Positions 1 to 64,000 of a stretch of 64,000 nt of DNA are shown here, in pieces; within the stretch, counting starts at the first letter, position 1; each line of letters begins with the position of its first letter. The notes below the pieces were generated by a model, which made no database searches, was not told the DNA's origin, and saw only the letters and a list, made by a program, of their open reading frames with translations. This stretch comes from Ipomoea triloba. Its lineage: Eukaryota; Streptophyta; Magnoliopsida; Solanales; Convolvulaceae. Location: contig NC_044924.1 in assembly GCF_003576645.1 (NCBI RefSeq), forward strand, positions 18,814,977 to 18,878,976, read 5' to 3'. The translations under genes and the position numbers were made by a program.

Positions 1-3000
1 TTACTTCTCTCTGCCTTAACCTTTTGGCAATTCAAGCATTTAGCCACAAATTCCGCAATGTCCTTCTTCATGCCCATCCACTAGAAATTTTGCCTCAGAT
101 CCTTGTACAGTTTGTCTCCTCCTGGATGAACGGAATAAGGTGTGTTGTGACCTTCTTTCATCAATTGGTTCATTAATTCCTTACAACTAGCAGGTATGAT
201 CCATCTGCCTTTGAATCTCATGCTCCCGTCCGAGTGCAATTCAAATGGACCTTGTTTCCCATCCACCATTTTCTCTTTGATATTCCTTATCCAGTCATCC
301 TCCCCTTGGGCTTGTTTGATCTCTTCAAAAAGTGCTGGAGTGACCGTTAGGTAATATAGCTTCATCTCTTGGTCTGTCTGGCCACGCATTGTTATTTCCA
401 GATTGAGTTTCTGAAAATCCTTGCATAATTGTTCCGGTAATACCCAGAGAGCGTGATTTGGCTTTCGGCTCAAAGCGTCTGCTACCTTGTTTGCTTTACC
501 CTCTTGGTATTGGATTTCCAGATCGTAGTCCTTGATTAACTCCAACCATCTCCTTTGTCTTAAGTTAAGATCCCTTTGAGTGAAGATGTATTTCAAACTC
601 TGATGATCCGTAAAGATCTTGCAAGTGATTCCATAAAGATAATGTCGCCAGATTTTCAGGGCAAACACCACAGCTGCTAGTTCCAGATCGTGGGTTGGGT
701 AGTTAGCCTCGTGTGGTTTTAGTTGACGAGACGCGTAAGCTATTACCTTTCCATGTTGCATCAAGACACATCCTAGACCTTTGTGAGACGCATCTGTGTA
801 TAGCTCATAGCCTTCCGTTCCCACAGGTAAGGTTAACACTGGGGCAGTCGTTAACCTCTTCTTGAGTTCCTGAAACGCATGCTCGCATTCTCCACTCCAA
901 CTGTATTTGGTAGTCTTCTTGAGCAGATTGGTCAAAGGTCTTGCTATCTTTGAGAAATCCTGGACAAATCTCCTGTAATAACCTGCCAATCCCAAGAAAC
1001 TTCGGACTTCTGTAACCGATTTGGGTGGTTCCCATTCCATTACAGCTCTTATCTTAGTTGGATCCACCGCTATTCCTTCCCTGGTGATTATGTGACCTAA
1101 GAATGCTACTTCCTCTTTCCAAAATTCGCATTTTGAAAGTTTTGCGTAAAGTTTCTTTTCCCTCAACATTTGTAACGTCGTTCTGAGATGCTCTTCGTGC
1201 TCTTCCGGTGTCTTAGAATAAACCAAAATGTCATCTATGAAGACAACAATGAACCTATCCAGGTATGGAAGGAAAATCCTGTTCATCAAGTCCATGAAAG
1301 TTCCTGGTGCGTTGGTCACTCCGAACGGCATAACTGTGAATTCGTAGTGCCCATACCTAGTCCGGAATGCAGTTTTGGAAATATCCTGTTCCGCGACTCG
1401 CACTTGGTGATACCCTGACCGTAAATCAATTTTTGAAAACACGCCTGCTCCCCTCAGTTGATCAAACAGATCGTCGATCCTGGGCAATGGGTATCTGTTC
1501 TTCACTGTGACTCGATTGAGCTCTCTATAGTCAATGCACAGTGTTAGACTTCCATCCTTTTTCCTTACAAACAGTACCGGTGCGCCCCAAGGTGACACAC
1601 TTGGTCTAATAAATCCCTTCTCCAATAACTCTGCTAGTTGAGCCTTCAACTCTTCCATCTCCTTCGGTGCCATTCGATAAGGCGCCTTCGAGACTGGTGC
1701 GGTCCCCGGTACGAGGTCGATGGTAAATTCCACTTCCCTCTCTGGCGGCATTTCCGTGAGGTCATCCGGGAACACATCGGGAAATTCACGCACCACCGGG
1801 ATTTGATTTAGTTCAGGTTCTTCCATCCCAGCTTCTTGCATTAAACAGAGGTACACTTCACACCCCTTGCGAGCGTACTTCATTAGCCTCTGCATTTTCA
1901 TCAACCTTGGTTCAAGTTGCTTTTCCATTCCTCGATAGGATATTCTCCTCCCCTTCGGTCCTCGCAGGACAACCTTTCGCTCACTGCATACTATCTGAGC
2001 CTTATGTTTGTCCAACCAGTCCATTCCTAGTATAACATCGATACCCTCTAGATCGAAACGAATGAGGTTTCCGGGACAGTTGAATCCCGCTGTTTCTATT
2101 GTGATATTGTCATATCCCTCCTTACAGGCCACTACTATTCCCGAGGCAGTTCTTACATTCAAATCTAACTCAATAGTAGGCCTTAGCTTTAATCTATCCG
2201 CAAATGTAGATGATATAAACGAATTGGTAGCTCCTGTATCGAACAATACTAAGCCAGGTACTGAGTTAATAAGGAATGTACCGGTCACGACGTCGCTAGC
2301 CTGAGCTTGCTTGCTGTTAACGACGTAGATCTTGCCCTGGTTTGCCGTGCTGCTTTCTCCCACGGGTGCTTTCCCTTTGTTGGTGGGATTTGGAGCTGCG
2401 TTGGCCGGCCTCCCTCGGTTTCCCTGTTGAGAGTTGCCCCCTCCATTTCTTGTCTCCGCAGGCCTCTGGTTGGAGTTCCCACCGAACCCTCCTCTTTGGT
2501 TGTTTCTCTGAGAGGGGTCCCGGTAATTGTCTGTTCTGGTTTGGCACTCGTAGTACTTGTGCCCCAGAAATCCGCACTTAAAGCATCTGATTTTCTCCCC
2601 TTGGCAATTTTCTCCAAGGTGATCTCGTCCACACCTCCGGCAAGCTGAGCCTCTCCTTTGATTCATTCCTCCCTTCCTTTCCCCTTGCATGGGGTTAAAC
2701 CTTCCCTGGTTGGTTTTCTTGTTCTCCGGCTTGAATTTCCCCTGTCTATCATCCACCTTCCTCTTGTTCTTGCTATACACCTCTTGTTGATCCAGGTACA
2801 CTTGGTAGTGATCGGATGCTCTGTCGTATGCCTCTTTGAGTGTAGTGCACATAAACGGTGCAATCGCACTCCTCACAGCCCAATCCAGTCCACGTACGAA
2901 CCTCCTTGCCTTGCTGGCTTCGTCAGGCACAATACTCTGAGCAAACCTCATCAGCTCCACGTACTGTTCATAGTAGGCCTGCACCGTTGCTCCCTTCTGT

Positions 3001-3449
3001 TTCAGTCGCAGGAATTCCTCACACTTGATTCCCTTAATTCTTTCTGTATAGAATTGTCCTCTCAGTTCTTCCTTGAATTCTTCCCAGCCAAAGTCTGGCT
3101 CTTGCAGCAAATCGGGCCCAGCTGTTGACCACCAGTTGTCTGCCGCTTTCGTCAGATAGTACACGGCAGAGGATACTCTCTGATTTGCAGGGCAGTTGAC
3201 TGCATCGAGCAGCTTGTCAAATGTCCTGATCCATTCCTCCAAGATTACCGGGTCTTCCTCACCCGCATAATATGGTGGCTGCCGGCTCGCTATGGCCTTT
3301 GCAAAGTCGACTCGCGGCTGCCTGTTATGTTGATTCTGGACTTGTTGAGCCATCATGAATCCCACCATTTGTTCCATTGCGAGAGCCATACGATCCATTG
3401 CTGGTATCTCGTCGCCCTGACCGACAGGTATATTTCGTCTAGGCGGCAT
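1..3449 (-). pseudogene. Ty3/gypsy (Tekay-type chromovirus) gag-pol, 5' part
   Basis: Polyprotein of an LTR retrotransposon, read leftwards from the ATG at 3449 (MPPRRNIP). In order it shows a gag domain, two cysteine knuckles ([13 protein letters not shown] and [14 protein letters not shown]), an aspartic protease (DTGATNSF), reverse transcriptase with the catalytic FIDDILVYS, RNase H ([11 protein letters not shown]), and the start of the integrase HHCC finger at the window edge. A TAG stop at 81-83 replaces the tryptophan found at this place in the related element at 40082-44722, and the frame resumes behind it. The copy is therefore probably dead, and the rest of integrase and any chromodomain lie outside the window. 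The GTG/TTG codons just upstream are in frame, but the ATG is the natural start. Family assignment is firm; the Tekay clade is inferred from similarity to the complete neighbour. Confidence 0.93.
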
Positions 3450-3925
3450 CTTCACCAAACGACAGTTCCAAGTTAGTTCTTTGAAGCATAAAGCTTTTAA
3501 GGAGTTAGCTAGCTACGCTGTTAGTGTAGCAGCTACTTAAGTACTATCCAGAAATCCCCAACATTCACCTGGTTAGACTCATCAACCAAGTAACTCAACT
3601 ATGGCATAGTAGTTAGGAACGCACTATACTATCGTGCTTACTCATAACAATCATAAGCAATGATTAACGCACATAAAGTCACACAAGCATTAATCAGGCA
3701 TTATAGAGTCAGGAGATCTCCCGGAATACAGATGATGGAGTGCCCCTTCTTGACGCTGCCTGGTCTCCAGCTCCGCTCCAGAACTCACACTTAGGCTCGG
3801 TCTTAGCAAAATTAGGCTGACTCAAACTTGGGTTCTGAAAATCGAATTCTTCGAATCTCAAACCTAGACCTACAACGACGCCATACAACCTAGGTTTCGA
3901 CCTAACTCCCAAAAGTTCAACCTAG
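3450..3925 (-). other. Untranslated leader of the minus-strand gypsy element
   Basis: This is the stretch between primer binding site and gag. No ORF is supported. Short reading frames here (for example around 3709-3912) have no recognisable domain. Confidence 0.6.
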
Positions 3926-3937
3926 GCTCTGATACCA
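3926..3937 (-). other. Primer binding site (initiator Met tRNA)
   Basis: The minus strand reads TGGTATCAGAGC, the usual plant match to the 3' end of initiator-methionine tRNA. It lies 3 bp inside the end of the LTR that starts at 3941. Confidence 0.9.
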
Positions 3938-4260
3938 CTTTGTAACACCCCGGGCCTAGCTTCCCGTACATCCGAGGCATTACCGCCACACCTAGAGAGA
4001 GAGTTCTATCATTCCGCGATAAACCTCACTCCAGGTGCACAGGCTAAAGGAACTATTCTCATCACAACATTTACTCAACAGGTACTTAACACTTTCATAC
4101 ATAGCAACTGGTGAAGCTTCATTAAGCAAAGTATATAATGTTGCAAAAATATATACATAAGATTGACCCACGGGCCAAAATACCAACAGGGTTCGACCTA
4201 CAAGCACTGGTTATGCCTAGCCATTACTACGGCTACCAAAAATTTATGTACACCAAAAAA

Positions 4261-4542
4261 NNNNNNNNNNNNNNNNNNNNNNNNNNNNNNNNNNNNNNNN
4301 NNNNNNNNNNNNNNNNNNNNNNNNNNNNNNNNNNNNNNNNNNNNNNNNNNNNNNNNNNNNNNNNNNNNNNNNNNNNNNNNNNNNNNNNNNNNNNNNNNNN
4401 NNNNNNNNNNNNNNNNNNNNNNNNNNNNNNNNNNNNNNNNNNNNNNNNNNNNNNNNNNNNNNNNNNNNNNNNNNNNNNNNNNNNNNNNNNNNNNNNNNNN
4501 NNNNNNNNNNNNNNNNNNNNNNNNNNNNNNNNNNNNNNNNNN
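4261..4542. other. Assembly gap (282 N)
   Basis: Unbroken run of N inside the LTR. It removes most of the LTR-encoded ORF of this element. Confidence 0.99.
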
Positions 4543-4675
4543 GGAGCATAACCGGGTGCATACGGGTCTTCTCCCTCCATCATCTGTATATAGTCGTCAT
4601 AGTCCATACCCTGACACACATACTCCGGTGAGCTTCGGGGCTCACCGGGCTGTAAGAACTGACGCTAGACTGCAT
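4543..4675 (-). pseudogene. Remnant of the LTR-encoded ORF, cut by the gap
   Basis: The minus strand encodes SPEYV...MDYDDYIQ...DPYAPGYA before running into the N gap. The same motif order, ending in DPYAPG(Y/F)AP, occurs in the LTR ORFs at 36282-36773 and 33461-33850. The ATG at 4675 directly follows an acceptor-like AG, but it is not in frame with the conserved part. The conserved frame is open from behind a TAG near the start, so either the copy is frameshifted or a second AG (TTCTTACAG, near 4658) is used. The function of the protein is unknown. Confidence 0.6.
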
Positions 4676-4691
4676 CTGATAAAAACACAGT

Positions 4692-4722
4692 GAAGTGTAG
4701 TTAGCACGACGGCTAAGTAAGG
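4692..4722 (-). promoter_or_regulatory. Conserved LTR block with branch-point-like CTAAC
   Basis: On the minus strand a 31-bp sequence beginning CCTTACTTAGCCGTCG is identical to blocks at 36235-36265, 38757-38787, 46955-46985 (plus) and 51543-51573 (minus). It contains GTGCTAACTAC, fits a plant branch point, and lies 14 bp before the acceptor-like AG of this LTR. Confidence 0.6.
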
Positions 4723-5759
4723 ATATCCATGGGTTATTTAAAACTAAGTAAAGGTTTTGAAAACAAAAGATTACTCAGGATACCCTATACCTTACTCATC
4801 TGCAATATTCTACCTGCAACAGTTATAATCAACAGCTTGCATACATCATGAGTAGAACTCAATAATGTTGCTAACATTACTTCTTGACAAGGTCATTTAG
4901 TAATCATTCACATACTCAATAATATAATGTTTAAACAGATAAGCATACTGGCAAGTAGTATAAACATAATTCATACATCTTGCTTGTAATCATTTTAGTA
5001 GAAAACTTTTCCTCACAAAGAGATTCTCATCATTTCTCACCTTTCAAAGAATAAGATTACCCACAACCTTTGGGTATTTAATTACTTGCCATACCTTTCT
5101 TTCCCATAGCTACAGAGTAACTACCTTCACATTTCAAAATTCTTCTTAGTCCTAGTTAGAAAGTGTGAGGCCTTTGGAGTCCTTTCTCCACTTCTGACCA
5201 CTTGGATCGTTGAACTCGGGTTCAGTGGTCATCGCCCGGTCTAATACTGATCCCTTGGACTTATAGGAGCGTTGGAATGATTCCTAGCTAGCCTCACTAG
5301 GTTCATCAGAACGACACCTACCCGAACATAGAGTGACTATACTTAAGTGTGCACACCCCCGTAGGAGTACCCCTTTTCCTTCCGGGTGATATAGTACTCG
5401 CGAATAGACTTCGCCCACAGTATGACTGATCATACACATAATTACCATGCGGAATAGGCACTTTAAGCTCATCTTTATTCCGTGGTTAGCAAGATCCTTC
5501 ACAACTTTACTAGAACTAAGGTTTGAAAATATCTTTCTATTCTTTCCCCTTCCTTGCTTTGAAAATAGTTTGGACATACTTGGGTCAATCCCAATACTCG
5601 GAATGTAATTCTCCTTTTAACCCGATTCAAAAATTCTCCCTTTCTTTTTCCAGACATTTGGATGATCCACTAACATCCTTTCACAAAAGTAATTCAAGTG
5701 TAACTACTCTACACTTTCAACTCCACATATATGTCACATAAGCCTCACATTTAACACAT

Positions 5760-6480
5760 ACATCTCAATGTATATAATATGTACATTTTCCAATTTCAAC
5801 ATATACGTAACACATAACAACATTTATTCTTTCAAACACGTACTACCCAACTACATAGTGTTGTTCTTTTTATTACCCACATATATAGTTATGATCCATA
5901 CAACTATATACCTTACACAAAAAGTGACATTTTAATTATACATACATATCCATATATGTACTCATAAATATACGACCTTTAAATGTATATACGTAACCCA
6001 TACATATAATTGTATCTACATACTTTATACATATATATGAGTAATACTATACTATGTAAGTAACTATGTATATACACTATATTCACACACACACCTCACG
6101 CCACTATATATATATATATTTTTTTTTTTATATATACCCTACATCACTCATACACACACAACAGTTATATATATATATGTATATACACCTCACGTCACTC
6201 ACACACACAATCTACACTACACATTTAGAGCATTATATATATATATATCACAACCCACACCCATATAATATTTTTATATAAGGTTTGTGCATACACACAC
6301 ACTCTACACGTGATACATACATATATACATACTCTGTACACACACGCACTATACGTGATACATATATATGAATATACCCATGTAATTTCATACGTATCTA
6401 TACATATAGATAATATAAAACACATATAAATACATATATACACATATTTTCTATTTTACATTACATGTTTATACATACAT
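5760..6480. repeat. TA/CA-rich low-complexity tract within the LTR
   Basis: Long imperfect runs of TATA, ACAC and CATA. The related solo LTR has a similar tract at about 48830-49200. Apparent ORFs here consist of repeated Y, I, H and T and are not genes. Confidence 0.8.
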
Positions 6481-6573
6481 TATGTACACAAAAATTCCAT
6501 CTAGCACTCCAAGTAATTTCACCCAAATCATCAATCACCTAGTTTCAAATAACCTCAACCAAATAAAGGGATT

Positions 6574-6579
6574 CCTTAC
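6574..6579 (-). promoter_or_regulatory. Splice-donor-like site in the LTR
   Basis: The minus strand reads AAG|GTAAGGAATCCC. The block matches donors at the same relative place in four other LTRs here (34929, 45690, 49292, 54383). Paired with the AG at 4676-4677 it would define an intron of about 1.9 kb. This is a prediction from sequence only. Confidence 0.5.
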
Positions 6580-7405
6580 CTTAACCGGGTTCCAAATTTT
6601 GTAGGAGATCCTTGTAGATGATTTTCCCCCAATTCACCTTAAAACCCTAGAATTCCATCAACCACATAACACATGATTTTAAGAAATTTTAACTTAGATT
6701 CATGTTCTAGGATGTAAAATAAAGCTATTTACCGAATAAAATTGGAGTTTTACCGAATATCTTGGAGGTTTGTGTGGAGATCTTGGCTATGGAAGGTTGG
6801 AGCTTTGATGAAGAAGATGATGAAAATTCACTCTCTCTCTTTCTTGAAGGATTTTCGGCCAAGCTAGGGGGAAAGGAGAAGAAAATTTGGATTTTTATGG
6901 TCTTGGTCAAAGGTTGACTAGTCCACCCCTCTTTGGATAAGATCTAACCTAAAAATGAATAAAATAATCTAAAACATCTCAACTTAGACTACTTGGGATT
7001 AAATCAGATGAATTCTTGGTAGAAACTAATTCAATTCAAATAATTCTCGAACCCAAAAATTTATTCCAGTCTAGAACTCAAAATTGGGCTAGGTTCGGTA
7101 CACCGCGAAATTTCGCGAGGTACGATCGCAAATAAATTTTGGCTGCTATGGGCTAATCTAATTAAATAGGAAATTCAAGAATAATAGTATGATGCCTAAA
7201 AATCCATTTCCTAGGAAAAACGGGTCCGAATAGTAGTTCCTAAAATTTTTACGGTTCGTGACCGGGACGTATGATCACAGCTTATTACTAACTGTCCTTA
7301 CTTATAATAATTCTTTTGAGGCATCGGGAGATCATCTCATGAATGTTATAGCCTAAAGAAATGTTTTTCGAACCTTAATTTTACTGAAATAGGTGGGGGG
7401 TTACA

Positions 7406-8632
7406 CTTATCGACTCCGTGAACTTCCTTGGTGGATCATGACCATGTTGCATTCCTTAGCATAGGCTAGCACCTCACTTGGCTGCGCTGTCAAGAGCGTC
7501 AATGGTCTTGGTGCCGACAGTATATGTGAATAACCTTGGAGTCCTATTTTGGGTTGGCAACCTTGCCCGCAAGGCCCTCCGATTTTGTTCTTGGTGCCAT
7601 TCGGTAGGTTATTCTGACACCTTTTTATTTGGTTCGGGAGCATTTTTTTTTTATCTAGGTACCCATATTCTTCTTTTCTTTTGATCTGGTTCACTTCCTC
7701 GGCCTCGACGCAACGGTCTTCCTTGGCTATTAAGGCAACGTAGGTGCTTGAGGTCTTGCGCTTAAGGCTTTTGTATAAATCTCCGGCCCTTAAAGCCTCA
7801 ATGAACATGGTAATGGCGGACTTTTCATCTATCTTGTCTACTTCTACTACACCGGTTCGCCAATGGGTGAGAAAATCAGTTAAAGTTTCACACACCTTAT
7901 TCTTCGTCGTGGTCAAGTAAGTGAAATGTTTTTTGTTCTTTCTACCCTCATAAAATGGATGGTAATTCTCACTGCCAGGTCATTGAAAGAGTCATTGGAC
8001 CCCCCTATTAAGTTCGTGAACCAACGTTCAGCTGATCCTCCTAGGGTTTTAAAGAAAACACTGCACATAACTATTTACGTATCTCCAATTATCATCATGG
8101 CGGCTTGGTAGGTCAAGATATGCGCCTGGGGGTCCTCACACCATCGAACTGTTGGATGCTAGGTGGCTTGAAATCAACGTAAAGGGTGGGGTGACCGCGA
8201 TTTTCGGGATTATTGGCAAATTACCTTGTTCCTTTTGCCAATCGCGTCCTCAAAGATGAGCTCCGACTCCTCCCTCAGGGATCCTTCCATCTTCCCCCTA
8301 ACCACGGCTTCACGCTCTCCGTATTGAAGCCTTGTAGTTAGCGGCGACCTTCTCCTAGCTTGCAAAGTGATTAGCTGGGTAGGAAGAGTGTTCGCACCGA
8401 TAGTTGGCTGCAAGGGCCGGCCGGGGTGCACCCCCCATTGCTAGTGGGCGGCCCAATTGACAATAACATTTGCGACTCATGCGCTAAAGGTTCGACATTA
8501 GGTCCGACGTCGTGGGATCTTGATTGGTCACACCGATGGCAGAGTCGCATCCGACGGCAAAGGTCCCAATTAGACTCCTCTTTTGCTCAAGATGGGAAAA
8601 CCAAGCAATGGGACCCCCAGCTTACTTGTTAA
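7406..8632 (-). pseudogene. Decayed Ty3/gypsy gag, Tat-like
   Basis: Minus-strand gag relic spread over shifted frames. The longest piece (7407-7916) shows the retrotransposon gag pattern ending in SLKRKTSSTYVALIAKEDRC and a following EAEE stretch, typical of non-chromovirus gypsy gags. Farther upstream (about 7920-8070) another frame reads LGGSAERWFTNLIGG, the core gag motif that precedes it. Everything downstream of gag is cut off by the gypsy LTR that ends at 7405. No protease or polymerase of this element is visible. Clade is inferred from gag style and the primer site. Confidence 0.75.
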
Positions 8633-8754
8633 GGTGGTTTTGGATATCTAAGCAATGTCGTCTTTGTGACTCGACCACTTTAATGTATCTCGAGGTTTGA
8701 TTGCGTAAAATGGTAGAACGGGTAGAAACTATGAACATAAGCTTTTCGTAGCGT

Positions 8755-8772
8755 TCCCCACAGACGGTGCCA
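8755..8772 (-). other. Probable primer binding region of the Tat-like relic
   Basis: The minus strand reads TGGCACCGTCTGTGGGGA, one change from the TGGCGCC start that opens the internal region of many plant Tat-type gypsy elements. It lies directly upstream of the gag relic, as expected. Confidence 0.55.
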
Positions 8773-8776
8773 ATAG

Positions 8777-9816
8777 TGGTTTTTTCGGGACCGGTCCACC
8801 ATAAACCGGGTACAAGAATATAGAACGGGGGTAGGAAAATAACAATCTTATTACCGGGGTGTGAGGCCCAATAAAATATATAGAAAGCTCAAGAGACCGG
8901 CCTAAAATAATAATTGAACAAGCTAAGGGACTAGTGAATAAATAAAACTAAATATATTACCAAGGATTCAATCCCAAGTATGCCAGCAAGAAGGAGGACA
9001 CCAGACCACTTGACCAGAGGAATAGCTATGTGTTGAAGTGTCTTATATGGACCAGCTATGTATTGTACTGTCAGTATCCCATCCTGAACCACCCATGTGT
9101 ACGCCATCCATACCTTGTCAATTCCAACTAGACACATGTCTCACATAGTCCCTGTTTGTCAACTGCCTCCCCCAACTGCCAAACGTCACACAGAAGCACA
9201 CCCGAGTCCCTTACAACCTGCCACGAGGGGCACGACCGCGCCCATGCCGGGAAAGATCACCCCTAGTTGCCCTCAGGCGAAGGGTGGCTAGGGCACGGGA
9301 GGGCGCAACTGGCGCGCCTCGACCCCGGGCGGCGATCAAGCCCTCTAGTGACGCCCCTGGTTCGCCGTCGACGCCATGTGCCTAGTGTCCTACCCTCCGT
9401 CCTATCTTACACCACCTTACCTACTGCCTTTCACGACCTCTCCATTGGGTCTTGCGTTGTACCCTACCTTCTTGCTTCCATGCTATGCAGCCAGCAGCCA
9501 TGCTACGCTAATCGCCACCCCTAGTCACTATACAACCTTTAATACTGCACCCCCTTACGGTAGGGTGCCATCACCACACAACCGGGAACCCAAGCCCCAC
9601 TATGGCGCCGTGGCTGGTCAGCCGGTGGTCGGTCATGGGGTTTAGTTAATCTGCCGGCCCACAAATATAGTACTCAAGAAATAGCTCTTTAGTCAACAAT
9701 AGACGATGAGGCTTGGCGGTTTGATTCGTGTGTGTTATTCCTAACTCTTAGTCGCAGCATCTCCTTTATATTTTACACCACCTCCAACTAGTTCGCAGAT
9801 ATAGGGAATAAATACA
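8777..9816 (-). repeat. Probable 5' LTR of the Tat-like relic
   Basis: The segment follows the primer region and carries no coding signal. Minus-strand ends TGTATTTATT...CCA would give a TG...CA LTR of about 1.04 kb, but no second LTR is in the window to prove the outer limit. A GC-rich patch lies at 9140-9330. Short frames at 9097-9645 have no recognisable domain. Confidence 0.4.
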
Positions 9817-9820
9817 TTAA

Positions 9821-10507
9821 GGGTGTGTTTGGAAACCCAGAAAATGATTTCCGGTAATCATTTTCCGGGTTTCCTTTGTTTGGGAATGCTTAGAAAATGT
9901 GGTCAACGGAAAACAACTTCCGAAATATTTTTCTCGAAGTCATTTTCCGAAAATGAGTTACACGCACAATGCTGCATTGAAACCATGGCTAGTGGCCGAA
10001 AATGGACCATTGGCCGGAATATAAATTTCGTTTCCGGCGGAAACCTTGTCGAAAACTAGTACAAGTTTCCGACGGAAACCATTACAGGTCTCCTTCGGAA
10101 ACTATGGAAGAAACCAGAGAATTTCTGCCATAGACCAGTACCTACTGGTCTATGGTGGAAACTTGGTCTATGGCGGAAACCTGAGCAACTACTCTGGTTT
10201 CCGCCATGGTTTTCGGCGGAAACCTCGTGATGTTCTTTTGTTTTTTTTTTTAAATTTTAATTTTAATTTTAATAAACATTACTTTAATATTATAATAATT
10301 TTTTTATATTTAAAATAAAATAATTAAAATGTTTAATTATACAATTTTACAAATTTTCCTATTCATTTTCCAGAAAATGAACCAAACACACAAAGACAGT
10401 TTCCCATAATACATCCAAACACTGAAAATGAAATCATTTTCTGGAAAATGACTCATTGTCCTGAAAACATTTTTCAGAAGTCATTTTTCTGCTTTCCAAA
10501 TGCACCA
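9821..10507. mobile_element. MITE, PIF/Harbinger (Tourist-like)
   Basis: 687 bp with imperfect terminal inverted repeats: left GGGTGTGTTTGGAA, right end reversed TGGTGCATTTGGAA, both followed by a CAGAAAA(T/A)TGA-type stretch. It is flanked by TAA at 9818-9820 and 10508-10510, the 3-bp target duplication of PIF/Harbinger elements. The interior has several GGAAAC/GTTTCC palindromic units (9960-10230) and an AT-rich core, and no transposase. Confidence 0.75.
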
Positions 10508-10510
10508 TAA

Positions 10511-10771
10511 GTAGCATTTGGGTAACTATTTGATGTAGTGGCTTGGTGGTCTAAGTCTTTCTTGATATATAAGGAGGTATTGGGTTTAATCGTTGCCATC
10601 AACATAGCTTTTAGTATTTTACTCCAAGATTCCTCTTTCGTACTTTTTTGGGCCACCATGCCTTCCTAGCCCAATAAGATTTTGGCCGCCTCTTCCTTCC
10701 TTCACTAGCCTCATTTGGGTCAATACTTTCCCAATAAAATGGACCTTGGGGTCATATAGCCCCATCAAAGC

Positions 10772-10821
<50 letters not shown>

Positions 10822-11769
10822 TGTTGTTTATATCTTATGCTTTAGAAATTCATATTTTAGGATTTAAATTTCTTTGTATATTGGACTTTAGCATATTGCG
10901 TGTATGGTAGTACATAAACTTTAGTACATTTGCAGTAGTGTATGATGATTAGCATATTAAAATCAATAAGAGTTCACCCATCCAAGTCTTTTTTTCAAAC
11001 CGTGAACATTAAAATTTTGGATAAATCCTTCAAAACATTTGTGCTATAATATGAAAATGCATGAACCGGGTAAAGTTTCTTGCAAAGCAAACTAGAATAG
11101 CCAATGTGCTTCTAGTTCCCTTGGAATCCTACTCTGTCTAAGGAGTTCGTTTTTAATGAGGCTTTGTCTCAACCAACATTCCTGAGAATATACTTGGGAA
11201 TGAGGTTTTTAATGAGGCTCTGCCTATCATATTAATTGCATAATTTGTTTTGCTTTTCATAAATCTATACCGATGTGATAATACAATTTTAGTTAATTAA
11301 CGAGTAGCCACATCATCCTTAATTTAATTAAGATTGTATATTAAGCTTTTTTTCAAGTCAGATAAAGTTTAAGCATAAACTGTGATTAAAATATATGTAA
11401 TATAATAAAATTTATCCCACAGACAATTTTGTTATATTTGCATGATTAATTAGGATAAAATACCAAGCTATGATCATAATTTAGCCCATAGGCAATTATG
11501 TATCGAAATATAGTTTTTGGTAGTTTTATCTTTGAAAATAAGAATTCAAACATTGTACCCATTTCATTTCAATTCTAAGTTTTTTAAGATCTTTTTTTTT
11601 TTTTTTTGTAAAAATTTAGCCCACATGCAATTTTTATGCCATTTGGATCTTTGACATGCATCATTTACATTGGTAATGTATGCAATTCAGTTCTTTCTAT
11701 GCCTCAAAAAATTCTAATCGAACTCATTTAAATCCTTACGGCATCTCAATCCGTTACTTACACAGATTT
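10511..11769. other. AT-rich sequence without recognisable feature
   Basis: Apart from an AT dinucleotide run at 10774-10817 nothing could be assigned. The 5' LTR of the following copia relic should lie here, but neither a TG...CA copy of the 3' LTR at 55619 nor a TGGTATCAGAGC primer site was seen. Confidence 0.6.
10774..10817. repeat. (AT)n microsatellite
   Basis: About 22 uninterrupted AT units. Confidence 0.95.
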
Positions 11770-12563
11770 GAACATCAAAGTTCTAAAATTTATGGGTGAC
11801 AACTACGAAATATGAGTGATGTGATAGGTCCAATCGGCTCAATACAATGTACATCAAGGTGAAAATATCTTATGAGATTTGGGGTTCTGTTATTGAGAAA
11901 CATAAGGATGTCTGAGCATTGCCCAAGGCTAATTACGACCAGCTTGTCACTTCAGAAAAAGGTTTTAGCTAGCACTCTTATTATGAGATTCTTATCCTTT
12001 CCTTGTCTCACTTCTGTTAAGGGTGTGTATGACATCATTGAATTGCGCAACATTCTGGCTCAACCCATAATTCTTGGGGTAGACATGTCAAATGATTTCA
12101 TGGTGTATTATGCTTTGTATACCCTACCATCACCATGTGAACCCTTTAAATTTTTTTATAACACACAGAAGGACAAATGGTCTATTAATGATTTAATGAC
12201 CATGTGTGTTCAAGAAGAAGGAAGGCTAGTGATGGAAATGGGTGAAAGTGCCATGTTGGCTACAACACACGAGAAGTATAAATCTAGAAAATCTTGAGGT
12301 TCTACTTCAAAGGTTAAGGGGAAAACTAAAATTCCTCCACAATCTAAAATAAAGAAGGTGCAAAAGTCTTTCTTTTGTAAAAAGGGACACGTGAAGAAAG
12401 ATTAATGCATCAAGTTCAACAATCGACATTGCAAACTCTTTACAAGGAATGCAAGATCTGAGAAAGCCTGTGAGAAGTGAACAAATCATCTTATCAGGAA
12501 ACAAGATAAGGTCACAAGTGGAAGCTATTGGAACATGCAAGTTGATTTTAAGCAGTGGGTATG
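11770..12563 (+). pseudogene. Ty1/copia relic, piece 1: gag
   Basis: A UBN2-type copia gag is readable in shifted frames. The clearest part (about 12020-12290) contains DMSNDFMVYYALYTLPSP and then KWSINDLMTMCVQEEGRL, a hallmark of this copia gag group. A degenerate zinc knuckle (FFCKKKGHVKKD) follows near 12370. Stops and frameshifts are frequent from 11810 onward. The piece ends at 12563, where a gypsy LTR begins, and the element resumes at 31431 with a nearly perfect target duplication (GTATG/ATATG). Confidence 0.85.
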
Positions 12564-14236
12564 TGTGACACCCCTAAATTTTCACGCTGAGATAGGCATA
12601 AACTTAATATAAAAGCTAGCAAATATCAGAACTAACAACATAATAAAGCGGAAGCAAACTAATACTCAAAAGGGTGTCATGCCACATCTAGGCAAATCCG
12701 AACCTAGATGCACAAGCTAAGAATCCACAATACTAATCCATAAGAAAACACAACTGAAATAGTCAATACATAAAACATAGTCTAAGGCACACATCCCTAA
12801 AAAACATCTAAACAGTCCACTAGACTAAGCATAGAACTAAGTAGATCTATCTCTAGCGCGCTCTCGGCTCAATCTACTCCATACTTGGAAAATAGTTAGG
12901 AAAATATTAGCAAAGAAATGCTAAGCAATCAACCACTCACACTCGTGAGAAATACATAGTATATCATAGGTTGTAAATAGGTTTACATACACGTATAGAA
13001 TATACGCACCAACGAAACTGTTCTTTATTCAAATCAAATGACTCAACAACAACAAGCTGAATGAATCACAAACCAAAGACATTTCCAAATGAATCCAGTA
13101 CCAAGGAACGAATGCATAAGACATCAGTTCTATAACAAGATACCAACTGAGTCACAACTTCAACAGAACAACCACAAGTGAAACCAACCAAACACAATCT
13201 CACATCACTCTCTCTCTCAAAGTGACCCCAAACTACAAAACAAAGGATAAGATCCAACCCACAACCACCAAACCACCATACCAATATCACAACACAGAGG
13301 CATAAATCCCAACAACAAACGCATATAATGCCCATTACCATAGAGGCGCAAAGCCCGACCACAGAGGCATATAATGCCCATTACCACAGAGGTGCAAAGC
13401 CCGACCATAGAGGCATAGAATGCCCATTACCACAGAGGCGCGAAGCCCAACCACAGAGGCATATAATGCCCATTACTACAGAGGCGCAAAGCCCAAATAA
13501 CTCCTCTCAATCCCAACCACAAGTAAAGCCATAATTCCACCAACCACTTCCAAAGGATATCAAAGACATAAGAAGCCAAAGAATTACTCAACCAACAATG
13601 CTCAACTCAGAATATGAACACAGTACATACTCAGGATAATAACCAAAGAATCAGCCAACAACACTAACTCAATAAGTCAAGATAAATGACCAAAGATCAT
13701 GAATAATTACTCAACAATCAAGGTGAAATACTCAACAATATGTTGAAGACACATTCTAGAATCAAAGATGAAGAAACAGAGTCAACAGGCCATAAAATAG
13801 CTACTGGAACAGAACCATAAATTGAACTAAAGGAATACCTTGGCGGAACACCATGTACCACCACAACCATCCGCCCCAACTAACGGAACTCCTCACGAAA
13901 TTCCCTAGTCCGCCGTTATCTTCTACGAGAAGGAACAGGGCCGCCCAGCGGAGTCCCACCTTCGGCCACTCTACTCCACCAGTACACTTGTGGATCACCA
14001 AGGCAGGACACATTATACCACTTGAACGCACCGCAAGTGCAATCCCAACACACTAACTCCCAAACCAGAACAGAATACACGATAATCCAACCCAGAATAC
14101 ATAATATGTTCACATTACACAGATTACACATCTTAGAGGTCAAATAATACATGGACTCCATAATAATAAATACTCATACTCATCAAGATGAAAGGATAAT
14201 GAACACAAGTCCAAAGATCCACAAAATAGATTCAAC
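12564..14236 (-). repeat. Solo gypsy LTR 'B', left part
   Basis: Starts TGTGACACCCC and continues at 29763-31430, where it ends GGGGTATTACA. The two parts total about 3.34 kb, with no internal gypsy region between them, so this is a solo LTR on the minus strand. Flanks GTATG (12559-12563) and ATATG (31431-31435) are the target duplication with one change. Its transcript-strand 3' third holds a minisatellite at 13321-13500. Its sequence is homologous to LTR 'C' nested inside it. No coding region recognised. Confidence 0.88.
13321..13500. repeat. Minisatellite, 46-bp unit, in LTR B
   Basis: About four diverged units, each holding two half-units that begin AGAGGCATATAATGCCCATT and AGAGGCGCAAAGCCC. 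LTR C has a related but differently sized array at the same relative position (15046-15250). Confidence 0.9.
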
Positions 14237-16681
14237 TGTGACACCCCAACTTTTCACAAGCCGAGATAGCTAAACTTTAACACAAAAGCTGTCTATCTCA
14301 ACTATCAAACATAACATAGCGGAAGCGATTTATAACCTAAGGGGTATCATGCCACATCTAGGTAAGAAAAGCACAGCCTAGATGCATAGGCTAACCAAAA
14401 CTGAACCAACTGTATAGATATAAATCCTCAAAACATATCCATCATAACAAGAATCTAAACAAGAGTATATGAAATCTCAACAATGGCACACAGGCCCAAA
14501 CATAAAGGCTAAAACATCAACAACTAGTCTAAGCTTCCTCATAAAGATAAGCTCTAACGCGCTCTCGCTTAGACTTATTGCATACCTGGAAAACATACAA
14601 AGACTTATTGCATACTTGGAAAACATACAAGAAACCATTAGCAAAAGACTGCTAAGCAACCACCACTCACACCCGCAAGGAAATACATATATATATAAGT
14701 TTGTAAATAGGTTTACACACCCATATAGAATATATGTACACCAACGAATTGTTCAGCATTTAAAATCGGATACTCAACAACAATACGCTGAATAAAAGAT
14801 AAACCAAGACTTCTCAACAATATCAATATTCAATTGAATTGCACGAGGCAACAAGATATCAACAGAATCAAGAATACTCATGGACGACCAACAAGAATAC
14901 ATCCAAGAATAATTAACAACCAACGAGATACGATATAACTCAAAAATCAAGTAAAGAGACCAAACAGACCTCAACCTAAGGATAAGTACTAACCATTACC
15001 CTCCAACCAACACAACAACCATCATACCAATCATCAAAACCATACTCAGTTCGCAGAGGCAAATAATGCCCGAATCACAAAGGCAAATCGTGCCCAAATA
15101 CATAGAGGCAAATGGTGCCCAAATACGTAGAGGCAAATAGTCCTCAAATACACAAATGACAAATAGTGCCCATATACACAAATGGCAAATAGTGCCCATA
15201 TACACAAATGGCAAATAGTGCCCATATACACAAATGGCAAATAAAGCCCCAAAATACACAAGGATACTCAAAGATCCATCATCCACATCCAACCTCAATC
15301 TCAGCCCAAGAACAACCACCCAGAGTGTTCATCTCAGATTATGAACACAAACCAACTCCTAGATAATATAATCAAGGATTCAACCAAACAAGAGACTCAA
15401 AAGATAGACCAAGAGATAGGAATAAATACTCCAAAGACATGGTAAGATACCCAACAAAATACTCCAACAAAGTTCAGAACAAAAGGGGAAACAACCAAAC
15501 AAACAGACCACATAATAGCTCACTGGAATAGAACTCCCAGCAGAACTAACGGAACTCCCCAACGGAACACCGGCCTCCGCCACTCTCCTCCGCACGAAGG
15601 GAGCGGACCTCCTCAGCGGATCCCTCTCTTCCGCCAACCCCCACCGTAGTCTACTTACGGAAGACTCTAGCGGGACACATTATACCGCTGGGGTACTCCG
15701 CAAGGGCAAAACCAAACCCCAGATCACAGACTCAGATAGAATACCCAATGTTCATATCAGAATACAAAAATAGGATCAGATTGTTCAGATTACAACTTCC
15801 AGAAGCCAAATAAACAAGGAATCCATAGCAATAAATATCTATAAGCATCAATATGCAAAGGATCAAGAACACAAGTCCATAATCCATCAAAATGACTTCA
15901 CAGACAACAACAAATAGGCTAACAGCAAGGAAATCATCATGATTCCAACACACCAAATATTATCATAGATTGAGAGTGTGAAAATAGATTTTAGTGGACA
16001 TGGTGGTTACCTCTTGAAGCTCATTAATCCAAAGCAACACCAATCCTAAGCCCATCTCATAAGCTAGGTCCATAATCATGAACCTGAAGATTAATCAATC
16101 TAATACCATCACTATGACTTCTATAACAATAACGTTAATATTCCTAATCGACCCATAGTCGATGCTCAAAGGCTAGTCAAACCATAATCCTCATTAAACA
16201 TTAATAGGGATTACTACTTAAACTATAATATTAAGCATTAGGATTACTAACTACTAATAACCCAATAATATAACCACTAATCCTTAGTTACGTACTAGTG
16301 CCATAATTTAAAGCTTAAAGGAGGGAGTTACCTTAAAAATGAACATGCTAATTCAAGGCAGGATTCGAACCCATACCCTCCAACTCAAGTTATAGATGCC
16401 CTACCACCACACCACATCATTTCTTCTATTATGTTGTGCCAACAATGGGGTAAATCCAGCAACCATCGCCAGCTATCATCACAGCCGCATGCAACTGCTC
16501 AAACCAAACGGCGAACGAGAGTCCGTCACCGCTGTCCGCCACCCACACCGCTGCATTCTGCTTGCTCCGAACGGGGAGGGGCCATGTCGCTACCGTTCTG
16601 CTCGGAAACAGGGATGAAGCTCGCCATTGCTCTGCTTTGCTTGTTCTCATCGACGGGGACGTTATTGTCGAACTTCACCGC
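14237..16681 (-). repeat. Solo gypsy LTR 'C', left part
   Basis: Starts TGTGACACCCCAAC and resumes at 29034-29762, ending GGGGTATTACA. Total is about 3.17 kb. Flanks TCAAC (14232-14236) and CCAAC (29763-29767) form a target duplication with one change. It belongs to the same family as LTR B: the first 150 bp align well, including GTATCATGCCACATCTAGG. It was later split by the Sirevirus at 16682. A 31-bp direct repeat lies at about 14570-14632. GC-rich sequence near 16440-16680 has short frames without recognisable domains. Confidence 0.87.
15046..15250. repeat. Minisatellite, ~31-bp unit, in LTR C
   Basis: Roughly seven units built on CAAATGGCAAATAGTGCCCA. The last units are almost identical and the first are diverged. 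Frames across it give repetitive peptides that are not genes. Confidence 0.88.
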
Positions 16682-17555
16682 TGTTGGTACAAAAATAATT
16701 GATTTTATGTACTTGTCATATATTGATCCATGAAAGGAAGAAATAAGTTTTTGATGTAATTAACATGCACGCATACGTGTTTGGCACAAAAGAAAAGAAG
16801 AAGAAATACAATGCAAGGATGTGTATGTGGCACAAAATGCAATGAAATGGGAAAATGCAATGCATGCGTATGTGAATGTCTGGAGCAGATGAAGAGTGTG
16901 TGAGGAGTCTGGCAAGTGGCAATCAAAGAATTATTCTTAAAAACATTGTGTGAACCAGATTATTTCTCTCTCCCATATTCATGCAAAGTGTCTGAACATG
17001 GGATGGACTTCCTAAAAACAAGGCTCTACAAACACTATAAAAGGGGAGTCTTGTAATGAGATCAAAGTGAAGTTTCAGGGAGTAACAATTCAAGAGTCAT
17101 TGACTACACAAAAGAAACTTCAAATGTTCGGGACTAGAAACGAGTACTAAATTTGGAGAAGCAGCTCCGCGCAGTACTAGTACACCTTGTGTCAAAATCC
17201 AGGTTGGCATACAATTTGTGTAATTGATAGATTAACTCAAATTGTATTAAAAATTTTCTTACTGAGTTATTGTATAAGGTTGGCGTTAAAATAGGTGGTA
17301 GGCCTAGTTTTGTAAATCGGTTGAACCTTGTACTTGTAAAAACCAGCGGGTTGATCTAGTGGAAAATTTTGGGCGTGGCCCCGCAGATTAGGAGTGTTCT
17401 CCGAACTGCGTTATTAAATGATTGGTGTGCTTATTTGGTGCGTTCATATTTTTACATTATATAATTAGGGGTATTATCAGGAGTAATTGTCTCTTATCTA
17501 ATTCCCTAGTTAAATATAGCGTATATTCGTTGGAAGTCTGCATTACATTCTTACA
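16682..17555 (+). repeat. Sirevirus 5' LTR
   Basis: TGTTGGTAC...TTACA, 874 bp, followed by the primer site. It matches the 3' LTR over its whole length with scattered substitutions. Confidence 0.96.
17036..17044 (+). promoter_or_regulatory. TATA box of the Sirevirus LTR
   Basis: CACTATAAAAGGGGAG, a strong TATA match in the middle of the LTR, present also in the 3' LTR near 28514. Transcription would start about 30 bp downstream. Confidence 0.65.
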
Positions 17556-17557
17556 AT

Positions 17558-17569
17558 TGGTATCAGAGC
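17558..17569 (+). other. Primer binding site (initiator Met tRNA)
   Basis: TGGTATCAGAGC, 2 bp after the end of the 5' LTR. Confidence 0.95.
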
Positions 17570-17627
17570 GTGTGTCGCTTAATTTGCTAGCGAGATCCTA
17601 GGGATCCTCGAGAAGTTGTTTTGCAGG

Positions 17628-20600
17628 ATGGAAGAAGGTGCATCCATTACACGACCTCCACTGTTAAAGGGAGTCAGTAATTATGCCTACTGGAAGGCTA
17701 GGATGAAAGCCTTTATAAAATCTTTGGACGAGGAGTGTTGGGATGCCGTTGAAAATGCATGGACTCCACCCATGATAATAGTCGAGAATGAAGAAAGGAA
17801 GAAACCCGTCAGCCAATGGATTGTAAACGAGAAGAAACAGTCGTCAGCAAACAATAGGGCCATGAATGCTATTCACAGTGCACTTGGACCAGATCAATTT
17901 GTGCTAATCTCAGCCACAGATGTTGCAAAAGTTGCTTGGGATGCACTGATGAATCATTACGAAGGTACAGGACCCGTCAAAGTCTCAAAGCTACAATTGC
18001 TCATGACCAAGTATGAAAATCTGAGGATGGAAGAAATTGAAACAGTATCTGAGTTCAGTGCTAGGGTAAAAAACCTAGTAAACAACGCACAAAACTTGGG
18101 TGAACCATTTGAGGAAGAAAAAGTGGTTCGAAAAGTTTTGAGATCCCTACCCTCGAGGTTCAAGATGCAAGCTGTTGCTATAAAGCAATCAACAGATCTA
18201 AAAACTCTAACGTTAGATGCTTTAATGGGAAATTTGCAGACTTTTGAATTGGAAATGGATGAGGAAGATAGGTACCTAAACAAGGACAACAAAGGGGTTG
18301 CATTTGACGCTATGGTACCTGCAAGAGCTGACTCCGATACAGAAATGAACGATGTCATGGTCATGTTGTCTAAGAAGTTTGGAAAAATGCTAAGAAAAGC
18401 TAAAGGACAAGGAAAGCTGAAACTGAATAACAAAGGAGCTGGAACTGGAAATACTCAAAAACCAAGAGGTCAAAATCAAGATTTCAAGTCCAAGGGCGTT
18501 CAGTGTTATGAATGTGGTGGTTATGGACATATTGCAGCAGATTGTGGAAACAACAAAGGTAAGATATCGTACACACTTACCTGGAGTGATTCTGACGATT
18601 CTGACAATGGTGAACCAGCAGAACCACAGACAGGAAATTTTGTTGCATTCCATGGAAATATATACCACCCTGATGACGTTGAAGAGCGTGCAAACTACGA
18701 AAAGTTCTTCAAAATTCCATATTTTGTAGACGACAGTGAAGTAACAAAAGACTCAAATCAGGTGCAGCCTATCACACAAGAGGTAGCTGAGGAGATACAG
18801 ACCGACGATGAGGATGTTGACCTTGCAGAAGCTTATGAAGAGCTGTACAAAAACTGGTACAAGGTAAGTAAGCTGAACCTTAAGTTAATTAAGAATGTTA
18901 AGTCTCTAGAATTGGAAAATTCAGCCCTAAAGACCTCTGTAGAAGAACTTAAGATTGATTTAGATACGAACGTTTCAAATGAACAATACCTGCAAAAAGA
19001 AAAATCAGCACTAAAAACATCAGTAGAAAAACTTAAGACTGATTTAGATGCGAAAGTTTCAAATGAACTATATGTGCAAAAGGAATTGGAAAGTTTCAAA
19101 AAACGTATCAGAATGTTGAACACATGGACTAATAGTCTAAATGAAATTCTTCAGTCCCAAGGGAACAACCATAACAAAGCAGGTCTAGGATTCACAAGCA
19201 GGCAGGGAAATCATAAAACCGCATGGGTGCCCGAAACGAAGTCCAGGAGGAACACAGAAGGCATAAGGTACATAAACGGATTTCTTTACAAAAGATGTTT
19301 CAGATGCACCATGAAAGGCCATGGTTGGAGAAGCTGCGGACAAATCAAACCACGACAGGTGTGGAGACCAAAACAAATCTGCATGACAACAAAGATCGCA
19401 ATGACAACAAATATGTCAACGTCATGGTACTTTGATAGCGGTTGCTCTCGACATATGACAGGTAATGAAGAATTTTTGAGCAATATAGTTGAGGATTGTG
19501 CTGGGCATCTCACATTTGGAGATGGTGAAAGAGGTAAAATCATCGGCCGAGGAACCCTAAATGCAGAAGGTATGCCAAAACTCAATGATGTTTACTTAGT
19601 AGAAGGGCTAAAAGCAAATCTGATTAGTATTAGTCAACTGTGTGATCAGAATATGCTAGTTAGATTTACTAAAGAAAATTGCAAAGTTTATAATTCTATT
19701 ACCTGTGTCATGAAAGGGGTCAGAACCACAAACAACTGTTATATAATAAAATCTGTACTTGTGTGCAATAGCTCTTTAACAGATGAAACTGAAATTTGGC
19801 ACTACAAGCTTGGGCATTTAAACTATCAAGACATGCACAAATACTACAAGCTTGGGCATTTAAACTATCAAGACATGCACAAATTGTACAAGCTTGGGCA
19901 TTTAAACTATCAAGACATGCACAAATTGGTACATTATGAAGCTGTGAGAGGGATACCACACCTCAAATTGGTACATTATGAAGCTGTGAGAGGGATACCA
20001 CACCTGAATATCAAGGGAACTACGAATGTTTGTGCACTACCACACCTGAATATCAAGGGAACTACGAATGTTTGTGCACCATGTCAACTGAATATCAAGG
20101 GAACTACGAATGTTTGTGCACCATGTCAATGCGGCAAGCAAACAAGGGTGTCTCACAAAAGATTAGCAGACATTCCTACAACTCATGCTCTTGAACTCCT
20201 TCATATGGATTTGATTGGACCAACTCAGGTAGAAAGTCTCGGAGGAAAGAGGTACGTATTTGTTTGTGTAGATGATTTTTCTAGGTTCACATGGATTGAC
20301 TTTCTAAGAGAAAAATCAAATACTTTTGGAGCTTTCACAAACCTGTGCTTGCGTTTACAAAATGAAAAAAATAGTTCAATACATAAAATTGTCCGGATAA
20401 AAAGTGATCATGGTCGTGAATTTGAAAACTCTGCTTTCAGTAACTTTTGTGATACAACAGGCATTTTGCATGAGTTCTCGGCTCCTAAAACTCCGCAACA
20501 AAATGGAGTTGTAGAAAGGAAAAATAGGACTCTACAAGAAATGGCTAGAGTTATGCTGGTTGCGAAAAACTTATCACAACGATTTTGGGCAGAAGCCATG

Positions 20601-20714
20601 AATACAGCGTGTCATATTACTAACAGAGTTTTTATTAGAACAGGTACCAAGAAAACGTCATATGAGATCTGGAAAGGTAGAACTCCGAACCTAAAATATC
20701 TTCATATCTTTTGA
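17628..20714 (+). pseudogene. Sirevirus gag, protease and integrase (first part of gag-pol)
   Basis: Polyprotein from the ATG at 17628 (MEEGASITRPPLLKG). It has a UBN2-type gag (about residues 60-210), a zinc knuckle CYECGGYGHIAADC (293-306), a coiled-coil stretch with two similar heptad-rich units (about 404-494), a second knuckle CFRCTMKGHGWRSC (557-570), protease (YFDSGCSRHM, Asp603), a GAG-pre-integrase domain, and the integrase core. Integrase catalytic residues Asp861, Asp927 and Glu963 are present with the expected 35-residue gap. TGA at 20712-20714 ends the frame shortly after the core, where homologues read on. Residue numbers after about 730 are inflated by 70, because five 42-bp duplications (19801-20145) add in-frame copies such as YKLGHLNYQDMHK that are probably not in the genome. 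Confidence 0.92.
19801..20145 (+). repeat. Stacked 42-bp duplications (likely assembly artefacts)
   Basis: Three overlapping groups of perfect tandem copies: starts at 19801/19843 and 19845/19887, then one junction near 19922-20005, then two near 19995-20133. Each has a period of exactly 42 bp. They cover three consecutive stretches of pol that are normally unique. Confidence 0.85.
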
Positions 20715-21308
20715 AGTATTTGTTACATCTTGAATGATAGGGAACCGAGAGGAAAATTTGAAGCCAAGAGTGATAAAGGCATATTTCTTGGATACTCATT
20801 AAACAGCAAAGCATATCGTGTTTTCAACAAAAGAACAAATGTAGTGATGGAATCAGCAAATGTCACAGTCGAAGATGCACTACTGAAACAACAGCAGACA
20901 GAAGATGATGAGCCTGTGCATACATCGAGTCCACACGAACAAGAAAAGAACTGTCAAACTCAGACCGAAGTTACTAAAGCTTCCTCAACTAGAACTCAGA
21001 GAAATCATCCTATTGAAAATATCATCGGAGATATGAGCGCTGGAATCAAGACCAGAGATAAAGAGAAGAAAAGTTATCGTGAAATGCTGGGATACTCTTG
21101 CTACATATCTATGATTGAACAAAAAAATGTCAATGAGGCACTAAAAGATGAGTTCTGGATCAATGCTATGCAGGACGAGCTACTGCAGTTCGAAAGAAAT
21201 CAAGTATGGGATCTAGTGCCCAAACCTGAGAATGTAAATGTCATTGGTACAAAATGGATTTTCCGGAATAAGTCGGATGAAAACGGGATTGTGATAAGGA
21301 ACAAATAA
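20715..21308 (+). pseudogene. Sirevirus integrase end and reverse transcriptase start
   Basis: The frame continues directly behind the TGA at 20712. It shows the copia integrase C-terminal pattern (REPRGKFEAKSDKGIFLGYS), a charged linker, and the reverse transcriptase N-terminus (NEALKDEFWINAMQDELLQF). A TAA at 21306-21308 interrupts the conserved stretch just before LVAQGYSQ. The same two stops are present in both following copies (22096-22696 and 23484-24084), as expected if these are one sequence printed three times. Confidence 0.88.
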
Positions 21309-21464
21309 AAACTAGTTGCTCAAGGTTACAGTCAAATGGAAGGAATTGACTTCGAGGAAACTTTCGCTCCTGTTGCAAGATTGGAGTCAATTAGACTTCT
21401 AATCTCAATTGCGTGCTCAATGCAAATTAAACTGAAACAGATGGATGTCAAGACAGCATTTTTG

Positions 21465-24240
21465 NGATACCACACCTGAATATCAAGGGAACTACGAATG
21501 TTTGTGCACCATGTCAATGCGGCAAGCAAACAAGGGTGTCTCACAAAAGATTAGCAGACATTCCTACAACTCATGCTCTTGAACTCCTTCATATGGATTT
21601 GATTGGACCAACTCAGGTAGAAAGTCTCGGAGGAAAGAGGTACGTATTTGTTTGTGTAGATGATTTTTCTAGGTTCACATGGATTGACTTTCTAAGAGAA
21701 AAATCAAATACTTTTGGAGCTTTCACAAACCTGTGCTTGCGTTTACAAAATGAAAAAAATAGTTCAATACATAAAATTGTCCGGATAAAAAGTGATCATG
21801 GTCGTGAATTTGAAAACTCTGCTTTCAGTAACTTTTGTGATACAACAGGCATTTTGCATGAGTTCTCGGCTCCTAAAACTCCGCAACAAAATGGAGTTGT
21901 AGAAAGGAAAAATAGGACTCTACAAGAAATGGCTAGAGTTATGCTGGTTGCGAAAAACTTATCACAACGATTTTGGGCAGAAGCCATGAATACAGCGTGT
22001 CATATTACTAACAGAGTTTTTATTAGAACAGGTACCAAGAAAACGTCATATGAGATCTGGAAAGGTAGAACTCCGAACCTAAAATATCTTCATATCTTTT
22101 GAAGTATTTGTTACATCTTGAATGATAGGGAACCGAGAGGAAAATTTGAAGCCAAGAGTGATAAAGGCATATTTCTTGGATACTCATTAAACAGCAAAGC
22201 ATATCGTGTTTTCAACAAAAGAACAAATGTAGTGATGGAATCAGCAAATGTCACAGTCGAAGATGCACTACTGAAACAACAGCAGACAGAAGATGATGAG
22301 CCTGTGCATACATCGAGTCCACACGAACAAGAAAAGAACTGTCAAACTCAGACCGAAGTTACTAAAGCTTCCTCAACTAGAACTCAGAGAAATCATCCTA
22401 TTGAAAATATCATCGGAGATATGAGCGCTGGAATCAAGACCAGAGATAAAGAGAAGAAAAGTTATCGTGAAATGCTGGGATACTCTTGCTACATATCTAT
22501 GATTGAACAAAAAAATGTCAATGAGGCACTAAAAGATGAGTTCTGGATCAATGCTATGCAGGACGAGCTACTGCAGTTCGAAAGAAATCAAGTATGGGAT
22601 CTAGTGCCCAAACCTGAGAATGTAAATGTCATTGGTACAAAATGGATTTTCCGGAATAAGTCGGATGAAAACGGGATTGTGATAAGGAACAAATAAAAAC
22701 TAGTTGCTCAAGGTTACAGTCAAATGGAAGGAATTGACTTCGAGGAAACTTTCGCTCCTGTTGCAAGATTGGAGTCAATTAGACTTCTAATCTCAATTGC
22801 GTGCTCAATGCAAATTAAACTGAAACAGATGGATGTCAAGACAGCATTTTTGNGATACCACACCTGAATATCAAGGGAACTACGAATGTTTGTGCACCAT
22901 GTCAATGCGGCAAGCAAACAAGGGTGTCTCACAAAAGATTAGCAGACATTCCTACAACTCATGCTCTTGAACTCCTTCATATGGATTTGATTGGACCAAC
23001 TCAGGTAGAAAGTCTCGGAGGAAAGAGGTACGTATTTGTTTGTGTAGATGATTTTTCTAGGTTCACATGGATTGACTTTCTAAGAGAAAAATCAAATACT
23101 TTTGGAGCTTTCACAAACCTGTGCTTGCGTTTACAAAATGAAAAAAATAGTTCAATACATAAAATTGTCCGGATAAAAAGTGATCATGGTCGTGAATTTG
23201 AAAACTCTGCTTTCAGTAACTTTTGTGATACAACAGGCATTTTGCATGAGTTCTCGGCTCCTAAAACTCCGCAACAAAATGGAGTTGTAGAAAGGAAAAA
23301 TAGGACTCTACAAGAAATGGCTAGAGTTATGCTGGTTGCGAAAAACTTATCACAACGATTTTGGGCAGAAGCCATGAATACAGCGTGTCATATTACTAAC
23401 AGAGTTTTTATTAGAACAGGTACCAAGAAAACGTCATATGAGATCTGGAAAGGTAGAACTCCGAACCTAAAATATCTTCATATCTTTTGAAGTATTTGTT
23501 ACATCTTGAATGATAGGGAACCGAGAGGAAAATTTGAAGCCAAGAGTGATAAAGGCATATTTCTTGGATACTCATTAAACAGCAAAGCATATCGTGTTTT
23601 CAACAAAAGAACAAATGTAGTGATGGAATCAGCAAATGTCACAGTCGAAGATGCACTACTGAAACAACAGCAGACAGAAGATGATGAGCCTGTGCATACA
23701 TCGAGTCCACACGAACAAGAAAAGAACTGTCAAACTCAGACCGAAGTTACTAAAGCTTCCTCAACTAGAACTCAGAGAAATCATCCTATTGAAAATATCA
23801 TCGGAGATATGAGCGCTGGAATCAAGACCAGAGATAAAGAGAAGAAAAGTTATCGTGAAATGCTGGGATACTCTTGCTACATATCTATGATTGAACAAAA
23901 AAATGTCAATGAGGCACTAAAAGATGAGTTCTGGATCAATGCTATGCAGGACGAGCTACTGCAGTTCGAAAGAAATCAAGTATGGGATCTAGTGCCCAAA
24001 CCTGAGAATGTAAATGTCATTGGTACAAAATGGATTTTCCGGAATAAGTCGGATGAAAACGGGATTGTGATAAGGAACAAATAAAAACTAGTTGCTCAAG
24101 GTTACAGTCAAATGGAAGGAATTGACTTCGAGGAAACTTTCGCTCCTGTTGCAAGATTGGAGTCAATTAGACTTCTAATCTCAATTGCGTGCTCAATGCA
24201 AATTAAACTGAAACAGATGGATGTCAAGGCGTGCTCAATG
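21465..24240 (+). repeat. Two extra identical copies of a 1,387-bp pol segment at single-N joins
   Basis: After N at 21465 and again after N at 22853, the sequence restarts at GATACCACACCTGAATATC and runs to ACAGCATTTTTG. The copies encode identical proteins, including the same two stop codons. Identity, the lone N and the adjacent 42-bp duplication (24187/24229) point to assembly looping rather than tandem duplication in the plant. Confidence 0.88.
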
Positions 24241-25503
24241 CAAATTAAACTGAAACAGATGGATGTCAAGACAGCATTTTTGAATGGATACCTAAAAGAA
24301 GATGTCTATGTCGCTCAACCAAAGGGCTTTGACCTAAAAGAAGATGTCTATGTCGCTCAACCAAAGGGCTTTGAGGATCCAAAACATCCAGATCATGTCT
24401 ATAAACTGAAGAAAGCTCTCTATGGGCTAAAGCAAGCTCCAAGAGCCTGGTATGAAAGGTTAACGGAATACCTAGTCAACAAGGGCTACTCAAGAGGAAG
24501 TGTTGACAAAACACTGTTCATCAAAAGGTACGGTTCCGATTTAATTATTGCTCAAATCTATGTAGATGACATAGTGTTTGGTTCCACGTCAGATATATAT
24601 ACTGACAATTTTGTCGATATGATGAAAGGAGAATTTGAGATGAGCATGGTGGGTGATTTATCATATTTTCTAGGCCTCCAAATTAGACAAACAGATAGTG
24701 GTATGTTTGTCTCTAAAACTAAATATGCTCACAATCTTGTAAAAAGATTCGGACTAGACACCAGCAAAAGTGTTCGCACTCCTTTTCCTACTCATATAAA
24801 ACTTCATCGAGATGACGATGGGAAGTCTGTTGATCCAAGTGCATATAGAAGCATGATTGGCAGTTTACTGTATTTGACAGCTAGTAGACCTGACATAAGT
24901 TTTAGCGTTGGTGCATGTGCAAGATATCAGGCGAATCCAAAGGAGTCGCATCTAATCGCAGTCAAAAGAATCACAAAGTATGTTAAAGGTACCTTGGAGC
25001 TGGGGATTTGGTATTCAAGCGAATCCAGCACCCAACTAGTTGGCTTTACTGATGCTGACTGGGCAGGTAACATCGATGATAGAAAGAGCACGTCTGGAGG
25101 CTGTTTCTTTCTAGGATCAAATCTTGTATCTTGGCTAAGCAAGAAACAGAATTCTATTTCACTGTCTACTGCCGAGGCTGAATACATCGCTGCAGGAAGC
25201 AGTTGTGCTCAATTAATATGGATGAAACAAATGCTTGCTGATTATGGAATTGCACAACAGGTAATCACTCTATACTGTGATAATTCTAGTGCGATAAGCA
25301 TAACAAAAAATCCAGTTCTTCATTCCAGAACGAAACACATAGATATTCGACATCATTTCATTCGTGACCTTGTGGACGATAATATTGTTTGTTTAGATTT
25401 TGTGCCAACAGGGGATCAAATTGCAGACATTTTTACTAAGGCGTTGGACGGAAATAAATTTGAGGAATTACGGCACAAACTTGGGTTGTGTGCGTTGCGA
25501 TAA
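24085..25503 (+). pseudogene. Sirevirus reverse transcriptase and RNase H
   Basis: Continues the polymerase behind the TAA at 24082-24084. It contains [17 protein letters not shown], the TAFLNGYL region, the catalytic YVDD at 24559-24570, and the copia RNase H ([19 protein letters not shown], then [11 protein letters not shown]), ending at TAA 25501-25503. The open stretch from 24112 is otherwise intact. Two 42-bp perfect duplications (24187/24229 and 24290/24332) add 28 residues, which breaks the spacing of the palm domain in the printed sequence. They are probably artefacts. Confidence 0.92.
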
Positions 25504-25881
25504 TTCGTACTTTTGATATATCTATATACATTTCAAATTTTTTTATTTTGTTTATACATTTATATTTTTATCACTTATTTTCGTTATTTATTTTTTGTTA
25601 TGTTTTTACGTGATTTGTATTTCTATTCGGGTTCATACTTTCTTTACAATATAACATATATGTATATATATATTATTTTTTTTTTGAATTTCTTTTGTTA
25701 GTTGGTGTTTGCATATATCTCTAACTAGTTTCCTTTTTGGATTCAAATTCCTTATTTTTTTCATTTCTTTCTTCCTTTATTTCCTTTATTGTTCTGTTTT
25801 GTTTTCCGTCTCAGACCTACACGACCAGCGACGGATTCACCGATTTTTTTTCCCTTTTCTTCTCTCCATCGCACCCGCGCC
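25504..25881 (+). other. T-rich spacer between pol and the extra ORF
   Basis: Strongly T-rich sequence ending in a pyrimidine run and CGCGCC before the ATG at 25882. Such a tract could serve as a splice acceptor for a subgenomic message of the next ORF. No other feature is seen. Confidence 0.4.
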
Positions 25882-27336
25882 ATGCCGCCGAGACGCTCGC
25901 AGTCGACCGCCGCCGTCGCTCACCGGACGCGGTCCAAACTAGCTGCCGCTCGGCCACCTTCGCCGCCGGCCAGTGTCGCTCGGCGCCTGCAGTTCGAAGC
26001 CATGTCGCCGCACTGCCCTGCCGCCGCCAATGATCAATCATCATCGCCGCATCCCTCTTCCGCCGGTGATCAACCACCGTTCTCGCCCTCCGTGGTCGGC
26101 CAACCGCAGCTAAAACCGTCCACCCTACGTACAGATGCACCAGTTTGCCGCGGCTCTGTGGAGATTTCTTCGGCCGAAAATAACCGCAGCCAAAATCAAC
26201 CGCAGCCGATACCAACCGTTCACTTACCGCAGTATGCTGGCAAAGGACTGTTACATCCTCCTTCTACTCAACATATCTCTACGAGTGAATCATCAGAGTA
26301 CTCTCCCCTCCAGCCTTTGCAAACTCTCTCAGATAATGCCTTTTCTCATTTATTTTACTGTGCTGCATTATCCTCCTTCTATCGTTCGTTGTCTGTCAAA
26401 AGTTTTATATGCCAGAAGAAGATTGTCATTAGTGATTTTACTGCGAAAACGGGTCTTATTGGAAAATTGAAGTCATGCCAGTTGTTTACCTTTGTGGTTA
26501 CTATTGACCAGTTTGTTAAACCCGTAGTCTATGAATTTTATGCTAATCTGGCTCCGGAATTGGTCTGTCACAATCATGTTCATATTCGGGGTCGATTGTT
26601 TGATTTTGGTCCAGATAGTATCAATCATTACTTTTGGTCTGCTGATTATGATGATGAATTTGTTGAGGATATGGACCAGATTACTGCCAAGCTGACAGGT
26701 GGGGCTAAAACTCGATGGGTTGCAAAGGATACTATTAAGGCTGTAGACCTCACTGCATCCTTCGCACTGTTGCACAAGATTGCATGTACGAATTGGATGC
26801 CAACCAAACATCATTCCTATGTCAAGAGATCCATGGCTGTGCTTCTCTACAAAATTGACCAGGGTGTCATGATTAATCTTGGCAAATTGCTCTTTCAGCA
26901 GATATTGGACGCTCGGAATGGTGCAAACAACAGGAAGGAGCTGATTTTACCTAACCTTATTTATGGTATTCTTGTTTCACAGGGATTTAAGAAGCATGAT
27001 ACCGAGGATTATGAGGCTCAATCTTTACCTATTAAGGTAGATCCTCGCCTACTACATAGAACTCATGTTGATGACCTTAGTGCTCGTGAGGATTCCCACC
27101 ACCAGACTCGGTCCTCATCTGATGGTGCCATAGTCGATACTATCCACATTCTTGAAGAAGAGTTGGTTGCCATCCATGACGAGCAAAAGCGGCTGGCCTG
27201 CCGTCGTGTAAAGATTGATAATATTCTGAAAAGGCTTCGTCGTGAAGACGCGGAGAATGTCGATGTTCTTTCTGAGGTTGCGTCCTCTTCGGCTTCGTCC
27301 TCTAATGATGACTCACCAGCTTCCCCTTCTTGTTGA
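25882..27336 (+). CDS. Extra ORF behind pol (env-position, 'putative plant transposon protein' type)
   Basis: 484 residues from the ATG at 25882 (MPPRRSQSTAAVAHRTRSK). The upstream in-frame ATG at 25789 lies in the T-rich spacer and is less likely. The protein has a basic, proline-rich, probably disordered N-terminus (to about residue 150), a globular middle with VYEFYANL, then VHIRGRLFDFGPDSINHYF and a conserved-looking W-rich end, and a C-terminal coiled coil (about 415-460) followed by a serine-rich acidic tail. The middle resembles the domain annotated in plants as 'putative plant transposon protein' (recalled as Pfam Transposase_32, not searched). I see no signal peptide or membrane segment, so an envelope role is not supported by sequence, although Sireviruses often carry an env-like ORF in this place. 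The frame is intact, unlike pol. Confidence 0.8.
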   Translation: MPPRRSQSTAAVAHRTRSKLAAARPPSPPASVARRLQFEAMSPHCPAAANDQSSSPHPSSAGDQPPFSPSVVGQPQLKPSTLRTDAPVCRGSVEISSAENNRSQNQPQPIPTVHLPQYAGKGLLHPPSTQHISTSESSEYSPLQPLQTLSDNAFSHLFYCAALSSFYRSLSVKSFICQKKIVISDFTAKTGLIGKLKSCQLFTFVVTIDQFVKPVVYEFYANLAPELVCHNHVHIRGRLFDFGPDSINHYFWSADYDDEFVEDMDQITAKLTGGAKTRWVAKDTIKAVDLTASFALLHKIACTNWMPTKHHSYVKRSMAVLLYKIDQGVMINLGKLLFQQILDARNGANNRKELILPNLIYGILVSQGFKKHDTEDYEAQSLPIKVDPRLLHRTHVDDLSAREDSHHQTRSSSDGAIVDTIHILEEELVAIHDEQKRLACRRVKIDNILKRLRREDAENVDVLSEVASSSASSSNDDSPASPSC

Positions 27337-27655
27337 TGACTAGTCCATGGGTAACTTCTCTCAGTTTTGGTCTTAGTGAATTTAATAATGTTGTTATTTT
27401 TCATGAAGTAGTATATCTGTAGTTGGTGGATAGAACTTGTGTCAGAAACTTTTTCCCTTTCACATAACTTGATTTATCCATCACAAAATTCAAGCCTTAA
27501 AATCCTACGCTGTTCTGCGTGCTACGAAACAGAAATACTTGCACTTTTTGTTTGCGATTGAAATTGCTTTCTTACTATATGCGCCAACAAATTCCATATT
27601 ATTGCTCGCTATTGTCTTACCGATGTATCATGCTACATTTTTTTTGGGCTGTACC

Positions 27656-27825
27656 TAGAAGAGGGATACCCGCACTTAATGTGGTTCAAGAGGAACCTGA
27701 GAAGAGTCAGGTGTGAAAGCTATCTAGTGTACGTTTCACTTAGAAGAGGGCTACCCGTACTTAATATGGTTCAAAAAGAACCTGAGAAGAGTCCGGTGTG
27801 AAAGCTGTCTAATGTGATATCCTTT
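27656..27825 (+). repeat. 85-bp direct repeat in the Sirevirus 3' region
   Basis: Two diverged copies starting TAGAAGAGGG at 27656 and 27741, each ending in GGTGTGAAAGCT(A/G)TCTA. Their differences suggest a true old duplication. Confidence 0.8.
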
Positions 27826-28027
27826 TCGCGGCCTCTTTTCTGCAATCCATATCTCCGCATTTGCTTCCTAGAAAATCTATCCTATCGGTGATAAACTACT
27901 ACAAGCCCTTGAGAACAACGTTAGACTCCCTTCTATCTACTTATTGCTTATATATTGCTCTTGATTGAATTCCAACTTTATTATTTCACTAATACTATGC
28001 TTACGATGCCTTTGGCACTTGTTTATC

Positions 28028-28158
28028 AAAAGGGGGAGTATACAAAAGGGTAGTTCAAAGCAAGCAAGTCAGGGGGAGTATACAAAGGGGGAGTACAAAG
28101 TAAGGGGGAGTCATGATATTTGGAGTTTGTTTGATCAACATATGCCAAAGGGGGAGAT
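28028..28158 (+). promoter_or_regulatory. Multiple polypurine tracts
   Basis: Five GGGGGAG motifs, mostly within AAAGGGGGAG, the last one (CAAAGGGGGAGAT) directly before the 3' LTR. Repeated tracts of this kind are typical of Sireviruses, and the last would prime plus-strand DNA. Confidence 0.88.
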
Positions 28159-29033
28159 TGTTGGTACAAAAATTATTGATTTTATGTACTTGTCATATAT
28201 TGATCCATGAAAGGAAGAAATAAGTTTTTGATGTAATTAACATGCATGCATACGTGTTTGGCACAAAAGAAAAGAAGAAGAAATACAATGCAAGGATGTG
28301 TATGTGGCACAAAATGCAATGAAATGGGAAAATGCAATGCATGCGTATGTGAATGTGTGGAGCAGATGAAGAGTGTGTGAGGAGTCTACCAAGTGGCAAT
28401 CAAAGAATTATTCTTAAAAACATTGTGTGAACCAGATTATTTCTCTCTCCCATATTCATGCAAAGTGTCTGAACATGGGATGGACTTCCTAAAAACAAGG
28501 CTCTACAAACACTATAAAAGGGGAGTCTTGTAATGAGATCAAAGTGAAGTTTCAGGGAGTAACAATTCAAGAGTCATTGACTACACAAAAGAAACTTCAA
28601 ATGTTCGGGACTAGAAACGAGTACTAAATTTGGAGAAGCAGCTCCACGCAGTACTAGTACACCTTGTGTCAAAATCCAGGTTGGCATACAATTTGTGTAA
28701 TTGATAGATTAGCTCAAATTGTATTAAAAATTTTCTTACTGACTTATTGTATAAGGTTGGCGTTAAAATAGGTGGTAGGCCTAGTTTTGTAAATCGGTTG
28801 AACCTTGTACTTGTAAAAACCAGGGGGTTGATCTAGTGGAAAATTTTGGGCGTGGCACCGCAGATTAGGAGTGTTCTCCGAACTGCGTTATTAAATGATT
28901 GGTGTGCTTATTTGGTGCGTTCATATTTTTACATTATATCTATTAGGAGTATTATCAGGAGTAATTGTCTCTTATCTAATTCCCTAGTTAAATATAGCGT
29001 ATATTCGTTGGAAGTCTGCATTACATTCTTACA
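28159..29033 (+). repeat. Sirevirus 3' LTR
   Basis: TGTTGGTAC...TTACA, 875 bp, with the same TATA box as the 5' LTR, followed by target duplication ACCGC. Confidence 0.96.
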
Positions 29034-29762
29034 ACCGCCGCTATCGTCGCTACCCGTAGATCACCGGAAGAGAAGCTTCAAGCTCGTCGGAGATGGAGGT
29101 TCGTAGCTTTACAGTTAGAGAGAAAAGTGAGCGAAGAGATGATGGGAGCTCTCCGTTGACACCGCGATTCCTTATTGCTATTCACCGCTCACGCCAGAAA
29201 CAGAGGAGGAGCTTGACGTTGTTCTGCTTCACTGGTGCTGCCGCCGATCGTTATTACGTGGTGAGAAGCTGCTGCCATAGGTTCACTTCCTATGTTATTT
29301 GCGAAGATGAGGAACGGGAGGCTGCTTGTCTGTAGACCTCCATTGATGCCGTTGGTGAAGAGAAGATATGGAAGGGAGGCAAACGAGAGAAGAGAGACGA
29401 GAGCAGAGGATGGAATTATTTTTGGCTGCTGATGTTTTTGGGAGGAGAAGACAAAAGATCACATTCCATTTAGGGTAGGTTTCCAAGATGGGCTATGGCT
29501 ATATTGGGATGGTTGGATCAATTTAGAATGTTGGGTCAAATAGACACTTGGGCTTATATAATTTGGACTCAAGACTAATCATAGTCTATAAAATACATAT
29601 TCATAATTATGGGCTATAGTATTTGAATAATAACTTATAAGAATGGCTCATCTATAGATCATTATGAAATAATTATATTTAGAATCATCTTAATAATTAT
29701 TTAATAGGAAAATAACCCCTTATTATATTTAGAAGAGTAGTAGGGAAATGCGGGGTATTACA
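29034..29762 (-). repeat. Solo gypsy LTR 'C', right part
   Basis: Continues 14237-16681 across the Sirevirus and ends GGGGTATTACA. It is GC-rich at first (Sirevirus target site) and then AT-rich. Frames at 28846-29335 are not supported as genes. Confidence 0.85.
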
Positions 29763-31430
29763 CCAACAATCCAACAAATCAAAGGCTAAACCCCAAGAAA
29801 TTTCACAAGATTTCACAACACCAAATAATATTAATATTCAAGAGTGAAAGTAGGTTTTAGTGTAACATGGAAGATTACCTCTTGAAGCTCTATCAATCCA
29901 ATAGCAATCCCCAATCTTAGGCTTGATCCAAAAGCAAGTCCACAATTATGAACCTGAGAATTAATTCAACCTAATATAGTCATTAACGACTATCAATAAT
30001 AACGACATTAATAGTTCTAATTGGCCCATTATAATCATTATCTGAGGTCTACAATTACTCACTAGTCGAACCATACTCGTCCTTAGTAATAATAATGATC
30101 ACCGGTACTTAAGCCATTATCCATAACAATGATTGATCCACTAATTGGTCTGCTACTATCATTAAGTACAAATTGGGATCATTATTACCTCAACTATGTC
30201 TAAGCATAATAATGTGATCACTAGATAATAATAACTCATAACTATTTCTATATCCGATCGCTAACCGGAACCACAATTATCATAATGAGCTCAACATTCT
30301 AATTATAACATAATTACACTAATCATAAGCCACTACTATACTCACCTAAATTAACAATCAATATTAATTCCAATTAGTGGAGGCTTACCTACTGTAATGT
30401 ACTCGTCGGAATCAGAGAGGAGAGATCACTGCTGCGCAATGTCGAGGAGAGTTGCTTCGCCGATCACCTCCATTCCATAGCTCAGCCGCATGCTTGGTTA
30501 CTTCTGGGGAGAAAACAGAGGAAGGCGTCCTCCGATGCATTCTGAAGAGAAGAGAAGGGGATGTTAGCTGCTACGCGTGCAAGGAACGGGAGAGGAGATG
30601 ACGACGATTCCTCCTACTGCTGCCATCGCTTCGCCGCCGCCGCCGAGAGCTCACCATTGACACCGGTTACTCAAGCTGGACGGGGAGGGGAGGTCCGTCA
30701 CGGTTGACCGCTGCTTTGCACTGCCGAAGCCACCTCATGCTAGACTACCGTATGTCGTCGTTGCCATCGCTGAGGGAGGAAGCTCGCCGGATTTGCCTCA
30801 CCATGCTGCTGCTTCGCCAAGCCTACTGCCGCTAACCACGGCTAGAACTCCATTGTTGTTGCTTGATGTTGCCGTCGACCAAGAAGCAAGAAGGAGAAGA
30901 AATAGAGGTGAAGCTCATCGTTGCCGTCGGGGATCCTCCATTGTTGGAGCTACTGCCGTTTGACGCAAATGAGGAGAGAAACAAATGGGAGAGGAACGAG
31001 AGACAGAGATGAAGAAAATGGAAATTGCTTAGCTGCTGATCAAGAAAACATGCCTTATATATTTAGATATACTATATATAGTAGGTTAAGTTTCCATTTT
31101 GGACTAGATCACATATAGAAAAAGCTACACCATTCGGGTTAGTTGGGTCAATACTAGTTTCAATATAATCATAATTGAGCTTAAGATAATTTATTGGGTC
31201 CATAGCCCTATAATGAAAATCATATAATATGAAATATATATCTATAGATATATTGGGCTAAGGTAATTTGATAGCTCAATAATAATAGCTTAAATAAAAA
31301 CGTATTATTCACAAGCCCATTAGGAAATAATTATATTTAAAACCATTTTAATAATTACTTAATAAGAAAATAGCCCCTTACTTTAAATATTTACATTTAA
31401 AATAATAATACCGAAGTGCGGGGTATTACA
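29763..31430 (-). repeat. Solo gypsy LTR 'B', right part
   Basis: Continues 12564-14236 and ends GGGGTATTACA before ATATG. It includes a GC-rich leader-like stretch at 30420-30930 and a donor-like TAG/GTAAGCC on the minus strand near 30390. No ORF is convincing. Confidence 0.85.
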
Positions 31431-33112
31431 ATATGTTTTAATTCTAAATAACACCTTTTATGTACCAAGTTTTTCCAAAACCTTGATTTCGATTTCAAGA
31501 CTTGTGTCGTTGGGTTTCTCCTTTAAATTTCAAGACAAGTATGTTAATATTTTTAATAAATCAACTTGTGTGAGAAATGGTACATTGTCTGATGTTCTAT
31601 ATCGTATTCATTTATAAAATAATGTCACTTATAGTTTAATGCATGTTCATTGTAGTTCCAAAAGATCAAGTCTTAGTGAGAACTCCTCATTGTTATGGCA
31701 TCGGAGATTAGGTCATATCTCCCTTGAACGTATAAAGAAATTAGTAAATGATAGAGTACTCAATAATCTTGATTATACTAATTTCGAGACTTGTATAGAC
31801 TGCATTAAGGGAAATCAGACGAACAAGTCTAAGAAAGGTATCAAAAGGAGTTCAAGCATATTAGAAATCATACATACTGACATTTGTTGTCTAGATATGG
31901 ATATGTCGCGTCAGAAATATTTCATCACCTTTATTGATGATTATTCGCGATTTACTTATTTGATTCATAACAAGAATGAAGCATTAGATGCCTTCAAGCC
32001 TTTTAAGGTTGAAGTTGAGAAGCAATGTGAGAAACAAATATAGATAGTAAGATCTGACATAGGTGGTGAATACTATGGTAGATACACTGAAAGTGGACAA
32101 GTACCTAGCCCTTTTGCTAAGTTTCTTCAAGAACATGGGATTGTTGCCCAATACATCATGCTTAGTTCTTGGGACCAAAATGATATTACTGAAAGAAAAA
32201 ATTGAGCGCTTATTGACATGGTGCAGATTATGCTTAGAAACTCAAAACTTCCTAAGTTTTTTTGGGCTAAAGCACATAAGATGACTATATATATATTAAA
32301 CCATGTTCCTACCAAGGTTGTTCCAAAGAAACCATTTGAGTTATTTAAAGGTTGGAAACCGAGTTTGCAACATATGCATGTTTGGGGATGTACGTCTGAG
32401 GTGAGGATATTTAACCCACAAGAAAAGAAGTTGGATTCGAGGACTATTAGTGATTTCTTTATTGGATAAGCGCAATCTTCCGAGGGTTACATATTTTACT
32501 GTCTATCTCATTCAACTAGGACTGTGGAATCAAGAAATGCTAAGTTTCTTAAAGATGACATGATTAGTGGGAGGGATCGATTCAATGATTTGATTTCTAA
32601 TCATGATCAAATTGAACCATGTCCTTCTACATCATTGGATAGGTTGATAATAGTTTCAAGCACCCTCAAATTCAAATGGGTATTGAACAACTTATTGAAG
32701 AAGTTCCACAAAATGTTGATATTATTCCAATAGATCAACCAATTCAGGAAATTCCTGAAACGGTAGTTGAACCTCTAACTTCTCAAGAAAATGGTAATTC
32801 AACAATAAGCCGATCTAATCGAGAGAAAATTTGACAATTCCTAGTGATTATATAGTGTATAAGTAAGAGTATGATGTTGGAGCGGAAAATGATCCGGAAA
32901 CGTTTTCACAAGGCATAAATTATAAAGAGTCAGATTTATGGTATGAAGCCATGAAAGAAAAAATAAGTTCCATGCGAAGCAATGAGGTTTGGAACCTTGT
33001 TGACTTGGCTAATGGGGCCAAGGCCATTGACTACAAATTAGTCTATAAGGCTAAAAAAAACTCATTAGGCAGCATCGAGTGATACAAGGCTAGTCTCGTT
33101 ACTAAAGGGTTT
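31431..33112 (+). pseudogene. Ty1/copia relic, piece 2: protease end, integrase, RT start
   Basis: Resumes the relic interrupted at 12563. It shows the GAG-pre-integrase motif LLWHRRLGHISLERIKKLV (about 31690-31750), CIDCIKGNQTNK, the integrase core with IIHTDI and FIDDYSRFTYL, then FWAKAHKMTIYILNHVPTK and KPFELFKGWKPSLQHMHVWG of the C-terminal part. It ends with the RT start (WYEAMKEKISSMRSNEVWNLV) at 32940-33010. At least five stops or frameshifts occur (for example 32041-32043, 32203, 32467). The piece stops at GGTTT, the target duplication of the next insertion. Confidence 0.9.
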
Positions 33113-33850
33113 TGTAACACCCCGACTCGGCTTACCGTACAACCGGAGTAGTTACCGCCACACCTAGAGTGAATTCTATCACCTCTTTGACAAACTCCAC
33201 TCTAAGTGCACAGGCTAAATGGAAACGCTTCACAACAACTGTCACCCAACATAGTCATATGCATATATTTGAGCCAAAAAGGGCTTAGTTAACCAGTCAG
33301 ATACATATCTACCTATATATACAAGGATGTGCCCGGTGGGCCAAAAGACCAGTTCGGATTGATCACAATCCTACTAACCCAGCTCATAAACCGCTAAGGT
33401 TACAAAAAAAATATTTACACAAAAGATAAAGTTCCCAAAGGTTTTTCTGAGGTATACCACCTACTCGATCTGTTGGTATACCGGGCCCGTAAACATTCCC
33501 CACACTAGATGCCACTCCCCTTCAAACCAAGTGATATGGTCTAGGAAACGAGATTTGATGTTCATCATAAACCATTCATCCCAAAATTCTGGAGGACTCG
33601 AGTCACAAGGGTGAGGGTAATGAACAACAAACTCTAGAGGATTACTTCCCTCCAAGCTTTCTATGGGGTAAAAACCAAAATAGGTTTGGACATCAAGACC
33701 ATCGGAAATGGGAAGAAAACTATCTACTGCAGGTGAGCTATCTGGAGCCATAGGAGCATAGCCAGGTGCGTAAGGGTCGGCACCCGTCATCCACGGTATA
33801 TACACCTCGTAGCCTATCCCTGGGTATGTGTACTCCGGCGAATCTTGGGG
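33113..33850 (-). repeat. Solo gypsy LTR 'E', left part
   Basis: Begins TGTAACACCCCGACTCGG (minus-strand LTR end). With its right part (47801-49941) it is flanked by perfect GGTTT duplications at 33108-33112 and 49942-49946. It aligns to the first part of the LTR at 3941-7405. At 33851 it changes abruptly to the plus-strand Tekay element. Compared with the 3941-7405 LTR, a few hundred bases of E are missing between its two parts. Confidence 0.87.
33461..33850 (-). pseudogene. LTR-encoded ORF in LTR E (5' end lost)
   Basis: The minus strand encodes about 130 residues of a protein homologous to the ORF at 36282-36773. Shared parts include DPYAPG(Y/F)AP, LEGS(D/N)PLEFVV, WDEW.MM, FLDH(I/L)TW and WHLVWG, ending in a normal stop. 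Codons for the shared block FLDH.TW...WHLVWG differ mainly at third positions. The first ten or so residues of the apparent frame come from the adjoining Tekay element and are not part of the gene. The true start is lost at the junction. Function unknown. Confidence 0.75.
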
Positions 33851-33961
33851 GTTAAAATGGTCAAAGTCCAATGGTCGAATCATAGCTCGGAGGAAGCCAC
33901 GTGGGAGTTGGAAAGCGTTATGATGGAACGTTATCCAGAGTTATTTGGCTCAGGTGTGTAG
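33851..33961 (+). pseudogene. C-terminal fragment of a Tekay polyprotein (chromodomain end)
   Basis: Matches 44612-44722 without visible change: it encodes the end of the chromodomain ([20 protein letters not shown]) up to the same TAG. The following 3' leader and polypurine tract (to 34130) also match, with about two substitutions. It is evidence for a second copy of the element upstream. Confidence 0.85.
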
Positions 33962-34928
33962 GATCGATTTACTTGCTATATGCTTAAATAAATTTGTGTA
34001 CTAAGATTAGGCATACTAAGATTTTATTATGTGTAAGCGAAGGTAAGCAGTAATCTATTTGAGACCGTGGAGTATAAGAAGGAAGTTTCGGGGACGAAAC
34101 TCTTTTTAAGGAGGGTAGACTGTAACCCCTCGTCTATTTCGATAAGTTTGAGGTTCAGAAAATATGTCTTTAAGCTATGACATTCATAAGATAAGTGACC
34201 GATGCTTCAAAATAATTTTTTTTAAGGAAGTATAGTTGTTATTAAGTTGCGATCGTTCGTGCCGGTCACGAACCGTAAAATTTTAGGAGCTGGTATTCGG
34301 ACCCGATTATCCTAGGAAATGGATTATTAGGCACCATATTATTATTCTTGAACTTCCTATTCAATTAAATCAGCCCATAGCAGCGAAAATTTATTTTGAT
34401 CGTACATCGCTAAAATTTCGCGGTGTACCGAACCTAACCCAATTTTGAGGGTTAGTCTGGAATAAATTTTTGGTTTCGAGAATTATTCTATCAAGATTAT
34501 TTTCTACCGAAACTTTATCTGTTTGGACCCCAACTGATAAGTTTGAAAATACTTCATTATTTTATTCTATTTTTTTTTCCCCATAAAAACATCTTACCTC
34601 AAAAGGAAGAATACCCAAAGCCAATTTATTCCATTTGTTATTCTTCTTCTTCTTCCTTGGCTGAATTTCAAAAGAGAGAAAGAGAGGTGACTTCCACCAT
34701 TTTCCTCCATTAAAACCATAGCCAAGCTTGTACACAACTCTCCAATTTGTTCGGTAAGATTTCAATATTAATCGGTTAAAAAGTCTTGATTTCTTCCCTA
34801 GAACTTGATTGTAGGTAAAGATTTCTTAAATATGTTGTTATGGTGGTGTATTCTACCTAGGGTTTTTCGGTGAAACTTGGGGATAAAGGTTCAAGACTAC
34901 TTTTACGGTGATATTACACACTTGTGAG

Positions 34929-36281
34929 GTAAGTTGGAATTAGTCACTTGAATTTGGATAATTGATTTTAGTTGAAATATGGTGTTTTTGGAGCTTTGGG
35001 AATATTTTCGTATACAAGTTCATAGCACAAGTTCATAGCTTGGATATGCTTGTATATGTTGTATTTATGTCTATATAAGTTTATAGTTGTGGAAATAGAG
35101 AAAGGAAATCAGGACAGATTTCTATCAGTAACTTCCGTGAATTTCTGGGAAAAATCGGTAAATTATTTTGGTCCAATTTTTTTTATACATGTAGTTCTAT
35201 AAGTGTAGAAGCCGCATATAAACGTTCATAATTTTTGGAGTAGTATAAGTATGGTTTTCGGAATTTTTCCCAAAACTGGTCCAGAGAAGGAAAAATGCTA
35301 CAGCACACTGCCAAGGGCAAAAAAATGGAATTTTCTGTGTATATTCGTGAACCTAGGTGACCAAAACTTTTTATGAACATCAAGTACTATGAGTTAGGGT
35401 TCTACCATAAAAATTTCAAGTGAAAAAGAGTTCGGGAACTATTTTTACCGGCTCAATCTTTCTGGACAGAAACTGTCAAAATCAATTTTGACAAAAATAT
35501 TTTTTTTTGTAACAAAACTAGTGACGAAATTTTGGGATGTCACAACCATATTTGGATGAAATAAATTATTTTGAAAATACTATTTGATTCCAGGAAAGAA
35601 AAAGAAAAATGTTTTCAAACCCTTAGTTTCTGGAATAAGGTGGGGACCTTCGGGAAGGCTTAAACGCCACGGCCCGGGGTTGGAATAAGGTTGGACCTAT
35701 GGGAGGGCTGGAGTGCCATGGCCCTAGGTTAGGATAAGGAGACCGACGGGAAGGCAGGGAAATGCCACTGCCCAAGGTTTGAGAAGGAGAATTGAGAAAT
35801 GTTCAAAGTGCTTACTCAGGGGAAACTAAGTGGAAAATTTTTGAGTATGAAAATTATTGTTATTCTGGGCTGCGGTTCAGATTATTATAGAGCTGCGGTT
35901 CTATATGCAGTATGAAAATTGTTGTTACTCTGAGCTGCGGTTCAGATTATTATAAATATTAGAGCTGCGGTTCTATTTGCAAATGATGAAATTCCTGGAA
36001 ATGTGAAATTTTGCAAACTTGTCTGAAAAGGGCATGAAAATTATTTTGAGTGGCAAGTTATGACTTCATTCTTATTTGAGAAAAGATTTATATGATTTAA
36101 CGTTTATACGCTATTATACTATCTATAAATCGTTTCGTTACAGGCAGATTTTCAAATCACGGTAAAACTTTATAAAGCTTTTAGATTATCTATGTTTTCA
36201 AACCTTTGTCTACTTTTAAGTGACAAATGGATTTCCTTACTTAGCCGTCGTGCTAACTACACTTCGTTGTGTTCTTAACAG
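34929..36281 (+). other. Predicted intron inside the Tekay LTR
   Basis: Donor GAG|GTAAGT at 34929, branch-point-like CTAAC at 36253-36257, acceptor TTCTTAACAG ending at 36281, directly before the ATG of the LTR ORF. Length 1,353 bp. Donor and acceptor blocks recur in other LTRs of this window. A ~480-bp part (about 34990-35460) resembles 53860-54240 of the solo LTR at 51231. No transcript evidence is available. Confidence 0.5.
36235..36265 (+). promoter_or_regulatory. Conserved 31-bp LTR block
   Basis: Begins CCTTACTTAGCCGTCG and contains GTGCTAACTAC. Identical in the other Tekay LTR copies and, reversed, at 4692-4722 and 51543-51573, although flanking sequence in those families is diverged. 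It ends 14-17 bp before the acceptor-like AG. Confidence 0.6.
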
Positions 36282-36773
36282 ATGTCTAGTGTAGGCTTGT
36301 GTAGCCCACCTGACTCGGATCCTTCCGAGTTGGAGTTCCCTATCTACGATCATGATGATTATGTACAGTACTTAGTTGATGTCGACCCGTATGCTCCTGG
36401 ATTCGCTCCTGACTCTCCAGCTCCGGCTTATGTTCCTGCTATTCCTTCCCCACCGTACAGTCCTCCTCCGACTTACCCAACTACACCCTCTCGTATCCCG
36501 GTTCGCAGTAGCCAGCCAAATTTTCTGGATGGGGCCAGGTCTAGGTTTGGGTCTTTTCCGGTAGAGGTGTTGGAAGGGAGTGATCCCTTAGAATTTGTTG
36601 TCTTTTATCCCTGTCCGTGGAATCTCGCTCCTTCGGAACGTTGGGATGAGTGGTCCATGATGTACACTCCTAGTTACTTCCTGGATCATCTCACCTGGGT
36701 TGCGGGCAACTGGCATCTTGTATGGGGGACGTACTCCGAACCGGAGTACCGCCCCTTAGAAGAGGATGACTGA
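36282..36773 (+). CDS. LTR-encoded 163-residue protein of unknown function
   Basis: Starts with ATG immediately behind TTCTTAACAG (MSSVGLCSPPDSDPSELEF). The N-terminal half is acidic and then proline/tyrosine-rich (residues 45-80, PSPPYSPPPTYPTTPSRIP). The C-terminal half is compact and tryptophan-rich: FPVEVLEGSDPLEFVV, WDEWSMM, FLDHLTW, WHLVWG, ending in acidic LEEDD. I see no signal peptide, membrane span or known catalytic motif. It lies wholly within the LTR, so each element has two copies. The copy in the 3' LTR differs at one synonymous base. A homologue in LTR E (33461-33850) keeps the tryptophans and most hydrophobic residues. I do not recognise the family; a host-derived or element-specific accessory protein is possible. 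Confidence 0.65.
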   Translation: MSSVGLCSPPDSDPSELEFPIYDHDDYVQYLVDVDPYAPGFAPDSPAPAYVPAIPSPPYSPPPTYPTTPSRIPVRSSQPNFLDGARSRFGSFPVEVLEGSDPLEFVVFYPCPWNLAPSERWDEWSMMYTPSYFLDHLTWVAGNWHLVWGTYSEPEYRPLEEDD

Positions 36774-37082
36774 TTAGAAAGATTATGGGAGGAACCCTTT
36801 TTTTTGTGTACATGTATCTTTTGTAGCCATGATGAACTTAGCTGGCTAGTAAGTCGTATTTAAACTCTTGTATATATTATGGTAGTTAGTGTAGCTCCCC
36901 TTTTGCTCACCTATATATATATGTATGAAGATATGTTGGGTAATGATGATGATGATGTGAAATAGTTTTCTTGTTAGCCTGTGCACCTAGAGTGAACTCT
37001 GTCTGGTCTTGGCTGGGTTTAGTCTAGGTGTAGCGGTAACTACTCCGGATGTACGGTATAGCCGAGCCGGGGTGTTACAAGT

Positions 37083-37094
37083 TTGTATCAGAGC
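37083..37094 (+). other. Primer binding site with one mismatch
   Basis: TTGTATCAGAGC instead of TGGTATCAGAGC, 3 bp after the LTR end. The same change is in the repeated copy at 39605-39616. Confidence 0.8.
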
Positions 37095-37559
37095 CTAGGT
37101 TGAACCTTCGGGAATTAGATCGAAGCCTAAGTCCGAGCCTAGGTTGAGTTCAAGTTTCAAGTCAGCTTAGGTTCGTAGAGATTAACCTAAGTCGTTGTTA
37201 CGGTATCATGAGCATAAGCTTTGGAGCAGAGTTGGAACGAAAGTCCGGCATCATAAAAGGGGGTATTTTACTTTTACTCTACAGAATCTTACGATTCTGG
37301 TTGTTGAATAATATGATCAATGTTTGTGATTTCTTGCATGTGTTAATCCTTGCATGGGATTATTGTGAGTAAGCTGGCTAGCGTAATGCGTTAATTATCC
37401 CTATGCTGAGGTAGAAACCCCTGCTTAGCGGGTATGATAAAGTGAATGTTAGGGGACGTTGTATAGGACTTAAGTAGGTGCTATACTGACTGCCTAACTA
37501 GCTAACCCTCGAGGACTCTTATACTTCGGATACTAATTTGGATCTATCGTCCAGTGAAA
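37095..37559 (+). other. Untranslated leader of the Tekay element (first copy)
   Basis: Between the primer site and gag, about 465 bp, repeated at 39617-40081. No ORF recognised. Confidence 0.6.
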
Positions 37560-37742
37560 ATGCCTCCAAGACGCAACATGCCTACCAGTAGCAACGAGAA
37601 CGTCTCTGCAATTGATCGTATGGCCCAAGCGATGGAGCGAATGGTTGAGTTCATGATGGCTCAGCAAACCCAGAACCAGAACCAAGGACAACCACGAGTC
37701 GATTATGCGAAGGCGATAGCAAGCCGACAACCACCACACTAT
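37560..37742 (+). pseudogene. Start of Tekay gag, cut at the N join
   Basis: First 61 codons of gag ([11 protein letters not shown]...), identical to the start at 40082, ending at CACACTAT before the N. The break lies at the same CACACTAT where the full copy has its 42-bp duplications, which marks a contig end. Confidence 0.85.
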
Positions 37743-40264
37743 NTTCATAATTTTTGGAGTAGTATAAGTATGGTTTTCGGAATTTTTCCCAAAACTGGTC
37801 CAGAGAAGGAAAAATGATGGACAGCACACTGCCAAGGGCAAAAAAAATGGAATTTTCTGTGTATATTCGTGAACCTAGGTGACCAAAACTTTTTATGAAC
37901 ATCAAGTACTATGAGTTAGGGTTCTACCATAAAAATTTCAAGTGAAAAAGAGTTCGGGAACTATTTTTACCGGCTCAATCTTTCTGGACAGAAACTGTCA
38001 AAATCAATTTTGACAAAAATATTTTTTTTTGTAACAAAACTAGTGACGAAATTTTGGGATGTCACAACCATATTTGGATGAAATAAATTATTTTGAAAAT
38101 ACTATTTGATTCCAGGAAAGAAAAAGAAAAATGTTTTCAAACCCTTAGTTTCTGGAATAAGGTGGGGACCTTCGGGAAGGCTTAAACGCCACGGCCCGGG
38201 GTTGGAATAAGGTTGGACCTATGGGAGGGCTGGAGTGCCATGGCCCTAGGTTAGGATAAGGAGACCGACGGGAAGGCAGGGAAATGCCACTGCCCAAGGT
38301 TTGAGAAGGAGAATTGAGAAATGTTCAAAGTGCTTACTCAGGGGAAACTAAGTGGAAAATTTTTGAGTATGAAAATTATTGTTATTCTGGGCTGCGGTTC
38401 AGATTATTATAGAGCTGCGGTTCTATATGCAGTATGAAAATTGTTGTTACTCTGAGCTGCGGTTCAGATTATTATAAATATTAGAGCTGCGGTTCTATTT
38501 GCAAATGATGAAATTCCTGGAAATGTGAAATTTTGCAAACTTGTCTGAAAAGGGCATGAAAATTATTTTGAGTGGCAAGTTATGACTTCATTCTTATTTG
38601 AGAAAAGATTTATATGATTTAACGTTTATACGCTATTATACTATCTATAAATCGTTTCGTTACAGGCAGATTTTCAAATCACGGTAAAACTTTATAAAGC
38701 TTTTAGATTATCTATGTTTTCAAACCTTTGTCTACTTTTAAGTGACAAATGGATTTCCTTACTTAGCCGTCGTGCTAACTACACTTCGTTGTGTTCTTAA
38801 CAGATGTCTAGTGTAGGCTTGTGTAGCCCACCTGACTCGGATCCTTCCGAGTTGGAGTTCCCTATCTACGATCATGATGATTATGTACAGTACTTAGTTG
38901 ATGTCGACCCGTATGCTCCTGGATTCGCTCCTGACTCTCCAGCTCCGGCTTATGTTCCTGCTATTCCTTCCCCACCGTACAGTCCTCCTCCGACTTACCC
39001 AACTACACCCTCTCGTATCCCGGTTCGCAGTAGCCAGCCAAATTTTCTGGATGGGGCCAGGTCTAGGTTTGGGTCTTTTCCGGTAGAGGTGTTGGAAGGG
39101 AGTGATCCCTTAGAATTTGTTGTCTTTTATCCCTGTCCGTGGAATCTCGCTCCTTCGGAACGTTGGGATGAGTGGTCCATGATGTACACTCCTAGTTACT
39201 TCCTGGATCATCTCACCTGGGTTGCGGGCAACTGGCATCTTGTATGGGGGACGTACTCCGAACCGGAGTACCGCCCCTTAGAAGAGGATGACTGATTAGA
39301 AAGATTATGGGAGGAACCCTTTTTTTTGTGTACATGTATCTTTTGTAGCCATGATGAACTTAGCTGGCTAGTAAGTCGTATTTAAACTCTTGTATATATT
39401 ATGGTAGTTAGTGTAGCTCCCCTTTTGCTCACCTATATATATATGTATGAAGATATGTTGGGTAATGATGATGATGATGTGAAATAGTTTTCTTGTTAGC
39501 CTGTGCACCTAGAGTGAACTCTGTCTGGTCTTGGCTGGGTTTAGTCTAGGTGTAGCGGTAACTACTCCGGATGTACGGTATAGCCGAGCCGGGGTGTTAC
39601 AAGTTTGTATCAGAGCCTAGGTTGAACCTTCGGGAATTAGATCGAAGCCTAAGTCCGAGCCTAGGTTGAGTTCAAGTTTCAAGTCAGCTTAGGTTCGTAG
39701 AGATTAACCTAAGTCGTTGTTACGGTATCATGAGCATAAGCTTTGGAGCAGAGTTGGAACGAAAGTCCGGCATCATAAAAGGGGGTATTTTACTTTTACT
39801 CTACAGAATCTTACGATTCTGGTTGTTGAATAATATGATCAATGTTTGTGATTTCTTGCATGTGTTAATCCTTGCATGGGATTATTGTGAGTAAGCTGGC
39901 TAGCGTAATGCGTTAATTATCCCTATGCTGAGGTAGAAACCCCTGCTTAGCGGGTATGATAAAGTGAATGTTAGGGGACGTTGTATAGGACTTAAGTAGG
40001 TGCTATACTGACTGCCTAACTAGCTAACCCTCGAGGACTCTTATACTTCGGATACTAATTTGGATCTATCGTCCAGTGAAAATGCCTCCAAGACGCAACA
40101 TGCCTACCAGTAGCAACGAGAACGTCTCTGCAATTGATCGTATGGCCCAAGCGATGGAGCGAATGGTTGAGTTCATGATGGCTCAGCAAACCCAGAACCA
40201 GAACCAAGGACAACCACGAGTCGATTATGCGAAGGCGATAGCAAGCCGACAACCACCACACTAT
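37743..40264 (+). repeat. N join followed by a second copy of LTR 3' part, leader and gag start
   Basis: After the single N the sequence restarts at TTCATAATTTTTGG and repeats 35226-37742 almost base for base (small indels near 37816 and 37842). It includes a second LTR ORF, primer site and leader. Most probably overlapping contig ends were both kept. Confidence 0.85.
38804..39295 (+). CDS. LTR-encoded protein, second printed copy
   Basis: Encodes the same 163 residues as 36282-36773. It lies in the probably artefactual repeat, so it should not be counted as an independent gene. Confidence 0.55.
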   Translation: MSSVGLCSPPDSDPSELEFPIYDHDDYVQYLVDVDPYAPGFAPDSPAPAYVPAIPSPPYSPPPTYPTTPSRIPVRSSQPNFLDGARSRFGSFPVEVLEGSDPLEFVVFYPCPWNLAPSERWDEWSMMYTPSYFLDHLTWVAGNWHLVWGTYSEPEYRPLEEDD

Positions 40265-43200
40265 GATTATGCGAAGGCGATAGCAAGCCGACAACCACCA
40301 CACTATGCTTATGCGAAGGCGATAGCAAGCCGACAACCACCACACTATGCTGGAGAAAAAGATCCGGTTATTTTAGAGGAGTGGATCCGGACGTTTGACA
40401 AACTGCTCAACGCAGTGGATTGCCCTGCAAATCAACGAGTACCTTCCGCGGTCTATTATTTAACGAAAGCTGCAGACAACTGGTGGACATCAGAAGGACC
40501 TGATCTTCTACAAGACCCAGAGTTTGGTTGGGAAGAATTCAAGGAGGAACTGAGGGGACAGTTCTACACCGAGCGTATTAGAGGGATTAAATGCGAGGAA
40601 TTTCTACGGCTAAAACAGAAGGGAGCAACAATCGAAGAATATCATGACCAGTACGTGGAACTAATGCGTTTCGCTCAGGAGATTGTACCTAATGAAGCAA
40701 GTAAGGCACGAAGGTTTGTTCGAGGATTGGACTGGGATGTAAGGAGGGCGATTGCGCCATTCATGTGCTCTACCTTGAAGGAGGCGTACGATAGAGCCTC
40801 GGACCATTACCAGGTGTACCTAGATCAACAAGAAGTTTATGGCCGAAATAAAAGAAAGGCCGATGACAAGTCACAGAAATCCGCACTGGGAAACAAGAGA
40901 GTGAACCAAGGTGGCTCCAACCTAATATCAGGAAGAGGAAGGGAAAGAATTAACAAAGGAAACCGTTTTACTTGTTCAAGATGTGGAAGGAATCATCCAG
41001 GAGTGAATTGCCAAGGAGTGAGGATTAAGTGCTTCACATGCGGTCTTTCTGGGCACAAGTCCTTTGAGTGCCAGAGTCGGGTAGACAGTCCTCAAAAACT
41101 CCTACAGAACGTGAACCAAGGGAGAAGATTTAATGGGAATACTGGTCAGAGACCCGCAGAGATAGGAAACAAAATGGTCAACTCTCAGTCAGCAAATCCG
41201 GGAGGACCAACAAACGTCGCATCTGGTTCCAACCACAAAGGGAAACAAGTGATGGGAGAAGGTAGCGCGGGAAACCAAGGCAGAATTTACGTCGTCAATA
41301 GCACTCAGGCTCAGGCTAACGACGCCGTAACTGGTACATTTCCCATAAACTCAGTACCTGGAATAGTGTTATTTGATACAGGAGCTACCAATTCATTTAT
41401 ATCATCTGCATTTGCTGATAGACTGAAATTAAGGCCTACTATTGAGCTAGATCTAAATGTCAAAACTGCTTCGGGAATAGTAGTAGCCTGTAGAAATGGT
41501 TATGATAACATTGCGATAGAAATAGCTGGAACTAACTGTCCCGGAAATCTCGTTCGTTTTGAACTTGAGGGCATTGATGTAGTACTCGGAATGGATTGGT
41601 TGGATAAGTATAAAGCTCGGATAGTGTGTGATGAGCGGAAGATTGTGCTACGAGGACTAGAAGGGAGGAGAATATCCTACCGAGGGATTGACAAGCAACA
41701 CGAATCCAGGTTGTTGACAGCGCAGAAACTGAAGCAGTATATGCACCAGGGATGTGAAGTATACCTCTGTTTGGTGCAAGATTCCGAACCAGAAGAACTC
41801 GAAATCGATCGAATCCCAGTTGTACGCGAATTTCCTGACGTGTTCCCCGACGATCTCACAGAAATGCCACCGGAAAGAGAGCTGGAATTCACCATTGATC
41901 TCATACCAGGAACCTCACCTACCTCGAAAGCGCCTTATCGAATGGCACCGAAAGAGATGGAGGAACTAAAGGCACAATTGGCGGAATTACTGGAGAAAGG
42001 ATTTATCAGACCAAGCGTATCGCCTTGGGGTGCACCGGTACTGTTCGTTAAGAAGAAGGATGGGAGTCTTAGACTGTGCATCGATTACAGGGAACTAAAC
42101 CGAGTCACAGTAAAGAACAAGTACCCGTTGCCTAGGATCGATGATCTATTCGATCAGTTGAAAGGAGCGGGAGTGTTTTCAAAGATTGACTTACGGTCAG
42201 GGTATCATCAAGTGCGAGTCGCGAAGGGGGATGTGCCTAAGACAGCATTTCGGACGAGATATGGGCACTATGAATTCACGGTTATGCCATTCGGAGTGAC
42301 TAACGCCCCAGGAACCTTTATGGACCTGATGAACCGAATTTTCCTTCCCTATTTGGATAAATTCGTCGTCGCCTTTATAGATGACATCTTGGTCTACTCT
42401 GAGACACCGGAGGATCACAAGGGACATCTTCGGACAGTGTTACAAACACTAAGGGAAAAGAAACTTTTTGCGAAATTGTCAAAGTGTGAATTTTGGAAAA
42501 GAGAAGTTGCTTTTCTTGGACACGTAATCACCCAAGAAGGGATAGCAGTGGACCCAGCTAAGATACAAGCTGTACTTGAATGGGAAGCACCCAAATCAGT
42601 TACGGAAGTCCGTAGTTTCTTAGGTTTGGCGGGTTATTACCGAAGATTTGTTCAGGACTTCTCAAGGATAGCAAAGCCGTTGACAAACCTGCTCAAGAAA
42701 ACGACCAAGTATAGTTGGAGTGAAGAATGTGAGCAGGCATTCCAAGAACTTAAGACGAGATTGACGACTGCTCCAATATTGACCTTACCTGTTGGAGCGG
42801 AAGGTTACGAGTTGTACACGGATGCATCTCACAAGGGACTAGGATGTGTTTTGATGCAAAATAGAAGGGTAATAGCATATGTTTCTCGCCAATTAAAAGC
42901 TCATGAAGCTAACTACCCGACGCATGACTTAGAACTGGCAGCCGTGGTATTTGCTCTCAAGATTTGGCGACACTACCTCTATGGAATCTCATGCAAGATT
43001 TATACGGACCACAAGAGTTTAAAGTACATCTTTACTCAGCGAGACCTTAATCTAAGGCAAAGGAGATGGTTGGAATTGATCAAAGATTATGACTTGGAAA
43101 TCCAATACCAGGAGGGCAAAGCAACCAAGGTAGCTGATGCCTTGAGTCGAAAATCAAACCATGCTCTTTGGGTATTACCCGAACAATTATGCGAGGATTT

Positions 43201-44722
43201 TCAGAGACTGAATTTGGAGATACAGATGTGTGGTCAGGTGGAACAGGAAATAAACTTTTATTACATGTCGGTGACTCCAACCCTATTCCAGGAAGTCAAA
43301 CAAGCACAAGAAGAGGACAATTGGGTAGGGAGCATCAGGGAGAAGATGATTGATGGAAAACATGGTCCATTTGAATTACACCCAGATGGGAGTGTAAGAT
43401 TCCAAGGCAGGTGGATAATACCAAAAGGGTGTAAGGAGATAATGGAACAATTAATGAAGGAAGGTCATTATACACCCTATTCAGTTCATCCTGGTGGGGA
43501 TAAACTGTATAAGGACTTAAAACAAAATTTCTGGCGGTCGGGCATGAAGAAGGATGTAGCTGAATTTGTGGCTAAATGCTTGAACTGTCAAAAGGTCAAG
43601 GCAGAAAGAAGTAAACCAAAGGGATTATTGCAGCCATTAGAAATTCCGCAGTGGAAATGGGACTCCCTCTCGATGGATTTCGTGGGAGGATTGCCTAGAA
43701 CCAAGTCTGGAAACGATCAGGTGTGGGTTATTGTCGATCGACTAACTAAGACAGCGAGGTTCATTCCAATGAACAAGACATGGTCCATGGAAAGGTTGGC
43801 AAGAGCCTATATTAAACACGTGGTTAAATATCACGGAGTAGCGCAAGATATCGTTTCAGACCGAGATTCTCGATTTCTATCACGTTTCTGGGAAGCGTTG
43901 CAGATGATGATGGGCACTCAGCTCAAATTAAGTACAGCTTTTCACCCTGCCACTGATGGCCAAACGGCGCGAACGATACAGACATTGGAAGATATGCTCA
44001 GAGGTTGTGTACTTGATTTCCAAGGTTCATGGGATGCGCAGTTGGATTTAATCGAATTTTCCTATAACAACAGCTATCATGCAAGTATAGGAATGGCTCC
44101 TTATGAAGCGCTGTATGGGCGAAAATGTCGAAGTCCTCTATGTTGGAATGACAAGAGCGACGTTGTTATACTTGGACCTCAGTACCTACAAGAGACTACA
44201 GAGGCAATCAAGGTGATTCGAGAAAGGATGAAAATTGCCCAGGATCGTCAAAAGTCCTATGCCGATTTGAAACGACAATTCTCCGAACATCAAGTTGGAG
44301 AGAAGGTGCTATTGAAAATCTCACCAACTAAAGGAGTCAAGAGATTTGGAAAGAAAGGAAAGTTGAGTCCTCGCTATATAGGACCCTATGAAATCTTGGA
44401 AAGGATAGGAAATTTAGCCTCCCGACTGGCCCTACCAATTGAGCTTGACCGGGTGCATAATGTACTTCATGTTTCTCAACTTAAGCGGTATGTACCTGAA
44501 GCATCCCATGTATTGGAACCGGAGGAAGTGGAGGTGGATGATTCGTTGGAATACGAAGAAAGGCCAATTCGAATCTTAGACTCTAAGACCCGAGATACAA
44601 GAAGGAAATCAGTTAAAATGGTCAAAGTCCAATGGTCGAATCATAGCTCGGAGGAAGCCACGTGGGAGTTGGAAAGCGTTATGATGGAACGTTATCCAGA
44701 GTTATTTGGCTCAGGTGTGTAG
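40082..44722 (+). CDS. Tekay-type chromovirus gag-pol polyprotein
   Basis: 1,546 residues from the ATG at 40082 (MPPRRNMP) in one uninterrupted frame; the GTG six bases upstream is not a likely start. In order: gag; cysteine motifs [13 protein letters not shown] and [14 protein letters not shown] (317-330); protease (FDTGATNSF, Asp432); reverse transcriptase with IDDIL (Asp767-768); RNase H ([11 protein letters not shown]); integrase with HHCC finger ([10 protein letters not shown]) and core Asp1199 and Asp1260; C-terminal chromodomain (about 1490-1540, [18 protein letters not shown]). The catalytic glutamate expected 35 residues after Asp1260 is alanine (GCG, 43967-43969, context DGQTARTIQ), so integrase should be inactive as printed. 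Two 42-bp duplications near the start (40223-40348) add 28 residues of [14 protein letters not shown] and are probably artefacts. Numbers include them. Confidence 0.93.
40223..40348 (+). repeat. Triple 42-bp repeat in gag (likely assembly artefact)
   Basis: Copies start at 40223, 40265 and (shifted by two) 40309. All have a period of 42 and are identical over the overlap. The homologous gag at 3449 (minus) has a single copy of this segment. Confidence 0.88.
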
Positions 44723-44868
44723 GATCGATTTACTTGCTATATGCTTAAATAAATTTGTGTACTAAGATTTGGCATACTAAGATTTTATTATGTGTAAGCG
44801 AAGGTAAGCAGTAATCGATTTGAGACCGTGGAGTATAAGAAGGAAGTTTCGGGGACGAAACTCTTTTT

Positions 44869-44881
44869 AAGGAGGGTAGAC
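44869..44881 (+). promoter_or_regulatory. Polypurine tract
   Basis: AAGGAGGGTAGAC directly before the TGTAACCC of the 3' LTR; an identical copy precedes 34131. Confidence 0.75.
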
Positions 44882-45689
44882 TGTAACCCCTCGTCTATTT
44901 CGATAAGTTTGAGGTTCAGAAAATAGGTCTTTAAGCTATGACATTCATAAGATAAGTGACCGATGCTTCAAAATAATTTTTTTTAAGGAAGTATAGTTGT
45001 TATTAAGTTGCGATCGTTCGTGCCGGTCACGAACCGTAAAATTTTAGGAGCTGGTATTCGGACCCGATTATCCTAGGAAAGTGATTATTAGGCACCATAT
45101 TATTAGTCTTGAACGTCCTATTCAATTAAATCAGCCCATAGCAGCGAAAAGTTAGTTTGATCGTACATCGCTAAAATTTCGCGGTGTACCGAACCTCGCC
45201 CAATTTTGAGGGTTAGTCTGGCATACCTTTTTGGTTTCGAGAATTATTCTATCAAGAGTATTTTCTACCGAAACTTTATCTGTTTGGACCCCAACTGATA
45301 AGTTTGAAAATACTTCATGAGGTTATTCTATTTTTTTTTCCCCATAAAAACATCGTACCTCAAAAGGAAGAATACCCAAAGCCAATTTATTCCATTTGTT
45401 CTTCTTCTTCTTCTTCCTTGGCTGAATTTCAAAAGAGAGAAAGAGAGGTGACTTCCACCATTTTCCTCCATTAAAACCATAGCCAAGCTTGTACACAACT
45501 CTCCAATTTGTTCGGTAAGATTTCAATATTAATCGGGTAAAAAGTCTTGAGTTCTTGCCTAGAACTTGATTGTAGGTAAAGATTTCTTAAATATGTTGTT
45601 ATGGTGGTGTATTCTACCTAGGGTTTTTCGGTGAAACTTGGGGATAAAGGTTCAAGACTACTTTTACGGTGATCTTACACACTTGTGAG

Positions 45690-47001
45690 GTAAGGAATTC
45701 CCTTCAGTTGGAATTAGTCACTTGAATTTGGATAATTGATTTTAGTTGAAATATGGTGTTTTTGGAGCTTTGGGAATATGTTTGTATACATGTTCATCGC
45801 TTGGATATGCTTGTATATGTTGTATTTATGTCTATATAAGCTTATACTTGTGGAAATAGAGAAAGGAAATCAGGACAGATTTCTGTCAGTAACTTCTGTG
45901 AATTTCTGGGAGAAATCGGTAAATTATTTTGGTCCAATTTTTTTTATACATGTAGTTCTATAAGTGTAGAAGCCGCATATAAACTTTCATAATTTTTGGA
46001 GTAGTATAAGTATGGTTTTCGGAATTTTTCCCAAAACTGGTCCAGAGAAGGAAAAATGCTGGACAGCACACTGCCAAGGGCAAAAAATGGAATTTTCTGT
46101 GTATATTCGTGAACCTAGGTGACCAAAACTTTTTATGAACATCAAGTACTATGAGTTAGGGTTCTACCATAAAAATTTCAAGTGAAAAAGAGTTCGGGAA
46201 CTATTTTGACCGGCTCAATCTTTCGGACTGCGCAAAACTGTAATTTCTGGACAGAAACTGTCAAAATCAATTTTGACAAAAATATTTTTTTTTGTAACAA
46301 AACTAGTGACGAAATTTTGGGATGTCACAACCATATTTGGATGAAATAAATTATTTTGAAAATACTATTTGATTCCAGGAAAGGAAAAGAAAAATGTTTT
46401 CAAACCCTTAGTTTCTGGAATAAGGAGGGGACCTTCGGGAAGGCTTAAACGCCACGGCCCGGGGTTGGAATAAGGTTGGACCTATGGGAGGGCTGGAGTG
46501 CCATGGCCCTAGGTTGGGATAAGGAGACCGACGGGAAGGCAGGGAAATGCCACTGCCCAAGGTTTGAGAAGGAGAATTAAGAAATGTTCAAAGTGCTTAC
46601 TCAGGGGAAACTAAGTGGAAAATTTTTGAGTATGAAAATTATTGTTATTCTGGGCTGCGGTTCAGATTATTATAAATATTAGAGCTGCGGTTCTATTTGC
46701 AAATGATGAAATTCCTGGAAATGTGAAATTTTGCAAACTTGTCTGAAAAGGGCATGAAAATTATTTTGAGGGGCAAGTTATGACTTCATTCTTATTTGAG
46801 AAAAGCTTTATATGATTTAACGTTTATACGCTATTATACTATCTATAAATCGTTTCGTTACAGGCAGATTTTCAAATCACGGTAAAACTTTATAAAGCTT
46901 TTAGATTATCTATGTTTTCAAACCTTTGTCTACTTTTAAGTGACAAATGGATTTCCTTACTTAGCCGTCGTGCTAACTACACTTCGTTGTGTTCTTAACA
47001 G
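45690..47001 (+). other. Predicted intron inside the 3' LTR
   Basis: Donor GAG|GTAAGGAATTCCC at 45690, conserved block 46955-46985, acceptor TTCTTAACAG ending at 47001. 1,312 bp. Confidence 0.5.
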
Positions 47002-47493
47002 ATGTCTAGTGTAGGATTGTGTAGCCCACCTGACTCGGATCCTTCCGAGTTGGAGTTCCCTATCTACGATCATGATGATTATGTACAGTACTTAGTTGAT
47101 GTCGACCCGTATGCTCCTGGATTCGCTCCTGACTCTCCAGCTCCGGCTTATGTTCCTGCTATTCCTTCCCCACCGTACAGTCCTCCTCCGACTTACCCAA
47201 CTACACCCTCTCGTATCCCGGTTCGCAGTAGCCAGCCAAATTTTCTGGATGGGGCCAGGTCTAGGTTTGGGTCTTTTCCGGTAGAGGTGTTGGAAGGGAG
47301 TGATCCCTTAGAATTTGTTGTCTTTTATCCCTGTCCGTGGAATCTCGCTCCTTCGGAACGTTGGGATGAGTGGTCCATGATGTACACTCCTAGTTACTTC
47401 CTGGATCATCTCACCTGGGTTGCGGGCAACTGGCATCTTGTATGGGGGACGTACTCCGAACCGGAGTACCGCCCCTTAGAAGAGGATGACTGA
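47002..47493 (+). CDS. LTR-encoded 163-residue protein, 3' LTR copy
   Basis: Same protein as 36282-36773, with one synonymous difference in the seventh-codon region (GGA for GGC in SSVGLC). It lies in the same position in the LTR, behind the same acceptor-like site. Confidence 0.62.
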   Translation: MSSVGLCSPPDSDPSELEFPIYDHDDYVQYLVDVDPYAPGFAPDSPAPAYVPAIPSPPYSPPPTYPTTPSRIPVRSSQPNFLDGARSRFGSFPVEVLEGSDPLEFVVFYPCPWNLAPSERWDEWSMMYTPSYFLDHLTWVAGNWHLVWGTYSEPEYRPLEEDD

Positions 47494-47906
47494 TTAGAAA
47501 GGTTATGGGAGGAACCCTTTTTTTTGTGTACATGTATCTTTTGTAGCCATGATGAACTTAGCTGGCTAGTAAGTCGTATTTAAACTCTTGTATATATTAT
47601 GGTAGTTAGTGTAGCTACCCCTTTTGCTCACCTATATATATATGTATGAAGATATGTTGGGTAATGATGATGATGATGTGAAATAGTTTTCTTGTTAGCC
47701 TGTGCACCTAGAGTGAACTCTGTCTGGTCTTGGCTGGGTTTAGTCTAGGTGTGGCGGTAACTACTCCGGATGTACGGTATAGCCGAGCCGGGGTGTTACA
47801 TCAACAAATAGTGAAAAATCATGAATTTTACATTTTGATTTCAATCAGATGATTTGAAATTTTCCTCACAAGGAACTTTCCACCAACTTTCGCCTCAACG
47901 AGGGCT

Positions 47907-48114
47907 CACCAACTTCCCTTGGTACTTAAACTTTCATCACATCTCCTTCACCAACTTCCCTTGGTACTTAAACTTTCATCACATCTCCTTTCATCGTAGC
48001 TACAGAGTAACTACATTCTCATATCAAAAGTTTCATCGTAGCTACAGAGTAACTACATTCTCATATCAAAAGTCTCATCGTAGCTACAGAGTAACTACAT
48101 TCTCATATCAAAAG
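47907..48114. repeat. 42-bp perfect duplications in LTR E (likely artefacts)
   Basis: One duplicated unit at 47907/47949 and a triple at 47989/48031/48073, all with period exactly 42. Confidence 0.82.
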
Positions 48115-48268
48115 TCCACTTAGTTTCTTTGTAGAAAGCACATTCTCATATCAAAAGTCCACTTAGTTTCTTTGTAGAAAGCATTTTCTCATATCAAAAG
48201 TCCACTTAGTTTCTTCTTCGAAAGGACATTCTCATATCAAAAGTCCACTTAGTTTCTTCTTCGAAAGC
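48115..48268. repeat. 43-bp minisatellite in LTR E
   Basis: About 3.5 units starting TCCACTTAGTTTCTT at 48115, 48158, 48201 and 48244, with internal substitutions (GTAGAAAGC versus TTCGAAAG). Unlike the perfect 42-bp copies beside it, the units differ, so this array is probably genuine. The related LTR at 3941-7405 has one unit. Confidence 0.75.
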
Positions 48269-49941
48269 GTGAGGCCTTTGGAGTATTCTGCTTAACTCCC
48301 TCTCTGACCACTTGGATCATCGAACTCCGGTTCAGTGGTCATCCCCCGGTCTAATATTGATCCCCTGGACGTAAGGTTCGTTAGAATGATTCCTAGTTGG
48401 CCCTACTAGGTCCATAAAAACGACACCTACCCGGACTTCATAGAGTAACTATACTTTAAGTGTGCACACCCCCAGGAATATCTCATCCTAACGAGTTATA
48501 CAGTACTCGGCGAATAGACTTCGCCCACAGTATGAATGATCATACAACATAACAACCATTGGGCAAGGGCACTTAAAGCCACCCGTAGGTCAATCAAGTT
48601 CCTCCTCAACTTACTCAGAAACTAAGGTTTTCAAAACATTCTTTCTTTTCTTGAACAAAAAGACATTTTTAGATATACTTCATATTCAAGTCTCATACTT
48701 GAAATCAATCCACCTCCTTTACCAAGTCCAAAAGTTTCCTTTTCCTTTTCAAACACCTTGATAGTATACTAATTACCATTCACCGAGGTGATTAAGTATA
48801 ACTATCATAACGTTGTCAATGTCACATTTCACATGTTCATGACATACAACACATACATATGTATATATAACGTATAACATCTCATATTACTTATACATAT
48901 ATACATATGGTACATGTACTATATATGATATATAAATCATACATATGTTTATATCTATGCACAATCACACACATACTATATATGTATATTCAATTAATTA
49001 TTCATGCTAGATATATATTTAACATATATGCAGTACACACAACACACACACACGACATCACTATATATATATAATATATATATTTTCGAAATATATATAT
49101 ATATGTATATTATACTTGGTATACTCATATCACGATTATATGTACTTGTTTACAAAATATGATCTTCACATAGCATATATGTTTATATTTCCTACTAACA
49201 TGCACACAATTAAATTTCAACATAGAATTCTTAATTTCAACTATCAATTATTTAATTTCAAGTAACCTTATCCAACTTAAGGAATCCCTTACCTCAAAAG
49301 CGATTTATGTCTCCTTAGAAACGTTCTTGAATTATTTTCCCCAAATGTTCACCTAGAAACCCTAGGAAAATTCAACACCATAACAACATATTTAAGAGAT
49401 TTCTACCTAGAATTAGGATCTAGGGATGAAAATAAAGCCTTTAACCAAATAAAATTAAAGTTTTACCGAGTATTGAAGAACTTGTGAAGAAAATTTGGCT
49501 ATGGATTCTTGAGCTTCAAGGAAGAAAATGAAGACTAAAACTCTCTCTCTTCTCTCTTGTTTATTTCGGCCAAGGGGAGTAAATGGGAGATCAATCCACT
49601 AAATTTTACTCGTTAATTAATTTAATAATGATGTGTGGTGAGTTAAAGTGACACTTGTCACATTCTTGTGGTGAATCTTGGAAAATATCTTTGGCTTGCC
49701 AGTTATGAGTTAAAATAGATATAATTATAGTAGAAAATATTTTAGTTAGGAACTGAACGCATGTTCCTAAAAATTTTACGGTTCGTGACCGGCACACATG
49801 TTCGCAGCTTATTAACGACTATTCTAACTAGTAAAAATCATTCTGAAATATCTGTAGATCACAACTCATGTATGTCAATGCCTTAGAATAAAATAATTTT
49901 TTTTCGAACTCTAGGCTTATTGGAACGAGTGGAGTGTTACA

Positions 49942-51230
49942 GGTTTACTCAAAATGAAGGAATTGATTACATGGAGACCTTTTTCTCCTGTATCAAAGAA
50001 AGATTCACTTCATATAATTATGGCTTTGGTTGCACATTTCAATCTTGAATTGCAACAAATGGATGTAAAAATGACATTCCTTAACGGTGATCTAGAAGAA
50101 GTGGTTTATATGGAACAATCCGAAGGTTTCTGTTATGGTGAAGGTGAACATTTAGTTTGCAAGCTTAAAAAGTCCATCTACGGTTTAAAACAAACTTCTC
50201 GCCAATTGTATATCAAGTTTGACGGGGTTATTTATTCATATGGATTTGTTGAAAGTCACTTAGATCATTGCATATACCAGAAGGTAAGAGTAAGTAAAAT
50301 TTGTTTTCTTATTTTATATGTGTACGATATTTTGCTAAAAACAAATGATAAAGGGATGCAACATGAGGTTATTTCATTTCTAAGAACTTTGATATGAAAT
50401 ATATGGGTGAGGCATCTTATGTCATTGGCATAAAGATCCATAAGAATAGATTCCGGGGTATTTTGGGACTATCACAGGAAATTTATATTAACAAAGTCTT
50501 AGAAAGATCATGGGGTATTACTGAGTCTAGCTTTTATAGGAGAGACTGAGAGGTGATAAATTTAGTTGCGACTAGTGTCCAAATAATGATTTTGAAAGAT
50601 ATCCATGAAGAATATTCCGTATGCTTTAGTTGTCGAGCGCCTCGGGCATTTCAAGCCTTTACCAGGCCAAACATTGCCTTTGCTGTCAGAATGCTAAGAT
50701 GATATGAAAGCAATTCGGGTTTAAGGCCAGACATTGCCTTTGTTGTCAGAATGCTAAGATGATATCAAAGCAATCCGAGTTTAGACAACTAGAGAGCTGC
50801 AAAGAAGGTTTTGAGGTATCTCAAATCTACCAAGGATTATAAGCTTGTGTTCAAGCAGACAGACATTTTAGACGTTGTTGGATATTATGATGCAAACTTT
50901 GCCAATTGAGTTGATTCTCGTAAATAAACTTCAAGGTACATTTTTATCATGGCCGGTGGAGCTGTTTCATGGAGAAGTCTTAAACAAACTCTTTTTACAA
51001 CTTCTACCATGAAAGTCGAGTTCGATTCATGTTTTGAGGCTACATCTCAAGGTGTATGGCTTAAGAATTTCATTTCTGGGCTTAGAGTTATGGACTATAT
51101 TTCTAAGTCGTTAAAGGTTTATTGTGACAACTCAATTGTGGTCTTCCTTGCTAAGAACAATAAGAGTGGGAGTCGTAGTAAGCATATCGACACCAAGTAC
51201 TTGGCCATCAGGGAGCGTGTTAAGGATAAG
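49942..51230 (+). pseudogene. Ty1/copia relic, piece 3: reverse transcriptase and RNase H
   Basis: Resumes the relic behind the GGTTT duplication. It has reverse transcriptase motifs LELQQMDVKMTFLNGDLEE and LKKSIYGLKQTSRQ, a degenerate active site (YVYDILL, the first catalytic aspartate lost), and an RNase H remnant with TSTMKVEFDSCFEA and KNNKSGSRSKHIDTKYLAI near 51000-51210. Several frameshifts and stops occur, and an imperfect ~63-bp tandem duplication (AGACATTGCCTTTG region) lies at 50660-50780. It is cut at 51230 by a solo LTR. Confidence 0.9.
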
Positions 51231-54200
51231 TGTAACACCCCAATTTTCACATCTTGGATTTATTACAAAATCCTTAAAATATAATACATTGCGGAAGCAT
51301 CTAACCAGCAAAAAAAACTGGGGGTTACCGCCACGCTTAGGTATCTCTCCTATACCCAAACGCTAAGGCTAAACTTACAACATCGAATAACCACATCAAT
51401 ATTCCAACTTAATACATATGGAAATAATTCTTCCAGGGTGTCTATTCTAGGATAGAGTAGTCTTCAACCTCGACTCCCATCCTATTCTGAGCTCATCGGC
51501 CACAGGGGCCCACGCTAGACTGCATCTAATAAAGGACACAATGAAGTGTAGTTAGCACGACGGCTAAGTAAGGAAATCTATTGTCACTTAAAAGTAGACA
51601 AAGGTTTGAAAACATAACAATTTGAAAGCTTTATAAAGTTTTTCCCTTGATTTGAAAATCCACCTGCAACCAAATGATTCGTAGATAGCATAATAGTGTA
51701 TATACATTAAATCATGTAAAGCTTTTCTCATAGAAGAGATATTCATTTCCTCATTATTGTTTCAAATAAAATATGTGCCAATAATCACAACTTCCACATG
51801 TATGCACCATATCATACTCATAATCATACTCATACTCATACTCATCCTCATAGTCATAATTATCATCATAATCATATAAGCATTTAAATAGAAATAACCA
51901 GTTTTTACCATAATGAAGTTAAAGATATTCCAATTCACACCATAATTTCCTTCTCATTTCCATCATCTCACCACAACCTAGTTATTCCAACTAGGGGAAG
52001 CAGACCTAGGACCTTTAGTGTGCACACCCCTTGTCGGGATTCCAAGCCCGCAGGTTAGTCACTAGCTCTAGTAACCCTGGATATGTTTCTACAAGGTTAC
52101 TCAAGTGGTTAACACCAATCATTTTGGGGCCCAATGTTTGTAATTCCATTATGAATGTTAAAAAGGAATATCCTCCAACTTCACACCGTGATTTCATTTT
52201 GTCTCATTCTTTACTTTCTCGCTTTATGCATTTTGAACAATATAGGTCTACCTTTGTATATATATATATATAAGGTTGTAAACACATATACATGTCTACT
52301 ACATATATTCATCACAACATAATCGTATACTAGTTACCTCATATAATCATCCACATATCTACATATATTCATCATATACCACAATCACACCAATCTTTCA
52401 TCTACTAAAATCTTTATATCCATACTTTATCAAGAAATTCATGAATATCATGGTGGAAAAAGGTTTTGGTGGACATAAAGATTACCTTATCTTCTTGAAA
52501 ATGTTACTAACTTCCTCTAGACGCTCACTCTTCCACTTCCTTTGGTTCTTCACCGTAAGTTTTCATAAACATTTTCACTTGCCCAAAGGCTTTTCAAACG
52601 TAGTTCAAGTACGAGCAAAATTTGGAAGAAAACAAAGTTGAGAAAATACTGAACACAAGCTGGTCACTCATCGGATACTTATATATTTCTACTAACACTA
52701 CATATATCCATTCCCAATACTTATTCCTTATCATGAATCTCAGTTCCTCTTACAATCCAATCATCATCGGTGATCCATAATCATGGTTCCACCATTAATT
52801 AATAATAGATAGTTGTCCTTGTCACTATCGTCATCAACAACTTTCACTATCATCAACACCATTATAACTTAAGGAAATCACACATCTATAAACAACACTT
52901 AGTCACCCATAATCCAACAATGAACCTTAATCATTCTTAAGCATTAATTATTGTCATTAGTAACTACTAACCTTGTAATCCATCATCGACAACAAGTCAA
53001 CAACATTATAACATCATTATCAAGTCATCGAAAGCATTAACACCATTATTAACCATAATCCATAATTATCCATTAATCTAAACCATTAACTCATAATCAC
53101 CGATTCATAACTCATGTACCATAATTATAGCATTATATATCACCACCATAATTATAATTCAACATCTTAGCTCAACAACATAATGACATCACCATTATCA
53201 ATAACGTTATCCATCATTCCATCATCCTCATTTAATTCCATCATTAATCCAATCTTTAATCATAATCCTTATAAGCTCATAATCTTCATAACTTTCCTTA
53301 CTTAGTAATAAGAATAATAGTTCCTAATCACCATTATTAATAATCACCACCCTTAACCATAATTCATAATTGATTTCAAACCTTAAATCACTAAACCATA
53401 ACTCATCATTAGACCACAATTTCTCACATTCAACAACTTACCCATCTATAATTAACATAAACCTTTAGTCATTAGTCCAACATTATCCTCATCACTAGGC
53501 TTCAACGTGAACCAAATCACCAATCTATATCATATTCTTAGCATCCTCTCATTACTCAATAATCACCATAATTAATCCTTAAGTACTCTTAATCATTACC
53601 TTAATCCGCCATCATTAATTAACAAAATTCATTAAACAACCCATGATACTCATTCATCCTGAATCTATAATCATTCTCATAACCTCTTAGGTTCATTACA
53701 ACCCCATCATCTAAACATCAATAATAATAATCAAAGCTTATACAATTTGATCTTACTCCCGAACCTACTGGACTCCACTGGACGCGCGTCCAGGGCCGCG
53801 TCCAACACGTTCCGCCTATTCTGGACAGTAATTCAGCTTGGCGCAGTCCAAAAGATTGAGCCGGTAAAAATAGTTCCCGAACTCTTTTTCACTTGAAATT
53901 TTTATGGTAGAACCCCAACTCATAGTACTTGATGTCCATAAAAAGTTTTGGTCACCTAGGTTCACGAATTAACACAGAAAATTCCATCTTTGCCCTTGGC
54001 AGTGTGCTGTCCGGAATTTTCTTCTCTCTGGACCAGTTTTGGAGAAAAATTCGAAAACCATACTTCCACTACTCCGATCATTATGAAATTTTATAGGCAG
54101 CTTCTACACTTATGGAACTACCTCTCTAAAAAAAAATTGGATCAAAATACCTTACCAATTTTTCCCTGAAATTCTCGGAAGTCACTGCCAGAGACTAGCT

Positions 54201-55215
54201 TAATTTCTTGTCAATATTTTCACAAGTATAAGCCTATATGGGCATAAATACAACATATACAAGCATATCCAAGCTATGAACATGTATACAAAAATATTCC
54301 CAAAGCTCCAAAACACCATGTTTCAACCAAATAATCAATTATCTAATTTCAAGTGACTAAACCAACTTAAGGGAATTCCTTACCTCCACCGGGTTACTAG
54401 TCCTCGTAGAAGACTCTTGGAGTTGATTTCCCCAATTTCACCTTAAAATCCTATGATTCCACCAACAACATATCACAACATACAAGAAATCTTAACTTAG
54501 ATTCAAGCTCTAGGAAGGATTATAAAGCTTTCTACCGAATAAAATTGAAGTCTTACCGAACAAAGATGATCTTGATGTGGAAAACCCTAGTTGTTGAAGC
54601 TTGAACTCAAGAATGAAGATGAAATATTCTCTCTTGTTTTCCTCTTGGAAATTTCGAATTTTTGAGGGGAAAATGGATAAAATTGAAGACTTAAGCTAGT
54701 TATATCATCTCTAAAATGATATAATAATAATACATGGTGAAAATTAGTGACATGTGTCACTTTCTAGTGGTAAGTAGAATAAATATCTTAGCTTATACTG
54801 ACCGGGATTGAAACAGATGAATTCTCGGTAGAAAATAATCTAAATCCAAAAATTTTTGAAACCAAAAATTTATTCCAGTCTAAAACTCAAAATTGGGCTA
54901 GGTTCGGTACACCGCGAAATTCTGCGATGCTACGATCACAACAAATTTTCCCCTTATACTCCGTCCAATTTCAACTTAACTAAGCAGGAAGTTCATACTT
55001 AGTCCTAATATGCATAATCATCCATTTCCTAAGGAAATCCGAACTGAAAATTCGTCCTCAAAAATTTTACGGTTCTTGACCGGCACGAACGATCGCAACT
55101 TAATAACAACTATACTTCCTTATAAAAATTCCTTTGAAGCATCTGAAGATCATAACTTATGAATGTCAACGCCTTATGATAAAATAATAATGTTAGGAAA
55201 ATACGGGGTATTACA
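51231..55215 (-). repeat. Solo gypsy LTR, 4 kb
   Basis: TGTAACACCCC at 51231 to GGGGTATTACA at 55215, with perfect ATAAG duplications at 51226-51230 and 55216-55220. On the minus strand: TTTCTCTCTT-like leader near 54640, donor GAG|GTAAGGAATTCCC at 54383, a segment related to the Tekay LTR intron (about 53860-54240), the 31-bp block at 51543-51573, and acceptor TTTATTAG before ATG at 51525. The ATG opens only a very short frame (MQSSVGPCGR, stop); no DPYAPG-type protein remains. Long stretches between 52650 and 53750 are CAT/AAT-rich without recognisable content. Confidence 0.92.
51543..51573 (-). promoter_or_regulatory. Conserved 31-bp LTR block
   Basis: Reverse complement identical to 36235-36265, located 15 bp before the acceptor-like AG (51526-51527) of this LTR. 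Confidence 0.6.
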
Positions 55216-55343
55216 ATAAGGAAGTGGTAATTGAGCATATAAGCACTGAGTTGATGATTGTTGATCCCTTGACTAAAGCCATGCCACTATTCAAGTTTAG
55301 GAATTTTGTGGAAAAAAATGGGACTTGGGCCCACTTTGTAAAA
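55216..55343 (+). pseudogene. Ty1/copia relic, piece 4: end of RNase H
   Basis: The relic's last pol segment (STELMIVDPLTKAMP, typical copia C-terminus) continues in frame from the sequence before the solo LTR if one ATAAG copy is ignored. Confidence 0.88.
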
Positions 55344-55618
55344 TTTGTATACATTCAGCTATTTTAAGAATTTCTTAAAGCATTTAGATATTTTCTCATT
55401 ATCGTATTGTGCACATATTTTATTGTTGAGAAAATATATATCTTTTGGACCTGGAATAAACATAAGGTTTATCCATTAAGTTTTTGGTTACCACATGAAG
55501 TACTTAGAGAACAAGTTACATTGTGATTATAGTAGATACTACTCGTATTAAGAGGGTCTATCTCTATAGTTCATGTTTTTTTGTTTCTTTGAGTTTGTAC
55601 TTGCACCAAGTAGGGGAA

Positions 55619-55965
55619 TGTAACATTTTCTATTTAGAAAATGCAATAAATGGTGGAAGACATGAGAAACCTTAAATGGCCATTAAGTGGTGCCATTAAT
55701 TATTTTAATTGTTTCCATTACAAAGTCTATATTGATGGCATATATGCTATATAAGCAAGATCCCCCACTGCTCAGGTTATTGTCTTTTTGATAATGCATA
55801 CATCATCTATATTGAGTCAGAGAAAAAGTGGGAGATACACTACCAAAACAACTACATCAACATCAAAGGCAAATTCCTAAAGAATAACTATGACTTGAGG
55901 TTTAGTTCATATTTGTTACCTATACAATATTGTATAAATTAATAAGTGTTTATATTTTTCTAACA
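55619..55965 (+). repeat. Probable 3' LTR of the Ty1/copia relic
   Basis: Polypurine AAGTAGGGGAA precedes TGTAACATTTTC. The LTR would be about 347 bp, with a TATA-like CTATATAAGC near 55750 and end CTAACA near 55965. The 5' LTR was not recognised, so the right limit is approximate. Confidence 0.6.
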
Positions 55966-56339
55966 CATAGTATATTTTCTACTACAATTTTTGGGTAAAA
56001 TATTCACTTTGCTTCAATTTATCACTCAAATTTATTATTATTTTTTATAATATATCACTATTTTTTGTTTCTGATTAAGTCATTCCCCATTAGTCATTAC
56101 AGCTTTAATTTCCAGACGTAAAATTTACAAAGATGTGGATACATTTCTTCAATCCTAAGTTTGATTTCCCTTTTTCTTTCCTCAATACTAAATTAAGTAA
56201 AGAATTGAAGGCACGCTTTCAAACCAGCGAATAATTAAAAAAAAATCTCTTTTTTAGGTGACAATGGCCTAACTATCTGAATATATACACTAGGCAACCC
56301 ACTTTCATGTGTGCGACAGGTTTAACCAAGAGCATGTTG

Positions 56340-56341
<2 letters not shown>
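55966..56341. other. AT-rich sequence, nothing recognised
   Basis: No repeat ends or coding signal. Confidence 0.5.
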
Positions 56342-56374
<33 letters not shown>

Positions 56375-56393
56375 GAGAGAGAGAGAGAGAGAG
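56342..56393. repeat. (TA)n(GA)n microsatellite
   Basis: About 14 TA units followed by about 10 GA units, at the left edge of a fold-back element. Confidence 0.95.
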
Positions 56394-56524
56394 TAGATAT
56401 CAAATGTTAAGGAGTTTTCAGGTAAAAAGTAGGTTGAAATCTTTGTCATTGATCTTGTCAAAATCAACATCTCAAAATGAAGAAATTTAAAAAAAAAAAA
56501 GTGATAGCATTATGGTAATTTTGC

Positions 56525-56585
56525 GTAAGTTCAAAGTTTAAGGTGTGTAAGTTTATAACTTAAGTTGCGTAAGTTTATAGCTTTA
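56525..56585. repeat. Minisatellite of element X, left part
   Basis: Units of about 23 bp (AAGGTGTGTAAGTTTATAACTT) that continue at 59614. Confidence 0.8.
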
Positions 56586-57091
56586 TGTCACGAACTCGTT
56601 CTCTCTAACGACGTCTCGTGCGGCCTTAGCTACTCTTCCTCTCGCAATAGCAAAGTCAGCTTCACTCGACCCTTGGTAGTGATGCTATGTAAACGATGTG
56701 ATGGCTACGAAAGTAAGTTAGGCAAGAACCTCGCAAAGAAGCTAAAGGAAACACTTGAGCTTTGTAGGGAACTTGTATTGCTTGAACTCTTGGATTGTTA
56801 TACATGAGCCACCATGAGGGGTATTTATAGCCATTCCACGTCCTTAATGGATAGTGGAGATTTACTTGATCTAATGGCTAATAATCTAGCTCTAGAACTT
56901 TCCCAAAATCTCTACACTAAATAAGGGTTGTCTAATATTCTAAAATATTCTATATCTCTACTACACCCAGTGTTATGTATATGCTTCTAGAATATTCTAC
57001 CAACTATGGGATTTTATGTACAACTTCTAGAAAATTCCAAAAAGATGTAGCAAACCTCGAAAATGCGTAGTAGAGTTCCACGGGCGTTACA
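56586..57091 (-). repeat. 3' LTR of the short gypsy element
   Basis: On the minus strand TGTAACGCCCGTGG...GTGACA, with a TATAAATA box. Its plus-strand neighbour is a run of 12 C (57093-57104), the G-rich polypurine tract. Confidence 0.9.
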
Positions 57092-57136
57092 TCCCCCCCC
57101 CCCCACCTAATTTGGTGATGCCCTCGTTGCCTCCAG

Positions 57137-58030
57137 TCAATCTTGGAATTGCCAGAAGTCCACAAGTCCTCTTTGGGTTCCCATGTTGCCTCGGACTCGG
57201 GTAGCCCCTTTGACGTGAGTCACCACAGGTAGTGCTCGTTTTGATAACCTTCGACTTAGATCATGTTCACGTCTCTCTTTGACGTGTGTGGCTCTATCCC
57301 CTTTTGTTTGCCTCTCTGTAGCAAGTTTGGTTTTTCTACTCAAGGAATCGACTTTCTTGACCCCTTCCACAACTTTCATGGCTGATAGATGTGATGATCC
57401 TTTCACCCATTTCTCGGGGCCCTCGGTGATTGGGGTCATGCATGTAGCACCATTCTCCAAAATGCACACCGTGTTAAACGAGGGCATTGGGATGGTTGTG
57501 GCTTGTCGAAGGAAGTCCATTCCAAGCACAACCTTATAATCATCCATGAGTGCCACGGAAAAATTCACTTGGCCTTCCGAAGTGCCTAAGCGTAGCTTTA
57601 CGCCTCGAGCTACATCGCTAAGCTGTTGGGCTCTTGCATTGGCGGCCTTGAGCTAAACTTCTACCTCCGTCCAATGAAGACCGAGTCTTCTATCTTCATC
57701 CTCGGTCATGAAATTGTGTGTGGCACCAGTACCTACTAAAGCTTGTGTTGGCTTACCGTTCATTAACAATTCAATGTATATCAACCCTTTGTTCGACGTC
57801 GTTGTCATTGTTTTGGCATTAAGGGTGGTGAGGATTTGGAGTGATCCTATCTTGCTTATTTCCTCTCTCTCGTGTGTTTTGGCATCGTGTTGTTCCACCA
57901 TGGCCGAAAGGGAACCAAGCTTTGGACAATCCATCATTCGATGTGGCCCCATACACACATAACATGATAGCTTCAACACGAATGCATTCTTCTTTTCTTC
58001 ATACTCTCTTCGTGTGACGCCCTCACCCAT
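57137..58030 (-). pseudogene. Zinc knuckle and protease region of the short gypsy element
   Basis: Frame 57653-58030 has CYVCMGPHRMMDC (CCHC-type knuckle) and the protease motif VGTGATHNFM, where the catalytic aspartate is glycine (GGT, 57731-57733). Frame 57137-57568 continues with DDYKVVLGMDFLRQA, the usual second half of a gypsy protease. A frame break lies between them. Nothing of a polymerase follows before the LTR. Confidence 0.82.
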
Positions 58031-58179
58031 ACTCTTTCATTTCCACTTAAGCTTCCTGTCCCCATTCGTGGTTGGTGACCTCCTTTGGTTGTCCATCTCT
58101 TGGCCATCATGTCGCTCTTCCCCACCTATTACCGGACTCTTATCCATTCTCCTTATCCGATCAAAATGGCATTAGAAAT

Positions 58180-59060
58180 GAAAGTTAGTTAGCGACTCAG
58201 CAATGGCAATTGCTTCGTCCACTGATTGAACATTTCGTCGTTGCACCTCCTGTTTTGCCCACTGTTGTAATCTGTCGATCAAGTAGAAAAATAAATCTCA
58301 TCAGACAAGTTGGGGATTTGAAGCGTAAGCGTCGTGAATTCTTGCATGTAGTATTGGATAAATCTTCTTTGCTTCAGTTCCCTCAATCGTCTACGTGCCT
58401 CATAGACCACATTCTGGGGGTAGAAATGTCGCTTGAGCTCCTTCTTGAAATCATCCCATGTGTCTATGCGGTAGGTCCCTCGTTCGGTGTCGGCATGTTT
58501 TCGTCTCTGCCAAAGCATAGTCGTATCGGTAAGGTATGGGGTAGCAGCCTTTATCTTATTTACTTTGTCATTGAAACTAAGATTCACAAAGTATTGCTCC
58601 ATTAGCCATAAGAAGTTTTCACCTTCCTTAGCATCTCGCACTCCCTTGAAGCATGCGGGTCTCGGTACCTCTACTCTTGGGCTTAATGTGGAAGTTGTAG
58701 CCTCTCCACTCACAGCGGCCCTTTTACAGAATGCAAGATCCTCTCTCATCATCTCGATGCTTGCTTGTAAACTCTCGAGAATGTTCGTCACCTTTTTCTC
58801 GAATTGGCTAAGACGATCCTCCATCACTTGGTTGTCGTCCTTAACCTTTTCGAAGTCTCCAATAACATACTCATCCGGTGTTCCAAAGTTAAATTCGACC
58901 CTCTCAAGTTTATCTCCAAGTTCCTCATGATTTATTCCAAAGTAGCAGCCTCCCTTGCCTTGCTTTCCTCACGCCTCCTCTTCTTGCCTTGTGTTGGAAT
59001 ATGGTTCCTCCCTCATTCCTCGATGGTATCGGACACACGGATATCCTCTATGTTGGCCAT
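58180..59060 (-). pseudogene. gag of the short gypsy element
   Basis: Starts at ATG 59060 (MANIEDIRVSDTIEE, then a stop). After a frame change it reads through FGTPDEYVIGDFEKVKDDNQ into the main frame 58279-58827: a coiled-coil-like start (QFEKKVTNILESLQASIEM), PRPACFKGVRDAKEGENFLW, then WDDFKKELKRHFYPQNVVYE and LRELKQRRFIQYYMQEFTTL, the retrotransposon gag domain. A single-base shift in a T run near 58285 breaks the end. Confidence 0.85.
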
Positions 59061-59092
59061 CTCAACGAACTAGCAACCCAATCACAAATGTA

Positions 59093-59104
59093 GCTCTGAT
59101 ACCA
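59093..59104 (-). other. Primer binding site
   Basis: Minus strand TGGTATCAGAGC, 2 bp inside the LTR at 59107. Confidence 0.92.
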
Positions 59105-59106
59105 AC

Positions 59107-59613
59107 TGTCACGGACTCGTTCTCTCTAACGATGTCTCGTACGGCCTTAAATACTCTTTCCCTCACAATAGCTAAGCCAACCTCGCTTGACCCTCGGAAG
59201 TGATGCTAAGTAAATGATGGATGGCTACGAAAGTAAGTTAGGCAATAAGAACCTCGCAAAGAAGCTAAAGGAAACACTTGAGATTTCTAAGAAACTTGTA
59301 TTGCTTGAACTCTTGGATTGTTACAAATGAGCCCCCATGAGGGGTATTTATAGCCATTCCACCTCCTCAATGGACAGTGGAGATTTATTTATCTAATGGC
59401 TAATAATCTAATTCTAGAACTTTTCCTAAATCTCTACACAAACTAAGAGTTCTCTAATGTTCTAGAATATATTATATATCTCTACTACCCCTAGTGTTAA
59501 GTATATGCTTCTAGAATATTCTAAGAACTATGGGATGCTATGTACAAATGCTAAATGTTTGGAAAGATGTAGCAAACCTCATAAATGCGTAGTAGAGTTC
59601 CACGGGCGTTACA
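59107..59613 (-). repeat. 5' LTR of the short gypsy element
   Basis: Minus strand TGTAACGCCCGTGG...CGTGACA, 507 bp, clearly diverged from the partner LTR by substitutions and small indels, so the insertion is not recent. Confidence 0.9.
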
Positions 59614-60090
59614 TTTAGGTGCCTAAGTTTAAAGCTTAAGGCGCTTAAGTTTAAAGTTTAAGGGCGCTTAAGTTTAAAGCTTAAAGTGCGTAAGTTTATA
59701 GGTTAAGGTGCGTAAGTTTATAACTTAAGGTGTGTATGTTTATAGCTTAAGGTGCATCAATTTAACTCTTAAGGTGCATGACTTATAGACTCTAGGTGCA
59801 TCAGTTTCCAGCTTAAGGTGCATGAATTTAAATCTTAACGTGCACAACTTTCATTCATTAGGAATATCGACTTCCATACTCAAAGTGTATAAATTTAAAG
59901 CTTAAGGTGCATTATTTTCCAGCTTAAGGTGTATAAGATCGAAACTTAAGGAGCATCAATTTGAAACTTATGGTGCATTAGTTCAGTACTTAAGGTACAT
60001 CAGCTCAGTACTTAAGGTGTATCAGTTCAGAAGTTCGAGACTTAAGGTGCATAAGTTTGAGACTTAAGGTGCATCAGTTCGAGACACTTA
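59614..60090. repeat. Minisatellite of element X, right part
   Basis: About 20 units of 22-25 bp with the core CTTAAGGTGC(G/A)T(A/C)A. Units become more diverged to the right (CAGTTTCCAGC, CAGTTCAGTA variants). Confidence 0.88.
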
Positions 60091-60237
60091 AGATCATTCG
60101 CATACATATTGCCAGGAAGCGCGTTTTTTTTTTTATAAAAAAAAAAACCTTCATTTTGAGCCGTTGAACTAATCTAGATCAACGACTCAGATCTCACCCC
60201 ATTTTTCACCTGGAGACCCTTCACACGTGAACCATCC

Positions 60238-60346
60238 CATATATATATACATAAATACATACATATATATATATAGATACATATATATGTACATATATAC
60301 ACATACATATATATGTACATATATACACATATATATATATATATAC

Positions 60347-60379
<33 letters not shown>

Positions 60380-60428
60380 CATATATACATACATACATAT
60401 ATATACGTACATATATATATATACATAT

Positions 60429-60474
<46 letters not shown>

Positions 60475-60505
60475 ATATGTATGTATATATGTATATATAT
60501 ATATA
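60238..60505. repeat. (ATACATAT)n microsatellite
   Basis: Long compound TA/CA/TG tract. All six frames here give Y/I/H/M repeats that are not genes. Confidence 0.95.
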
Positions 60506-61080
60506 ATTAATGTGAATAGTAAAATAATGATTATTATAAATAAAAAAGAGTGGTGACATTTTTTTAAAATAAATAATAATTTTATTTTTATTATTTTAAA
60601 AAATATCACTAGTCATTATTCATAAAATTTATATTCTTATTATTTCATATTATATAATTTTCAATATTTATGTAAATTATATTTTTGATTCTTTTTTTTA
60701 AATACTATTGACTCTGTTACAATGTAATACTTGTCATATATTTATGTAAATTATATTTTTGGATTCTTTAGTTGTGTACCATAGTCCATAGTAATTAAAT
60801 TGGTTCCTCATAAGTCGTGCAATGCATTGCAATTATTAGTTACTTACTCCTTACTCGTCATGTTAACATCATGTTCGCGTCCCTAATGTATGTTAATGTC
60901 TTATATGTATTTAATGTTAAATTGACTTAGAATGTAAGGCTTTTATTTATTTATTTATTTATTTATTTTGGCGTGACTTTGGTACCTTTTTATTTATTTC
61001 GGTATTGTCATATCGATTAAAAAAATAAAAAATAATAAAGGATAATTTTGAAGAAATAAGATGAAATTGTATCCGTAGAT
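60506..61080. other. AT-rich sequence with a (TTTA)n run
   Basis: TTTA repeats at about 60943-60967. Nothing else recognised. Confidence 0.6.
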
Positions 61081-61084
61081 TGAG

Positions 61085-61800
61085 TCCAGATCAAGGGTCT
61101 AAATTGGAGATTTAAAAAAATGCGGTAGTATTATTGTAATTTTGTGTTAGTAAGTTTTTTTTTCCTTCTTCCAATACACAATTTTATGTCTTATAATGCA
61201 CATTTTCCCTTCTTCTAGTGCACATTGTTATGCCATATAGTGCGCATTGTTTCTTCTTCTAGTGCACATTGTTATGCTATATAGAGCATATTTACCCTTC
61301 TTCTAGTACACATTTTTATGTCATACAGTGCACATTGTTCCGTCTTCCAGTGCACATTGTTCCTTCTACCAGAGCACATTGTTGTGTCATACAGTGCACA
61401 TTGTTCCTTCATCTAGTGCACATTTTTATGTCATACAGTGCACATTGTGTCTTACAGACCTTTTTTTTTAATTATAGATGACGAACTTTTTTTAAAAAAA
61501 ATAAGTTAATCTTGATCACTAATTACTAATTTGAGTTGAATATTGTTTGTTTGTTTATTATTTATGGTCATTTATGATTTGTGATGATGATCCTATATTA
61601 AATTAAATTTTTCAATAATTGTTTCACATCTTTGTGCCTCCAGTGCGCATTTTTTGCCTTTTAGTGCAAATTTTCCCTTCTTCCAGTGCACATTCTTGAA
61701 GTTCGTAGATGGTGACTTTTTTTTTTTTTTATCTACGGCTGATATTCTATCTCACTTCTCACCTAGGACTTCTATCTCACCCGAACCCCTTATATATATA
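61085..61800. mobile_element. TA-flanked fold-back element Y
   Basis: Begins with a CCGTAGATTGAG-type arm and the module AAAAAAATGCGGTAGTATTA. It ends with TATCTACGGCTGATATTC and TCTCACCCGAACCCC before TATATA (right arm, reversed). A minisatellite with units around AGTGCACATTGTT (61195-61460, again 61640-61700) fills the interior. The limits are approximate, and Y may be a composite, since a second poly-T/poly-A pair lies near 61465-61500. Confidence 0.45.
61195..61460. repeat. Minisatellite AGTGCACATTGTT
   Basis: About twelve units of 20-27 bp with the core (C/T)AGTGCACATTGTT. Confidence 0.85.
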
Positions 61801-61804
61801 TATA

Positions 61805-62340
61805 TAATTTAGTTCGTGTGCAGTTGATCTTCTCAAGTGCAGTTGCGCGGTCAGAGAAGAGTCATTGATCTTGCTAAAATCATCGTCCTGGATTAACAAC
61901 GTTTAAAAAAATGCGGTGGAAATTTGGTCATTTTCTATATGGGTCAAACTTAAGGTGCGTAGGTCTTGTGCTTAAGGTGCGTCGTGTTCCTTCTTTAGGT
62001 GTGTGGTTTATGTGCTTACGGTGCGTCACTTCTACAGTTGAGAACTTAAAGTGCATAAGTTTTGTGCTTTAGGTGCGTAGGTCTTGTACTTAAGTGCATC
62101 AGTCACGTGAACGTGCGGACTTCTTCAGTAATGCATGGTAAATTCTACATTAATGAAGAATAACTACTCCAGCTCCGTGACTACTACATGAATGCACCGT
62201 ACATTGGTGTAGTAATTACTGTGCATTCATGTAGTAGATGGAGTGCATTCATGTAGTAGTTACGGAGCTATAGTAGGTATTGTGTATTAATGAAGAACTT
62301 ACCGTGTATTACTAAAGAAGTCTGCATTTCTCACCTAAAC
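61805..62340. mobile_element. TA-flanked fold-back element Z
   Basis: Follows TATATATA. It has the same arm phrase as X (GTCATTGATCTTGCTAAAATC) and the shared module AAAAAAATGCGGTGG, then a short minisatellite TTAAGGTGCGTAGGTCTTGTG (61945-62100) and a large inverted repeat (62116-62331). No coding sequence. Confidence 0.5.
62116..62331. repeat. Long imperfect inverted repeat (hairpin)
   Basis: The left arm ACTTCTTCAGTAATGCATGG...GACTACTACATGAATGCACC (to about 62200) pairs with the right arm 62236-62331, whose reverse complement reads ACTTCTTTAGTAATACACGG...AACTACTACATGAATGCAC. Arms are about 85-90 bp with a spacer near 35 bp. Confidence 0.85.
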
Positions 62341-62351
62341 AAGACCCTAAT

Positions 62352-62584
62352 GTTTAGAGTATGGTTCAGGTGCGATAAACTCCTCCAATGCGGGCGTCTG
62401 TGGTGCACTTAGGAGTGGTCTGTGGTACACATACTACTGGTTGGTCTGTGATGCATCACCAAATCTTGGTACCATTGTAAACATTTTCGTAATTTCAATG
62501 ATATGCTGGTGAAACCACTTTAAGTGCACCACAGACGGCCACGGATCTACATGTACAGAAAGATTTTGTCGCACCTAATTCGGA
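62352..62584. mobile_element. TA-flanked fold-back element W (~230 bp)
   Basis: Perfect 16-bp inverted repeat GTCTGTGGTGCACTTA at 62396-62411 and, reversed, 62521-62536. Outer arms GGTTCAGGTGCGATAAACT and, reversed, GAATTAGGTGCGACAAAATC extend it. TA run follows at once on the right. Confidence 0.6.
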
Positions 62585-62612
62585 TTATATATATATATAT
62601 ATATATATATAT
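62585..62612. repeat. (TA)n microsatellite
   Basis: About 14 TA units between elements W and V. Confidence 0.95.
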
Positions 62613-63547
62613 GACTGTTCAGGTGTGGCCTGGTTATTAGGTGTGATCGTGCTACCTATTTTCAGCCATTAGATTAGATCAAGTCATCAAATCAATGCGC
62701 AATATTTACATGTTACAAAACACACCATTCTACATACTAAAATGCACTAGAGGACCGATAAAGCACACCATTCCACACTATAACCAAATGAACCTATTCA
62801 CTTAAAGTTCATCAATATACGTGATAAAACGCATCATTCTACGTATTAAAATGTACCACAGCGTGCCTCATGTCAGATTATAAGCATACACTGTTTACAC
62901 ATATTAGAAAATATGTGCTAGTTTTCAAAAAAAAAAAAATATGTGCTAAAATATGCACCATTCTATATATTAAAATGCACCACAACGTGTGTTAAAATGC
63001 ACCACAACGTGTGTTAAAATGCACAATTCCACTTGTTGAAAATCTCCATCCCAGATTATAAACATACACTATTACACTTATTAGAAAACATGTGTTAAAA
63101 TACACATCATTCAACGTATTAAAATGCACTAGAGGACGGATTAAAACACACCATTTCACAACACACTTATTAGAAACACATGTGTTAAAATACACACCAT
63201 TCTACGTATTAAAATGCACCAGAGGAAGTATTAAAACACACCATTTCACAACACAGTTACACACCATTCTACGTATGAAAATGCACCAGCTGATAGATTA
63301 AAACACATCATTCCACAACATAGTTAATGCATGCACCAACATACGTAATAAAACACACCACGACATGTATCCAAATGGACCATACTATGTACTAAAATGC
63401 ATCATTCCAATTCACGTAATATAAATACTAAAATTACCATAATAACCCCACTTAAACATACGCGAATTTCAGTAGGATTAATGAAATTGGACGGCGTAGA
63501 TTAGGCCGCATAATTGCACCGGAGCTCGTAGCTGCATTTGAATAAAA

Positions 63548-63549
<2 letters not shown>
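62613..63549. mobile_element. TA-flanked fold-back element V
   Basis: Sits exactly between two TA runs. The left end TTCAGGTGTGGCC...GCCATTAGATTAG and the reversed right end TTCAAATGCAGC...GCCGTCCAATTTC are similar in pattern. Interior is a minisatellite with core AAAATGCACCA (62690-63430). Near the right end the reversed strand reads GGTAATTTTAGTA, like the shared module of X and Y. Confidence 0.5.
62690..63430. repeat. Minisatellite AAAATGCACCA...ACGTATT
   Basis: Irregular array of units of roughly 20-60 bp with phrases ACACCATTC(T/C)ACGTATT and AAAATGCACCA. Frames crossing it at 62992-63301 are repetitive and not genes. Confidence 0.85.

Positions 63550-63599
<50 letters not shown>
63550..63599. 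repeat. (TA)n microsatellite
   Basis: About 24 TA units at the right edge of element V. Confidence 0.95.
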
Positions 63600-63601
<2 letters not shown>

Positions 63602-64000
63602 AAAAACTTAATAAGTTTCAATCAAGGTTATAATTTTGATTTATGTCCCTCCTTTTGTATGCTAATAAATGTATATATTGTACTTTAAATGTTGTACACT
63701 TAAATGTTATTAGACAAAATTATCCCTACTACATTCTTATTATACAAAATTACCCTTACACCGTATAACACCGTTACTTTTAATTACATCATTATTACCA
63801 TACACCTATATCCACCATATCTTTTTTCTATTCTTTAATTATCATTTTATTAAAATCATTATATAATTAATTTAATGGTTGTTTATACTTTAATTAAATT
63901 TCTATGAATGGTAAATCATATATGTGTGTGTATAATATATATATATATATATATATTATTTGTGTATATATAATTTGAATTATAAATTTTAATCATTTGT
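63600..64000. other. AT-rich sequence, nothing recognised
   Basis: A short TA/TG run near 63920-63970. No gene or repeat end seen. Confidence 0.5.

Follow-up and report, generated by a model that had tools for sequence, protein, structure and literature searches.

Within the long terminal repeats (LTRs) of a group of Ipomoea chromoviruses lies an open reading frame (ORF) of about 140-190 codons, oriented like gag-pol, placed toward the LTR's 3' end and selected as a protein. It was analyzed in a stretch of 64,000 nucleotides of Ipomoea triloba (NC_044924.1, positions 18,814,977 to 18,878,976), referred to below as the window, and in its copies across the genome. The reading we favor, with a probability of roughly 0.6, is that of a small accessory gene carried in the LTRs of this chromovirus group and provided with a spliced leader; judged from sequence, the ORF product probably serves the element as an accessory protein.

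The ORF copy T1 sits within the 2.96-kb LTR of a chromodomain-bearing Ty3/gypsy element (T), on the same strand as gag-pol (Table 1). Pieces of the gag-pol frame matched the Pfam families Chromo (PF00385, E 4.8e-6) and RVT_1 (PF00078, E 1.7e-28), and by the predicted chromodomain together with the Ty3/gypsy-type reverse transcriptase (RT) T is a plant chromovirus. The adjoining LTRs D and E may once have formed a single older LTR, which T then split; in comparison with LTR B, about 450 bases are missing between them. The intron part of LTR D contains 43-bp tandem repeats (48057-48311) similar to LTR B near 5107-5150. In LTRs T, B and E, the terminal 130 bases (36950-37079, 3941-4070 and 33113-33242) form similar strong hairpins by the LTR end, with predicted energies of -47 to -53 kcal/mol, and the LTR end TGTTACA is found at most 450 nt past the ORF stop in 69 of 76 copies. 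Elsewhere in the window, the segment 17583-27336 comprises a copia-type element and, after it, a 535-aa open frame (25729-27336) matching Transposase_32 (PF20167, E 3.7e-27), which resembles extra ORFs known from other plant retrotransposons.

Table 1. Features of the T element, the neighboring LTRs and the LTR-internal ORF in the window.
Feature	Position	Strand	Remark
LTR1 of T element (TGTAACCCC...GGTGTTACA)	34121..37079	+	
PBS-like TATCAGAGC	37086	+	after LTR1
gag-pol open frame of T element	40028..44722	+	protease, RT and chromodomain matches in pieces tested
3' LTR of T element	44882..47800	+	
3' part of LTR E	33113..33850	-	
LTR D	47801-49941	-	
Predicted non-coding leader exon	34601..34928	+	start uncertain; end set by 5' splice site GAG|GTAAGT; upstream ORFs (uORFs) of 13 and 6 codons
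Predicted intron, 1353 nt	34929..36281	+	GC 0.347; AG directly before ATG
Conserved block TTAGCCGTCGTGCTAACTACACTTC with presumed branch point	36241..36265	+	exact also at 38763 and 46961 (+), 51567 and 4716 (-)
LTR-internal ORF, copy T1	36282..36773	+	163 codons plus stop
ORF copy in 3' LTR of T element	47002..47493	+	protein identical to T1; one synonymous difference
ORF copy in probable assembly duplication (37744-40264)	38804..39295	+	protein identical to T1
Homologous ORF in LTR E	33461..33850	-	N-terminus lost
5' end of ORF in LTR B (3941-7405, -)	4543..4675	-	frameshifted; cut by N run 4261-4542
ORF remnant in LTR C	51493..51525	-	MQSSVGPCGR*, ten codons then stop

A preliminary description of this DNA had reported a 163-codon ORF at 36282-36773 inside the LTR, which it labelled Tekay, a homologue in LTR E and a fragment in a further LTR. 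The ORF is confirmed, on the plus strand and thus on that of gag-pol, and dinucleotide shuffling of the LTR gave an ATG-initiated frame of at least this length in 2 of 1000 cases. The homologue in LTR E (33461-33850, minus) is real and lacks an N-terminus of its own, because the ATG listed for it at 33883 falls in the DNA of the adjoining element. The fragment at 4543-4675 does represent the beginning of the LTR B copy of the ORF, cut by a run of Ns; that it is shifted by one base after about ten codons had been overlooked, as had the splice sites and an assembly duplicate, while the observation of the ORF itself holds. Within the window, the ORF is open in T and E, frameshifted in B and lost in C.

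Three independent copies of the ORF in the window were considered and rejected. The copy at 38804-39295 is probably an assembly duplicate, because 37744-40264 repeats 35225-37742 at 99.84% across a single N (37743). Near-identical repeats flank the single Ns at 21465, 22853 and 37743. They measure 1375-1380 bp (99.9-100%) and 2521 bp (99.84%), have the appearance of overlaps left unmerged in gap filling, and seem to account for spurious tandem copies within a copia element and within the T LTR. As stated in the accessible portion of Wu et al. 2018 (PMC6214957), PacBio reads were used in gap filling of the assembly, which would fit duplications at single Ns.

The I. triloba genome (461,989,178 bases in 17 contigs) was searched with the T and E proteins and with the annotated protein of LOC116001498 (P0004), 150 of 1912, 1806 and 1834 candidates, respectively, being scored; the resulting at least 166, 153 and 151 matches are therefore lower bounds. 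The conservation in many family copies that is expected of an extra ORF is found here, in these match numbers together with a dN/dS of 0.20. Counted by hand under a score ranking that favors intact copies, stops occur in 5 of the first 97 rows for query T (all at least 96% identical to T) and in 5 of the first 20 rows for query E. Fusion with gag-pol, prompted by open frames of 2121 and 2046 aa around two C1 copies, was rejected, the one fetched (C1:13823214) having an upstream N run and a normal stop.

Selection on the protein is seen both in the window and in the genome. Over 127 codons, T and E differ at 46, 49 and 74 sites of the first, second and third codon positions, with a pN/pS of 0.475 (0.298 in the C-terminal 72 codons), and none of 5000 neutral simulations gave a value as low, either for the 127 codons or for the C-terminal part. 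For a wider comparison, 95 copies were taken from fetched loci, of which 74 were ATG-anchored, stop-free and 135-200 aa long, and 20 with less than 90% protein identity were kept; 93 of their 190 pairs (0.15<dS<2) were used and 97 were dropped as saturated or too close. The median dN/dS of these pairs, which are not independent and come from copies ranked by score, chosen by us and mostly stop-free, is 0.199 (interquartile range 0.16-0.235, one pair 1.02). As the choice mostly avoided stops, the intact share among the chosen copies is no estimate. The ratio is 0.311 in the N-terminal part (143 pairs) and 0.155 in the C-terminal domain (61 pairs), and out-of-frame controls gave 1.32 and 1.24 (189 pairs each). 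Among the first 11 representatives, the median is 0.229 (range 0.11-0.80; 46 of 55 pairs with finite dS), and in most between-subfamily pairs of this set 300 intron bases differ at about half of the aligned sites. The contrast between 0.20 in frame and 1.2-1.3 out of frame leads to the conclusion that the ORF protein is under purifying selection.

The earlier proposal of protein-level selection, with differences largely at third codon positions, is thus borne out by the between-subfamily median of 0.20 against the two controls, by the counts for T and E, and by those summed over the 20 genome copies (6455/6193/12270). Three outcomes had been named in advance as arguing against it. One of these, homology only to non-coding LTR sequence, is not the case, since the homology is to protein; as to another, frames broken in most copies, the stop counts given above come from a score ranking that favors intact copies, and the four window LTRs are divided between open (T, E) and damaged (B, C) frames. 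As for the third, a dN/dS near 1, the ratio is far below 1 between subfamilies and reaches 0.63 within the young T family. This last value is pooled over 26 copies (23 distinct), in which variants occurring once comprise 21 nonsynonymous and 18 synonymous changes and those found in at least two distinct sequences 8 and 1, so that the young T family alone shows no selection. The view that the ORF is a meaningless by-product of DNA that persists by chance, or because it functions in RNA or packaging, could draw on LTR parts whose conservation is at the nucleic-acid level, among them the 25-base block upstream of the ORF and the terminal hairpin; this highly improbable explanation is contradicted by the third-position excess and by a dN/dS that is low only in frame, and the contrast between frames largely refutes it.

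In its sequence, the LTR looks like a gene composed of a leader exon, an intron and a coding exon. The ATG of T1 is the first base of the predicted exon, and in T, B and C it is preceded by TTAGCCGTCGTGCTAACTACACTTC, then a pyrimidine-rich stretch and then AG. The GC content of the ORF (0.518) is exon-like in comparison with that of the predicted T intron (0.347). The block is conserved as nucleic acid and not as coding sequence, because its phase relative to the ATG differs (2 in T1 and B, 0 in C) and stops intervene in T and C. Of the 96 copies surveyed at 90 loci, a number of them overlapping or duplicated, 84 were ATG-anchored; the branch-point block, in a form allowing two variable bases, is present in 80 of these and AG precedes the ATG in 82 (AA in the other 2), counts that arise partly by construction, as the anchor required ACTTC and AG or AA. 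A 5' splice site of the form RAG|GTAAG[GAT] was found 1150-2100 nt upstream in 28 of the 39 copies with enough sequence, against an expectation of 0.07 per copy, and is absent from 11. Within the window it occurs in T1, T3, B, C and D, and it constitutes the best conserved stretch in an alignment of 19 leader regions. In some subfamilies, TATAAAG or TATAAAA is found ahead of a CT/GA-rich leader, and T has a degenerate form.

The NCBI model LOC116001498 joins other upstream sequence at exactly this acceptor to its residue 29, which is the M of the ORF. Its residues 29-156 equal the genomic frame of the C1 copies, which then have TAG; a search of the 4.2 kb fetched gave no counterpart of its first 28 residues. 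The 25-base T exon junction was not found in the genome with up to 3 mismatches, in a search run without a positive control; this absence fits an unspliced template RNA and equally no splicing. Taken together, the sequence features strongly suggest splicing of the LTR leader to the ORF exon. Points against reading the LTR as a gene are the 11 of 39 copies without the 5' site, the 2 of 84 with AA before the ATG, the two uORFs in the T leader, the degenerate TATA of T, the ratio of 0.63 and the 8 to 1 excess of nonsynonymous shared variants within T, and the damage to the ORF in B and C.

Alternatively, the ORF could be the 5'-proximal frame of the full-length element RNA, either translated there or acting in cis as a uORF before gag, with no mRNA of its own. 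A transcription start upstream of the ORF, which the leader-like sequence suggests, would indeed place it in the 5' leader before the PBS and gag. We nevertheless consider this unlikely, as the intron signals stop exactly at the ATG and a dN/dS that is low over the whole length, most strongly in the C-terminal domain, demands a working protein and not a mere uORF.

The encoded proteins are acidic, with a pI of 4.05-4.58 and few basic residues in the 12 members of at least 130 aa, which suggests contacts with proteins over binding of nucleic acids. The N-terminal part is acidic, aromatic and proline-rich. The model of the full-length protein is weak (pLDDT 66), and the C-terminal 78 residues alone are predicted as a beta domain of four strands (pLDDT 83.6, pTM 0.63). 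No match to a Pfam family was obtained for the 18 members scanned, and a fold search with the predicted structures gave no usable match. The protein search yielded 6 relatives from a single query, 22 from a profile and none new in a third round. Those that bear a name come from two I. triloba loci and from a 582-bp contig with the label Morganella morganii; the protein of this contig (P0011) is probably plant contamination of a bacterial assembly. This search, limited to proteins between 0.55 and 1.75 times as long as the query, detected no relatives outside the LTR family; a longer host relative could escape that range.

In the I. triloba gene model LOC116024109 (P0014; C7:11002556-11003473), the LTR ORF is joined to a SAC51-type bHLH segment, whose match (E 2.3e-6, 28.0 bits) is just below the Pfam cut-off of 28.5. 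A SAC51-like gene as the origin of the ORF was rejected: on C7, 348 nt separate the two parts, and the bHLH part is found at other places as well, from which we read the locus as a chimeric gene model beside an LTR, or it may be an exonised LTR. More generally, the LTR could derive from a captured host gene, with promoter, leader intron and coding exon, its conservation reflecting a host function. The anatomy is like that of a plant gene with an intron in the 5' UTR, and plant retrotransposons that have captured host genes are treated in the accessible text of a 2020 review (PMC7264820). The missing Pfam family and the narrow set of named relatives, two I. triloba loci and one probable contaminant within the length range searched, make such an origin quite improbable.

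If the ORF is an accessory gene of the LTR, as we favor, transcription would start about 500 bases into the LTR, and removal of the intron would give an mRNA with the LTR ORF as its main frame, from either LTR and possibly from solo LTRs. The unspliced RNA would be the reverse-transcribed template, which we infer because the intron is kept in the copies examined. With its conserved beta domain and its acidic, aromatic and proline-rich N-terminal part, the acidic protein might target host factors in trans, serving for instance as an LTR activator or anti-silencing factor; this activating or anti-silencing role is a guess of low confidence. A further-reaching and tentative proposal is that the LTR could be an autonomous intron-containing gene, with promoter, leader exon, intron, coding exon and polyadenylation signal between the LTR ends, and that every LTR, solo LTRs included, could supply a regulatory protein in trans, activating the family or countering silencing by the host. 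Long plant LTRs are usually regarded as non-coding control DNA and solo LTRs as dead remnants. If an LTR does carry a protein gene that is under selection and has splice sites of its own, solo LTRs may still make an element protein, and surveys restricted to long internal ORFs overlook such genes. Owing to the many copies per genome, RNA and ribosome data would allow a direct test of the proposed LTR gene.

No title or abstract on such an LTR-internal ORF of plants was found in the literature searched, largely without subscription papers and with an extra-ORF study of plant Ty3/gypsy elements outside its scope. The additional ORFs (aORFs or eORFs) of plant LTR retrotransposons lie in the internal region, according to the accessible text of the 2020 review (PMC7264820), and the available part of another report describes a conserved 5' aORF of about 400 aa in Tekay elements (PMC11728184). 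In the passages covered, the 5' aORF is recorded from Tekay elements of sunflower (Tekay group 2), maize, sorghum and rice, and the REXdb survey counted only ORFs of at least 250 codons. The Ipomoea ORF is likewise an extra conserved chromovirus ORF of no assigned function. It is set apart from the aORFs, by description only, in being shorter, in lying behind a conserved splice acceptor and in its location, which is not between the LTRs but in the LTR at 34121-37079 and again in the 3' LTR. Coding sequence within plant chromovirus LTRs is described, in the accessible text of PMC3605345, for the beet CRM elements and Bingo1-4 and 7, in which gag-pol runs into the 3' LTR. Their LTR coding sequence is thus the tail of gag-pol, whereas in T gag-pol stops at 44722, ahead of the LTR (from 44882), and a separate ATG opens the ORF at 47002, with no continuity between the two frames. 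Accessory genes in or overlapping the U3 region of an LTR are exemplified by sag of mouse mammary tumor virus (MMTV) and nef of HIV, which belong to vertebrate retroviruses and whose mRNAs are spliced from a donor outside the LTR. The Ipomoea ORF shares with them coding sequence for a probable accessory protein in the LTR; the parallel is one of location. The 18 members scanned gave no Pfam match and the fold search no usable one. In contrast to sag and nef, both predicted splice sites of the Ipomoea gene lie in the LTR, and its ORF is probably downstream of the transcription start.
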